This document shows, piece by piece, positions 1 to 64,000 of a stretch of DNA of 64,000 bases. The stretch lies in NCBI RefSeq assembly GCF_000003815.2, contig NC_049996.1, positions 7,976,012 through 8,040,011 on the forward strand, given 5' to 3'. The translations under genes were made by a program, and so were the position numbers. Origin of the DNA: Branchiostoma floridae (Eukaryota; Chordata; Leptocardii; Amphioxiformes; Branchiostomatidae). The notes beneath the pieces are model-generated. The model did not search any database and was not told the origin of the DNA. It saw nothing but the letters and a program-made list of their open reading frames with translations. The first letter of the stretch is position 1; each line of letters begins with the position of its first letter.

Positions 1-870
1 GTCGATGAGCACAATGAACAAGAAGGGAGCAAGGACATCACCCTGCAATACTCCTGTGGTGACTTGAAATGGGTCGGAGATGTTACCATCCACCATAACA
101 GCGCTTTTGGAGTTGTTATAAAGTACATTAATGGCATTGACAATTGTGAGCGGGATGCCGTAGTGGCGGAGAACAGCGAGCATAACCTTCCTATCGATCG
201 CGTCAAATGCCTTCTTGAAATCTATAAATGTGATGACAAGTGGCAATTGGTGAGTTTGGTAGGCTTCCATGATTCTCCGTAGGATGTGCGTTTGCTGGGC
301 ACAGCTTCTGCCTCGACGGAAACCAGCTTGGTTGCTTCTTAGGATTGGGTCTATGTGGCCTCTTATCCGCATTAACAGTATCTTGTTATAGACTTTAGCT
401 GCTATGGACATTAGGGTTATCCCTCTATAGTTGGTCATGAGGCTGAGATCCCCTTTCTTAGGCAAAGGTACAATAACATTTGTGATCCATTGGTCAGGAG
501 GAGTGAGTGTTACAAAGACCTCTTTACAGAAAGCATGTATCGCTCTGGCCATCACATCACCTCCCCCTCTAAGGGCTTCAGCAGTGATTGCACAGTCCAG
601 GCCTGGAGCTTTGTTGTTCTTCATGCTGTTTATAGCTCTGACTGTTTCCTCCAAAGTGGGCGGGTCGACACAGATGGGCAGATCCTGGTCTGCCAGTGGT
701 GGGAGGCCAGAAGTTTGTGGGACACTAACATTGTTCAGCAACTCCGAGAAATACTCCCTCCATTCAGCAAGGAGCTCGTTGTCGCTAGATGGGGCTGTAC
801 CGTCTCGCTTCTTTACCTTCTGGTTGGTTCTTCTGTTTTTGCCAGAGATTGAGTTGATAATTTTTTTACA
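1..870 (-). mobile_element. Non-LTR retrotransposon reverse transcriptase fragment, cut by left edge
   Basis: Read on the minus strand, an uninterrupted frame runs from about 870 down to position 1 and leaves the window. It gives, in order, a basic stretch, EWREYFSELL, NNKAPGLDCAI, WITNVIVPLPKKGDLS, NYRGITLMSIAAKVYN, FRRGRSC, FIDFKKAFDAIDR and TTGVLQGDVLAPFLF. These are the fingers and early palm motifs of a LINE-type reverse transcriptase. The YxDD catalytic box would lie beyond the left edge. Above about 855 the sequence turns A+T-rich and no longer resembles reverse transcriptase, so the copy appears 5'-truncated and no endonuclease domain is visible. The clade was not resolved. Absence of stops over about 280 codons suggests a fairly young insertion. 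Confidence 0.85.
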
Positions 871-1577
871 TACTCCTAATAAGAATAAATATGAAATAAA
901 CTCGAAAATGTAACAGATGTCATTCAAAAACCCGTGCGAAGTCTTTGAATGGGCTTTAAGCAACAAAAAAGTCCAGAATTACAGATTGCAATAAGTATAT
1001 CATTGAAATATCAAATAAAATAAGCGTACTTACCAAAGACGTACGACAACGGGATGTATAGTATAGATGCATCTCAATATAAGTTCTCAAAGTAAGGCCA
1101 CAGCAAGTAAGTTTTATAGATGATATATCAGCGTGCGCATTAATTTTCGTCTGATTTCAGAAAAAAAGCTTTTTTTTTCTTCTTCAGGGATTCACTATTT
1201 ACCATTACGATAACGTACCAAAATGAGCAAATGTGTTGTAGTCTTATGATTGTACATGTAGAAGTAACACATGTGAGGTACCCAGGACTGTAGTTGTAGA
1301 AATAAAACTTATTGGATAGTTGCAAAAGTGACACCAATATAGAAGCTTTAGTGTGTTTACCAACTTTGTTGGTGATGCCAGCCTACCACACTCTAATTCT
1401 TGTACAACATTCATCACGACTTAATGGTACCTAATTTTGAAAATGTAGCAAATTTTGGTTGTTTTTTCACCCATCTTGTTTTTTCTTGCCCTATCTCACT
1501 TTTTTTCAGTCTGAAGAGGATGTCTTGCATAAAATTTACTAGCCGTGGCCTAAAATAAGTTTATCCATTTGTTACAG
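871..1577. other. A+T-rich intergenic flank
   Basis: No coding frame, RNA gene or repeat was recognised. The stretch ends in an acceptor-like TTACAG immediately before the first coding exon of gene A, so an upstream untranslated exon of that gene may lie here or further left. Confidence 0.5.
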
Positions 1578-1579
1578 AT

Positions 1580-4500
1580 ATGGAGATTGTCGAGATTAAC
1601 GACTATTCTGATGGCCATATGAACGACCTTCCGAACAACCTTCGGCAGATCAGTGGCCAAAAGAAACATGGAGAACAAGGAATTGACATACACGTGGAGA
1701 GCACGTCACCCGTAGCTGTGTGTTTGAATGCAAATGCGATGTATGAACATAGTTCCTCCCTGCAACCCGAAACACAAGGTAACATCTTTCAAATTAATTC
1801 TACTAGCATAAGTACGGCAATGCCATGACTAAACCTCACATTGTTTTAAGCCTATCCCCACCTACTTTTACGTAGTATAATTGTCAAGCCACGCCTACTT
1901 GAACAATTGAAAGTTAGAAATTTACTTAAGATTTACTCCAAAATAATAAAATAATAAAAATAAAATTGATATTAGATTCATCATATTCCATGTTACCATT
2001 GAAATTGATATTGGCATAGCTATTATAATTTACTTATAACGAAAAAACATGTTTGGCTTTTCTTTGTTTAAGTGTCTTTGTTTGATAGCCCAATGAATAA
2101 TTTAACATTCCTGGTTTTTATTTATAAATTATAATTATCTGATGACGTAACTGGTTAAATTCAATGATTCTGTATAGTGTCATAATATAACAAAGTATGA
2201 TAAACTGTCACTCATATCTCGTCAATAGCTTTGAGTTTAGACACAATTGATAACAATAAGTCACTTTTTTTGTTAAATTGTTTTGTTAAGTACCTTCAGA
2301 TATTTTTAATTTAAACGAATGTTAACAAATAACTTTGTTAACATTCCGATGATGTTATAATAACCTCACAAACGATATCAAGAGTGATTAATACTGACAA
2401 AAAAATCATTCACTGCAAGTTGTTGCTCATGAACCTTGTCGTTCGAAATGATAAAGGGTAGCAAAAGGGGCAAGGATTCCCCAAAGGCCTGGTCTAGAAA
2501 ACAATAATGCATTTTAAATGAAGGCTAATTTTTACAAAAATTACACGTTTTGATTACCTGTCCGTTTGTCAGCTGATACAAGATAGTCGGAGATTTATCG
2601 TACAAGATGGTAACGCCGGAATTATAGAATATATTTTTTTATGTTTCTGACGCAGCGCATGTTTTTAGGCTTTAGATTACGATTATTTGTCTCACGCAAC
2701 AAAACATGACATCTCAGACGAGAGTAATTGTTCTGGGAGTTGAATCGCAACCGGTTTCTTTGATTATTAATTTTGAAAGCTTCAGTTGAAGGCTTGGAGT
2801 GAGCCAAAACTCGTTCTTCGCAGAAAGCGACCATAATATTTTTGTTTTTTATTTGCTGCAAGTAATGTCGTACCATAGCTTATATTGGAAAATTAACATT
2901 TAGGAGAACTCCTAGAAAACAACACCAATCAAATTGTTTCTCTTTTGCTGATATATTGTAAAATAGATAAAAAAATTTACAGTGTTTCTTCATACTTAAA
3001 CTTCTCAGCAGAATAATTGTAAATAGGAGATGTATAAAATATGCAAGAGCATTAAGAGTTCAGAGTCGAACTATGGTATCATCACGGTAGAGAATTGTAT
3101 GTCTTTCTCACATTGTCCACTTATTCTTCTAGTTCTGAATTATCCCTTATATTTATCCATTTTTTGTTATAGTGAATTTTTCCCTGACAATATATACGTT
3201 TTCAGCTTTTAAAAAAAAATGCTAATCAGCACTTTAGTTTAGAAATCAATAAGAAAATCTGCGTCGAATCCATTCGGACCCAGGAAAGAAAAGTCCGAAC
3301 TCTGCCGAAATCTTTTGTTTTCAGACAGTAAAATTTTATGTTTCTTCTAATTTTGTTTGCAAACATTAAACTTTTTTGTTAAAAAGTAAGGGGCTATACT
3401 GTGGAAAATGATTATTAAAGCGTTAGTTATGTCAGTGCCAAACGAGGTCCTTCTGATGTTTTGCATAATTATGATGTGCATGGGTTATTTACGCCTTAAA
3501 CGTTTTGTTATAGTCCCCTTACAATATTTAAGCGAAACCATTTTAATATTCATTGAACGAAACATTATTGTGTACGTCTGGCTCAAGTTTGGTCCCTTTG
3601 TTCCCAAATGTTGGTGTTTTTGGATCGTTTTTGAATGCACCCGTTAAAAGCAGTGCCGTTATTAGTTTCACAATATTTTGCTAATTAGGGTTAATTTGAT
3701 GTTATGTCATCGTTGGTTGGCTGGGTGGATAGTTGTGATATCGTGGTCAGTTTGACTGTTCCTTTTGATTGTCTTATAGGTTGAAGGTGGTTTGTTATGT
3801 AAGGGTGCTTTTCTCCTTGTTTAATTGGTCAAATCGACGCGACGATCAATGTTTTAGTAAATATAGACGTCGTTCTCTTATTGGTCGGTAAGATTGGCAG
3901 CATATTTTAGAACGACCTGTCCCGGAGTTTGCCTACAAACACGGTAGGATAATCAATTGTGGTTTTTCCTACAGATTCGAGATCGTATACCTCAGGCTAC
4001 CTCTTTTTCAGGCCCCAATGCTTTTTATTCTCCTTTTTTCTAAAGAGGATGAGACAGAAAGCAGGCACTGCTTATCAAGGTCTTCTCTTCATGCACATAA
4101 ACAAAATAAAGACACACATATATGACTACAAAACGCTAATAGATAACAAAGTCAAGAAGTTATGATAACAACATAAAATTTATTTTCAAATGTTATAGCA
4201 CTGATGTGTTTGTATTGTCAACACATGCATTTTAAAGCATTAGCGAGTCATCAAGCTTTCATGTCCTGGGTTATATCGTTCCATTGTATATATTTTCCGA
4301 TTCGATTTCAAAGATCTACCGGCAATTCCCAGCAACGACGGAGAAAATGATGGCTGCGCCGATCAGTCTAAAGCCAACGTATACAACTATATCGACAGTG
4401 ACGACATCAAAATATCAGGACAGCTAAGTAGGGACCAAGAAAGTGATGACCAACAGGCCGATAAAGAGGGAGACACTTCACATCCCAATAACGTCCAGGT

Positions 4501-7500
4501 TGACGCCTCTCGCTTGCGAAGCAACCCTCTCTACGTGCCCGGTGCGCTGCGAAAAGATGAAGACCGAAGTAATTCATTTATTTCATTCTCAAATATGACA
4601 AAATGCATTATACACGCTCTTAGGCAGAATTGCTTTCATAAATAACACTAGGAACAGTCATAAGTGTAAGCTACTAATTTCGTCAATGACTTGACGAGGA
4701 ACTGCACTTATGTGTTTTTGTTTTTTTAATGTCAAAATAACATGTTAATGATATTTAGACACGATTGCTAAGATAGCTGGATGAAAGAGTTAGAAGTAGT
4801 CAAAACAATGTTTTTTTTTCTAAACAATTAATAAGCCCCTGTACAAACACAGCTGCTTGACTGATGACATATAGCCTAGTATTGATATTTGTATAAAAGC
4901 TGGTAACATTCGTGGCGTGGGCAATAAATGCCAGCCGTGTGCTGACGGTGGCAACTACCATTCCCGTGTTGTTGTGTACATAGACAGGAAGTGGAGTTCT
5001 CTTCGGAGCTTGCGAAAAAGAGAACACCAGCTCCTCGACAGGGCACTAAGAAAAGCTCATGCTTTACGAAACCGTCTGACCGTTTCTGATATTCTTCAGT
5101 TGCTTGATCTAATTGCTATTAGTTTGCGTATATGGTTCACGATGTTTTGACTCCTATTATCTTAAATTTTGATAATTCTTTTCAGATTTGAGGAGGATCC
5201 TTTTGGAGACATGGTGTTCACCTTTCCGAGCCATAACCCGAGTTGTTTGTGCAGTTGCTATAATAATGGCCTGTGTTGTTGTTCCTGTCATATATCTCAC
5301 GGTGAATGTCTTTTGTTACTTTTACTTTGTAAAACTTTTTGTTATCAACTTATTTGAAACTGCATTCCAATGGAATTATTTTATCAATCATAACAGAAAG
5401 TTATTCCATGATTAGAACCCAGCTTTATATGATGATGTATTTATTGAATTATTCCCAAAAATTACATGAGTTTCAGGCAAGAAGTACAGTTAGCTTACAA
5501 AAAGCCTTCTCGTTAACAACATAAACATTAAACAAGAGTAATAAACAAAGTCAACATGCGTATATACACAATGGTTAACAAAAAGGTAAATTTAGAAATG
5601 TTTGTGGTGTTTATGTTTCTGCAGATCTTATAATTTTGGTTTAAATGTTCAAGATTTTTATAACAAAAACATTGAAATCCATAACCATCACTGCAGCTTA
5701 AGTAAAAAAAAAGTTTTGATTGTACATGTGTACAGGGTAATCAAGAAAATCCGTGGTACGAATCGACGTATTTTGACAACGTTTTGAGGGGCAACATAGT
5801 CTTAGGCCTTTAAATCATAGTGTTGCTACCTACACTACCAAAAATATTTCTTTCTTATTTTGCTTACCCCATGGACAATCCTTGTATGAAGACAGATATT
5901 CTTGCAGGAAGAAAATGTAGAATGAAATTAAAGCAAAACGAGAAACTACAAAAAAGGTTCTAGACAGTTAAGCAAAATCTTCTTATTTTTTATTATAAAG
6001 CAAGAAAAAAATTCTAGAAATTCTTTTTTTTTCTAACCAGATTAAACTCTAAAGAAATACAGTTTTGTTTTCTTCCTGGAAGATAAATTTTCTGTGAAGT
6101 AGCAAAAAAAGATAACAAGAAAAAGCATTTTTGGTAGTGTAACAATGCGCCATGATTTGTAAACTATGCTATTTACAAGCAGAGCATTAGTTTACGTCTA
6201 CCTAACCTGCACAGGTCCAGCAATATGAGCTGACGACAGCATCAACATCGCCAGATAATATAACTGACATTACAATCAATGGAACATCGGGCAGTGTAAG
6301 TGCCCTTGGGAAAGGCACTTTACACGAATTTCCTCACTATACTCAGGTGAAAATGAGTACCTAGCTTCGGCTAGGGCCGTCCCTCGGATAGGACGTTAAA
6401 TGGAGGTCCCGTGTATGGGGAGAGTCACACTCCATGCACGTTAAAGAACCCCCACACGTGCGATGGTGCGGTGTGAGATGGAACAAACCCTTCTGTCTGG
6501 AGTTGGTGATTCACTTCAAATCACCCGGATGGAGGCCTGGCGAACCTCTATACCGTATCAGCCACACGGTGATTTACCAGCGAAAGGGTATGTCACCCCG
6601 TAAGGGGCGTTATAACCCCGCCGTGTAAACATGTGCGAACATGTTCAGGGCTCCCTTGGAAATCAGTCATCTAGACTGAAGGGACTACCCTATAAGATCA
6701 ATCAATCAATCAACAGGTCCAGCAATATGAGCTGACGACAGCATCAACATCGCCAGATAATATAACTGACATTACAATCAATGGAACATCGGGCAGTGTA
6801 AGTACTTCACCAAGTGCGATACTGATATCTTCATACAGTTAAGTTATCTACGGTCGTTTTTTTCCCCAGGCTTTTTACTTTACCCCACCCCCACCCCACC
6901 CCAGGACAAATTGAAAAGCACGTAGGAAAGGCAATATGTTACTCCTGGTAAAATAAAACAAAACAAACAAACAAACAAACAAACAGACACGATGTTTGAA
7001 GTGAATTGATCTCCTCCTCCACCTTCTTCCGTTCGGTCTTTAGCCCGAATCCTACATCCCTTAGCCTGCCTGAGGGCTTCATTTATTTATTCATTTATCT
7101 TAAAGGGCGGTCCCTTCAGTCAGCAGACTGATTTCCAAGGGAGCCCTGAACCCTTCATAGACATCATGGGGCGACCAGAGGCAATCGTTACAATAGATAT
7201 CTTGAATAAGATAGAGAAACAAAACAGTACAATGCGCAAGAGGCCATGGATCCATGGAATGATCCAATCATGTAATGTCTAAACCATGCAGGGTACGGAG
7301 TGCCTCATATATTTCTAAAGAATGTGCTATTTCCTCTTATCCTATGGCTATTTACTTCATCTGCACAGGTCCATGTACGCGACCTGATGACAACATCAAC
7401 ACCGACAGATATGAAAACTGAAACCACTGGACTCAAAAGAACATCAGGCAGTGTAAGTACTTTACTTAGTGTGAAAAAAGATTTGTGCATTTGTTTTTAG

Positions 7501-9962
7501 TAAACTTTTAGTAGTTTTTCTCTAAGCCTCTGTATTTCCAAGCTTTAAATATCACCTTATAATGTATTTGGTCTCCAATTTTGTGCATGTCTGGATAACC
7601 AACGTGAAGCGGGCAGAAAGAGCATGAAAATGTTTTTACAGAGTATCATAAAATATGCATATACATTTTAGGACACTTATGCCGCTTAAATGGTTATGGT
7701 TATCAAAATATCCTCGGGGAACACAAAAACTCGTGCGCGCGTGCGAATAAAAAAGTTGCTTTTTTGTATAAAGAGATATAGAAGGTTATAATAATAAAAA
7801 AAGTCAAGCACGCGGAGTATCGTGAACTGTACAAAATCTTCCTTGACTTTGGATTGACTTTTGCAGATGCCATTTTACAAATGTGAGATGGTACTTCTTT
7901 AGCCCCAGTAATTAGTTTTTTTATCTTTTGTTTTGGACAGGATTCGGTACCTACGGTTGAAGTAACACAGTGGAAGACTGAAAATCCAGACCTGTCAGCG
8001 ACCCGAAAAGGTGTGGTACAGACAAAAGGTTTACAGTACAATTTTAAAAAGATTTACAGATCAACTCTAAATCCCTTACCTTAGAGAGAATTAGGTGCCC
8101 GTCTGTTGCTTTTACACAATTCAAGTTTGGTTACTAGTCAAAACAAAAGTTAGTGGGATTCTAATAAAATACAGCTTCCATGTGGTTAATGTACAAGCGT
8201 ACATTGTTGTGCTTCACATGTTTTAACAAATGGCTTTTTTACACACTCATTCACACCATTCCAGAAGAGGTGTTATTTTGTTTAACAATAAGTATATCCC
8301 CACACAGACAATGTATGACACGAAAGAATGCAAAAAACACATACTTGTTTATCTTTAGGGGGTCTTAACGTAAGGTGTTCACGGATCTGTAAGATATTGT
8401 TTTCGCTTATCAGTTTCAGCTGCAAGGTCCCGTTGCCAGGTTGGCTACAGATTCATCGAAACGACATGCATACGGTTTGGTTTGGAAGAGCTGCCCTATT
8501 ACGAGGCTTTACTGACCTGCGAAACGGAGGGAGCAACACTGGCTATGCCTAAGACAAAAGAACTGGACGTCGCTCTGAGGAACTTGGTTCTAACAGAACG
8601 CCAAAACCACAGTCATTGGATCGGCTTGAGAAAAAAGAAGGGGCTCAGGCGTCCAAAATATCGGTGGCAGTGGGTTGACGGATTTGTCTTGCGCAACTAC
8701 AAGGTAAAATAATGATGTTAGAAAAATTATCTTACTATCAGGCAAAAATTAAGTACCTGGACACTTTTATTCACGGAAATCAAAGTTGGCCAGAATGATA
8801 TTGCTTAATATCGCAGGCACAGACTAAATATGTATGTACTATTATGATAATTTTGAACATCAGACTGCCCATAATAATTCATCCCACCCTCAATTCTTCT
8901 CACCAAATAAATACATTAAATTGCACTTTACGTGTCATGACTTTGTGGAGCCTGCAACGCAGCTCACAAAAAATGTTGTGTTGACAAGCAAATTTTATAA
9001 TGTTTTTGTGTTTTTCAATTGTATATGATAAGAATTTTGAAGCACTTCTGGCCTATTACTAAAGTTTATTTCTGGAAGCTATATACAAATCCGTGTTCAG
9101 AACCAGCTGATATATTCACTGATGGTGTTTTTTGTTGTTTTCGTTAAATCCATTAAAATATATTTTACACTACAGACTATAATAATGGAGATTTTGTGTG
9201 TGTGTGTGTTATAACGACTTTGTCCAAGGCTGCTTTCCTATTTATCTGTTCCAAATCACTACCACACGAAATACAAAATTACATTATAACCTATTCGTTT
9301 AGTATTACGTTTCCTTTTTCGCTGTTGACGCAATCTTCTCATAGAATTGCTATTTTTTTTAATATTCACCTTCTTCATGAAATTAGTTTTTGTTTCTGCA
9401 TGTTGTGGTTATCGCAAGCTATTTTGTAACTGAGACTGAATTATGAACAATTCATAAAAGTTAAGAAGGTAGACTAATTTTGAAATGCAACGTGTGAAAG
9501 AAGAAGCAGTGTGTTCTTATGCCTTTGGGAAGATAGCTTTTTTTTTCGGTTACCAAACCGAACCTGACCTTCCTTTTCATAACTGTTACAAAGGGTATAT
9601 ATATCATGTAAGAGCTTGGATCTGGCTCAAAATATAAAACAGACGTCCTTTATTTAACATGCTGTTGTATATAGTTTAAGAGACTTGGACAGTTGAATTA
9701 GAACAGAATATTAGGTGAAAAATATTAGTATTAAGTGTTTTTGTTCAAATATTTTTGAGTAAGGCGCAGTTTAACATAAAGATGTTGTTTTTTGTCGTTT
9801 TTTTAGGGATGGAATCCAAGACGGCCCGATAACCACAGAAGGGTCAATGGAGTAGGGCAGCTTTGCGTGTCCTACTTTTCACGCGTCACTGGCTATCCTA
9901 TGTGGAACAATACTAACTGTCGATACAGAAACAGGTTTATCTGCCAAGCTCCTCTGGCATAA
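1580..9962 (+). CDS. Gene A: type II transmembrane C-type-lectin-like receptor
   Basis: I assembled nine exons by splice sites and phase: 1580-1778, 4314-4568, 5186-5301, 6215-6295, 6717-6797, 7369-7452, 7941-8010, 8420-8703, 9807-9962. They join in frame into 441 residues. Residues 1-166 form an acidic, Ser-rich cytoplasmic tail with NVYNYI and NPLYVPGAL tyrosine motifs. Residues about 167-189 (AITRVVCAVAIIMACVVV...) are a single membrane span with no signal peptide, so the protein should be type II. Residues 191-295 are a Thr/Ser-rich stalk made of small phase-0 exons. Residues about 297-441 are a CTLD split over two exons (ATLAMPKT, HWIGL, WQWVDG, MWNN, FICQ). Six CTLD cysteines fit the long form. 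Exons 4 and 5 are identical, caused by a SINE-like insertion between them; without the extra copy the product is 414 residues. The start is the first ATG, two bases after an acceptor. Ligand unknown. Confidence 0.85.
1779..4313 (+). other. Intron 1 of gene A
   Basis: A 2.5-kb A+T-rich intron bounded by CAAG|gtaaca and an acceptor ending AAAG before ATCTACC. I saw no exon, RNA gene or recognisable repeat inside it. Confidence 0.6.
5833..6139. mobile_element. MITE with CACTACC termini, TA target duplication
   Basis: Perfect 13-bp terminal inverted repeats (CACTACCAAAAAT at left, ATTTTTGGTAGTG at right) flank a 307-bp A+T-rich body, with TA at 5831-5832 and 6140-6141. A diverged, inverted relative lies at 42,700-42,998, and a truncated piece at 39,588-39,615. 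No transposase is encoded. The TA duplication suggests mobilisation by a Tc1/mariner-type transposase, which is inference. It sits in intron 3 of gene A. Confidence 0.75.
6211..6301 (+). repeat. 91-bp direct repeat, copy 1 (contains stalk exon 4 of gene A)
   Basis: The segment comprises ACAG, the 81-nt exon 6215-6295 and GTAAGT. It is identical, base for base, to 6713-6803. The exon encodes 27 residues in phase 0 beginning VQQYELTTASTS. The upstream flank (CTGC) matches the flank of the third stalk exon at 7369, so this copy keeps the original 5' side. Confidence 0.95.
6302..6712 (+). mobile_element. SINE-like element inserted beside a stalk exon
   Basis: The 411-bp insert starts GCCCTTGGGAAAGGCAC and contains GGACGTTAAATGGAGGTCC and CACGTTAAAGAACCC. 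It ends in a short ATCA microsatellite tail (about 6698-6712), as expected for a retroposed SINE. It is bounded on both sides by the identical 91-bp segment. A second copy of its 3' end lies in reverse orientation at 7078-7165. No coding capacity was seen. I do not assign a named SINE family. Confidence 0.75.
6713..6803 (+). repeat. 91-bp direct repeat, copy 2 (duplicate stalk exon 5)
   Basis: Identical to 6211-6301, including acceptor and donor. It follows the ATCA tail of the SINE-like insert directly. Its downstream flank (GTAAGTACTTCACC) resembles the flank of the third stalk exon at 7453 (GTAAGTACTTTACT), so this copy keeps the original 3' side. Exon 6717-6797 is 81 nt and phase 0, so including it adds 27 residues without changing frame. 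Confidence 0.95.
6885..6986 (+). repeat. Simple repeats: C-rich tract and (CAAA)n
   Basis: A CCCCA-rich run at about 6885-6903 is followed by a clean (CAAA)n microsatellite at about 6952-6986, in the intron between stalk exons 5 and 6. Confidence 0.8.
7078..7165 (-). mobile_element. SINE 3'-end fragment, reverse orientation
   Basis: The reverse complement reads CAGGGCTCCCTTGGAAATCAG, then CTGAAGGGAC, and ends in an A+T microsatellite tail. This matches the last 85 bp of the insert at 6302-6712. It is truncated at its 5' side, so it is an independent older insertion in the same gene. Confidence 0.75.
8420..9962 (+). CDS. Gene A CTLD exons (8420-8703 and 9807-9962)
   Basis: The first exon opens in phase 1 and encodes the N-terminal CTLD half: Cys pair RSRC/TTC, TCETEGATLAMPKTKELD, HWIGL and WQWVDG. 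The second opens in phase 0 and encodes GWNPRRPDN, GQLCVSYF, MWNNTNC and FICQAPLA, then TAA. The calcium/sugar motif that is usually EPN or QPD reads RPDN here, and the WND motif reads WNN. Classical mannose or galactose binding is therefore doubtful. The intron between them (8704-9806) holds only A+T-rich sequence and a short (GT)n at about 9195. Confidence 0.9.
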
Positions 9963-12419
9963 TATGAAAATCAGTAATGTCCCGTTTGCGAGCAAACAAA
10001 ACAGTCCTACACATTTGAACCGATGTGTCTTAAAGCAATGGATCCAAAAATACAATTCATTCAATTTCAAATTCGTAAAATTGACTCTTCTGCAACACTG
10101 TTATATTCAAAAGTTTTTTTTAAGCGCTACCTTTAACCATCTTCAGGGCGAAAGCGTTCCATGAAAAAAAAATTATTTTATCTAAATAAGACGCTAAAAC
10201 CAAAATTATACAATTTGGTGAGAGAACTTTTCCTTTAAAAATCCCAGAAGGAAAAATTGCATTGTAATATAGTACTCATATTACATAGCCCTGTAGACTG
10301 CCGTTACAAGATTCCAAAACAATTGTTTCCATTATAGGACATGTGGGAGTCAAAATTCTGCCCTTAAAATTGACCGACATTAACTAGCGTTATGTAAAAA
10401 ATAAAAGTAATGGGCCCAAAATAACACAGTTTTTTTTTAGTATTTTATTCAAAATACTTTGCTTTCTTGCTATATATGTTTCAGAGCGCTTAAAAATAGC
10501 CTTCTATTATACTTCAAGCACTATCCCTTTGTCTAACCTTACATATTCCTGTATATCCGTGTTGAGTGAAGCATTACAAAGGTCATCAAAAGTAAAGGTG
10601 CTATATCAATGAAAACGTTTGTGTCAATGTATCCCAATCTTCTTCCTAGAAATTTACATGTAAAGTCTATCATGCAAGATATGAGCCTATAGAGATGCTG
10701 AAATCACATCACCGAGGACACAATATAATTATATGTGTATTAATTTAACATAATTCAACTTTTAAAATTGTAAGGAGTTTCAATTGGATATCTTTTAAAT
10801 TTTTTTGATCTTCACGAGTCAGTTTCAATAGACCACTATAGCCATTATATAAGAAATTGTTACAAGTCAAAAGTTTTGTCTAGAGATGTGTATAAATTGT
10901 ATCATCAATATTCTCGACCAAAATCGGGTTTGTCAGTTATTATACCTTTAATCTATACAATCATGTACTTGTAAATAGAACGCTGATTGATTCAATTTCT
11001 ATTTGTACTAAAATGAAATAAGTCTGGCCATGGAAACACTTGCCATGGCGACGAAGTTTATGTATATATCAATGTACATTTGTTGTTGTTGGTGTTTTAC
11101 TATGATCCGATTCATTGTTTAATGATGACATGTTGCAAAGAGTTTTAACAGATTTTAACTAAATTGTAAATGTAAACGTGCGTGTCTATGAAGCCTTAGG
11201 GCTGCCATCAGAGACTTGTATACGTGAATTGTTTGAATAAACCTTCAATTATCATTATCATCATCAATATTTCTTGGTTCAGTGAGTGCTTGTGGGACGT
11301 TGCTGTGAGAATAAAAGAAAAACGTTTATTGTGTGTGACGAGACGAGTGTCGTATTAAAATCTTTTGAGTGGCCTACTTTAAGTATTTGCATCTGTAAAG
11401 ACTACTTTTTACGATTTTCTTTTTTATTTTTATTTAGGCTGTATAGATCAAAATAACTACTCCGTTCTCGAACAATATTGAGGGATATTTTTAATTTACG
11501 TTTGAGGCTGCCATCTTAAAATGTAGACCAAAATTTAAGTGCTTCAATGTTATCACTGTTAATTAACAAAAACCTTGTATATATTACAATCTTGTACCGA
11601 CCAAAGGAGCCCGAAAGATGCATTTTCTGTATGTTTGCAAATAAAAAAGGTGGCGACCGAGACATGAGTTTTGAATCCAATTCGCCCTCAGACATCATGG
11701 GCGTTGACCTCGCTAGAAATCTAGATGCCCCCCCCCCCCCCCAAAAAAAAACCCCACAAACGATAAAGTACACCTTTGTTCTCAGCTTGTTGCGCCGAAC
11801 CGTTCGTGTTCTTCGTAATTTCATCCAATCCTATGATATTAGAGTCTACATCTACATTATGGTGAATATGTTATGTACATACAGAATCCATTTGAATAAG
11901 TAATGATATATTGTAAACATATGTTTGCAAAACGAATGATATCGATGCATGCAATTTATATAAACTTTGCTAAGAAGATCATTATAAACAAAATAGATCA
12001 TCCACATCAAAGTCTATGTCATGAACATTGAGAACCTAGTACCTAAAAATCCCTGAATATTTCATGGAGGTATAATGATGTCTCTGAACTTTTGTTTATG
12101 ATGAGCTGTATTAAAAATTTGTATACCTGTAAAATATTGTTAATGCTGTCTCGAATGTGGGAACAAACTAAAAAGGTGCTCAAGCGCCTGTTTTGCCCTC
12201 ACCTCAGCATATAGAGTGACAAAGTTAGATAAGATAATGAAGCCCCCCAAGATACATGTTTGTGCATTTTGTGATAAAAATGACTTTGCATTATTAATAT
12301 CTCTACTGTAAGCCGCATGATGCGGGTCTTCTTCCTGTGTGCTCATCGTCCGTCGAGTAACAGATGGAACAGCACAGTGAAACCAGACTAGGCCACAAGA
12401 ACTCTTCACCAAAATAACT
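9963..12419. other. 3' flank of gene A and intergenic region
   Basis: A+T-rich sequence after the gene A stop. Possible polyadenylation signals are AATAAA within AAAAAATAAAAG near 10,400 and within TTGAATAAACC near 11,238, the latter just before an (ATC)-rich stretch. A poly-C/poly-A tract occurs at about 11,734-11,757. No further gene was recognised. Unit 1 of the large tandem duplication begins at about 12,420. Confidence 0.5.
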
Positions 12420-13869
12420 AATATGTCTGGTGAGAAATCTATACAAATGAAATTATTAAAAACATGTCATCTACAGCATGGATATCTAGTCATTGATGTA
12501 GACGACTTTAGAGCCTGTGCGGTAGTTCTAACAAAAGACAGACGGCTTTGATATAAAGTACAAACAAGTATAATCTACTTTACACCACAAGTGATTTTGT
12601 GATATCAATTGAATATAAAACGACACCTCTGAAGTAGCTATACGCCTAATCAACAAATCAAACCCAAAAATGCATACGAAAACTACTTTGAAACTTTTAT
12701 TGATAATATTAAATTATCCATATATTATAATGCCAAACCATTGCAAAAAAACAAACAAGGAATAGAGAATCGTGTACAAATTTAAACCCATGACTACTAT
12801 AAAATTACTTACACGTTGAAAGGGACTTTTACGTCGCCTTATTCATCATATATATTGAAATTAAGAAGAGATAAAATAAACATAGTTTACATTGATTTGA
12901 ACCTTTTGATTCTAAAAGATTGTAACGAGTGGTTTGGGCCCTTAAGAAATGCATGCCCCTCTCTACAGTAATAACACTTACTCAGCAACGTGCCTAGACA
13001 TCTCCTGACATGTTATCAGGAAATAATAAATATATGTACATAACTATTTATTTGCATAATAAGCACGAAAAACTTATCATAATCTAATTAGAAATGATGG
13101 GCATTTGTAAATATACAGGGCAACAAAATCACTTGCACTTGGCATACAACAAAATTCCAAAGATTTATTGTAAGGAAAAAAATATGTTGTTGGCTTATGC
13201 GCAATAAGCGATCATCAGCTATTTCCAGAACGTAAAATTGACGTTATATGATAGTAGTATAAACATGATATTGTCAACACATGAAAATATTTTTCACAAG
13301 CATTGCAGTTTTCAAGTATTATTCAGCATTCTATGCTTTTCTGCCTAGCGCATTTCAAATCGCTATACTTATAATTCAATTTATTACATTGGTATTTAAT
13401 CAAAGTGATCTAGTTGTAATAGATTCCTCATATAAAGTTTCCAACATGCAATTTTTTTACATAAGCAAATGCATAAAACCATATAGAAATTAAATAACAA
13501 ATCGCCATCTTCTAGAGCAACAAGATCTGCCTAATGAATTCTGTTTACGATTCTCTATACCACATGTAAAGCCCAGTCACTAATGATAGAGATACAAAGT
13601 ATACACGATTTTTTTTACCTGTCAGCTATATATCCATGATTTACCCAGTAAGACATCATGAACTGATTTATTATAGTTAAAGATTAAAAAATAACAACAT
13701 AAATATCACGGCTCTGGTTGTATGTATCCCAAATACTCCAATTAAACAACGCTGGATTCAGGCATCGTAAATCTTCTGTTCTCTAGTTGCACTGAAGAAA
13801 TTTCTTGATTACACCATTCTAGTTTGAATGAAAAAAAATATATTTGTTTATTGGTATGGAGACAAATGT

Positions 13870-14069
13870 ATAACTAAGGTTATTGCCTTTCGTGTGGACA
13901 AGGTTTCTCAAAGCGAGATCCAATTCTTGTGTTTTAGGCATGGCTAGTGTAGCCCCCTCCCTCTCACACGCCTCCCTGGCGCCCCAGTAATTGGTTCGTC
14001 GGGAATCGAGCCGGATGCAGGTCGTGAGAAGTAGTTTGAATCCAGGTTGGCATCCATTTCCCGTCACAG
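13870..14069 (-). pseudogene. Truncated CTLD exon of gene B
   Basis: Acceptor TTGTTACAG is followed by a phase-1 start and the residues AVTGNGCQPGFK, TTCIRLDSRR, NYWGAREACEREGATLAMPK and ELDLALRNLVHT. This is near-identical to the gene C exon at 36,724. After GGTTATTG (reading plus) the sequence jumps to DNA that in unit 2 lies at about 35,140, beyond the last exon. A deletion of roughly 1.4 kb is the simplest explanation. Confidence 0.85.
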
Positions 14070-14099
14070 CTGTAACAACATGTGGAAGCCCATTTTTCA

Positions 14100-15597
14100 C
14101 CAAACGCAGGTGAAAAGAAATTGCTAATATTATAATTAAATAAGTACCGAAGAAACACATTGCAAAAGTATTTTATTTATCAAATGGTATTATCATTATT
14201 ATTGTTATCATAAAAATTAACATATGAAAATCGAAAGTGATTTGCCGGCTGAATCAATAGTTCTTTATGTTTCTCTAATCGTTGTTCGCAATTTAAGGTC
14301 TTGTTATTGTATTACTCCGAGTGGGCACTCACAAAGAATCCCTTCCAAAATATAAATGGGGCTCCAAAATCGAGTGTTTATGTAAATGTGAAAGTTGCCT
14401 TTAATCTCGATCTCCCCCATATCATATAGAAAGGAATTGAGATGAAAGGTTGTGTTTTTCTGACAGGATAGGGTGGGAAGGTTTCGGCAATCGAGCGAGT
14501 ATCGGACGTGTACGTTTGTCACGTAAGGATAGCCCATCTTTGTTGATAGTACTTATATGTAGTTATAGATGATATAAAGATCGATTCACCAGTCGGATTT
14601 TGGGAGACATTTTTTTTTCATTGATTGCTGAATACGTGCCCTGGCAATAAAAACTAAAACACCTCCGGCAGAAATGTTTCTTTATTGGATTTTCGCCCAT
14701 TAAAATTGCATATTTAAGCGTCATTGTAAATGAGACAACATAAGCCGGGTATGTAACCATAATATGTTACACTTTATACATATTATGTTATAATTTATCT
14801 GGTTGGTACTCATTGGGATGATGCTGTACATGTTACTGCTGCCTAGGGATACAGTAATATTCAGTAGAACCAAAATACTCTCGCATGGAGTACAGTATGT
14901 CATTTCTGCGATTCCGTTGCCTAAAACCGCCGAACTCAAGGAATACATTATCATTTTACGTTTTTATATAGGATATAACACTTCTGCTGTCAAAAGCAAC
15001 ATCGATGAGTTTGAAATGGCGCTACATACATTTAAATTGTCGGTCAAGAACACATTTTATCTATCATGACTTTACAAAACAAATTGAGCAGTTCAAGCTT
15101 TGTGTGCTAAACTAAAATGAAACTAGAGTTCCAAGATCTCATACTTCACGAAATTGTTTAAATCTTTTCGACTTTAGTGTTTTATTTTTCATTTTCAATT
15201 TGATTATGCAAATAAGACAATTATGTGCATAATTAGCATTACTAAATCGTAGCAGAGAATGCCATTTTAGTGTTCCCTCATTATCTAAGCAAATATCACA
15301 TCAGGTTTGCACGATTTACATCAAATAAGGTCTACCTTCGCTAAGATGTCTACATTGTAAGAATAAAAATCCTATCATTTACCACTATGGGATTAAGATA
15401 TTTCCAATTCAGATCGCCATTTGCATAATTGATATATGTTGACAATTCTCTCTTTCTCAGTTACATATGTAACAAGTTTAAATGAAATTTCATAAAATGC
15501 AGTTAAGTTATAAACTTATTATCAATCATGCAAAACAGCTGTTGGTTTGCATACATAATATCTCACTTAGGCCATCTACATACCAAAAATATGATAA
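14100..15597. mobile_element. Unit-1-specific 1.5-kb insertion, unclassified
   Basis: In unit 2 the sequence GAAGCCCATTTTTGAC passes directly into TATTCGTCAACACG. In unit 1 the same two sides are separated by about 1.5 kb of A+T-rich DNA. A fragment near 15,118-15,150 resembles sequence at 25,535-25,575, hinting at a dispersed repeat. No coding frame or clear terminal repeats were found. Confidence 0.5.
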
Positions 15598-16839
15598 TTC
15601 GTCAGCACGTTATCGATTTCTTCTTGTCTAAAGTTATTTCTAATATTTCGGAGTTCCAAAAAAGTCGCTAGTGGGTCTTAACTTACCCTCTGTCTCATGG
15701 GGTATCTGCCAATCAAGCATCAGAACCATAGCATATCTAGAACATGAGTACCTGTAAAAAAAGGACGTTCTCTGCAGTACCTTAGCAAGTCTCTAGACGG
15801 CGCATTATCGAACTTGACCTTCGTTTTCCTAACCTTTCAAATCTACCAAATATTATCAGGATCCATCTAAGGCTTGGTTTATGCTGTTTGTACACACAAA
15901 AACACGAAAACAAAAAAAACCTGCGTTGAAGGTAAAAATGTGTTCACACTGTCATAGTTAAAGGTCACAGTTAAAGGACCAAACAAGGCCAGGCTATAAA
16001 GGAATGCACGAAGCATTTCAGCGTTAACGACAAAGCAGTGTTGCCCACCTTCATTTGCCGTAGATGCATTAGCCTCAGAATGCACGCTGGTCGGAGGTAA
16101 CCAAATCTGTGATAAAAAGGAAGCAACGTTTTTCTTTCTCCATAGGTATACAGTTGAAAGTTTCAAAAAAGTTTATTTTGCATCATATTTTAGCGTATTA
16201 ATCTATATAAACATTAAGAACTGCCATCTACAAGGACACGTAAAATTTTGGCCATCTGACATATATTTGTTACCCTTTTTAAGTAACAAAAGCAACGAAG
16301 TCCATACATTACAACTGCATTAAAATTTAGCTGCTTAACCCATTTAAAAGTATCATCATATATCAAACGCATTTAGTTTATATCTAATAACCAGATAGAC
16401 AGGCATTGATAAATATTTGTGACAATTAGGTAACACTTAATGTTTCATAAGCAATTTATGAAAAACAAAAAGGAGACAAAAGTTACTGCTTATACACTTG
16501 CGCATGTCTTGCAAAATTCATTTGCAATGTTTCAACTTCCAAAGAAAAAGGCCCAAGGCACTACAAAGTGGTAGTTATGAATTAGTAGGAAATCCCGTAT
16601 ATTTTTGTTTAAGAATGTTGAAACAACCAGCGTTAACTGATTTCACCTCAGTCACAGTTGGCTCTGTCGTTGATATATTTGAATGTGGAATCGCCGTCGT
16701 GAGATTATAACCGTCTGCCTGCTGGACTCAAAAATATGTGAATGCATTTCTGATTAAAAACTACAGAACAATATTTAAAAAAAAACTTTAGAAACTATCA
16801 TCATTATAACTTAGTCGATAGTTTCTGCAGATGTCAGTA

Positions 16840-17340
16840 AAACAAGAAATCTTTTAAGAAAAGCTGTGCATTGCCGCGTATTTTATGACTGAACTGCTGA
16901 GAGCGACACCTAGCTTCTTCAGTAGGAAATGCAGCAAAAGGGGATATTGGAAATTTACCTCATTATCATAATTTATGTCACATGAATTATTGGCACATTA
17001 AACAGGTTTTGTAAAACTTTTTGACCCACAATGAATATGCATTATTTTTCATTACAAAATAAGTTCCTTCTGATGCAATTTTTGATATATCTTTATATAA
17101 ACATGGTGAGTTAAAGCGTAGATTTATTACGCTGGACCACATACAGTAACATGCGTCTAGAAGAGCGTTTTAATACTCGCCTGGAATGTACCATTGTCTA
17201 ACTAAGCCATGAAACTCGGCAAGGAAAGAAGGGCCTTTGGAAGGGGCTTTGGAAGGGCTGGGTTAAAAGGTCCGTCCATTGATCCAACCATGGAAGAAAG
17301 CTGGCATAAGGCATTGCCGCTGGCGCGGCAATGCAAAAAT
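16840..17340 (+). mobile_element. MITE-like repeat, copy 1
   Basis: Perfect 12-bp inverted termini TGCATTGCCGCG (16,867-16,878) and CGCGGCAATGCA (17,324-17,335), with an extra hairpin at the right end (GCATTGCCG...CGGCAATGC). Shared flanking bases extend it to about 16,840-17,340. It is absent from the matching place in unit 2 (about 37,970), so it inserted after the duplication. A second, inverted copy occupies 18,600-24,567 and is itself interrupted by a LINE. Confidence 0.7.
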
Positions 17341-18988
17341 GACAAGGCCTTATATGTTAATTATCTTCCTAGATATAAAACATAGACAAAGTAAAACTCA
17401 AAGATCAGAAATTAATATAAATATGAAAATACATAGATATATTGCATAGGTACGGGTCCCCTGAAATTTCATTCGGGAACAGTAGGGGTGTCTTATGAAA
17501 AAAGGGCGTCGTTTTCATGTTTTTGGGCCTGCAAGTAAATTGGATGGATATGTACACATACAGATAAGTCAGCAGAGAGGTTCATTTCCAAAACAAATAA
17601 AACAGTCTGTGATTACATTGTTTTTCATAATATGAATTTCAATCTATGTAACATTTAACATTTAACATTAAACATTATTTTCCTATGTAAATATATAAAA
17701 ATTACGTTATCAAATGATATCACATATTAAACATGGAAGCAAGTGAAAGCAATCCGCACCATGAATTGACTATGTCAATGTGGACGTTACACGCAATAAA
17801 TAAATAAAAAGTTCAGTATTTCTAATGAAAGTTTAAAGTCTTCAAAGTCTTGTTATTATTTGGAACACCGAACAAAAAGGGAGAAGCCTGACAACATATC
17901 AATGAAAAGTTACCTTAACTTTTAAGTACATAACAAAGAAAAAAATAACCAGGTTATTATCTGCTTCATTCTCCGGTGCTGCCGTGAAAATAAGACCTAC
18001 AACAACCCCTGCAGTAATCAAGGTCGTCACTGCAACAGCGATGATAAATCCACGGCATAGATATGAGCTGGAAAAGATGGAGCACATCTTTGTCGAATCT
18101 GTGAAAGATAAACATTTTTACTGCTACAAGATGAGTCTGCTAAATTAATCTCCTGCTTAGTATCAAAACATATTTTGTTGGTTGTTAAAGGTCTTCTTAT
18201 TGTTGACCTGCATGGTTAACTTCTTTTTGCTCAAGCTTACTGGGTGCCAATATGGTATTTTATTGACAACGTTCATATGTAAAGAAATTTGATGCTTTTA
18301 ATTTAAACGGCTAACAGTAAAAATCCAAAAAGCCCTGCGTAAGTCAAGAAGGGAGCATAAAAAACTGCTGTTCTGTTATAAATGATATCTTAAATGTTTA
18401 TACTGATGACACAATAATATAACTTTGGATTCCCAATTCGCCCCTCGGCAGACAAGGTATGTAAGGTAAAGCTTTTTAGGCACAGTCGGCAGGGCTGCAT
18501 GTATTACGTTAGAACAGTCATGAAAACAACACAATGATTTAAGTTAAATAGTTTTGTCGTTTTTGTCTTAAATGTGTTGTTTAAATCTTGCTGATGCTGT
18601 TTTTGCCTTGCCGCCAGGCAAGGCTTTACGCCAGCTTTTTTCCATGGATCAATGGACGGACCTTTTAACCCAGCCCTTCCAAAGCCCCTTCCAAAGGCCC
18701 GTTTTTAATGGGGGTATAACAAAATCAAAAAAGAAAGAAAACTAGACAAGAGAGACAAGACGTTTTTTCACTGTTTTCATTTTTTTTTACATCATTTCAA
18801 AGAACATACAAGAGAAGAAGGAAAGAAAAAGGGATGTGTCAAGCTACCCACAACAGGTTACTTGTCCGCCGAGCTCCCACCAACCCACTCCTGCCAACTT
18901 GACACATCCAAATAAAAAAAGACATACGAAACGTACAAGACAGACAGTTCATACCAGACTGATACGACTACAGGGGGGAAGCAGGGGA

Positions 18989-21900
18989 TTAAAAGCGTAG
19001 TCGCAGTTTTCCCCCGTCGACCCTCGCCCACTGCACTGAGCACCACAGAGACATAAACGTTGTTTCGTTCAGACGTACAAAGTCAAGCTTTATTTTTGAG
19101 CGGAGGCACTCCTTGATGTATGGGACCATCTCGACATGAGTCGAAAAGGTCTTGTCAAAGAGTGCTTCACAACGTGAGGACCATATGCGTTTCCTCGCGA
19201 CGGCCAGGGTGTAGGTGATAGCATCTATCTTGCATTTTTTCCATGAGGGTGGCAGGATGCCATAGATAACCATCTGTTTATTTATTCGGAAGTCTGACAT
19301 GACCCACCTCCTGAGAAATCCCTCCACCCAAGTCCATGTTAGCAGCACTTCGCTGCAGTACCACATGGCGTGCTCTACAGTTTCGTGGCCTTTACAATTC
19401 TGCCTTGGACAAGTTCCCGAGCGAATGTAACCCCAGTTCGAGCAAAGCAGGGCATTCGTTTTGAGGGCGTGGTGTGCAACCAGCCATGCAGTGTCCTTCA
19501 GTCTGTTCTCCAGGAGTGGGTGTTGAACAGATTGGAAGGTTAATGGCCAGGGAACAGAACGCTTGTTAAGACAGACGCTTGGAACGTGAGCATCCTTCTT
19601 CAGAAGACTGTCGTATAGAGACCGCGTAGTGCACCCGGGGTCCCACTTTTTAGAGGGGGATGCCTCTACGAGTTCAGATACCAGGGACTGTAGAGCTTTG
19701 TAGTGGGGAGGGGCATTCGGGGAGTGGGGCATGTTATTGGACCATGTTGACGGGTCGAAACGTCTAATGAAAATACCGAGCCAGTACCTGGCGAGCTGCA
19801 CCCAAGGTAAGTCTTCCTGGGACATGATGTCCGAGAAAGGCCGACTGTACAGACATTTTGCCTTCTTTGCTATGTCGATTAGGCCCCAGCCGCCCTTCTC
19901 AGGAGGAAGGTAGATGGTATTTCGGCTGATCATCTCCCGCTTTTTGTCCCAGAAAAAGGCGAACAGTGCGGTATTGATTTCCTTCATGACCGAATCAGGA
20001 GGGGTGAACACCGACGCCAGGTACCACAGTTTGGCTGTGGCTAGAGAGTTTGCCACTGTCACTTTGCCTGTAAAGGAGAGGGATCTGGCTCCCCATCCTT
20101 GTAAGGTTTCAACAAATTTGCGTTTACCATCCTTCCAGTTGGTTAGGGGCATGTCAATGTTGCCAAAGACCCCACCAAGCAGACGGATGGACCCAGATGT
20201 CCATTTTATTTGTACAGGGGTGTCTGTTCTATTTCTCCATTTCCCCAGCCATAACCCCTCACACTTGTCTAGGTTCAACATTGAGCCTGAGCCTCTGTTG
20301 TACAGCCCGACAAGGTCAAACAGCCTGACGATAGAGTCGTCTGATGTCAGGAAGGCAGAGTTATCATCTGCATACAGAGACATTTTGGCTTCGTAGCCGC
20401 CTGGGAGTTTTACTCCATGCACCTCAGAGTCTTTGCGGACTGTCGCCGCAAACGGCTCAAGAGAGATTGCATACAACAGTGGCGAAAGTGGGCATCCCTG
20501 CCGCACTCCCCTTGTTAGGGCGAAGGGAGACGACAGGGAGCCATTCACCAAAACGGAACTGGAGATGTCGTTGTAAAGTATTGAAACCCACTTCCCAAAG
20601 GAAGGTCCAAATCCCATTCGTGCGAGAGTCTGTTGTAGAAAGGAGATGTTGACACGGTCAAAGGCTTTTGCTTGATCAAGGGAGACAATAGCACATTCGA
20701 TGTTATTGTTATTTGCGTAAACAACTATGTCTCGTGTGAGTCGGAGGTTGCACTGGATCGACCTTCCTGGTACACCACAGGTTTGGTCCGGGTGCAACAC
20801 CGACGCTATTACAGACTGAAGGCGGTTATTAAGAACTTTAGTCAAAATTTTGTAGTCGGTGTTTAGGAGGGAGATTGGTCTCCTGTTCTTGGGGTCCAAT
20901 TCGTCTCCCTTCTTTGGCAACAGTGTCAAAACCCCAAACTTCTGGCTGGAGGAAAGTTCTCCAGCATCAAGAGCTTCTTGAAACACCTTCAGGAGGTCGT
21001 CGGCAATCAGATGCCAGAAGGTCGTGTAGAACTCTTTGGGTAGACCATCACTGCCCGGGCATTTATTATTTTGCATGCTGCGGACTGAGTTTAACATTTT
21101 GTCGGTTGAGAGAGGGGCCTCCAATGCTTGGGCCTCCTCTGGGGTCAATGTGTTTTCAAGGTTGTCACAAAGCTGGTCAGAGGCAACCGGGTCCACTGGT
21201 TCCTCAGCAAACAGCTCTGCGTAGAATTCGTAGAAAACATTTGCGATTTCGTCATCCTCATGGACAACTTGTCCCATTGAGTCTCGTATGGCACAGATCC
21301 TTTTCTTCTTGCCGTTGGAAGCGGCCTGCTTTAGAAAGAAGGACGTGCACTTTTCCCCCTCCTCAAACTGTTTGATTCGGGACCTGACGATGGCGCCCTG
21401 AGCTTCAGAGGTTGCCAACTCTGACAGTGCGTCTTTCGTGGTCTTATATTGTCTCAGGACATCAGGTGAGACCGCACCAGCATTAAGCTGGTTGGTCAGA
21501 TCCCCTAAAGTGTTGTTCAGTTGGTAACGAACTTCTCTTTTGTCTTTGGCTATCTTACATGAGTGCTTAATAAACAAGGAGCGGGTTCGGTCTTTGACGT
21601 CATCCCACCAAGATCTCAGGGAAGGGTAACCTAACTTCAAAGTCTGCCAGTCCTTGTAGGACGCAGTGAAGTCCGACTGGACTTCTTTGTTCTTTAGGAT
21701 GGAAACATTGCACTTCCACATGGAAGACTTCTTTTTAGCTGTTGGAAGCACATCAATTCCCACACAATCGTGGTCTGTGAAGTATGCAGGCCGGAAAAAA
21801 TGGCCAGAGACGGGCAGATTGTTGGATGAGTAAAGTCTATCCAGTCGACATGCTACAGCGTTATCAGGTTGACGCCACGTATATACGCGCCCATCCGGAT

Positions 21901-22495
21901 TCAGCTGCCTCCATGAGTCATGTAGGTTGTGACTAGCACAGAGGTTCTTTAGAATTTTCGAACCTCCAGAACTACGACTTGGATTCCCCCCTCTTTTATC
22001 TAGGCTGGGAGACTCAATGCAGTTGAAATCCCCACAAAGGACCGTGGACTCAGAGTAGGATAAGAAATTGCCTAGACCACGGAAAAATGTGGATCGTTCA
22101 GCTGCATCATTCGGTGCGTATACGTTGCACACTCGAAGAGAGCGCGTGCCGTCAGCCAGGACTGCGGAAACTACGCGACCCTCATCATCGCAGAATTTCT
22201 TAGTTATTTTCAAGTCAAGGGATGGAGAAAGCAGGATGCCTACACCTCTAGAATTGGGCGTACCAAGGCTCCATAGGGCCTGCCCTCCCCATTCCTTTTC
22301 CCACTTAGTAGTTTCATCCACATGGGTAATGTGACTCTCTTGCAGGCAAACAATATCAAATTTGTGTTGTCTGCAATAGTCGTATACCTGTTTGCGTTTG
22401 TTGGGATTGCGCATCCCGCAAACGTTTAAGGTTGCTATAACCACCATCGTTAACATAAAGAAGGCATTGAGCCTATGCATATTTTGGGGCATCAT
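18989..22495 (-). CDS. LINE ORF2: endonuclease and reverse transcriptase
   Basis: Open frame of 1168 codons. Residues about 20-245 are an apurinic-type endonuclease, with ATLNVCGMRN, QES at 52-54, GDFNCI at 155-160 and TDHD near 240. Residues about 440-760 are the reverse transcriptase, with NNKCPGSDG, RRPISLLNTDYKILTK, QAKAFD near 610, GVRQGCPLSPLLY and YADD at 708-711. Further on come FFWDKKRE near 847 and a Cys/His cluster at about 1029-1047 (CPRQNCKGHETVEHAMWYC). It nicks target DNA and copies the element RNA at the site. All catalytic motifs are present. The start codon overlaps the ORF1 stop as TAATG, which points to coupled termination and reinitiation. Confidence 0.92.
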   Translation of the reverse strand: MMPQNMHRLNAFFMLTMVVIATLNVCGMRNPNKRKQVYDYCRQHKFDIVCLQESHITHVDETTKWEKEWGGQALWSLGTPNSRGVGILLSPSLDLKITKKFCDDEGRVVSAVLADGTRSLRVCNVYAPNDAAERSTFFRGLGNFLSYSESTVLCGDFNCIESPSLDKRGGNPSRSSGGSKILKNLCASHNLHDSWRQLNPDGRVYTWRQPDNAVACRLDRLYSSNNLPVSGHFFRPAYFTDHDCVGIDVLPTAKKKSSMWKCNVSILKNKEVQSDFTASYKDWQTLKLGYPSLRSWWDDVKDRTRSLFIKHSCKIAKDKREVRYQLNNTLGDLTNQLNAGAVSPDVLRQYKTTKDALSELATSEAQGAIVRSRIKQFEEGEKCTSFFLKQAASNGKKKRICAIRDSMGQVVHEDDEIANVFYEFYAELFAEEPVDPVASDQLCDNLENTLTPEEAQALEAPLSTDKMLNSVRSMQNNKCPGSDGLPKEFYTTFWHLIADDLLKVFQEALDAGELSSSQKFGVLTLLPKKGDELDPKNRRPISLLNTDYKILTKVLNNRLQSVIASVLHPDQTCGVPGRSIQCNLRLTRDIVVYANNNNIECAIVSLDQAKAFDRVNISFLQQTLARMGFGPSFGKWVSILYNDISSSVLVNGSLSSPFALTRGVRQGCPLSPLLYAISLEPFAATVRKDSEVHGVKLPGGYEAKMSLYADDNSAFLTSDDSIVRLFDLVGLYNRGSGSMLNLDKCEGLWLGKWRNRTDTPVQIKWTSGSIRLLGGVFGNIDMPLTNWKDGKRKFVETLQGWGARSLSFTGKVTVANSLATAKLWYLASVFTPPDSVMKEINTALFAFFWDKKREMISRNTIYLPPEKGGWGLIDIAKKAKCLYSRPFSDIMSQEDLPWVQLARYWLGIFIRRFDPSTWSNNMPHSPNAPPHYKALQSLVSELVEASPSKKWDPGCTTRSLYDSLLKKDAHVPSVCLNKRSVPWPLTFQSVQHPLLENRLKDTAWLVAHHALKTNALLCSNWGYIRSGTCPRQNCKGHETVEHAMWYCSEVLLTWTWVEGFLRRWVMSDFRINKQMVIYGILPPSWKKCKIDAITYTLAVARKRIWSSRCEALFDKTFSTHVEMVPYIKECLRSKIKLDFVRLNETTFMSLWCSVQWARVDGGKLRLRF

Positions 22496-23794
22496 TATAG
22501 AGATTCTCCAGATGACGTGAACTCGTCGATGGCTAGCTCTCCTGATAAGGGAAGGTCGTAACCGGGACTATGAGGGCCCTTCGTTACTGTCGACGGCTCA
22601 CTCTTTCTTTTTGGGCTGACTTCTTCGTCGGAAGGCGCAGGCCTTTTAGAGGTCTGCTGGTCGACTTCCATCGCGTCAGATGACGGGTCTCCAGTATGTG
22701 GGGGCCTTCTTCTTGGCCACCACATTTTTGACTGGTGTCTGACTCTGAGACTCTTCGACCTCGTTGTTCTGTTTGCGGCCATTTTTGGCCTTGCCCTTGC
22801 GCTTCTTGCGCTTCTTGTTGCGAGGATGGGCTGTTTCTTGCTCCCCGTTTGGTTCAATGCGCTCCGCAGAGCTCGGAGATGGTTGGGTTGCTTCAAGAAG
22901 CAGCTCCCTTTCTTTCTCCGTCAGTTCGTCAGAGGAAGCAAATTCCTCGGCGGAATCATCTTCCCCGCTCTCCTCCGACCCAGAGTCGCTGGAGTCAGTC
23001 TCGTTTGTTTGCTCACTCTGACTCTTACCACTGGAGACAGTCTCGTTTACTTGAGACTGCTCACTCTGACCAGGGGTCTTAGCACTGGCCACGGTTGCCT
23101 CAGCAGCCGGACCGCTGGTCCACTTATTGTCAGGCAGCAGTTTGTTGGCATATGACGTGGGGCACCGACGTGCGGTGTGTCCCTCCTTGCCGCACTGATT
23201 ACAGACTACTTGATTGCTGCATTCCGCAGAGGTATGCCCAATCAGTTGGCATTTGTTACAGAAGATGACAGTACATTGTGCTGCCTCGTGCCCTTCCTGG
23301 TAACATTTCAGACATGTTCTTTGTTGTCCGACATACCGGAAAAAGGCTAACCGACCGTCTGCTAACCTCCAAGAGGACGGGATGTTTGCCCCTGGTTTGA
23401 GTATAACCTTGTACTGCCTGTTCCCATTACGGACAGTAGGTCTGTCCCTGTAGGTGGTCATACGGGAAGCCAGGACCTGTCCATAACGGGATAGCCAGTG
23501 CCGTACGTGATTGTCATCAAACTCGTCCGGTATACGGGTTGCTGTGACGACTGTCTCAGCACTTCCGTACACACGGACATCTAAGTACTGTAGTGCCGAG
23601 AGTTTACCCCCATACAACTTTCTATCGTGAAGCGTACGGAAGGTCAAATCAAAAGACGTAGCGTTCAGCGCTTGCACTGTCTGGAGACTGGATGTAGGTA
23701 TCCCCACAGAGTCCAGGAGTGCCCAGGTCTCCTGCTCAGATAGCTTGTCTTTCTGAGCGGTATACGTAACGCAAATTGAGTTGTCTCTCCTCAT
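22495..23794 (-). pseudogene. LINE ORF1: zinc-knuckle RNA-binding protein, one frameshift
   Basis: The frame starting at 23,794 gives 372 residues. An N-terminal domain of about 150 residues is followed by three CCHC knuckles (residues 161-174, 179-192, 198-211), then an acidic Ser/Glu-rich region and a basic KKRKKRKGK stretch. It stops at 22,676. The other frame, open to 22,495, carries what looks like the true C-terminus. The two meet at a run of five identical bases at 22,700-22,704 (C in sense), so a one-base length change there explains the break. It may be a mutation, a sequencing error or, less likely, programmed shifting. The second frame ends exactly where ORF2 begins. Confidence 0.8.
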
Positions 23795-24567
23795 TTTGCC
23801 TAGTCCAAAATCAGTCTATTTCTCTGTGGAGTATATGGAAGGTTCCTTCTAGGGTCTCCAGAAACCCCTTTTAGAGCCCCGGAATGCCACCTATTCTAAA
23901 AATAGCGATTGACCCAGAAAAACAGTGGCACCAGGCGGTGTGCTTGGACTGTACCAACCCCTTCACCCACTATGGCCGGGGGGCGAGGGTACAGAAACAG
24001 CTCAAAACACCACAAATTCGATTCGAAGCGAAACAAGACTATGTAGGAATGTTGGCACAAACCTGCTTTCCTTTCCTACAAAGTAGGAAGAGTATCCCTT
24101 CACGGGCAAGGGAAATATCTACCGGCAAAGATTGCACGTGTCCACCTACCCTCGTCTAGCGGCCCTTCCAAAGGCCCTTCTTTCCTTGCCGAGTTTCATG
24201 GCTTAGTTAGACAATGGTACATTCCAGACGAGTATTAAAACGCTCTTCTAGACGCATGTTACTGTATGTGGTCCAGCGTAATAAATCTACGCTTTAACTC
24301 ACCATGTTCATATAAATATATATCACAAATTGCATCAGAAGGAACTTAGTTTGTAATAAAAAATAATGCATATTCATTGTGGGTCAAAAAGTTTTACAAA
24401 ACCTGTTTAATGTGCCAATAATTCATCTGACATAAATTATGATAATGAGGGGGAGGGGGGCGACATGTGGAACTCGGGATTTTTAAGCGTAGAATCTAGT
24501 CTAACTTACCAAAATAACATAAAATACGCGGCAAGGCACAGCTTTTTTAAAAAGATTTCTTGTTTGG

Positions 24568-25778
24568 GTAGCATTCATTTGCATAGCCTTGGGTAATAGT
24601 GTAGGTCAAGAAGCCCATGGTAATTTGTTGTGTGTGTGTGGTTGGGCTGTCATTCTTTTTTTTAAATGTTGGGTAACCTGCCGGCTTTTTTAAGTACTGC
24701 AACAGAACTTCCAGTTTGGAAATGACGTATTCTTTAGTAACAGTTTTAGTGAAATACAGATGTTGTTTATATGTAGAGTCCACTCTAAGTCACCGAGAGG
24801 GATTTAGAATAATATTTGCAATAAGTTTGAACTATTTAATGTAAAGAATTTTCAGTCACTATAGTTGTAAATTGTTCAAACAATTAATGTTGAAAGTTTG
24901 GATATGTTCGAACCTATTTATATTTGTTAGAAACATTGGGAAAGTAACAATATCAATTTTTCATTATATAGAACAAGTTTCAAAAATCTATGTTTTTTTC
25001 TCATTGTTGGAATATGTTCCAACAATTTGTGTCTTGCTAAATAAAAACTTTTAAACAAAGCTGCTAAGCTGGGTTCTTTGTTTGTTTGTATTAATTTTAG
25101 ATTTTCTTTAATAGACACTGGAAGCTCTTCTGTGAGACGGTTGCAGACATTTTCTTTACTTCGCAGGGATGTATGAATTGCCCTATTCCCATCCCCTGGG
25201 CCCAGTTACACAATATATTTTCAACGTTCGAACATATGACAACAAATGAATGTTAGAACTGTTTCTTACACATATGAATACAACAGGAAATACCTAGAAA
25301 GTCAACAAGGTGTTATAAATAGTTCTAAACATCTACTTATATCACAGTAAGGTTGTTAGAAAAGTGTTCCAAAATGATAGAAACAAAAGGCAAACGACTT
25401 GGTAAATCTACCACCTCTCGCAAATCTCTACCCAGCGACAGATTTTCATAGTTTGGTTTCAGTTGCACTATGTAGCATTTTGGCCCCACATACATGAAAC
25501 AATAAATTATTAGAACTTAATGGAAATTTAAAACAAGAGTTCGTAGACCTCATACCTCCATGAAATATCCAGAGCGTTTGTGTGTGTGTGTGGGGGTATT
25601 GTATGATTGTGGGGTTTTGTGTGGGTAATAGTTTATTAAAGGAGGACGGAAGAGCAACTAAATTAGAACTTTTAGAATGGATGTTGCTCATCAGGGAGAC
25701 TCTACGCCTACCACCTTATCTGTTTCTTAGTCCTACATGTGCATGCTAGCACATGCACAGTATTATGGTATGTTAATA
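24568..25778. other. Intron 1 of gene B, A+T-rich
   Basis: No exon or RNA gene recognised. There is a short TG-rich stretch at about 25,578-25,592 and a fragment at 25,535-25,575 similar to 15,118-15,150. Confidence 0.5.
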
Positions 25779-25945
25779 CCTCCCTCACAATAGGCGAAAA
25801 TCGATCGGACGACGAGTCTGCGAGCTCTAAATTGCGATGAGGCATGACCCTGCTGCCGAGGAAGAAATGACAGAGTACCTGCCTCCTCGTAATGTAGAGC
25901 TCGCAGACTCATCGCCCGATCAATTTTCGCCTAATGTGAGGAGGG
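25779..25945. mobile_element. Short foldback MITE with 51-bp arms
   Basis: Left arm 25,779-25,829 and right arm 25,895-25,945 are reverse complements at about 87 percent by eye (CGAGTCTGCGAGCTCTA against TAGAGCTCGCAGACTC, GGCGAAAAT against ATTTTCGCC). The loop is 65 bp. The outer ends read CCTCCCTCAC and GTGAGGAGGG, with A/T flanks. It could be a MITE or a transcribed hairpin; no coding. Confidence 0.75.
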
Positions 25946-26114
25946 TATAAAGACGCTATGGTCCCGCTACTTTAAAATCCAGGTTAAAAGATAAAATACA
26001 AAACGTGTTGTTTCGCCAACAAGTTTAACAAACAGCAAACCCAAAACCAATCTTTACTGTTACCAAAAACACACCTACCCACCTTCCAAAAAACATCCCA
26101 GTTCCTCTAGCAGC

Positions 26115-26265
26115 ACATCTGCTTTGAGATTACCTACTAACATCTGTTTGGACATCACTTCCTAACATCTGCTCGGGCGTTACGTCCTATCATCTGTTTG
26201 GACATTGCAACCTGGCATCTGCTTGGAAGTTACCTACTCAGATCTTCTTTGAGATTACAAATTGA
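26115..26265 (+). repeat. 25-bp minisatellite, six copies
   Basis: Diverged units beginning ACATCTG(C/T)TTGG recur at 26,115, 26,140, 26,165, 26,190, 26,215 and 26,240, an exact 25-bp spacing. Confidence 0.85.
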
Positions 26266-26469
26266 CATCCAAAGCTGACCCCACCATTACACAACACTGA
26301 GCCGGCCACATGACAGGTAAATGATACGTCCCTGGTGCCCTGTGGCCTTGAAATATGCACATATCAATGTAATGCCTAAGAGGGTGATTTATTTCAGTCT
26401 CGTTTCCTTACTTTCATGCCTGTATGAAATAAACTTTTTAGCATAAAGGTCACTGTGTATATTTCTGCG

Positions 26470-27070
26470 CAAACTACCTGCATGTGCCCGAAATGACAGC
26501 AATCTGTTATTCCTTTCTTCAGTCATCCTCATTGGAATGTATTGACAAAAATGCGACGCTGTCATCCATAAAGTTTACTGTTATTAGTTATATATACAAC
26601 AGGTATTAAAACACTCTGAAATTATGAGAATTCTTAATAAATGATGTAAATCTATCTATGATTCTATCAATCTTTCTTTCTTTCTTAATCACAATTTATG
26701 CATCTAATCAATATATCGATCACCAGTAAATTATCTACACAAATGAAAGCAGGGAACATTAATAATGTTTAACATGTAGATTGAAGTCCAACACTTTACA
26801 ATTGAAGAATAAAACATACCCCCCCCCACACGTTTGGAGTTTCAAGGCCACATGCCGGCCAGATGGATGCATATAATGTTACAGGCCATACATACTGTCA
26901 CAGACACACTAAACCATTTGTTACCTCATTAATTTTGCTAAAAAAATCCTCATTAGCAATTTGTAAGCATATATTTATTTGCCTGAGCAACGTGCATGCC
27001 AAAAATGGTACCAATCTGCCGTTCCTTTCTTCAGTTCTTCTCATTCGAATGTATTGACAAAAAGGTCCAT
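26470..27070 (+). repeat. Local direct duplication
   Basis: About 75 bp ending CATTGGAATGTATTGACAAA (26,486-26,560) recurs at 26,995-27,065. Looser similarity extends upstream from GGCCACATG (26,305 and 26,847). A (TTTC)n tract lies at about 26,669-26,690 and a C-run at 26,820. The rest of 25,946-28,371 is A+T-rich intron DNA; its end (28,020-28,371) aligns with unit 2 at 44,600-44,940 and 47,560-47,590. Confidence 0.6.
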
Positions 27071-28390
27071 ATAGTTCCAAAATGTAATGTTAGGGGGCTC
27101 ACACTTGTCACACGTTGTCCTGATGTTACATGCTACGTTCCACCTTAACGTCAATATTACATCATGTCCGGACAGGAAAAACATTAAAACAACTACTATG
27201 ATAAAATATCATATTTAATTAATCAAATTACCTCCTAATTTGCATAATTTACATTTTATTTTGTACATCTTTGACCTACCTACATACCAAAATCATGACA
27301 ATACATATCCTTTTGTTGAGTTATCCTCCTCGAAGATTTTGGCAACAATGTCCCTGCAATTCCAAAACTAGCCGCTAAGGGGCCCAAACTATCGTAAATT
27401 CTTCCTAAGGACAAGAACTACCTATCACCCCATAAATCATCGCAATCCATCCTAACGTTCTTCAGACAAGTTTACCAAGAACACAAAAATATAACACCTT
27501 CTGAAGTACCATGATCAACCACCAGGAGGCCAGAATTCCATAACGACCTTCACGATCAAAACCTTTCCACGTTACAAATCTCATCGCAACCCATCCACAG
27601 GTTCTTAGATATTTGCTGCACACATAAACATCCACAAAACAAACACACCTGCTAATCCACACTAAACAGCTACAATGCTGAAATTCATTGAAAATCAACA
27701 TCCACTATACACCGGCCCACCACATAAAAATCAACACCACAGTCCAGGTCCTGTCCAGTTGCAAAAAAATAACACAAAAGTGTTGCTGCAGTATCAAGGT
27801 CAGCCAACAGGTGGCACAAAATCCACCTGCACCATCACCACCCTACCCACCCACCAAAAACCATTGCGAACCTTTCAACGGTTCTTGAGATATTCCCCAC
27901 ATAAGCTCCAGACTGAAAACAATATAGCAACAATACCTCCATTTTCATGGAGGTAAATAATAGGTTCCCCAGGGTTCCTGCAAACTGCTAAAATAACAGT
28001 AGTCTTCATTTACCTTAAAATTTCATTACTTGGAAATACTCATTTATTTCATCATGAGGAAAGAATACACTTGTCTCTCTTTTATGACGCAAGAACTTTC
28101 GCATAAATACGATTGTACAGAAACTTTTAAAATGCCAACATGCACCATTAAGTTACTGATTATAGCACAGAGGCCTGTGTGTGTGGCCATCTTTGGTAGT
28201 GTTTTGGCTTTGAAAATGACATGTTTGTATTGTGCAAGGTGCTGTAACATTATTTGCTGAATATTGTTATGCAATAATATAGGGTTGATTTGACTTACTA
28301 AGAAATGGCTTATTGTATTGCCCTAATTATCCATAGTGCAGCTTTAACAGTCAAACAGTATGCAACCATTGCTGCGGGGGAGGGATGGTG

Positions 28391-28497
28391 GTGAAGCTGT
28401 CTCTCGTTCGAAGCTCTGTTGCCGCACTGCGCATGCCTGGTCAGTAGTCACGTGGTCAAATTCTTGAGGATAACGTCCCCGGGCCTTATCCTCTCAT
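28391..28497. repeat. Terminal direct repeat of DIRS-type element (3' side)
   Basis: The 107 bp from GTGAAGCTGTCTCTCGTTCG to CTTATCCTCTCAT are identical by eye to 33,139-33,245. The copy is followed outward by about 19 bp of further element sequence. Confidence 0.9.
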
Positions 28498-28642
28498 AAT
28501 TAATCTCACTCAGGATGACAAAGTCGGTAGAAGTTTGGGCAATTGACGTCTTTAATCAGGAAATAAAGACATCACAGGCCAGGTCGAGTGTAACGAGAAG
28601 CCCAAACTTGAAGATAGTAGATGGAGGTGTGTAGCGTCGGAA

Positions 28643-29655
28643 TTAGGTAATCCGGTGGCACAGCAGGGACCGCATGGCGGCTGGCAGACGCAAGCGTTGC
28701 GCCATGGTGAGTTGCAGGTAGAGGAGATCGGCGTCAGATTTCCAGTCTCCGTGGTGACGGCGAAGTTCGCGTGGAACCCCGGCCTCAAAGGCCAAGGTGT
28801 AGCCGCCTCGACGCAAGTCAAGTAGGGTGTGATACCTGGGTGGCAATCCTGCTTTGTTGACCAAGCGTGCGAAGGCTTTGTCAAGGACTGAGCCGGTGAG
28901 CGGACGTAATGGGCGACGTGGTGTTGGGGGAAGCTGGAAAGCTGGAGAAGCGGGTCTGGCTGGAACAAGGCGAAGCATGTTGTTGTACGCGAGCACGGGA
29001 CAGAGCTGCGAGCCTGGGATAGCGAGGATAGGAATCTGTAACTGTCGTTCGTTTGCTTGGATCGTTTTGGACCAGCGCACCGTGACGAGAAGGCCTGCTG
29101 AGCTGACCGAGATGTCGGCGCGGCTAAGGTGTTTCCGCGGGTCGAAGGTTGCTGCGGAGGAAGGTACCAGGTTAGACTTCCTTAGGAATGTAAAGAAGCC
29201 CAGCAAGAGGACGGCCCAGATGGTGGCGTCTTTGGGATCTTGATGGTTCAGGAAACCGTGCAGCTGCGACAGGAACTCAGGAGTCACGGGGTGGTGTTCG
29301 CGTGGTCGGTGTTGTAGTGCCCTTTCTATGCCTTTAAGCGTTTGGCGGAGTTCGAAATGGTCCAGCGTTAAGTCATAATGTCCATTAAGTTGATGAAGGA
29401 GTTTGACCGACGAGAGATAATGTGAAATCGTACTTGGAGACCGAATTGATTTGCTCAGAAACTGGGCATAGCACGACAAGAGGTGTGGTGTGGCTGGAAT
29501 CGGCTCCTGATGGAAGAAGCCGCAGAAGAGAAGATATGCCTTGAAGTGGGTTCTGTGATTCGCCTGCGTGCTCTGTGCAAAGGCCTGCCTCTGGGTGCAC
29601 AGTGTCTCTTTCTGTAGGTTGGTCCAGGCCTGAGCTGTAAAGATGAAGGATACAA
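28643..29655 (-). CDS. Tyrosine recombinase of the DIRS-type element
   Basis: From the first ATG (29,479) the frame gives 278 residues, but it stays open without an ATG up to about 29,655. That extra part (AWTNLQKE, HFKAYLLFCGFF) looks like the N-terminal core-binding domain, so translation probably starts upstream or by another mechanism. Counting from 29,479, R100 (FTFLRKSN), K138, R223 (LRRGG), H243, W246 (GDWKSDA) and Y254 fit the catalytic set. The usual HxxR histidine position is Leu220 (LDLRRGG), an oddity that might weaken activity. The enzyme would join the circular DNA copy to the chromosome. Confidence 0.85.
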
Positions 29656-29681
29656 GGTTTCAGTGTTTGGAGGATGACCTA

Positions 29682-31721
29682 TTACCAAGTGTGCGACATA
29701 TAGAATGCATCTGGTGGCACTCGGACCTGTGTCCACTGCTTCGTCTCGGGATATGTGCGGAACTGCTGTTCGCACGCGGGATCGAGATGCCATCTGCTTA
29801 GTAAGTCTGGAAGTCGATTGTCTCGACCTGGCACGTGCCGTGCGGATAGATGAAAGTCGCGCTGGAGCTGTAGCAGGATCAGCTCGCGTCCGCACGCTTG
29901 CAGGAAATAGTCCGTGGACCGACCCGAGTTGATGACCTGAACTGAAGGCATATTATCACAGCCTACGACGAGCTGCTGGCCAGCCCAATTGCGACCCCAT
30001 ATGTTACAGGCGATAATGATCGCCAAAGTCTCAAGTCTATGTATGGGGTGTGACTCGCGGAGAACATCGTCTGGGAACTTCGTGTGGAAATACTCTCGTT
30101 GCGACGGGCAAACGCCCCCGCAGCCGGTGAGGCAGGCGTCTGTGGCGACTGCCTGATCTGTGTCTGAACTTGGGTTTGTGACGATAAGGGAAAAGCCGTT
30201 GAAGACTGTCATAGAAACCTGCCACCAACGTATATCCTTGCGAAACTCTCTGTTTAGACGAGTACTGTGGTGATTCTTCCTTAGGCTGCGAAGGGTGTTC
30301 AGAATCCTCGATATGAAGACCCGACCCTGGGGAGCGCAGGCTGTCAGAAACATCAGTTTGCCGAGAAGCGACTGAATCTCTTTCTTGGTAGCTCTTCTCT
30401 TGTTGGACCAAGCTCGCAGTTCCTCCTGAATGTCAGCTAGGCGGTCATCGGTGATGTACTTGAGCATGCGAACAGAGTCATAACCGAGGCCCAGGAAAGT
30501 CATGCTGGTGGAAGGTGGGCATGCCTTCGACGGAGACTCGACCACACCCAAGGTGCTGAAGGTAGTCGCTAACTCTTGGAAGGCGTCTCCGGCTTTGTGC
30601 GGTACTTCTGCTCCGCCAAAGTCGTCTATGTAATTCACGCAGTCAAACCCTTTCGCGTTGTAGATGTAGGTGATAGCGTTCGTGGTGCGTTGCATTGCCA
30701 TGGCTGCCGACCTCAGGCCGAAGGGAAACGACAAGTCCATGTAGAATTCATCCCTCCACTTGAAGCCTAGAAGATCATAATCTATAGGGTCCACCGGAAT
30801 TTGCCTGTACGCCCGGCTCAAGTCCCTCTTAAAAAGGAAACACCCGCGGCCTTTGTCTCGGATCAACTGTTCGAAGGCCTCGTAACCTGGCAACTTGAGT
30901 TGGAAAGGAGATCCCAGGTAACTGTCGCCGGGAATGCCGGCGTTGACTGAGAATCCGGGGGGGAAACTTAGATCCAATACGATGCGTCTATTATCAGAGT
31001 CCTTTTTTGGGACCGTCTGCAAAGGGGACGTCATGAGCGTGCCTGAGAGCGGGTTAACCTTGAAGGGACCGGAGATTGATTGGAATGAGAGCTCGGTAGC
31101 TATGTAACGGTCCACGTGGTCTGGAAAGGCTCTGGCAGAGTTGTGATTGCGCGGAGCTGGAGTCAGCCGAGATGAGCGTTCAAAGTTGATAGGCCAGCCA
31201 AATTGTAAAAAGTCACATACGATTGCGTCGGGATAGTCTTGAAGTTCTGTTCGCCAAGCGTCGATCACGAGCGGAGACGGCACTGGAATGCGTGCGCCTT
31301 GAAAATTAAACTGACCTGATGATTGGACCGAGTTGTGCAGGTAAACGTAGAAATATGCTGGGTTGGATGGGAGATTTCTTCGTGGCGTGGGATCAATAAC
31401 TTCTGGTGCAGTGACGACCTCGCAAGTGGGGTGAGAAGTTTTCTCTCGTGTTGGCTTGGGGTGTGTTGCGATCCGAGAAGTGTGTGAGTGTGGTTGGCTG
31501 ATGTGATGGACCTGTGTGTCCACCGACCCTGCCGTGTTGTCTTGGTTGTAGCGTGTGGGAGTGTCACAGTGCTTGGAGGTAGAAATCCATCCTGTACCCA
31601 TCTGTTTGCGGGAGCCATGCGTGGATAATTGTGTATGACTGTGACTTGAGACTGTTGGCAGTCGTTCGTGATCAAGACTGGAATGAGTTTCTGAGTGTGT
31701 TGTAAGGAAGTCTATAAACAA
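29682..31721 (-). CDS. Reverse transcriptase and RNase H of the DIRS-type element
   Basis: Open frame of 679 codons. The first 180 residues are polar and unassigned. The reverse transcriptase spans about 210-440, with KKDSDNRRIVLDLS, FKRDLSRAYRQIPVD, FPFGLRSAAMAMQR and YIDD at 364-367. RNase H spans about 520-645, with ATDACLTGCGG, LETLAII, GCDN and ARHVPGRDNRLPDLLSRW, so all acidic residues are present. The frame is intact from end to end. It copies element RNA into DNA. It starts 54 nt after the Gag-like stop and ends about 26 nt before the recombinase frame. Confidence 0.92.
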   Translation of the reverse strand: MFIDFLTTHSETHSSLDHERLPTVSSHSHTQLSTHGSRKQMGTGWISTSKHCDTPTRYNQDNTAGSVDTQVHHISQPHSHTSRIATHPKPTREKTSHPTCEVVTAPEVIDPTPRRNLPSNPAYFYVYLHNSVQSSGQFNFQGARIPVPSPLVIDAWRTELQDYPDAIVCDFLQFGWPINFERSSRLTPAPRNHNSARAFPDHVDRYIATELSFQSISGPFKVNPLSGTLMTSPLQTVPKKDSDNRRIVLDLSFPPGFSVNAGIPGDSYLGSPFQLKLPGYEAFEQLIRDKGRGCFLFKRDLSRAYRQIPVDPIDYDLLGFKWRDEFYMDLSFPFGLRSAAMAMQRTTNAITYIYNAKGFDCVNYIDDFGGAEVPHKAGDAFQELATTFSTLGVVESPSKACPPSTSMTFLGLGYDSVRMLKYITDDRLADIQEELRAWSNKRRATKKEIQSLLGKLMFLTACAPQGRVFISRILNTLRSLRKNHHSTRLNREFRKDIRWWQVSMTVFNGFSLIVTNPSSDTDQAVATDACLTGCGGVCPSQREYFHTKFPDDVLRESHPIHRLETLAIIIACNIWGRNWAGQQLVVGCDNMPSVQVINSGRSTDYFLQACGRELILLQLQRDFHLSARHVPGRDNRLPDLLSRWHLDPACEQQFRTYPETKQWTQVRVPPDAFYMSHTW

Positions 31722-31775
31722 TTGGGGATCATGTACTTCAGTAACATCGGATAATTGGGAACCGTTCGAGTCTAG

Positions 31776-33029
31776 TCATGCGTTGTTGGTTGGCTTGCCT
31801 GCTTGATACTGGAGCCTGGTGGCTCTGTCGTTGTAAGGGCAATCCTTGGCTGGGTGATTGAGGGGGACCTCCGGGCGGTAACGCGTGCAAAACTTGCACT
31901 TGTGTGCCAGGCCTGCGTGGTTGTCTGGGAGAGTGCAGAAACCTCCCTGGTATTTGGGGCATGTGTAGTCGGACGAGTATCTGTCCTTCTTCCAGCTGAC
32001 ATTGGAAGAAAGCGAGCCTGAACTTGTGGTAAACGACCCAGTTGGAGGCTTGATATCGGGCTTCTTGAGGTACTTCTGTTTCAACTTGTACAAGGATGGG
32101 TAGATATCCTGGTCTTCTAGATCAAATAGTGCTTTCTCGGCCTGCGTGAGCATGATTTTGTAGAAGAATCTTACCCCTTCGAAGGTGAACGTTGAAATGT
32201 CCAACATTAGGTTCTGTAGGATGACGCCCCTATTATCCCTCTCATTCTGTGACGCGTCGGTCCCGAAGATTATTGCAAGCTCGCCAGCTACGAGCTGATC
32301 CCATGTGATGTTGTCGGGTGTAACTGTGCCCGTGCTGCTAAATACGAACTCATGCGGCCAGAGTACTTCCCTTTTAACCTTGTCGTGCACTTTACGGGTC
32401 AGACCGCTAACGAGCTTAGTGGTCTTACCTTGGGAAGGTGTCTCCTCGTTGTTGAACCGCACCTTGGGTAGGGGAGCCGCTCGGTTGTCTGCTGGCCACG
32501 GCGCTTGGGCATGCAGGCCGGCCGCGTTCTTGGGGGCATCCAGCAGATTCATGGCCCTTAACTCTTGCAAAGTCGGGTACGAGTTATCGTAGGTCGTCTT
32601 TCCTGCTTGCTGGTGCTGTGTCGAGGCCGTGATGTGTTGAGAAGTCTCACGTCCTGCTGTTTCTTTCATCTGTTGACTATCCGGAACGCAGGCAAGATGG
32701 CCGCCGAGATCTCGTTGTTTATCGCGAGAGAGCGGCTGTGTCGAAAGGCGGGAAACGTGGTTGGGAGGGGGGTTGGCTGGTCGAGTGATCCCGGGGGCCC
32801 CTCCCCCGCTATGGATATGGGCCAGGTCCAGCTGCAGCTCCGTGAGGTCCCTGGTGATTTCTTGGAATCGTTGTTCAAAGAAATCTTCCACGGAGACTTG
32901 TTGCGGTGTAGAAGTTGCCCGCGGAGGCGCGGAAGTGACGGTAGCGAATGGGGTCCCAAGGTCGTATTCCTGATATCTGACTGGAATCGAAGCTTTCCTC
33001 TTTGGTCTGGCCATCGCCACTGGAATCAA
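31776..33029 (-). CDS. Gag-like protein of the DIRS-type element
   Basis: Open frame of 417 codons, first of the three on the minus strand. The N-terminus is basic (ARPKRKASIPVRY). The middle has a conserved-looking block (HEFVFSSTGTVTPDNITWDQ, FEGVRFFYKIMLTQAEKALF). The C-terminus has a Cys/His cluster at about 365-402 (TCPKYQGGFC, HAGLAHKCKFC, HPAKDC) that could bind nucleic acid. The role as structural protein is inferred from position and layout. Confidence 0.8.
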   Translation of the reverse strand: MIPVAMARPKRKASIPVRYQEYDLGTPFATVTSAPPRATSTPQQVSVEDFFEQRFQEITRDLTELQLDLAHIHSGGGAPGITRPANPPPNHVSRLSTQPLSRDKQRDLGGHLACVPDSQQMKETAGRETSQHITASTQHQQAGKTTYDNSYPTLQELRAMNLLDAPKNAAGLHAQAPWPADNRAAPLPKVRFNNEETPSQGKTTKLVSGLTRKVHDKVKREVLWPHEFVFSSTGTVTPDNITWDQLVAGELAIIFGTDASQNERDNRGVILQNLMLDISTFTFEGVRFFYKIMLTQAEKALFDLEDQDIYPSLYKLKQKYLKKPDIKPPTGSFTTSSGSLSSNVSWKKDRYSSDYTCPKYQGGFCTLPDNHAGLAHKCKFCTRYRPEVPLNHPAKDCPYNDRATRLQYQAGKPTNNA

Positions 33030-33138
33030 GATGTGAGTTGCGCTTGCTGCGACGAAAACCAGGTGAATTCTGAACCGTTCTATCTGAAATTAAACGATAC
33101 TGATGCCTTTTGTGTCAGCGAGAGTCTCTGAAGTCTTT

Positions 33139-33245
33139 GTGAAGCTGTCTCTCGTTCGAAGCTCTGTTGCCGCACTGCGCATGCCTGGTCAGTAGTCACG
33201 TGGTCAAATTCTTGAGGATAACGTCCCCGGGCCTTATCCTCTCAT
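33139..33245. repeat. Terminal direct repeat of DIRS-type element (5' side)
   Basis: Matches 28,391-28,497 over 107 bp. Immediately outside, TTATTGAACATATTAG begins the host sequence that is homologous to 47,592 onward. Confidence 0.9.
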
Positions 33246-33365
33246 CATTATTGAACATATTAGTATAATGCATTATGATTCTTGAAACAAACTTTCTTCT
33301 AATTATTCAGGGCAATGAGAAGAATTTAAAGAAACTTGAAGATGAATAGACAAGAGGCCACATAC

Positions 33366-33639
33366 CTTCGGCATCAACGTTATCTGGATGTGGCATACCC
33401 TTTGGGTCAGCTTGGCTTGCCACCTGTGGTTGTGGCGGGAGATCTTTGTCACGAATTGTATAGTACACATCCGATGTCTCTTCGCACTTATCTGAAATCT
33501 TATCTGATTCTTCTTTGCAGTTGTCAGAGGAATCAATGCCAATATTACGGGTATGGCAAGATTTGAACGGCGGATTTCTTGTTTTACCGTTGCCTGACCC
33601 CGCACGAGGGGACCTGACTGACTCTGTTTGTCCGTCCAT
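33366..33639 (-). CDS. Cytoplasmic-tail exon of gene B
   Basis: ATG at 33,639; donor GCCGAAG|gtatgtgg at 33,366; 91 codons plus one base. It encodes MDGQTESVRSPRAGSGNGK, NPPFKSC and DVYYTIRDKDLPPQP. It is about 75 percent similar to the gene C exon at 47,714-47,999, which carries four extra residues. Joined to the membrane exon at 18,098 it stays in frame through G|AT. The upstream 400 bp are also conserved between the two copies, as expected if they contain the promoter. Confidence 0.7.
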
Positions 33640-34350
33640 GTCTACAGTACAAGTCAGTAACAGATCGAACAGATATACAAGTGAGAGTATAGATATGTTT
33701 GAATATGCAAAATGATGCCGTCATTAATAGTCTACGGATGAAAAAGTTTGTTTACATTTACCCTTATCTTCAAAGAAAAGCGTGGGGTTATCAATAATGT
33801 TTGTTTTTTGACGTATTGAGATAGCACGTTGTTTTTCTGCACGGGCAGACTAATTTGGAGTTATTGTTAAAATTAATGTGAGTTCGAATATACAGATTAT
33901 GCTTTTAAGGTGTATTTTGATTCAATATTAATGTGTAGGATGAATATGTTATGCAACGCATTTAATCCTGCCTTCTCCGTACAAAATCCCTTACCTAAAC
34001 CTAACTTTGAGGACGTTGACTTACCCGTGCCCCAGATAAGAAAAGAGACCTAGGCTTAACGTGAGAAGAAAGGTCTTGGTAAAAGAGCAAAATTCTCAGA
34101 ATTTAGCTCTAGAAGTAAGAGCAGTGTCCTTGATTTAAGAATATAAAGATAAGAAAACTTTCTGGTAGGTGGTAAGGATTTATCTTTTTAAGTGATAGCA
34201 GAAATTCAGATGCAGATATCTACATTGGGAGGAGGTTGTATGTTGAAGATTGCCTAATACTCGAATATTCATGAAATTTTCGTGGAAAAAAACTTCAACA
34301 GAATGATATCCCCTTTTGACATGTATAAAATACAGACTTTGCGTAAAGAA
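33640..34350. promoter_or_regulatory. Conserved upstream region of gene B
   Basis: The first 400 bp (to about 34,040) align closely with the region upstream of gene C's first exon (48,000-48,385), including TTTGTTTACATTTACCCTTATCTTCAAAG-type sequence and TTTTTTGACGTATTGAGATAGCACG. A promoter is inferred from position and conservation; no TATA box was pinned down. Beyond 34,040 the two units diverge, to the unit junction near 34,350. Confidence 0.4.
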
Positions 34351-34354
34351 GTTA

Positions 34355-35799
34355 ATATGTCTGGTGAGAATCTATTACAAATTAAATCATTAAAAACATG
34401 TCATCTACAGCACTGAATCATGGATGTAAACGACAACACGGCATGTATAACAAAAGTCCAAAGACTTTGATATAAAGTACAAACGAGCAGAATTTACTTT
34501 ACATCAAAAGCAACGAAATCGATCAATGAAGTATCTAGGCGCCTAATCAAGAAAAATAACACCAAAAGTACTTTGAAACTTTTATTAATAATATTGAATT
34601 ATCCAGATATTGTAATGCATTAAGTGTGTAAGTCTCCAATGTGCAGATTTTCTTCGTAACAAATACATGCAGCCATAAAGAAATGAAATCACTAATCTAG
34701 AGCAACAAGATGTGCCTAATTAATTCTGTTTACGATCCCCTATACCACGTGTAAAGCCCAGTCAACAATGATAGAGATATGCTGTAAGATGTTTTGGATA
34801 CAAGTATACATGGATATTTTACCTCTCAGCTACAAGCCCATGACTTATCCAGTAAGACAACATGAACGTTATTAAAGATTCCAAAATACAACATAAATAT
34901 CACGGCTCTGGTTGTATGAATCCCAAATAGTCCAATTAAACAACGTTGGATCCAGGCATCGTAAATCTCGTTCTCTAGTTACACTGAAGTAATTTCTCTT
35001 AAGCCAATTCTAATTTCACATCATTTACCATTCCAAAATTGAAAGGTTTCGAAATCCTATCTTTCTAGAAATCCTGTCCTTCTAGAAATTCAAAAAACCA
35101 TTCTACTCTGAATGAATAAATCTATTTGTTTATTGGTACGCACAATCGATTTTCTTTTCTTTCTACTTTGCAACCCAACTAAATCAATTACTTTCTGCTC
35201 TAATTGTTGCGTACGTGTCTTAACCCGGATATTTCACACCCGGTCAACCACTTGGTAATTCTACTCAAATTAGCGAATAGAAGTTTCCTTAACAAAATAC
35301 AGGATGCATTCATTCGCAGCTCTTTGAAGAAATATATCTTACCCAATTTCCTTTACTTCGCCTAATTTTTTATATCAAAGAACAAAAACCGACAATATAC
35401 ATTTTTGACCCGAAGAGAAGAATGTCATGAAAAAAGTGGAATTTTTTAACGCTTGTATATACTTGACACGCTATTAATGAATAAGATAGCCACACAGCTA
35501 GAAGCAATTTAGAATCTATATTTACACACGTAATGTATGTGTAGATATTGTGAGAAAATTTGAACATGTAACGTATCGTTTTAATAGTGCATCAAATCAC
35601 GATAACGAAATGTTATTTTACAATTCAATTACCGAAAAACGTTCATGCCGTACTTGATGTCAAAGTCACAAAATATATTTGTTTTTCTATTTCTCCATAT
35701 CTAAATACAAAAAAAATCTATACATGTAATATAATTGTAACATGCATGTGAATGTCATAATACGCTGTATAGATAAGGTAAGCAATTTTTTTTTTTCAT
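34355..35799. other. 3' flank of gene C
   Basis: A+T-rich DNA after the gene C stop. On the minus strand an AATAAA occurs near 35,131 (ACCAATAAACAAATAG), a possible polyadenylation signal also conserved in unit 1 near 13,850. Nothing else recognised. Confidence 0.4.
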
Positions 35800-36724
35800 T
35801 TATGCCAAAAGGGTCTGACAAATAAAGCTGTGTCTACAAGAGCATCTGCGGTCATTCCACATAGGATAGCCAGTGCGCCCTGACCAGTAGTGCACACAGA
35901 GTCTTGTTCGATGGGTCCATCTGCGGTTATCTGGCCCTCCTGGAATCCATCCCTGTTGAAAAATGAACTCAACGTTATAAATGTTAAGTTGTCTTAACTC
36001 TAAATTCCAAATCATTCCACCTCATACATTCATATATAGTTGCAAGATAACTTAAATTCATCTGAGCCTATTACTGAATGATTATACCGTCTGTAAAGAT
36101 GTGCAACCAGCTATGCAACATTCGACAATTTTCTTTATAGTACACTATCCGTTAGTATTATCGTGATATTAATCCATATGTTGTTAACCTTACGTTTCCT
36201 ATTATCATTTTTCTAGTGGCAAGATTTGGGAATCACAAAAAAACAAGCGTATTTTAAAAGGTTACTGAGAGATTCGTGAATCACCTAAACAAGTCATAAA
36301 AAACAACAACCAAGGAACAGAATATTATGCAATTGCTTAAATCTTCAAAACAATCTTGAAATAACATCACCTCTCTCTTTGAAAGTCCCTTTCAATTTAG
36401 TGTTGGTCAGTTATTAAAGTTTTTTTTTTTAACTTACTTGGTAGTTGCCCAAGGCAGACCCATCTTCCCATTTCCATTGCCTTTTACGAAGACGAAAGTA
36501 GTTGTTGTCCTTCAGACCGAACCAAAAACTGAGGTTATTGCCTTCCGTGTGGACAAGGTTTCTCAACGCTAGATCCAACTCTTGTGTTTTAGGCATGGCT
36601 AGTGTAGCTCCCTCCATCTCACATGCCTCCCTGGCGCCCCAGTAACTATTTCGTCGGGAATAAAGCCGGATGCAGGTCGTGAAAAGTATTTTGTATCCAG
36701 GTTGGCAGCCGTTTCTCGTCACAG
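35800..36724 (-). CDS. Gene C CTLD exons (36438-36724 and 35800-35952)
   Basis: The first CTLD exon has NGCQPGYK, TTCIRLYSRR, AREACEMEGATLAMPKTQ, FWFGL (for WIGL) and WKWEDG. The second has GWIPGGPDNRRW, RLCVHYW, MWNDRRC and FICQTLLA, then stop. Six cysteines fit a long-form CTLD. WND is kept, but the EPN/QPD position reads GPD, so calcium-dependent sugar binding by the usual site is uncertain. Confidence 0.9.
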
Positions 36725-39700
36725 CTGTAACAACATGCGGAAGCCCATTTTTGACTATTCGTCAACACGTTCTTGATTTATTCTTGTCTAAAAAGTTGTC
36801 GGAAGCAGTTCAAAAAAAGTTGACAGTAAGTCTAAACTCACTCTCTGCCCCATGGGATATCTACCACTCGAACATCACAACCATAGCATATCTAGAACAT
36901 GAGATGTAAAAAATATATTCCCCTGCAGTACCTTAGCAAGCCTCTAGACGGCCCATTATCGAATTTGACCTTCGTTTTTCTGACCCTACAAACCTACCAA
37001 ATATTATCAAGATCCATGTAAGGCTTGGGTTATGCTGTTTGCACACACAAAAACACGCAAACACGCGTAACATAACCCTGCGGTGAAGGTAAAAATGTGT
37101 TCACTCTATCACAGTTAAAGGTCACAGTTAAAGGACCAAACAAGGCCAGGCTACAAAGGAATGCACGAAGTATTTCAGCGTTAACGACAAATCAGTGTTG
37201 CCCACCTTCATTTGCCATAGATGTATTAGCCTCAGAATGCACGCTGGTCGGAGGTAACCAAATCTGTGATAAAAAGGAAGCAAAGTTTTTCTTTATCCAT
37301 AGGTATACAGTTGAAAGTTTAAAAAAAAGTTTACTTTGCATCATATTAGTTTATCTGAAGATAAAGTGGAAGAAACAACAGCTACAAGGACACGTAAAAT
37401 TTGGCCGTCTGACATATATTTGTTACCCTTTCTAAGTAACAAAAGCAACGAAGTCTTTACAATGCAACTGCATTAAAATCTAGCTGCTTAACCCATTTAA
37501 AAGTATCATCATAATTAAAACACATTTAGATTATATCTAATGACCAGATGGACAGGCATTCATGAATATTTGTGACAATTAGGTAACACTAAATGTTTTG
37601 TAAGTAATTTATGAAAAACAAAAAGGAGACAGAAGTTACTGCTAATAAACTTAGGCATGTCTTGCAAAATTTATTTGCAATATTTAAACTTGCAAAATGG
37701 GTAAAAGGCACTACTAAATGGTAGTCATTAATAAGTTGGAAATTCCATATCCTCATGTTTAAGAATGTTGCAAATTCGGTTAAAACAACGAGCATTAATT
37801 GATCTCACCTTAGTCATGGCTGTCTCTGTCGTTGGCATATTTGCCAGTATAATCACCGTCGTGAGATTAGAACAGGCTGTCTGCTTGGGTACAGAATATG
37901 TTAATTCATTTTTGATTAGAACTATGGAATTAGGATAGAAAATTTAACAGACCAACATTAGAAACTAATATAATCCCCATCATTCTAGATATAAAACATA
38001 GACATAGTAGTTTCACAAAGATCAGAAATTATTACAAATATCAAAATAGATAGATATCAAAATAAAGCTGTATAGGTTCGGGTCCTCTAACATTTAATTT
38101 GGGAACAGTAGAGGCGTTTCGTAAATAAAACGTTGAAAGTTGAAAGAAGATACTTAAGCAAAGTAAAAAAAGGAACGTCGATTTCAGCTATTTAGGGCGT
38201 GCATGTAAATTGAATGGTTATGTACATATAAAAATAAGGCACTTTAGGGGTTTATTTCCGAAAGAAATAAGACCATTTAGGGATTACAATGTTTTTGATA
38301 AAGTAGATATTGTCTAATGTGATTAATGTAACATGTGCACTTAACATTGTTTTCCTATGTAAATTAACCAGAATTTTGTTATAAAAGAATAATGTATCTT
38401 ATACGTAGAAACGATCGGCACCATGTATTGACTATGTCAATGTGGAAGTTATATGCATTTTAGACAAAAAAATTTAGAATTAAAATGGATGTTTAAAGTC
38501 TCCAAAATCTTTTTATTATTTGGAATACAAAGCGAAAAGAGGAGAAGCCTGCCAACATGTCAAGGACAAGATATGTGTTAAGGGCATGACATAGAAAAAT
38601 AATAACCAGTTTTTTTTCTGCTTCATTATCTGGTGCTGCCGTGAAAATAAGGCATACAACAACTCCTGTAGCAATCAAAGTCGTCACTGCAGCAGCGATG
38701 GTGACGCCACGGGACAGATAGGAGCCGAAAAAGATGGAACAAATCTTTCTCGAATCTGTAAATTAAAGATAAACAATTATACTAACATGAAATGATGCTT
38801 TACAAACTGCTAAAGTAATATCTTGCCTAGTATCCAAACGTATTTTTTTGTGGATTCTTCTTAATTTTGACCTGCAATCTTTATTACTTTGTGACTGGAG
38901 GGTAACCTCTGTCGACAACGTATTGTGAACGTTTCTTTCGGTGAGCGTTCGCACCTATATCTCTATGTTCCGTTTGCCATATTCGTATTTGGTTTGGCAC
39001 GTCACCTGTACACCGGTGTGAAATGATGCACGCTCCTTTCTTTTGGCCGTAGCTTATGGTATAATCAATGTAATAATTTTAGAAATCACCCGTACAAAAT
39101 GTACGTCTTTCGGTGTATTGGTCCAAGTCTGCAACATCCAGGCCATGCGGTTATTGGATACTGTCAAGCAGATGCTGCGTGATTTGCGTGTTTTGTGCAC
39201 GTCGTGTTGCCATAGCCTCCTTCGCCGACGTCTCTGTGGCCTTAGCGAATTTTTTTTTTTTGGGGGGGGGGGATTGCTCGTCGATTCGCGATTTTTATCC
39301 GGGAGTAGGATGGGAAAGAAAACTATGCCGGGAGAGGAATATATACCGGGGGGCTTGTACCAGCACGTTTCTTTTGCATGTCGTCCGCGCGTAATATTTT
39401 CAAAATTGCCGCTATATTATCTGTAATTTAGATCATTTGGGTTTTGTTTCGTTCTTTTTGTTCATCGTATTCGATGTTTGGGACTGTCAATATCACTGAC
39501 GCGGCGGAAATTACAGATGTAATTGAACAAATGTTCGTGGTGTAACGACATCAGCTGACATTGTGGAACAACCAACTGTTTCTGGTACACTACCAACAAT
39601 GCTTTTCCTGTTTATTATATTTCAGCCATACATAGTATGGTGAAATATATTGTATTCGTAATGTTTCTTTCTTTCTTTCTTTCTTTCTCCTGTCAAATCT

Positions 39701-42700
39701 TCAAAGTGATTCATCTCCGCCGTTCCTGGACCGAATGACCTGAAATTCGGCACATGGGTAGAGTGGGCCAATACCTTGATGCTTTTTTCCCATTTTTTTC
39801 ATATCTGCCTCTAAAATGATTTTATTGAGATTTTTTGGTCAATTTTAGACCAAAACTGTATATTTTGGCCCCTGTACCCTGGTATTACAACCAAATGAGC
39901 TGAAATTTGACAGAGATGTGCCTTGATAATGCCCCCATATAAATTCGATAACACTTTTGGTGTACAGTACAACAAAATGCTTATTTTTGCGATTTTTTGA
40001 CCAATTTTTGACCAAAAAAGGACACTTTTGGCCCCTGTACCCTGGTATTACAACCAAATGAGCTGAAATTTGACAGAGATGTGCCTTGATAATGCCCCCA
40101 TATAAATTCGATAACACTTTTGGTGTACAGTACAACAAAATGCTTATTTTTGCGATTTTTTGACCAATTTTTGACCAAAAAAGGACACTTTTGGCCCCTG
40201 TACCCTGGTATTACAACCAAATGAGCTGAAATTTGACAGAGATGTGCCTTGATAAAGCCCCGATATAAATTCAATAACACTTATGGTGTACAGTACAACA
40301 AAATGCTTATTTTTGCGATTTTTTGACCAATTTTTGACCAAAAAAGGACACTTTTGGCTCCTGTACCTTGGTATTGCAACCGAATGAGCTGAAATTTGAC
40401 ACAGATGTGCCTTGATAATCCCTTCATATAAATTCAATAGCACTTTTGGTGTACAGTGCAACAAAATGCTTATTTTTGCGATTTTTGGCCAATTTTTGAC
40501 CAAAAAAGGACACTTTTGGCTCCTGTACCCTGGTATTGCAATTAAATGACATGAAATTTGGTATAGATAGGCATTAGATACTTGGTAACAAGATTCAAGT
40601 AAAATTTTTGACATAAACAACTTTAAAATGATTAATTTTGGCACTTTTCTGAGGGGAAATTTGTTTTCTTTTGGCCTCCTGACGTGACCTTCCGTGACCC
40701 CGCACAGAGCCACACCTGTGCGCGTCAGCCGGAGAGTTAATTGAATCAAAGACCTAGCCAATCAGCGAAGAGGAGGCCAAAGGCTAATTAATATTCATAA
40801 GCGGGGCCTCATGATCCCGTATATAGCAGTGTTCCCGCCAGGGGGAGCGAAGCCCGCCTAAGGCTCTCGCATTTTAGACTATTCAGAAGGCTTTATATTG
40901 TATCAGTTCTTAGGGGCATATCTATGATAATCGCAGCAGTCACTTAACTTCTCTTCAGGAGTTTAGCGTAACACTATTTCAGGTCAAACCGTAAAGGCAA
41001 ATAAAAACAAACTTTAACGTTACTGAGTTCAACAGTACTTATAACTTGTTATCCGAAGTTGAAACGCTAGCGATGGTATTTTCGCTGCGCTGTTAGCTCC
41101 GTGCGACTGTTGTTGACGGTCTTATAACGGTAACGTTATATTTTGCACCCCTGTACCCTGGTATGAGTAACATTTGGTATAGATAGGCATAAGATAGTTG
41201 GTAAAATGATCCAAGTAAAATTTTTGGCATAAAGTACTGTAAAAGGCTTAATTACAGCACTTTTTTTAGGGGAAATTGGTTTTCTTTCGTTCTCCATGCC
41301 ATGACCTTTCGGACGTTCACCCCACAGAGCCGACATCTGCACCTGCGTCTAGCCGGCAGGAAGAGTTAATTCAATTAATGGTTCAGCCAATCAGCGAAGA
41401 GGAAAGCGAAGGCTAATTAATATTCATAAGCGGGACCACACAATACGTTAACTTGAAGACTCAGGCCGTTCAGACTTCTCGCCAGGGTTTTTTCAAAGCG
41501 TCGGACAGGGGTCCGGGGGCCGCCGAATGTCCCTGGCGGGGTCCAGGGGCAGGGCCACTGTGGGGGGGACCCAGGTGGGCGAAGCCCCCCCGGAAGCTCT
41601 TGCATTTTAGACTATTGAGAAGGCTTCTTTTATCAGTTTTTTAGGGCCATATCTACGATAATCGTAGCAGTCATTTACTTCTCTTCAGCAGTTTGACTTT
41701 AAAATATTTCGGGTCAAAGCTTCAAAGACAACTAAAACCTCATAAACAACAAACTTTACTTAGCTCAACAGTATACAAAAATACTGTATGGGTTGCCATC
41801 CTTAGTTGAAGTGCTTATTTATAGCGCTAGTATCTTCGCTGCGCCGTTAGCCGCCGTGCGACTTTTGTTGGCGGTCTGATATCCCTACGTCGCCGCCTCG
41901 CTGATATTCCCACGGACATGTTTCAAGAAAAATACCCAGCAAAAACGCTGTTCTGCGTCAAATTCTATTCTATAAAACATGTGGGACTCAGTGTTGCAGT
42001 CTAAATATATTGTAGAAGCACCGCTGTAGGAAAGAAGGTCCAAGCAATGTAAAACATCACGTAGCATGAAGTTCGCTGTCAACTGGCACACAGCACATGA
42101 CTGTTTGAAACTCTAAGTCTAATCAACAGCCGTGTTTGATTGATAGCCGGTGGTCCTTTGATGAAGTCGGCGAANNNNNNNNNNNNNNNNNNNNNNNNNN
42201 NNNNNNNNNNNNNNNNNNNNNNNNNNNNNNNNNNNNNNNNNNNNNNNNNNNNNNNNNNNNNNNNNNNNNNNNNNTGTCAGCAGATGCTGCGTGATTTGCG
42301 TGTTTTGTGCACGTCGTGTTGCCATAGCCTCCTTCGCCGACGTCTCTGTGGCCTTAGCGAATTTTTTTTTTTTGGGGGGGGGGGATTGCTCGTCGATTCG
42401 CGATTTTTATCCGGGAGTAGGATGGGAAAGAAAACTATGCCGGGAGAGGAATATATACCGGGGGGCTTGTACCAGCACGTTTCTTTTGCATGTCGTCCGC
42501 GCGTAATATTTTCAAAATTGCCGCTATATTATCTGTAATTTAGATCATTTGGGTTTTGTTTCGTTCTTTTTGTTCATCGTATTCGATGTTTGGGACTGTC
42601 AATATCACTGACGCGGCGGAAATTACAGATGTAATTGAACAAATGTTCGTGGTGTAACGACATCAGCTGACATTGTGGAACAACCAACTGTTTCTGGTAC

Positions 42701-45700
42701 ACTACCAACAATGCTTTTCCTGTTTATCTTGTTTTGCTTCCTCACAGAAAATTTATCTTCCAGGATGGAAAAAAAATTTATTTCTTAAGATTTGAATCTG
42801 GTTTAAAAAAAGGATTTCTAGAATTTTTTTCTTGCATGATAAGAAAAAATAAGAAGATTTTGTTGAACCGTCTAGAACATTTTAGTTTCTCGTTTTGCCT
42901 GGATTTTATTCTACATTTTCTTCCTGCAAGAATATTTGTCTTTATACAAGAATTGTCCATGGTGTAAGCAAACTAACAAAAAAATCATTTTGGTAGTGTA
43001 TTCCCGACAAACTTTGTTCTACTTTGAGTATCATAATTATCATAGATCTCTGGTAAATTTACGGAAACATCTGATGTCGCTTGCCAATTGTTGTTATTTC
43101 AGAGGAATGTAGCAGTATGGTTGCTGCTGAATAATAAACACAATGTTACACACCACTGAAAAAACACATGTGAATACTATAATCACGTCCCAAAGTGTGC
43201 TACCTACGGTCACTTGTTTCTTATTGCTCACGATTGAGTGCCACAATGATATTCCATTGAGAAATAAGAACGTTCTTATGCTAAGAAATTTAATTATTTC
43301 AATTTATTACGCGCTATTAGCAAAAATCTTTAAAGCCCGGCTAATGTCAAGAAGACAACAAAAAGGTACAAACTGCTGCTGTTTTTTTTAATGTCAGAAA
43401 TGATATTTTAAATGTATATACTGATGACGCGATTACGTAACTCTATGAAGAAGTATGTTTATCTTATTGTTTGCATTAAATCATTATGTTACGTAGGCCG
43501 ATTAGTCTCTTGTCGCATTCGGAAGCTCAATTGCAAGGAGCGAAGAAAAATGGGCTCCTTTGATGTTCATAACGTTATTCATTAATTATCCCTAGCACCA
43601 TGAGACGCATGGCGGGGGATAGGGGTTGGCAATTCGACACTTGTCAGACAGTAACTCAAGGTTTAGTACGGTAAAGCTTAAAGGGCACAGTGGTTAGGGT
43701 TGTATGTATTAATTTTGAACATTTATGAAAACAACGCAATAATCAATAAGTTAAATATTTGTCATTTATTTTCAAATGAGGAGAGGGTGCTGTTTTTGGT
43801 TACAATTGTTTTCATGGTTACTGGTTTAGCAGTATATATGTCAAGAAGCTATATGTTAGATTGTCTTGGCACTTAGTATGTGGTTAGGCTATTTGTTAGA
43901 ACTTCAGATTTGACATCTATTGTTTTATAGTAAAGATTATTGTAAAAGGAAGCTTTGTATAATGTGGAAAAATAAGATTAAAAATGTGCAGAATAAGAAG
44001 CATTCACAGAATTATCAGAAAGAGATGATGTAAAGTTTAATCTTCTTTGCATAATTGATGAGAAACCGTAGCAGTACATTATTTAAAAAAAAAACTATAT
44101 TTTTAACTTGTGGTTTAAAAAAAGGTGATGTTAGTTTAAGACTTATTTGTTATGATTCACATTGTAAAGAGACAAAATTGCTCAACAAATATATGAAGTC
44201 AAGACACTAGTTTTTTTTATTACTATTTTCGCAATGTAAACAGAATTGTTTGCTATGCTTTTAGATTGCATAAATTATACTAGAAAGACATTTCTTTATT
44301 TCCTTTATAAAAACACATACAAATACTTCAAACATTTGGGACTGAGAAAAAGTTTCACTACGATAATCGGTGGCTAATCTTTCATCTCTCTGTGAACTCT
44401 ACCGATTTATTTTAATTTTTTATTTTATGATTAAAGCTATGATTAAAGCTGCACTAAGCACCATTTTGGCCCCACCTAATCAAAACCAGGAAATGGATCC
44501 GGACCTTCTTTGTGTAAGGAGAACATAATTTACAGTGGTAGGGCCCCTAGGGTGGGCTGCAGTTACTGCAGGCTGACAAGCAAATGTCGTTCACTAGGAT
44601 ATCTTATTCTTTGGAAATACTTATAGTTTTTTTCTTTTCTTATGAAGATAGAATGGAATTATTAATGCTGTTTATTTTGAAACGCAGCAACTATTTTCCT
44701 TTTAAACAACAAGAACCCCGGCATGGATACAATTTAATAGAAGAATTTGAAATGCCATCATGCACCCCCACTGAAAGCCAGGTTGATAAGAGCACAGAGG
44801 TTGCTTCGGCCATCTGTGGCAGTATTTCGGTTTGGGAGATCATAGACTAAACATGTTTACATGCTGCACTATTCTATAACATCCTTCGCTGAATATTGGT
44901 ATTCAATACTATAGGGTTGACTCAAGGTATGCTCCTAGTGGGGCTGAGCAAAAATTATAAAAAAATAATTTAAAACAAATAACCATCTGCCTCGGTTTAT
45001 ATGTAGGTCTATTTTGTATTTTTTAGTCCTTATTCCATAATCATTGTTATTTTAGCGTCAAATTCAAATGCAAAGTTCTCCGTTTTCAACGCCCAAATCA
45101 GGTGCAGATATCTGTTGGAACAGCCTGGCCAATCAGGGACCGGAGCCGTGGCGCGAAAGTTAAATTGGACAGCCAATTAGGCCTCGCTTGGGAATGACTT
45201 CATGCATATATTACACATACTAGGACGTTTCAGACGATCTTTTTCATTTCATATTTTCGACAACTCGATAGAAAGTACGCATACACGATTCATATATTCG
45301 CATCCTGTGTGATATGTGCCGCAAATAATGATTTATACCCAAGCTTAGATGGTACCTGTGCCAAATTTACGAAGATTAGAGTTGTCTTGTAAACATAACT
45401 GACCTTAAAATTTATCATGATGGCCGTGCGATTTGAATTTACTACATATCTTAACAGAGAATTTGATCGAATACGAGAAGTCTCTTGTGACCTTTATTTA
45501 TTGTCTTCTGACATATATTTAGGACACATGTGTTACGAATTCTTTTCAATTTAATATTTGCTCTCATTTCCCTCAGCCGCCAAAAAATCCGGTGCCTCGA
45601 GCCTGACTCACCGGACCCCCAGCTTGCCGGAGCGCCGGCTGGAGCCCCGGGCCATCGGCAGGAGAATGGGGTATGTTCAACTTCTTTTCTAATTTGAAAA

Positions 45701-47999
45701 AAAAAAATTCTTATAGCCAATTGAGGTTTTTCCTTGAAACTTGTGTTTTCTACCCGTTCTGAAATGTGCGTTACGATGTAGCGTTACAAACAAATACACT
45801 TTTAGCCCAGTCTTATTATTTAGTAATGCATGACATCACGGTGTGTACATTTTCACATGTCCCTGGTACAGACTTTTCAAATTGATTTATAGACAAATTT
45901 TTTTCTATATCACCCTAGCTACCACCAGATGAGCCTAAGTTATCTTCAATCAGTATCGTTATGGGATTACCAACGTTGAGCGAAGGCAAAGAGTGTATCG
46001 AGCACTTGGAGGTTTACTCACTTTTGTAAGTTAAACCCTCTTTCAAAGGTAGTATAACGTTGTATATAATGTTTGTTAATTTTGGCCAAGCACTTGATTT
46101 GCCCCCCTTGTAATAATGACTCTCCTTATTATATTCATCATTATACGTTATAAATTGTATAGAGAATTTAACTGAACAAATCCACATCTTCAGTATTGTA
46201 TGAGTAAACGTACTATCATAATTCAGTCTTACGAGAATGAAGAATACCTACACACATGGTGTGCGCTGCATACAAATAATGGTGTAATAAATTAATATCT
46301 CGGATTTACATGTATATATAGATTTTGCTTACTAGCCGAATACTCTTCTGTGCATGTATAATCTTGTTTACGTATATACTTTTTTTATGAATAGATGGTC
46401 AACCTTTATCCAAACACCTAGTTCAATGAGATGCTAATTCATGTACACGTGTATCTGTTACATACAGGGTCTTCATCGTGCTCCAGCGGGTACATTTTAT
46501 ATATATGGACAGACCCTGTTGACCATAGTCAGGTAGACATATCCGTCTGGTGAGGATCAAGGATGGCAGCTCATCAACAGGGACAACAGGCCTACTCTGG
46601 AGGTGGGCGTGGAGGACCTGTTCCACGATAAGGTGTGAACAGGTCAAGCCCACCTCTAGAGTAGGTTCGTTGTCCCAGTTGACCTGTTTTTCCTGTTTGT
46701 ATTTTTCTCCATTGTTTTTGGGAAAAAATATATCTATAGTACTATACATGACATAGCCACAGTGCTAATTTTACTCTATTGTATTTTTAAACTTTCTATC
46801 TGAAATTGGATATCCACTGAACATACATATCTATACATATACACATCTGAAATGGGAAACAATATATCTATAGTACTAGATATAACATTATTTCCCATTA
46901 TCTATAGTACTAGATATAACATTATTTCCCATTCAGTTGCCCATTACTTCATACTGAATGGACAAACATATGCAAACTTCTCTCAGACCCTTGATCCGGG
47001 TCTTGCATCCCCATCTTTAATCAGGAAACATATTGTGGAATCTTGAAGAGGGCTACCCTGGGAAACCTGCTCGAGAAGCTTCGCAAATAAGAGTCGCAAA
47101 TAAGAGTTACCGATCCCCTGCCTAACGCGCGCCCTCCCGCCTCTATGCACCCGCCCCACTACCAGCTGGCCCTACTTACGCTACGGTCCCCAACACGAAA
47201 GAGGCTCGTGTTAGTAGGGGCCAGCTGGTTCGAGGGCCGGCGGGTGTTAGGCGGCGGGTGTCCCGTGCGTGCGTGTTGTAGGGATCGGTAAACTTTGCGT
47301 GCCTCGTAGGAGTCTGCGTTTTCCCAGGGTAGAAGAGGGCCTACCCACACATCCATACATTATTATATATGGATCCATCAAAAGCTTTGCAAACTTTCTA
47401 CCTGTAATTGGACATGCACTGAACAACAAAAATCCAGAGCCATGGATAACGCTAAGTATCATTTTTAAGACAACCTCAGAAGGCCTCAGCCCCACTGGGA
47501 GCATACCTTAACTTATGTTAAGAAATGAGAGGAAATCTACTTTTGTCTTGTCTTAATCATGCATATTGCAGCCTTAACAGTCCCACAGTAACCATTTGTT
47601 ATTGAACATATGGTACACTGCATTATGCTCCTTTAAACAAACTGTCTAGATTCTTGAGAGCTATGAGAAAAATATAAAGAAATTTGAACATGTATAGACA
47701 AGACGGCACATACCTTTGGTATCAACGTTATTTGGCCGTGACATCGCCTCTGGATCAGGTTGGTTCGACCCATGTGCTGGCGATGGGAGATCTTCGTCAC
47801 GAAATGTATAGTACACATTCTGTGCTTCTGCGTACCTGTTTGAAATCGTATCTGATTCTTCTTTACAGTTGTCAGAGGAATCAATACTGTAGCGGATGCC
47901 AATATCACGGGTATAGCAAGATTTGAACGGCGGATTTCTTGTTTTACCGTTGCCTGACCCCGCACGAGGGGACCTGACTGACTCTGTTTGTCCGTCCAT
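35800..47999 (-). CDS. Gene C: type II transmembrane C-type-lectin-like receptor
   Basis: Six exons on the minus strand: 47714-47999, 38607-38755, 37809-37880, 37206-37263, 36438-36724, 35800-35952. They join in frame to 334 residues. Residues 1-112 are cytoplasmic, with NVYYTFRDEDLP near 61-72. Residues about 113-135 (VTIAAAVTTLIATGVVVCL) are the membrane span. Residues 146-188 are a Thr-rich stalk and the rest a CTLD. The membrane-exon donor (CTG|gttatt) is weak but shared with gene B. There is no counterpart of gene A exon 2, which is phase-symmetric and so dispensable. The product is likely a cell-surface receptor oriented N-in; ligand and signalling partner are unknown. Intron 1 is about 9 kb and full of repeats, so an additional tail exon could be missed. 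Confidence 0.75.
38756..39166. other. Intron 1 of gene C, proximal part
   Basis: The first 170 bp align with 18,100-18,290 of unit 1. From about 38,930 the sequence is specific to unit 2. Confidence 0.5.
39167..39615 (+). repeat. 449-bp duplicated segment, left copy
   Basis: Identical by eye to 42,279-42,727 at a constant offset of 3112, including long T and G runs near 39,250. It contains the first 28 bp of the CACTACC MITE (39,588-39,615), which is cut here by the tandem-repeat element that follows. Confidence 0.9.
39616..40620 (+). mobile_element. Helentron/HINE-like element with 163-bp tandem core repeats
   Basis: It starts at a precise junction inside a MITE (the uninterrupted MITE is at 42,700). 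The head TATATTTCAGCCATACATAG and TATGGTGAAATATA form a palindrome like the heads at 54,668, followed by (TTTC)n and CTCCTGTCAAATCTTCAAA as in the 54-60 kb array. It then continues into about five monomers, with GGACACTTTTGG at 40,020, 40,183, 40,346 and 40,508. Its 3' end was not identified. Confidence 0.6.
39846..40570 (+). repeat. 163-bp satellite array
   Basis: About 4.5 monomers with period 162-163 bp. The monomer holds CCCTGGTATTACAACCAAAT, GAGCTGAAATTTGACAG and TTTTTGACCAAAAAAGGACA. The same monomer family, more diverged, makes up 54.8-60.0 kb. Confidence 0.9.
40500..41890 (+). repeat. Tandem pair of about 0.65-0.75-kb units with promoter-like block
   Basis: The stretch 40,540-41,130 recurs in diverged form at 41,150-41,890: AGATAGGCATTAGATA, then GAGGGGAAATTTG, then CCAATCAGCGAAGAGG, then GGCTAATTAATATTCATAAG, then TCGCATTTTAGACTATT, then TTCGCTGCGC. 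Each unit has a CCAAT box about 30 bp before an A+T-rich TTAATATTCAT. The second unit also has a G+C-rich insert at 41,490-41,590. Confidence 0.7.
42175..42274. other. Assembly gap (100 N)
   Basis: Exactly one hundred N. The bases to its right reproduce sequence found 3.1 kb to its left. Confidence 1.
42279..42727 (+). repeat. 449-bp duplicated segment, right copy
   Basis: Same as 39,167-39,615, but here the CACTACC MITE continues uninterrupted, so this copy represents the state before the tandem-repeat element inserted. Confidence 0.9.
42700..42998. mobile_element. MITE with CACTACC termini, second copy
   Basis: CACTACC at left and GGTAGTG at right, with TA at 42,698-42,699 and 42,999-43,000. 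The body is the reverse complement of 5833-6139 with moderate divergence (shared TTGCTTACxCCATGGACAAT). Confidence 0.8.
43001..45060. other. Intron 1 of gene C, middle part
   Basis: 43,170-43,780 aligns with 18,180-18,580 of unit 1 and 44,600-44,940 with 28,020-28,330. No conserved reading frame is shared between the aligned copies, so no exon is called. Confidence 0.5.
45061..45240 (+). promoter_or_regulatory. Promoter-like block with two CCAAT boxes and a TATA-like element
   Basis: GGCCAATCAGGGAC near 45,129, CAGCCAATTAGG near 45,170, and GCATATATTACAC near 45,203 at a promoter-like spacing. It could drive the putative plus-strand exons at 45,577 and 45,919, or belong to a repeat. The similar CCAATCAGCG block at 40,750 and 41,385 lies in repetitive DNA. 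Confidence 0.35.
45577..46025 (+). CDS. Putative exon pair of an unknown gene
   Basis: Exon 45577-45670 (acceptor CCCTCAG, donor GG|gtatgt) and exon 45919-46025 (acceptor CACCCTAG, donor TTTT|gtaagt) join in phase 0. They stay open to give RCLEPDSPDPQLAGAPAG... followed by LPPDEPKLSSISIVMGLP and KECIEHLEVYSL. Good splice sites and raised G+C in the first exon support coding. I recognise no family, and no further exon was placed. It lies within intron 1 of gene C on the opposite strand. Confidence 0.3.
46580..46676. repeat. Near-perfect inverted repeat with 13-nt loop
   Basis: Arm 46,580-46,623 (GGGACAACAGGCCTACTCTG...GACCTGTTC) pairs with 46,637-46,676 (GAACAGGTC...AGAGTAGG...GTTGTCCC). Weaker pairing extends a few bases outward. 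It would fold into a long RNA or DNA hairpin. Confidence 0.75.
46860..46935 (+). repeat. Short tandem duplication
   Basis: ATCTATAGTACTAGATATAA and the following CATTATTTCCCATT occur twice in succession (about 46,867 and 46,901). A related piece lies near 46,729. Confidence 0.85.
47053..47332. mobile_element. Foldback element, G+C-rich
   Basis: The termini CTACCCTGGGAAA (47,053) and TTTCCCAGGGTAG (47,320-47,332) are perfect inverted repeats. Inside, TTACCGATCCC pairs with GGGATCGGTAA and CCAGCTGGCCC with GGGGCCAGCTGG, so nearly the whole 280 bp folds on itself. Base composition is far richer in G+C than its surroundings. No coding. Confidence 0.75.
47714..47999 (-). CDS. Cytoplasmic-tail exon of gene C
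   Basis: ATG at 47,999, donor ACCAAAG|gtatgtgc at 47,714, 95 codons plus one base. It encodes MDGQTESVRSPRAGSGNGK, NPPFKSCYTRDIGIRYSI and NVYYTFRDEDLP. The VYxx[IF] motif aligns with DVYYTI of gene B and NVYNYI of gene A. No signal peptide. Confidence 0.7.
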
Positions 48000-49075
48000 G
48001 TCTACAGTGCAAGTCAGTAACAGATCGAACAGATATACAAGTGAGAGTATGGATATGTATGAATATGCAAAATGATGCCGTAAATATTAGTCTACGGATG
48101 AAAAAATTTGTTTACATTTACCCTTATCTTCAAAGACATGCGTGGGGTTATCAATAATGTTTGCTTTTTGACGTATTGAGATAGCACGTTGTTTTCCTGC
48201 ATGGGCAGACTGATTTGGAGTTATTGTGAGTTTGAGTATACAGATTATGCTTTTAAGGTGTGTTTTGATTCCATATTAATGTGTAGGATGAATATGTTGC
48301 GTAAAGCATTTGATACTGCCTTCTACGTACAAAATCCTTCACTTAAACATAACTTTGAGGTCGTTGACTAACCCGTGCCCAAGATGACCCAGTCCGCATG
48401 CGTGGACTGTTCGATTGAGGGGGGGATAAAAAATTGTATGAAGGTACAGATTGAAGTACTGAACTTTGAATGCTTCATATTTGTATTTTGTACCATATTG
48501 CAATGTATTAGACTACATGTATGTAACACAAGGTTACCAGTTTCCGTGCAGGACCAGTTTACGGTCAGTTATAGACATGTGCAGCTTTCGAGGTGTATAA
48601 TAAAAGACACATACTCCCAATCAATAAAAAAGTAAATGTAGGTGGTACATGTGTATGTGTCATTTTTATTAAATGCATTTTAGTAAGTCTGCATCCAGCG
48701 AAACGACGGACTATACGTCCAAAATGACTAGCAGCGGTGTACAATTTGACGCGTAAGCAGTTTCGGGTGGCCTTGTTCCGAACATAATTCCAGATCGCGC
48801 ACTTCGTCTCTTGATTTTACATAACACAAACACTAAAGGAATTGCAACATTGCCTGTAAACAAACCTTCATGTCTTACTTCAATCACGAATTATGATTTG
48901 ACCCATGACATTTTAAAGGTCGGTTTAAAAACCCTGGTTTACTACAGTAACTCTTCCTCAGGGGCGTGTGTTTTTGGTAGCGGGAGCATGGTTTTGTCCC
49001 ATATATGCAAATGAGCAGCATGCATACATTCACATGCTAATAAGTACGTGTAATTTAACATAAGCACTTTTTGTA
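48000..49075. other. Upstream region of gene C and unit-2 border
   Basis: 48,000-48,385 is conserved with 33,640-34,040 (putative promoter of the minus-strand gene). After 48,386 homology to unit 1 ends. The rest is A+T-rich with no recognised gene, up to the start of the satellite. Confidence 0.5.
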
Positions 49076-50117
49076 CATTTTGGTTCACACTGTACACTCC
49101 AGTACAGTTCTGTACACTCTTGTTCACTCTGTACTCTCCAGCTTCACTCTAGCGCACTCTTATACACTCTGGTACACTCTTATACACTCTAGTTCACTCT
49201 GTACACTTTGGTTCACTCGAGCTCTGTACTCTGCTTCCCTCTATTCACTCTAGCGCACTCTTATACACTCTTATACACTCTGGTACACTCTAGTTCACTC
49301 TGTACACTTTGGTTCACTCTGTACTCTGCTTCCCTCTATTCACTCTAGCGCACTCTTATACACTCTTATACACTCGGGTACACTCTAGTTCACTCTGTAC
49401 AATTTGGTTCACTCTGTACTCTGCTTCCCTCTATTCACTCTAGCGCACTCTTATACACTCTTATACACTCTAGTTCATTCTGTACACTTTGGTTCACTCT
49501 GTACTCTCTAGCTTCACTCTAGCGCACTCTTATACACTCTGGTACACTCTTATACACTCTAGTTCACTCTGTACACTTTGGTTCACTCTGTACTCTCTAG
49601 CTTCACTCTAGTGCACTCTTATACACTCTGGTACACTCTTATACACTCTAGTTCACTCTGTACACTTTGGTTCACTCTGTACTCTGCTTCCCTCTATTCA
49701 CTCTAGCGCACTCTTATACACTCTGGTACACTCTAGTTGAACACTCTGTACACTTTGGTTCACTCTGTACTCTGCTTCCCTCTATTCACTCTAGCGCACT
49801 CTTATACACTCTTATACACTCTGATACACTCTAATTCACTCTGTACACTTTGGTTCACTCTGTACTCTCTAGCTTCACTCTAGCGCACTCTTATACACTC
49901 TGGTACACTCTTATACACTCTAGTTCACTCTGTACACTTTGGTTCACTCTGTACTCTGCTTCCCTCTATTCACTCTAGCGCACTCTTATACACTCTTATA
50001 CACTCTGGTACACTCTAGTTCACTCTGTACACTTTGGTTCACTCTGTACTCTGCTTCCCTCTATTCACTCTAGCGCACTCTTATACACTCTGGTACACTC
50101 TTATTATACACTCTAGT
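49076..50117 (+). repeat. Satellite with about 95-105-bp unit made of 10-bp CACTCT subunits
   Basis: The subunit CACTCTNNNN (TTATA, GGTA, AGTT, GTAC variants) is organised into a higher unit marked by CCCTCTATTCACTCTAGCGC at 49,238, 49,333 and 49,428 (95-bp steps). Some longer units carry CTCTAGCTTCACTCTAG instead. The array runs into the gap at 50,118, so its true length is unknown. Confidence 0.95.
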
Positions 50118-50867
50118 NNNNNNNNNNNNNNNNNNNNNNNNNNNNNNNNNNNNNNNNNNNNNNNNNNNNNNNNNNNNNNNNNNNNNNNNNNNNNNNNNNN
50201 NNNNNNNNNNNNNNNNNNNNNNNNNNNNNNNNNNNNNNNNNNNNNNNNNNNNNNNNNNNNNNNNNNNNNNNNNNNNNNNNNNNNNNNNNNNNNNNNNNNN
50301 NNNNNNNNNNNNNNNNNNNNNNNNNNNNNNNNNNNNNNNNNNNNNNNNNNNNNNNNNNNNNNNNNNNNNNNNNNNNNNNNNNNNNNNNNNNNNNNNNNNN
50401 NNNNNNNNNNNNNNNNNNNNNNNNNNNNNNNNNNNNNNNNNNNNNNNNNNNNNNNNNNNNNNNNNNNNNNNNNNNNNNNNNNNNNNNNNNNNNNNNNNNN
50501 NNNNNNNNNNNNNNNNNNNNNNNNNNNNNNNNNNNNNNNNNNNNNNNNNNNNNNNNNNNNNNNNNNNNNNNNNNNNNNNNNNNNNNNNNNNNNNNNNNNN
50601 NNNNNNNNNNNNNNNNNNNNNNNNNNNNNNNNNNNNNNNNNNNNNNNNNNNNNNNNNNNNNNNNNNNNNNNNNNNNNNNNNNNNNNNNNNNNNNNNNNNN
50701 NNNNNNNNNNNNNNNNNNNNNNNNNNNNNNNNNNNNNNNNNNNNNNNNNNNNNNNNNNNNNNNNNNNNNNNNNNNNNNNNNNNNNNNNNNNNNNNNNNNN
50801 NNNNNNNNNNNNNNNNNNNNNNNNNNNNNNNNNNNNNNNNNNNNNNNNNNNNNNNNNNNNNNNNNNN
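50118..50867. other. Assembly gap (750 N)
   Basis: Unsequenced; satellite on its left side, ordinary A+T-rich DNA on its right side (50,868-51,162, nothing recognised). Confidence 1.
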
Positions 50868-51162
50868 ACCTGTTCGATCCTGTATACGTTATGTTACGTT
50901 ACGATTTTTCATTTTTTTTACCCTTGTCAACTTGTTATTTTTATGAATCGACGTTTCGATAATGCGAAATGGTGCATGAAACCTCATTTCTTGGCAGTTT
51001 TATTCTTAACCATCTGAGGCGATTTTGAGTTTCGTAACTTGAAAATCATTCTGAGGACGTCATAAGTCTCATTTCTTCCATAGAAATAGAATTGAATTAA
51101 GGATAAAAATGTTTCATGAGGTATCCAATTATCCAAATTCTGATCCCATTACCCTTTACAGC

Positions 51163-52050
51163 ATGGCCCAAAAGTGCCGACGAAGACAGTGGGCGGAGGC
51201 CAATATGACCGCTGCATTAAATTCTGTTAAATAAAAGGAGCTCACCTTAGGTCAATCAGCCAAACTCTTCCATGTGCCTAAGGAAAGCTTAAAGAAACAG
51301 AGTTACATGAAAAACCAGGCTAGGGTCCAAACCAGGGCCGGATATATGGAGTTCTCTCGTCAAAGGAAGAAAGTCAGTTTGTCTGTTTATCTGACGTCAA
51401 TGGTAAGAGATGGGGTTTGGTTTAACCAGGCCCTTTGCCGGCAGTGCCCTTGTTAAGATCTTAAGGGGGCTTGGCCGTAAGATACCGTTCAATGGCCTGC
51501 CATCCAGCAAATTCTGGAGAAAATTTGAGAGAAAATATCCTGAGCTCACACTTCGTAAGACCGATCCTCTCAGTTTGGCGAGAGCCAGGTACACTACTCC
51601 ACAAGCTGTTAACAACTTCTTCGACATGTACGAAGCACAATTGGAAAAGCTGGGCCTACAAAGTCGGCCTGACAGAATTTACAATGTCGACGAGTCGTCC
51701 ATGGTGCTTGACCCACAGAACGAAAAGGTCTATGCCCAAAAAGGTGCAAAAAAAGTGAACTCTCAGACATCGGGATATGCGCCTATCACCGTCGCTGCGG
51801 GGGGAAATACCATAGGGTCTGCAATCCCTCCCGTTTTGTAGGGGGTGCTGCATGCCCTTAAGGCAGAGTACTCCAAACAAACGAGGGCCGTCATTCTTGC
51901 AAAAGAACGCCATGTATTGTCAACAAATGACATAACAGCAATAGTGCGAAGGTCGTATCTAAAGACAGTGGCCAATCCCCAAATAATGGGTCCAGCCATG
52001 ACTTTGCGTTTTTTGTACTTTGCAAGTGAGTTGTTACTGAGCGCACTGTA
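51163..52050 (+). pseudogene. Pogo/Tigger-like DDE transposase, broken
   Basis: The frame from 51,163 gives an HTH-type start (RRQWAEANMTAALNSVK, LGQSAKLFHVPKESLKK) with an in-frame TAA at 51,232. Near 51,410 the frame must shift to continue KFWRKFERKYPELTL, VNNFFDMYEAQLEKLGL, RIYNVDESS (first catalytic Asp) and PITVAAGGNTIGSAIPPVL, stopping at 51,841. The following frame (LKAEYSKQTRAVIL, DITAIVRRSYLKTV) resembles the C-terminal part. The block with the second Asp is missing, so there is an internal deletion. The domain order is that of pogo-type transposases; this copy cannot be active. Confidence 0.75.
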
Positions 52051-53390
52051 GGAGTAATCGTTCCAGGGTGACCAATTAACGGTCACTCAAGTATTTTGTC
52101 CACGTATATGCTGTTAAAGCACACTGATCAGATCATGTTTTGTCTAGTAGTACGTTGAGTTGTAAAAACACAAAATACAGCAAAATCACACCATGACTCA
52201 CTAAGCCTTGCACGCCATAGCGGCATTATATAAATGATAGCGCTTGGAAATTGGCTGCAACAGAACGCTACGCGCTACGCCTCCCACAACGGGTCCAAGA
52301 GTGTTCTATAGAATGTCACAACATTCCATGTATTCCACGAAGACTACTACGTGTACAGCGATGTCTTCGTAGTTATACCTTGTTATATCTATCGGCACCA
52401 CATGTTACAGCTAGCACGTCGATGTTCTGCCGGTAGCTGCGGTCAATAAATGGTACAGAAAATATCACCCTTCAGCAGATCCGTTCTTGTGTTCCATTAT
52501 ACGTTCTTGGCTATTGTAAACCTCGCGGTCAAGTTCTTTGGGGCCTGCTACAGCTATGAAAATGGGATTCATATTCAGGTAATTCAATGACTATACAGGC
52601 CGATACAGCCCTGCAAACTGCCAAGCGGAAACTGTAACATGATAGCGAAAGGTCAGCAGCCTGTACCAACAGCACTGCGGTGAAGGGGAGCGCACCACTG
52701 GTTGTCGCCGTAGCTGAGAATTTTGTTCCAGGAATAAACGATAAAATACTTTTTTATGAACAAATACAAAATTATTGCTTTTGATTATTCTTTTTCAACG
52801 TTGATCATATGGTAGTAAGATAGTGTCAAAAGTGTGCTATACCCATACTGAGAACGTTGGTATCGTCTGAGATGGCTATATACGTTGATTTTGGACTTTT
52901 ACATTAAAAAAGAAATGGGACCTTAGTCAGTTTGGTTATTTTGCTGGTGCTGCCTAAAGTTTCAATTGCTGATGGTGAAGGAACACATATAAACGTTACA
53001 GACGTCTGTTCAATGAACCAATAAAAATCAAGAAATTAATAAAGAAAACTACATGAAAATCTTCGTAATGTCGTCGTCCAGTTATTTTCCCGCCCTTACG
53101 ACGCTGACACTAAGTGACAGAATTTTTTATGCTTACTCTTTCGACGTTGATGAAGAAGAGGGAACTGTCTGCAAGCATGGTATGTTAATGCGTGTCTTTC
53201 GTGTTTGTTCTTCGTTCGTGTTTGTTTGTTTGTTTTCGAATGTTAACGCCGCAAGTGCTGTGGAGATATTTTCCAAGGACGATAAAATGCTGAACAATGT
53301 CATAGTTGCGATGCTTGTTTTTTTATCCCTAGAAACCGATGCTGGAAACATTTCATCATACTACAAATGCCACAAAGTTGGTGGATGCTG
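52051..53390. other. Intergenic region, no clear gene
   Basis: Mixed composition. An AATAAA lies near 52,444. The 112-codon frame at 53,053-53,391 has no recognisable domain and poor codon bias; it may be chance, or part of a gene leading into 53,391-53,624. Confidence 0.35.
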
Positions 53391-53624
53391 AGGGGACGCC
53401 TTCGGCTGGCACCCTACCACAGGCCTGGCTTGCCACACCCTGGCGTGATGGCCTATGCGTATCTTGAGGGGGAGTGGCAGGCCGTCGGCTGGGTACGTGA
53501 GAAGAGCAGAAGCTCCGTGGAGGCCATGGCCAGGGGAAGTGTGGAAGAGTTGCAGGTGTCCCTCGATGAGGCCTACATCAAGAGGGGCTACTGTGTGGCG
53601 AAAGTCAACCTGACTCACTGCTAG
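53391..53624 (+). CDS. Hypothetical protein or last exon, strong coding bias
   Basis: The frame ending TAG at 53,622-53,624 reads RLRLAPYHRPGLPHPGVMAY, LEGEWQAVGWVREKSRSS, ARGSVEELQVSLDEAYIK and GYCVAKVNLTHC. Third codon positions are mostly G or C, in sharp contrast to the A+T-rich surroundings. That supports real coding, probably a terminal exon. I do not recognise a family. An in-frame ATG exists at 53,367, but no acceptor was fixed, so the 5' boundary is uncertain. Confidence 0.45.
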   Translation, partial: RGRLRLAPYHRPGLPHPGVMAYAYLEGEWQAVGWVREKSRSSVEAMARGSVEELQVSLDEAYIKRGYCVAKVNLTHC

Positions 53625-53869
53625 CTGTGCCGATAACTGGCGGAATCTAAGTTGTATTTAAATTTTGTTTTTGACATATACGCATTTCTTCAATACCATT
53701 GTTCCCTTCAGTTTCTTTCTTTATAGTTCATAAGACGTTGGAAACAGAGAATACATATAATACTGAACTAGAATACTTTGTAAAACCTTCCTGGGATGTT
53801 GAAATGTGACACAACACCGTGGCCATAAAACAACATAGTATTTCAGACTTACACAATTCTCTACTGCAG

Positions 53870-54183
53870 TCCTAATCAAATGAATTAACAATGTAACAAT
53901 ACTATATAGCACGATATGTTTCATACTTAAAATTGCTGATAGTGGGTTTCCTTAGGAGTTTTAATTCATTTATGTATTTAAACTGTTTTATATCAGAACG
54001 TGGGTACCCTATGATTACATGATGAAAAGTTAACGACATTGTGTACCCACATTCAAAGAGAAAATACTTTTGAACTTCTAATCGCAATGGTTTTACAGCA
54101 TTACATACAAGTATAATATGTTTCACAACTTCAACAGAATTATATATATTACACCTACGTTTATTGCTATTCGGAGGCACCAC
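53870..54183 (-). pseudogene. Possible C-terminal remnant of a LINE ORF2
   Basis: The minus frame from 54,183 gives EVVKHIILVCNAVKPLR, ECGYTMSLTFHHVIIGY and KQFKYINELKLLRK. The VKHIILxC...LR pattern is like the Cys/His tail found after the reverse transcriptase in many non-LTR elements. No reverse transcriptase motif is adjacent, so this is a weak call. Confidence 0.3.
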
Positions 54184-54667
54184 TCTTTTTGGGGTTTGAA
54201 ATTAAGAAATAAGAATTTTGGACGCAACAGGCGAAGTATATGGTTTGAAGTGTAACAAACCTAAACTCGCACTTAGTTTAAAGAACATCTGACAGTAGTT
54301 GGTTACTGGCACGAAAGGCAGACCACGATAAGAGGCGGTTGCAAGACCAGTGCTGGAGAGGCCGTGATTTCCAAGGCTCGGCATTTGGCGGCAGAACTAA
54401 CAGTAGCTGACACGATGGTGCGGACCGAGACTTCGAAATGGTTCGATGCGACGAGGCGGTCGGCAGGGCATTTGAGAAGCCGGGCGGAACTTGGTGATAG
54501 TGACTGTGCCCTTGACTTGAACGGACCAAACAAAACAGTGCCATGCTAACATTGCCTGACAGAGCATGGCAATACCAAACGGAGCCCGGTGTAAAGAAAA
54601 TCAAGATGGTGGACACTTGTTGCATTCGCCGCTTATTTATGTTTACTTGTAATGTTATTGACATTTT
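54184..54667. other. Spacer with a short unknown open frame
   Basis: A 61-codon plus-strand frame (54,364-54,549; KARHLAAELTVADTMVRTET) has moderately raised G+C but no recognisable domain. I cannot tell a decayed exon from chance. Confidence 0.3.
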
Positions 54668-54751
54668 TATATTGCAATCCATACATAGTATGGGATTGCA
54701 ATATATTGTTATATTGCAATCCATACATAGTATGGGATTGCAATATATTGT
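54668..54751 (+). repeat. Duplicated 42-bp palindromic head
   Basis: TATATTGCAATCCATACATA followed by the mirror TATGGGATTGCAATATA occurs at 54,668-54,709 and again at 54,710-54,751. Units 2 and 4 carry one slightly shortened copy (55,793 and 57,914); units 3 and 5 have none. Confidence 0.9.
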
Positions 54752-54779
54752 TTTTGCTCGGTTTCTTCTTCTTCTCCTC

Positions 54780-57700
54780 CTGTCAAATCTTCAAATTGAT
54801 TCAACTTTTTCATTTTGGGGCCAAATGAGCTGAAATTTGGCATGGAGGTAGGGATAGCAAATACCCCCAGATGTTTTTTTCACTTTTTTGATAGAGGCCT
54901 TAGAATTTATGATATTTAGGGTTTTTGGTCATTTTTAAACAAAATATGTATATTTTGGGCCCCTGTGCCCTGGTATTACAAGCTAATGACCTAAAATTTG
55001 GTACAGAGGTGCATTGGACATATGAGCACAGAAAACCATCAACACTTTCTTCATAGATTACTTCAAAAATGAGTTATTTTAGGTTTTTTGGCCATTTTTG
55101 ACTAAAAATGTATATTTTTTGCTCCTATGCCCTTGTATTAAAACCAAATGACCTGAAATTTGGTACATGGGTGCGTTTGACATATGACCACAGAGCCCCA
55201 TCAACACTTTATTCATTGTTTACTTCAAACATGAGTTATTTTAGGGTTTTTGGTCATTTTTGACTAAAAATGTATATTTTATGCTCCTATGCCCTTGTAT
55301 AGAAACCAAGTGACCTGAAATTTGGTACAGAGGTGCATTGCACACATGCTCACAGGGTCCCATTGACACTTTCTTCATAGATTACTTCAAAAATTAGTTA
55401 TTTTGGGGTTTTCAGTCATTTTTGACTAAAAATGTAAATTTTTGGCTTCTATGCCCTTGTATGTAAACAAAATAACCAGAAATTTGGTACAAAGGTAAAT
55501 TGGACATATGACAACAGGACCCCATCAACACTTTCTTCATAGAGCACGTATAAAATGAGTTATTTTGGGATTTTTAGCCATTCTAAACTAAAAAAGGTAT
55601 ATTTTGGCTCCGATGCCCTTATATTGAAACCAAATGACCTAAAATTCGGCATGAAGGTGTGTAGGACAAGTGCCCACAGTACTTCATTTTCCCTTTGAGC
55701 AAACATTACTTCAAATTGTTGAATTTTTTCAAGGATGAAGATGGATTGCTATATGCTGTATTTGCTCCTAAGCAAATGTCGGCCTTTCTAGCTATATTGC
55801 AATCCATACATAGTATGGATGCAATATACTGTTTTTCCTTTGTTTCTCCTCCTGTCAAATCTTCAAATGGGATTAATTTTTTCATTTTTTGGCCAAATGA
55901 GCTGAAATTTGGCAGGGTGGCAGAAATAGCAAATACCCCCAGGCGTTTTTTTCACTTTCTTGATAGAGGCCTTAGAATTTATGATATTTAGGGTTTTTGG
56001 TCATTTTTAGACAAAATATGTATATTTTGGGCCCCTGTGCCCTGGTATTACAAGCTAATGACCTGAAATTTGGTACAGAGGTGCATTAAACATATGAGCT
56101 CAGAAAACCATCAACACTTTCGTCATAGATCGCTTAAAAAATTAGTCATTTTAGGGGTTTCGGCCATTTTTGACTAAAAATGTATATTTTTGGCTCCTAT
56201 GCCCTTGTATTAAAACCAAATGACATGAAATTTGGTATATAGGTGCATTGGACATATGACCACAGAACCCCATCAACACTTTATTCATTGTTTACTCCAA
56301 AAATGAGTTATTTCAGGGTTTTTGGCCATTTTTTACTAAAAATGTATATTTTTTGCTCCTATGCCCTTGTATAGAAACCAAATGACCTGAAATTTGGTAC
56401 AGAGGTGCATTGAACATATGCTCACAGGACCCCATTAACATTTTCTTCATAGATCACTTCAAAAATTAGTTATTTTGGGGTTTTCAGCCATTTTTGACTA
56501 AAAATGTATATTTTTGGCTTCTATGCCCTTGCATGTACACCAAATGACCTGAAATTTGGTACAAAGGTAAATTGGACTTATGACAACAGGACTACATCAA
56601 CACTTTCTTCATAGAGCACTCATAAAATGAGTTATTTTGGGATTTTAAGCCATTTTTTTACTAAAAAATGTATATTTTTGGCTCCTATGCCCTTTATTGA
56701 AACCAAATGACCTAAAATTCGGCATGAAGGTGTGTAGGACAATTGCCCACAGTACTTCATTTTCCCTTTGAGCAAACATTACTTCAAATTGTTAAATTTG
56801 GGGCTTTTTCAAGGATGAAGATGGATTGCAATATGCTGTATTTGCTCCTAAGCAAATATGGGCCTTTCTAGTTTTTGCTCGGTTTCTTCTTCTTCTCCTC
56901 CTGTCAAATCTTCAAATTGATTCAACTTTTTCATTTTGGGGCCAAATGAGCTGAAATTTGGCATGGAGGTAGGGATAGCAAATACCCCCAGGTGTTTTTT
57001 TTCACTTTTTTGATAGAGGCCTTAGAATTTATGATATTTAGGGTTTTTGGTCATTTTTAAACAAAATATGTATATTTTGGGCCCCTGTGCCCTGGTATTA
57101 CAAGCTAATGACCTACAATTTGGTACAGAGGTGCATTAAACATATGAGCACAGAATACTATCAACACTTTCTTCATAGATTACTTCAAAAATGAGTTATT
57201 TTAGGTTTTTTGGCCATTTTTGACTAAAAATGTATATTTTTTGCTCCTATGCCCTTGTATAAAACCAAATGACCTGAAATTTGGTACATGGGTGCGTTTG
57301 ACATATGACCACAGAGCCCCATCAACACTTTATTCATTGTTTACTTCAAACATGAGTTATTTTAGGGTTTTTGGTCATTTTTGACTAAAAATGTATATTT
57401 TATGCTCCTATGCCCTTGTATAGAAACCAAGTGACCTGAAATTTGGTACAGAGGTGCATTGCACACATGCTCACAGGGTCCCATTGACACTTTCTTCATA
57501 GATTACTTCAAAAATTAGTTATTTTGGGGTTTTCAGTCATTTTTGACTAAAAATGTAAATTTTTGGCTTCTATGCCCTTGTATGTAAACAAAATAACCAG
57601 AAATTTGGTACAAAGGTAAATTGGACATATGACAACAGGACCCCATCAACACTTTCTTCATAGAGCACGTATAAAATGAGTTATTTTGGGATTTTTAGCC

Positions 57701-60000
57701 ATTCTAAACTAAAAAAGGTATATTTTGGCTCCGATGCCCTTATATTGAAACCAAATGACCTAAAATTCGGCATGAAGGTGTGTAGGACAAGTGCCCACAG
57801 TACTTCATTTTCCCTTTGAGCAAACATTACTTCAAATTGTTGAATTTTTTCAAGGATGAAGATGGATTGCTATATGCTGTATTTGCTCCTAAGCAAATGT
57901 CGGCCTTTCTAGTTATATTGCAATCCATACATAGTATGGATGCAATATACTGTTTTTCCTTTGTTTCTCCTCCTGTCAAATCTTCAAATGGGATTAATTT
58001 TTTCATTTTTTGGCCAAATGAGCTGAAATTTGGCAGGGTGGCAGAAATAGCAAATACCCCCAGGCGTTTTTTTCACTTTCTTGATAGAGGCCTTAGAATT
58101 TATGATATTTAGGGTTTTTGGTCATTTTTAGACAAAATATGTATATTTTGGGCCCCTGTGCCCTGGTATTACAAGCTAATGACCTGAAATTTGGTACAGA
58201 GGTGCATTAAACATATGAGCTCAGAAAACCATCAACACTTTCGTCATAGATCGCTTAAAAAATTAGTCATTTTAGGGGTTTCGGCCATTTTTGACTAAAA
58301 ATGTATATTTTTGGCTCCTATGCCCTTGTATTAAAACCAAATGACATGAAATTTGGTATATAGGTGCATTGGACATATGACCACAGAACCCCATCAACAC
58401 TTTATTCATTGTTTACTCCAAAAATGAGTTATTTCAGGGTTTTTGGCCATTTTTTACTAAAAATGTATATTTTTTGCTCCTATGCCCTTGTATAGAAACC
58501 AAATGACCTGAAATTTGGTACAGAGGTGCATTGAACATATGCTCACAGGACCCCATTAACATTTTCTTCATAGATCACTTCAAAAATTAGTTATTTTGGG
58601 GTTTTCAGCCATTTTTGACTAAAAATGTATATTTTTGGCTTCTATGCCCTTGCATGTACACCAAATGACCTGAAATTTGGTACAAAGGTAAATTGGACTT
58701 ATGACAACAGGACTACATCAACACTTTCTTCATAGAGCACTCATAAAATGAGTTATTTTGGGATTTTAAGCCATTTTTTACTAAAAAATGTATATTTTTG
58801 GCTCCTATGCCCTTTATTGAAACCAAATGACCTAAAATTCGGCATGAAGGTGTGTAGGACAATTGCCCACAGTACTTCATTTTCCCTTTGAGCAAACATA
58901 ACTTCAAATTGTTAAATTTGGGGCTTTTTCAAGGATGAAGATGGATTGCAATATGATGTATTTGCTCCTAAGCAAATATGGGCCTTTCTAGTTTTTGCTC
59001 GGTTTCTTCTTCTTCTCCTCCTGTCAAATCTTCAAATTGATTCAACTTTTTCATTTTGGGGCCAAATGAGCTGAAATTTGGCATGGAGGTAGGGATAGCA
59101 AATAACCCCAGGTGTTTTTTTTCACTTTTTTGATAGAGGCCTTAGAATTTATGATATTTAGGGTTTTTGGTCATTTTTAAACAAAATATGTATATTTTGG
59201 GCCCCTGTGCCCTGGTATTACAAGCTAATGACCTACAATTTGGTACAGAGGTGCATTAAACATATGAGCACAGAATACTATCAACACTTTCTTCATAGAT
59301 TACTTCAAAAATGAGTTATTTTAGGTTTTTTGGCCATTTTTGACTAAAAATGTATATTTTTTGCTCCTATGCCCTTGTATTAAAACCAAATGACCTGAAA
59401 TTTGGTACATGGGTGCGTTTGACATATGACCACAGAGCCCCATCAACACTTTATTCATTGTTTACTTCAAACATGAGTTATTTTAGGGTTTTTGGTCATT
59501 TTTGACTAAAATGTATATTTTATGCTCCTATGCCCTTGTATAGAAACCAAGTGACCTGAAATTTGGTACAGAGGTGCATTGCACACATGCTCACAGGGTC
59601 CCATTGACACTTTCTTCATAGATCACTTCAAAAATTAGTTATTTTGGGGTTTTCAGTCATTTTTGACTAAAAATGTATATTTTTGGCTTCTATGCCCTTG
59701 TATGTAAACAAAATAACCAGAAATTTGGTACAAAGGTAAATTGGACATATGACAACAGGACCCCATCAAAACTTTCTTCATAGAGCACGTATAAAATGAG
59801 TTATTTTGGGATTTTTAGCCATTCTAAACTAAAAAAGGTATATTTTGGCTCCTATGCCCTTATATTGAAACCAAATGACCTAAAATTCGGCATGAAGGTG
59901 TGTAGGACAAGTGCCCACAGTACTTCATTTTCCCTTTGAGCAAACATTACTTCAAATTGTTGAATTTTGGGATTTTTTCAAGGATGAAGATGGATTGCAA
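54780..60000 (+). repeat. ~160-bp satellite monomers inside the HINE-like array
   Basis: The core AACCAAATGACCTGAAATTT, then GGTAC, CATCAACACTTTCTTCATAG, GAGTTATTTTAGG and TTTTTGACTAAAAATGTATA, repeats every 160-163 bp. It shares the AAATGAGCTGAAATTTG core with the array at 39,846-40,570. Short open frames in it (for example 55,695 and 57,816) are repeat artefacts. Confidence 0.9.
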
Positions 60001-60040
60001 TATGCTGTATTTGCTCCTAAGCAAATGTCGGCCTTTCTAG

Positions 60041-60512
60041 TTTTAAAACTATTTCTTTGTCTAGTGTAAAATTTCAGGCATGGAAAAAACAATTGTATCT
60101 TGGTAACGTTACAAGATCTGAGGTAAAAATATTCAATAATGTCTAAAAGATCACATAAACTTTTCGGGACTGGTAGTGGGACGACAAATAATTTGCCCCG
60201 CTTTCGGCGATTATGACGTGTGGGCTCAACCGCCTAACTTGAAATAATTTTTTTCACGGAGAGGACTGGGAAAAGTCAGCTAGAAAGGCACAAGAGATTT
60301 TAAGAAGCTCTCGGAAACAACTTTGTCTAAACATAAAGTCCTTTGGAAAGGTAGGGCAGTGCGTAAGGAAGAAGTTTAGTTCTCTTAACTCTGTTGCCAG
60401 GAAGCAGTATTCTACTCGTTCCTCATTTTAAGTCGTGAAACCCTAGACAAAGCCTTCACACCAGGAGCTGCAAGGAGTGCCTAAAGAAGCCGCATAACAT
60501 GGTTAGCAGGCT
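60041..60512. other. Flank of the array, leader of the next frame
   Basis: Mixed composition, no recognised gene. The last 30 bp (AGCCGCATAACATGGTTAGC) precede the ATG at 60,513; an earlier ATG is in another frame. Confidence 0.4.
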
Positions 60513-60908
60513 ATGGCCGAGTATTCGTGCGAAGTTGAGCTTAAATCGGAGAATTTCCCTCCCTTTACCCTAAAGGGTAGTAGTGCTAGGTCTGCTGTAA
60601 GGCAAGTCCGGAATGACCTGAACAAATCGTTCCAAAGGTCATTCAATGTGTCGTTTCCAGAGCTGTTAGAGAAACTTCCTGGAGCCAACCTTGAAAGAAA
60701 AAAAAAGAGTAAAAGAGAAAATCAAAGGGAAAAACGTAAGACATTTAGGGAATGTGTTAGATCAGTTGAAAAGAAATGGGAGGAAAACGGCGCTACAAAC
60801 TTTCTATCAACAAGGGAGTCTTATGCAAAACGCCAAGCAAGGCGAATGAATCAATACTTGAATCAATATCATAGCAGTGGCACATACTTCCCCAAACACA
60901 TGGCGTGA
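60513..60908 (+). CDS. Hypothetical protein, 131 residues
   Basis: Intact single-exon frame, ATG to TGA. The first 65 residues look like a compact domain (AEYSCEVELKSENFPPFTLK, VRQVRNDLNKSFQRSFNVSF, PELLEKLPGANLE). Then comes a highly basic helix (KKKSKRENQREKRK) and a charged tail (YAKRQARRMNQYLNQYHSSG) that may form a coiled coil and bind nucleic acid. No family recognised. It could be a small gene, a mobile-element accessory protein or one exon of a larger gene. The lack of stops and amphipathic pattern argue for coding. Confidence 0.5.
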   Translation: MAEYSCEVELKSENFPPFTLKGSSARSAVRQVRNDLNKSFQRSFNVSFPELLEKLPGANLERKKKSKRENQREKRKTFRECVRSVEKKWEENGATNFLSTRESYAKRQARRMNQYLNQYHSSGTYFPKHMA

Positions 60909-61680
60909 AGCCTGCAGCCATATCCAATATGACAATCCCGAGGAACCTTGTTCCCAAGTGTTCGCAACCGAAGAAACGTAGAACTGTTACAAGTAATTTG
61001 ATTTTGTTTTGACAGTCAATAATAGCCATTTTATCATTATAAGAGCGATTAGATGAGCAATACAAGAACTTCACGGAGCGAGGGAAAGGGTAGGAAGAAA
61101 ACATTCCTGCGATTTATGAGATCCCCATGGATCAGGTCAGTATATTTCAGGTTTCCAGTATATTTCAGTAATCGTAGAACAACCAAGAAGTCACGTTTAG
61201 TTACGGGTACCGCTATTTATTTTAACCTATGGTTCTATATTGATGCAAGCATAAGATGTTGAGCAACTAGAGTTCAGTTACCACATATAATTTCATATAC
61301 TTACAAGTAATGATAGGTAAAGTGTGATTTCTGACACAATACTGCATTTGCGTGACTGGTAAATTATTTCCCGCCCAAATTCCAGAAGACTGAAACATGT
61401 CCAGTCCCATCTGTTGAGGCTTTCCCATACACATACACAGAGGGAACAAAAGTTGGATCACAATTAGAGTGGTAGGCAGAAAGCACATGGCGGTTATGCC
61501 GTGTATGTCCGCGGTAGAAGCAGTCATCCCTCCGATGTTGATTTTTGATAAGAATTTGAAAATAATTAACCTTAAGGTAAGTTCAACGAGGGTGGACCCA
61601 TAGCCTTCCGCCGCAAACATCGTACGTCAATTTGCTGAAAGACGCAACCACCTACGCCTTTTGTTTGGTTCTAACGATTG
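60909..61680. other. Intergenic region
   Basis: No supported gene. Short frames on either strand lack recognisable domains. Confidence 0.4.
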
Positions 61681-61890
61681 TTGCCAGCTTGGAACACTTG
61701 GCAATGATGTGACACTGGGAAATGAAAAGACACAATGAGGTACTAGACACATAGGGGTGGCTCCTGCCTATCCTGGTTGACTCAACCGCTGGTAAGATCA
61801 TTGTGGATGTAGCCACCGGGGCTATGCACTTAGCTTCTAACGTCCGAGGGAGAGGTGTGGACCTGCGGTAATAACGATGAGGGGAGCTAG
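61681..61890 (+). pseudogene. RCC1-like repeat fragment, frameshifted
   Basis: Three frames together read like one to two RCC1 propeller blades: LGTLGNDVTLGNEKT, then a stop, then IVDVATGAMHLA, then after a shift LTSEGEVWTCGNNDEGS and a stop. Known RCC1 blades run (D/E)VxxGxxHTxxLTxxGxVxxxGxNxxGxLG, which this matches in order. The breaks show it is not functional. Confidence 0.55.
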
Positions 61891-62122
61891 CAATGCCCAC
61901 CGCAGGGTACCTTAAAAAGACAGAAGTGGGAGAAAAAAAAAAAAAATAACAGGGAAGAGTACAGGAAGAAACGACAAGAAAAGGGACTTGCGATTTGGAT
62001 ACAGTCACCATCACGATTTGTTCCAGTACTCAAAAGTCATTCTCTTGATAATTTGTGTTTAGATCACCGGTCGAGTAGTACCAATGGTTTTAACTCAAGA
62101 GAATGAGAAGTAGCAGGAGAAT
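61891..62122. other. Spacer with poly-A run
   Basis: An A-run at about 61,933-61,946, preceded by GTGGG and followed by purine-rich DNA. It could be the tail of a retroposed RCC1-like piece, but no target duplication was identified. Confidence 0.3.
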
Positions 62123-62443
62123 GTGCAGGAGAAGAAGAATGAGAAAGATGACAAGGTCAGCTTCTCGATGGCGGTATTGAAAAAGACCAATAACACTTTG
62201 GAAACATACTGGAGTCTCTGGTTCATCGGACCGAACATCAAGCAGTTATGGTCGGAAAGGCTACAGACTACTGATTGCTGCTTTTCCATTGAAAATTTCT
62301 GGTGCACATACAACCATATTAGCATACCGTCTGTTCTACCACAAGGGTCAGGGTACTGCCTAAAAAGGGGGATACCGGTAAATGCAAGTTCGCGGTTATT
62401 TACAGCACTATATGCTCGCACACTGCATTATGGATATTCGTAG
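62123..62443 (+). pseudogene. eIF4E-like cap-binding domain fragment
   Basis: An open frame of 106 codons contains TLETYWSLWFIG, NIKQLWSERL, FSIENFWCTYNHI, PSVLPQGSGYCLKRGI. This follows the eIF4E order: (P)LxxxWxLW, a middle Trp, then T(V/I)EdFWxxYNhI and (L)xxGxxYxLFKxGI. Expected next is PMWED, but the frame instead diverges and ends, so the cap-contact Glu region is missing. It could be one diverged exon or a decayed retrocopy; the lack of introns inside the match and its truncation favour a pseudogene. Confidence 0.5.
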
Positions 62444-62554
62444 TGGTTATTATGTTCGCGGTTCTGCGGCCACCGCGGAAACCACAAATACAAAACCACA
62501 GCGACAAATTGTCAAAATTAACGAATTTAAAATATTCAAAAAATAATTTCTTGT

Positions 62555-63050
62555 AGTCAATCATGCAGGTCTTTCCCCACATATTGCTTGGGCTAAGCTA
62601 AACTGCAGCAGGAAAGTCTTGGAAAGGCTCGTGTCGGAGGTAAGACAATGACGATCGCACAGACATTGATGGGGGTTGAATGGTGTCATCGGGTATCGTT
62701 AAAACGAAGTAAGAAATTACACCATGAACCAAAACTGGCTGTTAGTACAATTGATGCCAATCGGTAGGCAATGTAACACGGTTTCATTACATATTTGCGG
62801 TAATAGTCAATCATGCAATTATTTCCCCACACATGGCTCAGGCTAAGCTAAAGAGCAGCAAGGAAGACTTGGAAAGGCTCGAGTCGGAGGTAAGACAATG
62901 ACGATCGCACATAGATGGGGGTTGAATGGTTCATCAGGCATCGATAAAGTGAAGTTAGAAATTACATCATGAACCAGCACTGGCTGGCTGTAGAATTTAT
63001 GCCAATCGACAGGGAATTTAACACAATTTCATTACATATTTGCGGGGGGA
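62555..63050 (+). repeat. Tandem duplication, 250-bp period
   Basis: AGTCAATCATGCA at 62,555 and 62,805 starts two units of about 250 bp that stay alignable to CATTACATATTTGCGG (62,785-62,800 and 63,030-63,043). Each contains a 48-nt putative exon and the donor GAG|gtaagaca. Confidence 0.85.
62842..62889 (+). CDS. Putative 48-nt coiled-coil exon
   Basis: Between acceptor ATGGCTCAG and donor gtaagaca lie 16 codons, AKLKSSKEDLERLESE, a heptad-like charged helix. The duplicate at 62,592-62,639 has the same donor, but its acceptor AG has become GG and its reading is AKLNCSRKVLERLVSE, so it is probably dead. Flanking exons were not found; the parent gene is unknown. Confidence 0.35.
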
Positions 63051-63394
63051 TCGTTAGCATCACGAGCAGTGTGTGTGTGTAAGGGGGTGGGGTGGGGGGG
63101 ATTGAACTATGGACACCACACACCAATAAGGATGAAATCCATAGCATTGGACAGTTTGTGGGGAGATAGTTTTACTGCCCTGCGCTACACTATCGGTCGA
63201 CTCTACTGGACCTGAGTGTTAAAGTTGTAAATATGTAAACAAATGCTGATTTCTACATGTGCTATTTACTCACAGTACAAGACCACTTGTATGTTTGCAT
63301 ATAATATAGTACAATGCTGACTCATGTACAACGAAGGAAGCTGGGGGTGCTTAGGGGAAATGGACTAATGAAGATCAGTCCTGGTTGGGCATGC
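63051..63394. other. Spacer with simple repeats
   Basis: A (GT)n and G-rich tract at about 63,068-63,099, then mixed sequence. GATTGAACTATGGACACC faintly recalls a reversed tRNA B box, but no tRNA or SINE could be built from it. Confidence 0.4.
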
Positions 63395-63600
63395 CCCAGT
63401 CTGGGTGCTTTAGTTGCCGAAACGACAGGAGTTGGTCGGTTTTTAACCTCCGAGGAAGAGGTGTTGACCTGCGGCAACAACGATGAGGGGGTGGAGACAG
63501 ACTGCCATATCGGGTGTTCTCCATGTCCATTGACCAATGCAAGCTTGTGTCGTGTGGACATAGTTTCACTGTCATGCGTGGCACTTTTGGCCCACTCTAC
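63395..63600 (+). pseudogene. Second RCC1-like fragment
   Basis: FLTSEEEVLTCGNNDEG in one frame and, about 20 codons later in another frame, DQCKLVSCGHSFTVMRG. Both are RCC1 blade signatures. The DNA from CCGAGG to AACGATGAGGG is homologous to 61,848-61,884, so the two fragments are related copies. The frameshift between the two halves makes it non-functional. Confidence 0.5.
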
Positions 63601-63689
63601 TGTCATTGTTTATGCATCTACAGTCTTCGTCTGCCAGAAATTTGTCGCTTAATGTATATATATGCTTCCGCACAGACTATGGAATTGTA

Positions 63690-64000
63690 TTGGCATAGCC
63701 ATAAAAGCAGGGTCGCGAGGCCATATCACCGTCATGGCATGTGTCTCAGCTGGAGGTGGTGTGATACTTCCCATGACTGTCTACGGCAAATCCTACCTTC
63801 CGGTTTATTCAGCGACGGAGGGCAGCCAGGAGCCGTGTACGCATCCTCAGATTCTGGATATATGACAGGAAACTTGTTTAAACAATGATTTTTTTCTGCA
63901 ATTTCGTTCCCCACTGACCCTGCGACTCATCGTTGATCAACATACGAGCCACCTGTCACTTAAAGTACTCAAGCTGCCATAAAGGAAAACATTGTCATCT
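63690..64000 (+). pseudogene. Second pogo/Tigger-like transposase fragment, runs off right edge
   Basis: RGHITVMACVSAGGGVILPM and VYGKSYLP in one frame are followed, after a shift near 63,815, by QPGAVYASSDSGYMTGNLFK. Past a stop at 63,886 come LRLIVDQHTSHLSLKVLKL and then ENIVI in changing frames. These correspond to the middle of a DDE transposase, up to and including the second catalytic Asp (VD, then HTSH). It is a different, more diverged lineage from the copy at 51.2 kb. Confidence 0.65.

Follow-up and report, generated by a model that had tools for sequence, protein, structure and literature searches.

An exon-long duplication, probably a target-site duplication, around a SINE in an amphioxus C-type lectin receptor gene

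In a stretch of 64,000 nucleotides from Branchiostoma floridae (contig NC_049996.1, positions 7,976,012 to 8,040,011; hereafter the window), a SINE lies between two identical copies of a coding exon, each complete with its splice sites. By far the best explanation, to which we give a probability of roughly 0.88, is that the 91-bp repeat holding the exon is the target-site duplication (TSD) of this SINE, made by target-primed reverse transcription, as this reading accounts for the exact repeat, the tail at the 3' end, the truncated 5' end and the flank polarity.

Comparing the sequence with itself gave a direct repeat of two 91-nt segments (6211-6301 and 6713-6803), 100% identical and offset by 502 nt, which abut a 411-nt insert (6302-6712) on both sides (Table 1). 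Both segments are made up of ACAG, an 81-nt exon and GTAAGT; the exon is open in phase 0, reads VQQYELTTASTSPDNITDITINGTSGS, and has AG before it and GTAAGT after it in either copy. This agrees with the original prediction, which had described identical 91-bp segments around a 411-bp insert with an ATCA tail, and a duplicated unit of one phase-0 exon with 4 and 6 extra bases. Its length needs a small amendment: the last GT of copy 1 (6300-6301) also matches SINE positions 86-87 and, because it fits both target and SINE, the duplication is 89-91 bp long. The duplicated exon sits between the transmembrane exon (5186-5301) and an older stalk exon (7369-7452), upstream of the lectin domain. With Lectin_C downstream of a transmembrane (by eye) and stalk region, the gene has the features of a C-type lectin receptor; its second lectin-domain exon (9810-9962), searched alone, had no Pfam match.

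Table 1. Features of the receptor gene and its SINE insertion (positions within the window)
Feature	Position	Strand	Remarks
Exon with transmembrane stretch, ending in phase 0 before the stalk exons	5186..5301	+	Transmembrane stretch by eye; predicted exon
TSD copy 1: ACAG, exon copy 1, GTAAGT	6211..6301	+	Older left flank kept; final GT may be the SINE's (2-bp microhomology)
Exon copy 1: 81 nt, phase 0, 27 residues, 2 N-glycosylation sequons (NIT, NGT), 10 Ser/Thr	6215..6295	+	
Predicted new intron, 421 nt, nearly all SINE	6296..6716	+	Donor GTAAGT (TSD copy 1), acceptor ACAG (TSD copy 2)
SINE insert, 5'-truncated: positions 88-498 of the 498-nt composite, without the tRNA-derived head (A and B boxes)	6302..6712	+	
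SINE 3' tail: four ATCA units, joined straight to TSD copy 2	6697..6712	+	Relatives have ATCA-type tails
TSD copy 2: ACAG, exon copy 2, GTAAGT	6713..6803	+	Older right flank kept
Exon copy 2, identical to copy 1; acceptor behind the ATCA tail	6717..6797	+	
Stalk exon, older homologue of the duplicated one, 84 nt, phase 0; its flanks serve as yardstick	7369..7452	+	
C-type lectin domain, first part	8416..8703	+	Pfam Lectin_C, E 7.4e-07; exon start read as 8414 or 8420

The insert had been called SINE-like, and its relatives identify it as a real SINE. We searched the genome (513 Mb, 431 contigs) with 6211-6803 as query; the best 40 of 4023 candidates scored gave 42 matches, three in the locus itself and 39 outside the window. 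Among these listed matches elsewhere, 17/39 span nearly the whole insert at 95-100% identity, and 38/39 begin at query position 90. Since scoring stopped at the best 40 candidates, this list understates the size of the family; a 50-mer of the SINE 3' end finds 28 places in the genome with up to three mismatches. The relatives share a start at query position 90 because most of them continue 5' into a head that is absent from the window copy. Of 20 copies whose 5' flanks were compared, 17 run on for ~85 nt into this common head, and the other three are cut at position 31, at position 50 (locus L009) and at position 166. In the 498-nt composite, A-box and B-box patterns occur at nt 12 and nt 56, with none from nt 86 on. 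The family thus has a tRNA-like head with RNA polymerase III A and B boxes, and its dispersed copies are near-identical (up to 99-100%) and carry the same kind of 3' tail. The window insert, judged by its sequence, is a young tRNA-derived SINE, truncated at position 86 of ~498, where it meets its target. ARAGORN detected no tRNA in the window, in keeping with a copy that lacks the head, and an Rfam search of 5000-8000 (E up to 1) returned no match.

The 3'-most ~65 nt of the SINE also end another dispersed sequence of variable 5' extent, which is suggestive, though only that, of a LINE partner. In the table of PMC3747384, the amphioxus SINE BflSINE1 is listed with the LINE partner Crack-16_BF; like the insert, it is a tRNA-derived SINE. 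An inverted relic of the same type's 3' end lies at 7082-7151 (~86% alike to 6643-6713). Eight further copies (L080-L087) belong to a second SINE subfamily, which resembles the first in its body but has another 3' end and a AAATAAAT-type tail; by eye, several of their 5' junctions seem to hold extra bases between target and SINE.

If the repeat is a TSD, each copy should keep one of the old flanks, and the original prediction had assigned the ancestral left flank to copy 1 and the ancestral right flank to copy 2. Taking the flanks of the homologous exon 7369-7452 as yardstick, we found this borne out: in the 16 nt preceding ACAG, copy 1 agrees with it at 10/16 positions and copy 2 at 2/16, and in the 16 nt following GTAAGT, copy 1 agrees at 5/16 and copy 2 at 12/16. 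Over 30 nt, the right side remains clear (15 vs 8 matches, with at least 15 reached by 0.6% of 20000 random places), whereas the left side is weak (11 vs 9 matches, with at least 11 reached by 14%). By this yardstick the flanks are polarised as in a TSD, convincingly over 30 nt on the right and only near the exon on the left.

To set the 91-bp duplication against its family, we surveyed 27 of the 28 places matching the 3'-end 50-mer, the window copy included. The 28th place (L079) was left out, as were, among others, L024 and L026, two full-length SINE relatives with no run of at least 4 nt. The caller sought exact runs with small shifts, and a run may include up to two bases of the element. 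It found none of at least 4 nt in 13 members, 4 nt in four, 5 nt in three, 6 nt in two, 7 nt in one, 8 nt in two, 10 nt in one and 91 nt in one. In 702 mispaired flank controls, 572 had none, 96 had 4 nt, 29 had 5 nt and five had 6 nt, with none above 6 nt. Matching ends of at least 6 nt thus occur in 7/27 members (window copy included) vs 5/702 controls, and we conclude that the SINE family makes TSDs, as tRNA-derived SINEs do, yet there is no run of at least 4 nt in 13/27.

One other member has a long duplication. At L009 (G000:C6:17282207-17283621), the SINE cut at position 50 is flanked by a duplication of 54/53 nt with one 1-nt length difference in the local alignment. The exact caller gives only 4 nt there owing to that difference, so exact runs and local alignments were both used. 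The duplicated piece reads PILLYGSEIWGA by eye, which is reminiscent of non-LTR reverse transcriptase frames. Both this copy and the window copy have a direct repeat of more than 20 bp that meets an insert with a 3' tail, while the other 25 of the 27 have a duplication of at most 10 bp or none detected. The family-wide survey proposed with the original prediction thus yielded a second long case and a family in which short duplications prevail. Judging from these copies, long duplications are a rare but real product of this SINE family. They occur in 2/11 5'-truncated and 0/16 full-length copies, a difference that is not significant (P = 0.16).

Other candidates for long duplications were rejected. 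A 34-nt match at L051 (around G000:C175:9932-9965) has 4/34 differences and belongs to an older tandem repeat of ~31 bp with the SINE inside it; such mimicry of a long duplication is a warning for automated surveys. The matches at L022/L045 and L053 lie in repeats and are either unanchored at both junctions or in a CATC repeat. Besides the window copy, the exact caller found no run above 10 nt in 53 loci, some of which are other elements with only the common 3' end. Outside repeats, flanks of ~1.0-1.5 kb at L001-L008 and L029-L058 (~400 nt at the remaining loci) yielded no additional long duplication with an anchor at each junction. The eight copies of the second subfamily, which stand outside the count, have short repeats of up to ~12 nt by eye and no long one.

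Some of these observations count against a TSD: 91 bp is far beyond the family's usual 0-10 bp, duplications are long in just 2/27, the exact caller finds no run of at least 4 nt in 13/27 relatives, and the left yardstick is weak over 30 nt. Other routes to the same arrangement have therefore to be weighed. A double-strand break with ~90-nt overhangs could have been filled in during endonuclease-independent repair that captured a SINE cDNA. Duplicated ends would be expected in that case too, and the 5' truncation and 2-bp microhomology are compatible with it, but the 3' tail of the SINE is present and meets the duplicated segment directly, as in the relatives with short TSDs, whereas a captured cDNA would generally often be 3'-truncated; we find such a repair event very improbable. 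Even less probable is that the exon was first tandemly duplicated as a 91-bp unit, and that the SINE later hit the junction exactly, without a TSD of its own. The older homologue at 7369-7452 indicates that stalk exons were duplicated before, and L051 is a case of a SINE in an older tandem repeat that mimics a TSD. Against this order of events, the SINE would need one exact position among ~182 and would have to leave no short TSD at the junction, the copies are identical at 91/91 positions whereas the L051 units differ at 4/34, and the exons would have stood 10 nt apart before the insertion, a distance well established to be too short for an intron.

We give the smallest chance of all to an assembly artefact, in which alleles with and without the SINE were wrongly joined. 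Amphioxus genomes are highly heterozygous (3.2-4.2%; PMC12500494), and there are assembly gaps within the window; these begin at 42175 and 50118, with no N stretch near the insert. Moreover, the 3' junction coincides with the tail end known from the relatives, and L009 has the same anatomy elsewhere in the genome. The right junction occurs once in the assembly (up to three mismatches), and no empty allele was seen there.

Under target-primed reverse transcription, a SINE RNA with an (AUCA)n tail, mobilised by the proteins of a partner LINE, would have entered the stalk region. The first nick would fall on the bottom strand just left of the acceptor ACAG, where reverse transcription of the tail would start, and synthesis would stop, or be joined early, 85 nt short of the SINE 5' end. 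The second strand would be cut ~89-91 nt to the right, just past the donor GTAAGT, where 0-10 nt is usual, and would then be joined to the cDNA, perhaps via the 2-bp GT microhomology. Filling in the long stagger would then double the whole exon with its AG and GT, leaving two identical phase-0 exons with a SINE-made intron between them. Here we infer the nick positions, the enzyme and the use of the exons, around an observed anatomy, SINE identity, truncation, flank polarity and rarity of long duplications. This is a one-step model, in which a single ~90-nt staggered cut would make exon and intron together, in frame.

The original prediction had also stressed that so long a duplication coincides with exon borders. 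We counted the placements of a 91-bp segment within this gene that contain an entire exon along with its AG and GT, and found 11 to 29 of 5644 (29/5644 with the end of the exon at 7941 set at 8010, and 11/5644 with it at 8028). By chance, ~0.2-0.5% of such events in this gene would hold an exon. Given many genomic insertions at ~0.2-0.5%, and a case that was picked since it fits, chance suffices; the fit to the exon borders looks like chance, with no sign of targeting. Most members of the family have a duplication no longer than 10 bp or none detected, and the other long one is 53/54 bp. The SINE, the TSD as the best reading, the polarity and the two in-frame exons of the original interpretation are supported, whereas a link between duplication length and exon borders is not.

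That one insertion gives two in-frame exons is supported by the joined reading frame, which is open with one or with two exon copies. If both copies are spliced in, the stalk would gain 27 Ser/Thr-rich residues (10 Ser/Thr) with two N-glycosylation sequons; if copy 2 is skipped, the old protein remains. The frame is kept either way, so the insertion would be nearly neutral at birth. The two acceptors are differently placed. Copy 1 keeps its native upstream stretch, CTACCTAACCTGCACAG, with a CTAAC resembling a branch point by eye, whereas copy 2 is preceded by ATCAATCAATCAACAG, its native upstream splice signals gone and the ATCA tail in their place. Pyrimidines make up 8/16 of positions -20 to -5 at copy 2 and 11-13/16 at the gene's other acceptors, copy 1 included, in a small sample and by a crude measure; counting T alone, both copies have four. 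Copy 2 may be weakly used or skipped. Exon gain in the RNA stays a prediction, with an acceptor at copy 2 that lacks the native upstream signals.

Amphioxus alleles diverge by 3.2-4.2% (PMC12500494), so that 3-4 differences would be expected between neutral copies of the age of an average allele pair. The two 91-nt copies have no differences (91/91), which hints at a young insertion that may still be polymorphic; it is no more than a hint, given that the segment is largely coding.

Exons are often duplicated in tandem, but the birth of such a duplication is seldom caught. Here, both of its edges have stayed exact, and the agent still lies between the copies. We hold it possible, though rather doubtful, that a single SINE jump brought about both intron gain and the doubling of a whole coding exon via an exon-long TSD, making a longer and more glycosylated stalk, and that, together with L009, this represents a recurrent and as yet undescribed way to duplicate exons in tandem, with the insertion here perhaps still polymorphic. 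TSDs of 60-200 bp with a whole exon inside could be looked for in any genome with active LINEs.

Several known systems resemble parts of this arrangement. LINEs occasionally make long TSDs (L-TSDs, >20 bp) beside a short peak typical of their clade; 1/25 inserts of zebrafish ZfL2-2 in wild-type chicken DT40 cells has a long TSD, of 1228 bp (PMC2666801), and elements of the L2 clade have a TSD peak at 3-5 bp, with the CR1 clade very similar (PMC4245944). Rare long cases beside a short peak are found here too, but with a SINE, read from a genome assembly, and with one whole exon as the duplicated target. TSDs of 6-17 bp are reported in another source (PMC3219598). Some introner families have TSDs of 3-9 bp; in certain families both splice sites come from the insertion site, and one adds four residues (PMC9860276). 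The predicted intron here would likewise draw donor and acceptor from target sequence, but the insert adjoins an existing exon and copies it whole, 27 residues long. Intron gain by tandem genomic duplication (PMC4974935) similarly ties intron gain to recent local gene duplication; the start of its abstract names no retroposon, whereas here the duplication comes with a SINE. The titles and abstract starts listed, in searches that cover few subscription papers, report no retroposon TSD holding a whole exon, and the available parts of two papers that mention both TSDs and exon duplication (PMC13172734 and PMC7602945) describe none holding an exon. Intron gain driven by TSDs is known; by these searches, a TSD that holds a whole exon appears to be new.

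The window also contains further lectin-like receptor exons, along with frames of cytoplasmic appearance that carry VYYTIRD or VYYTFRD, at 13819-14172, 36429-36761, 33307-33720 and 47661-48086 (minus strand), and looks like a receptor cluster. Pfam finds Lectin_C at 36429-36761, and the frame at 13819 is similar by eye. Other repeats are present as well. A short MITE-like element with inverted ends (TACACTACCAAAAA) has two copies, 86% alike, at 5831-6144 and 42695-43000, one of which sits in the intron preceding the duplicated exon. On the minus strand, 18989-23815 has long frames like those of a non-LTR retrotransposon, with a zinc knuckle in the first frame, and 28643-33089 has frames like those of a DIRS-type element, parts of them resembling reverse transcriptase and recombinase (both by eye). 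Finally, 54915-59976 and 39813-40560 hold tandem arrays of 162-163-bp units, with five successive arrays of ~4.5 copies each at a spacing of ~1.1 kb.
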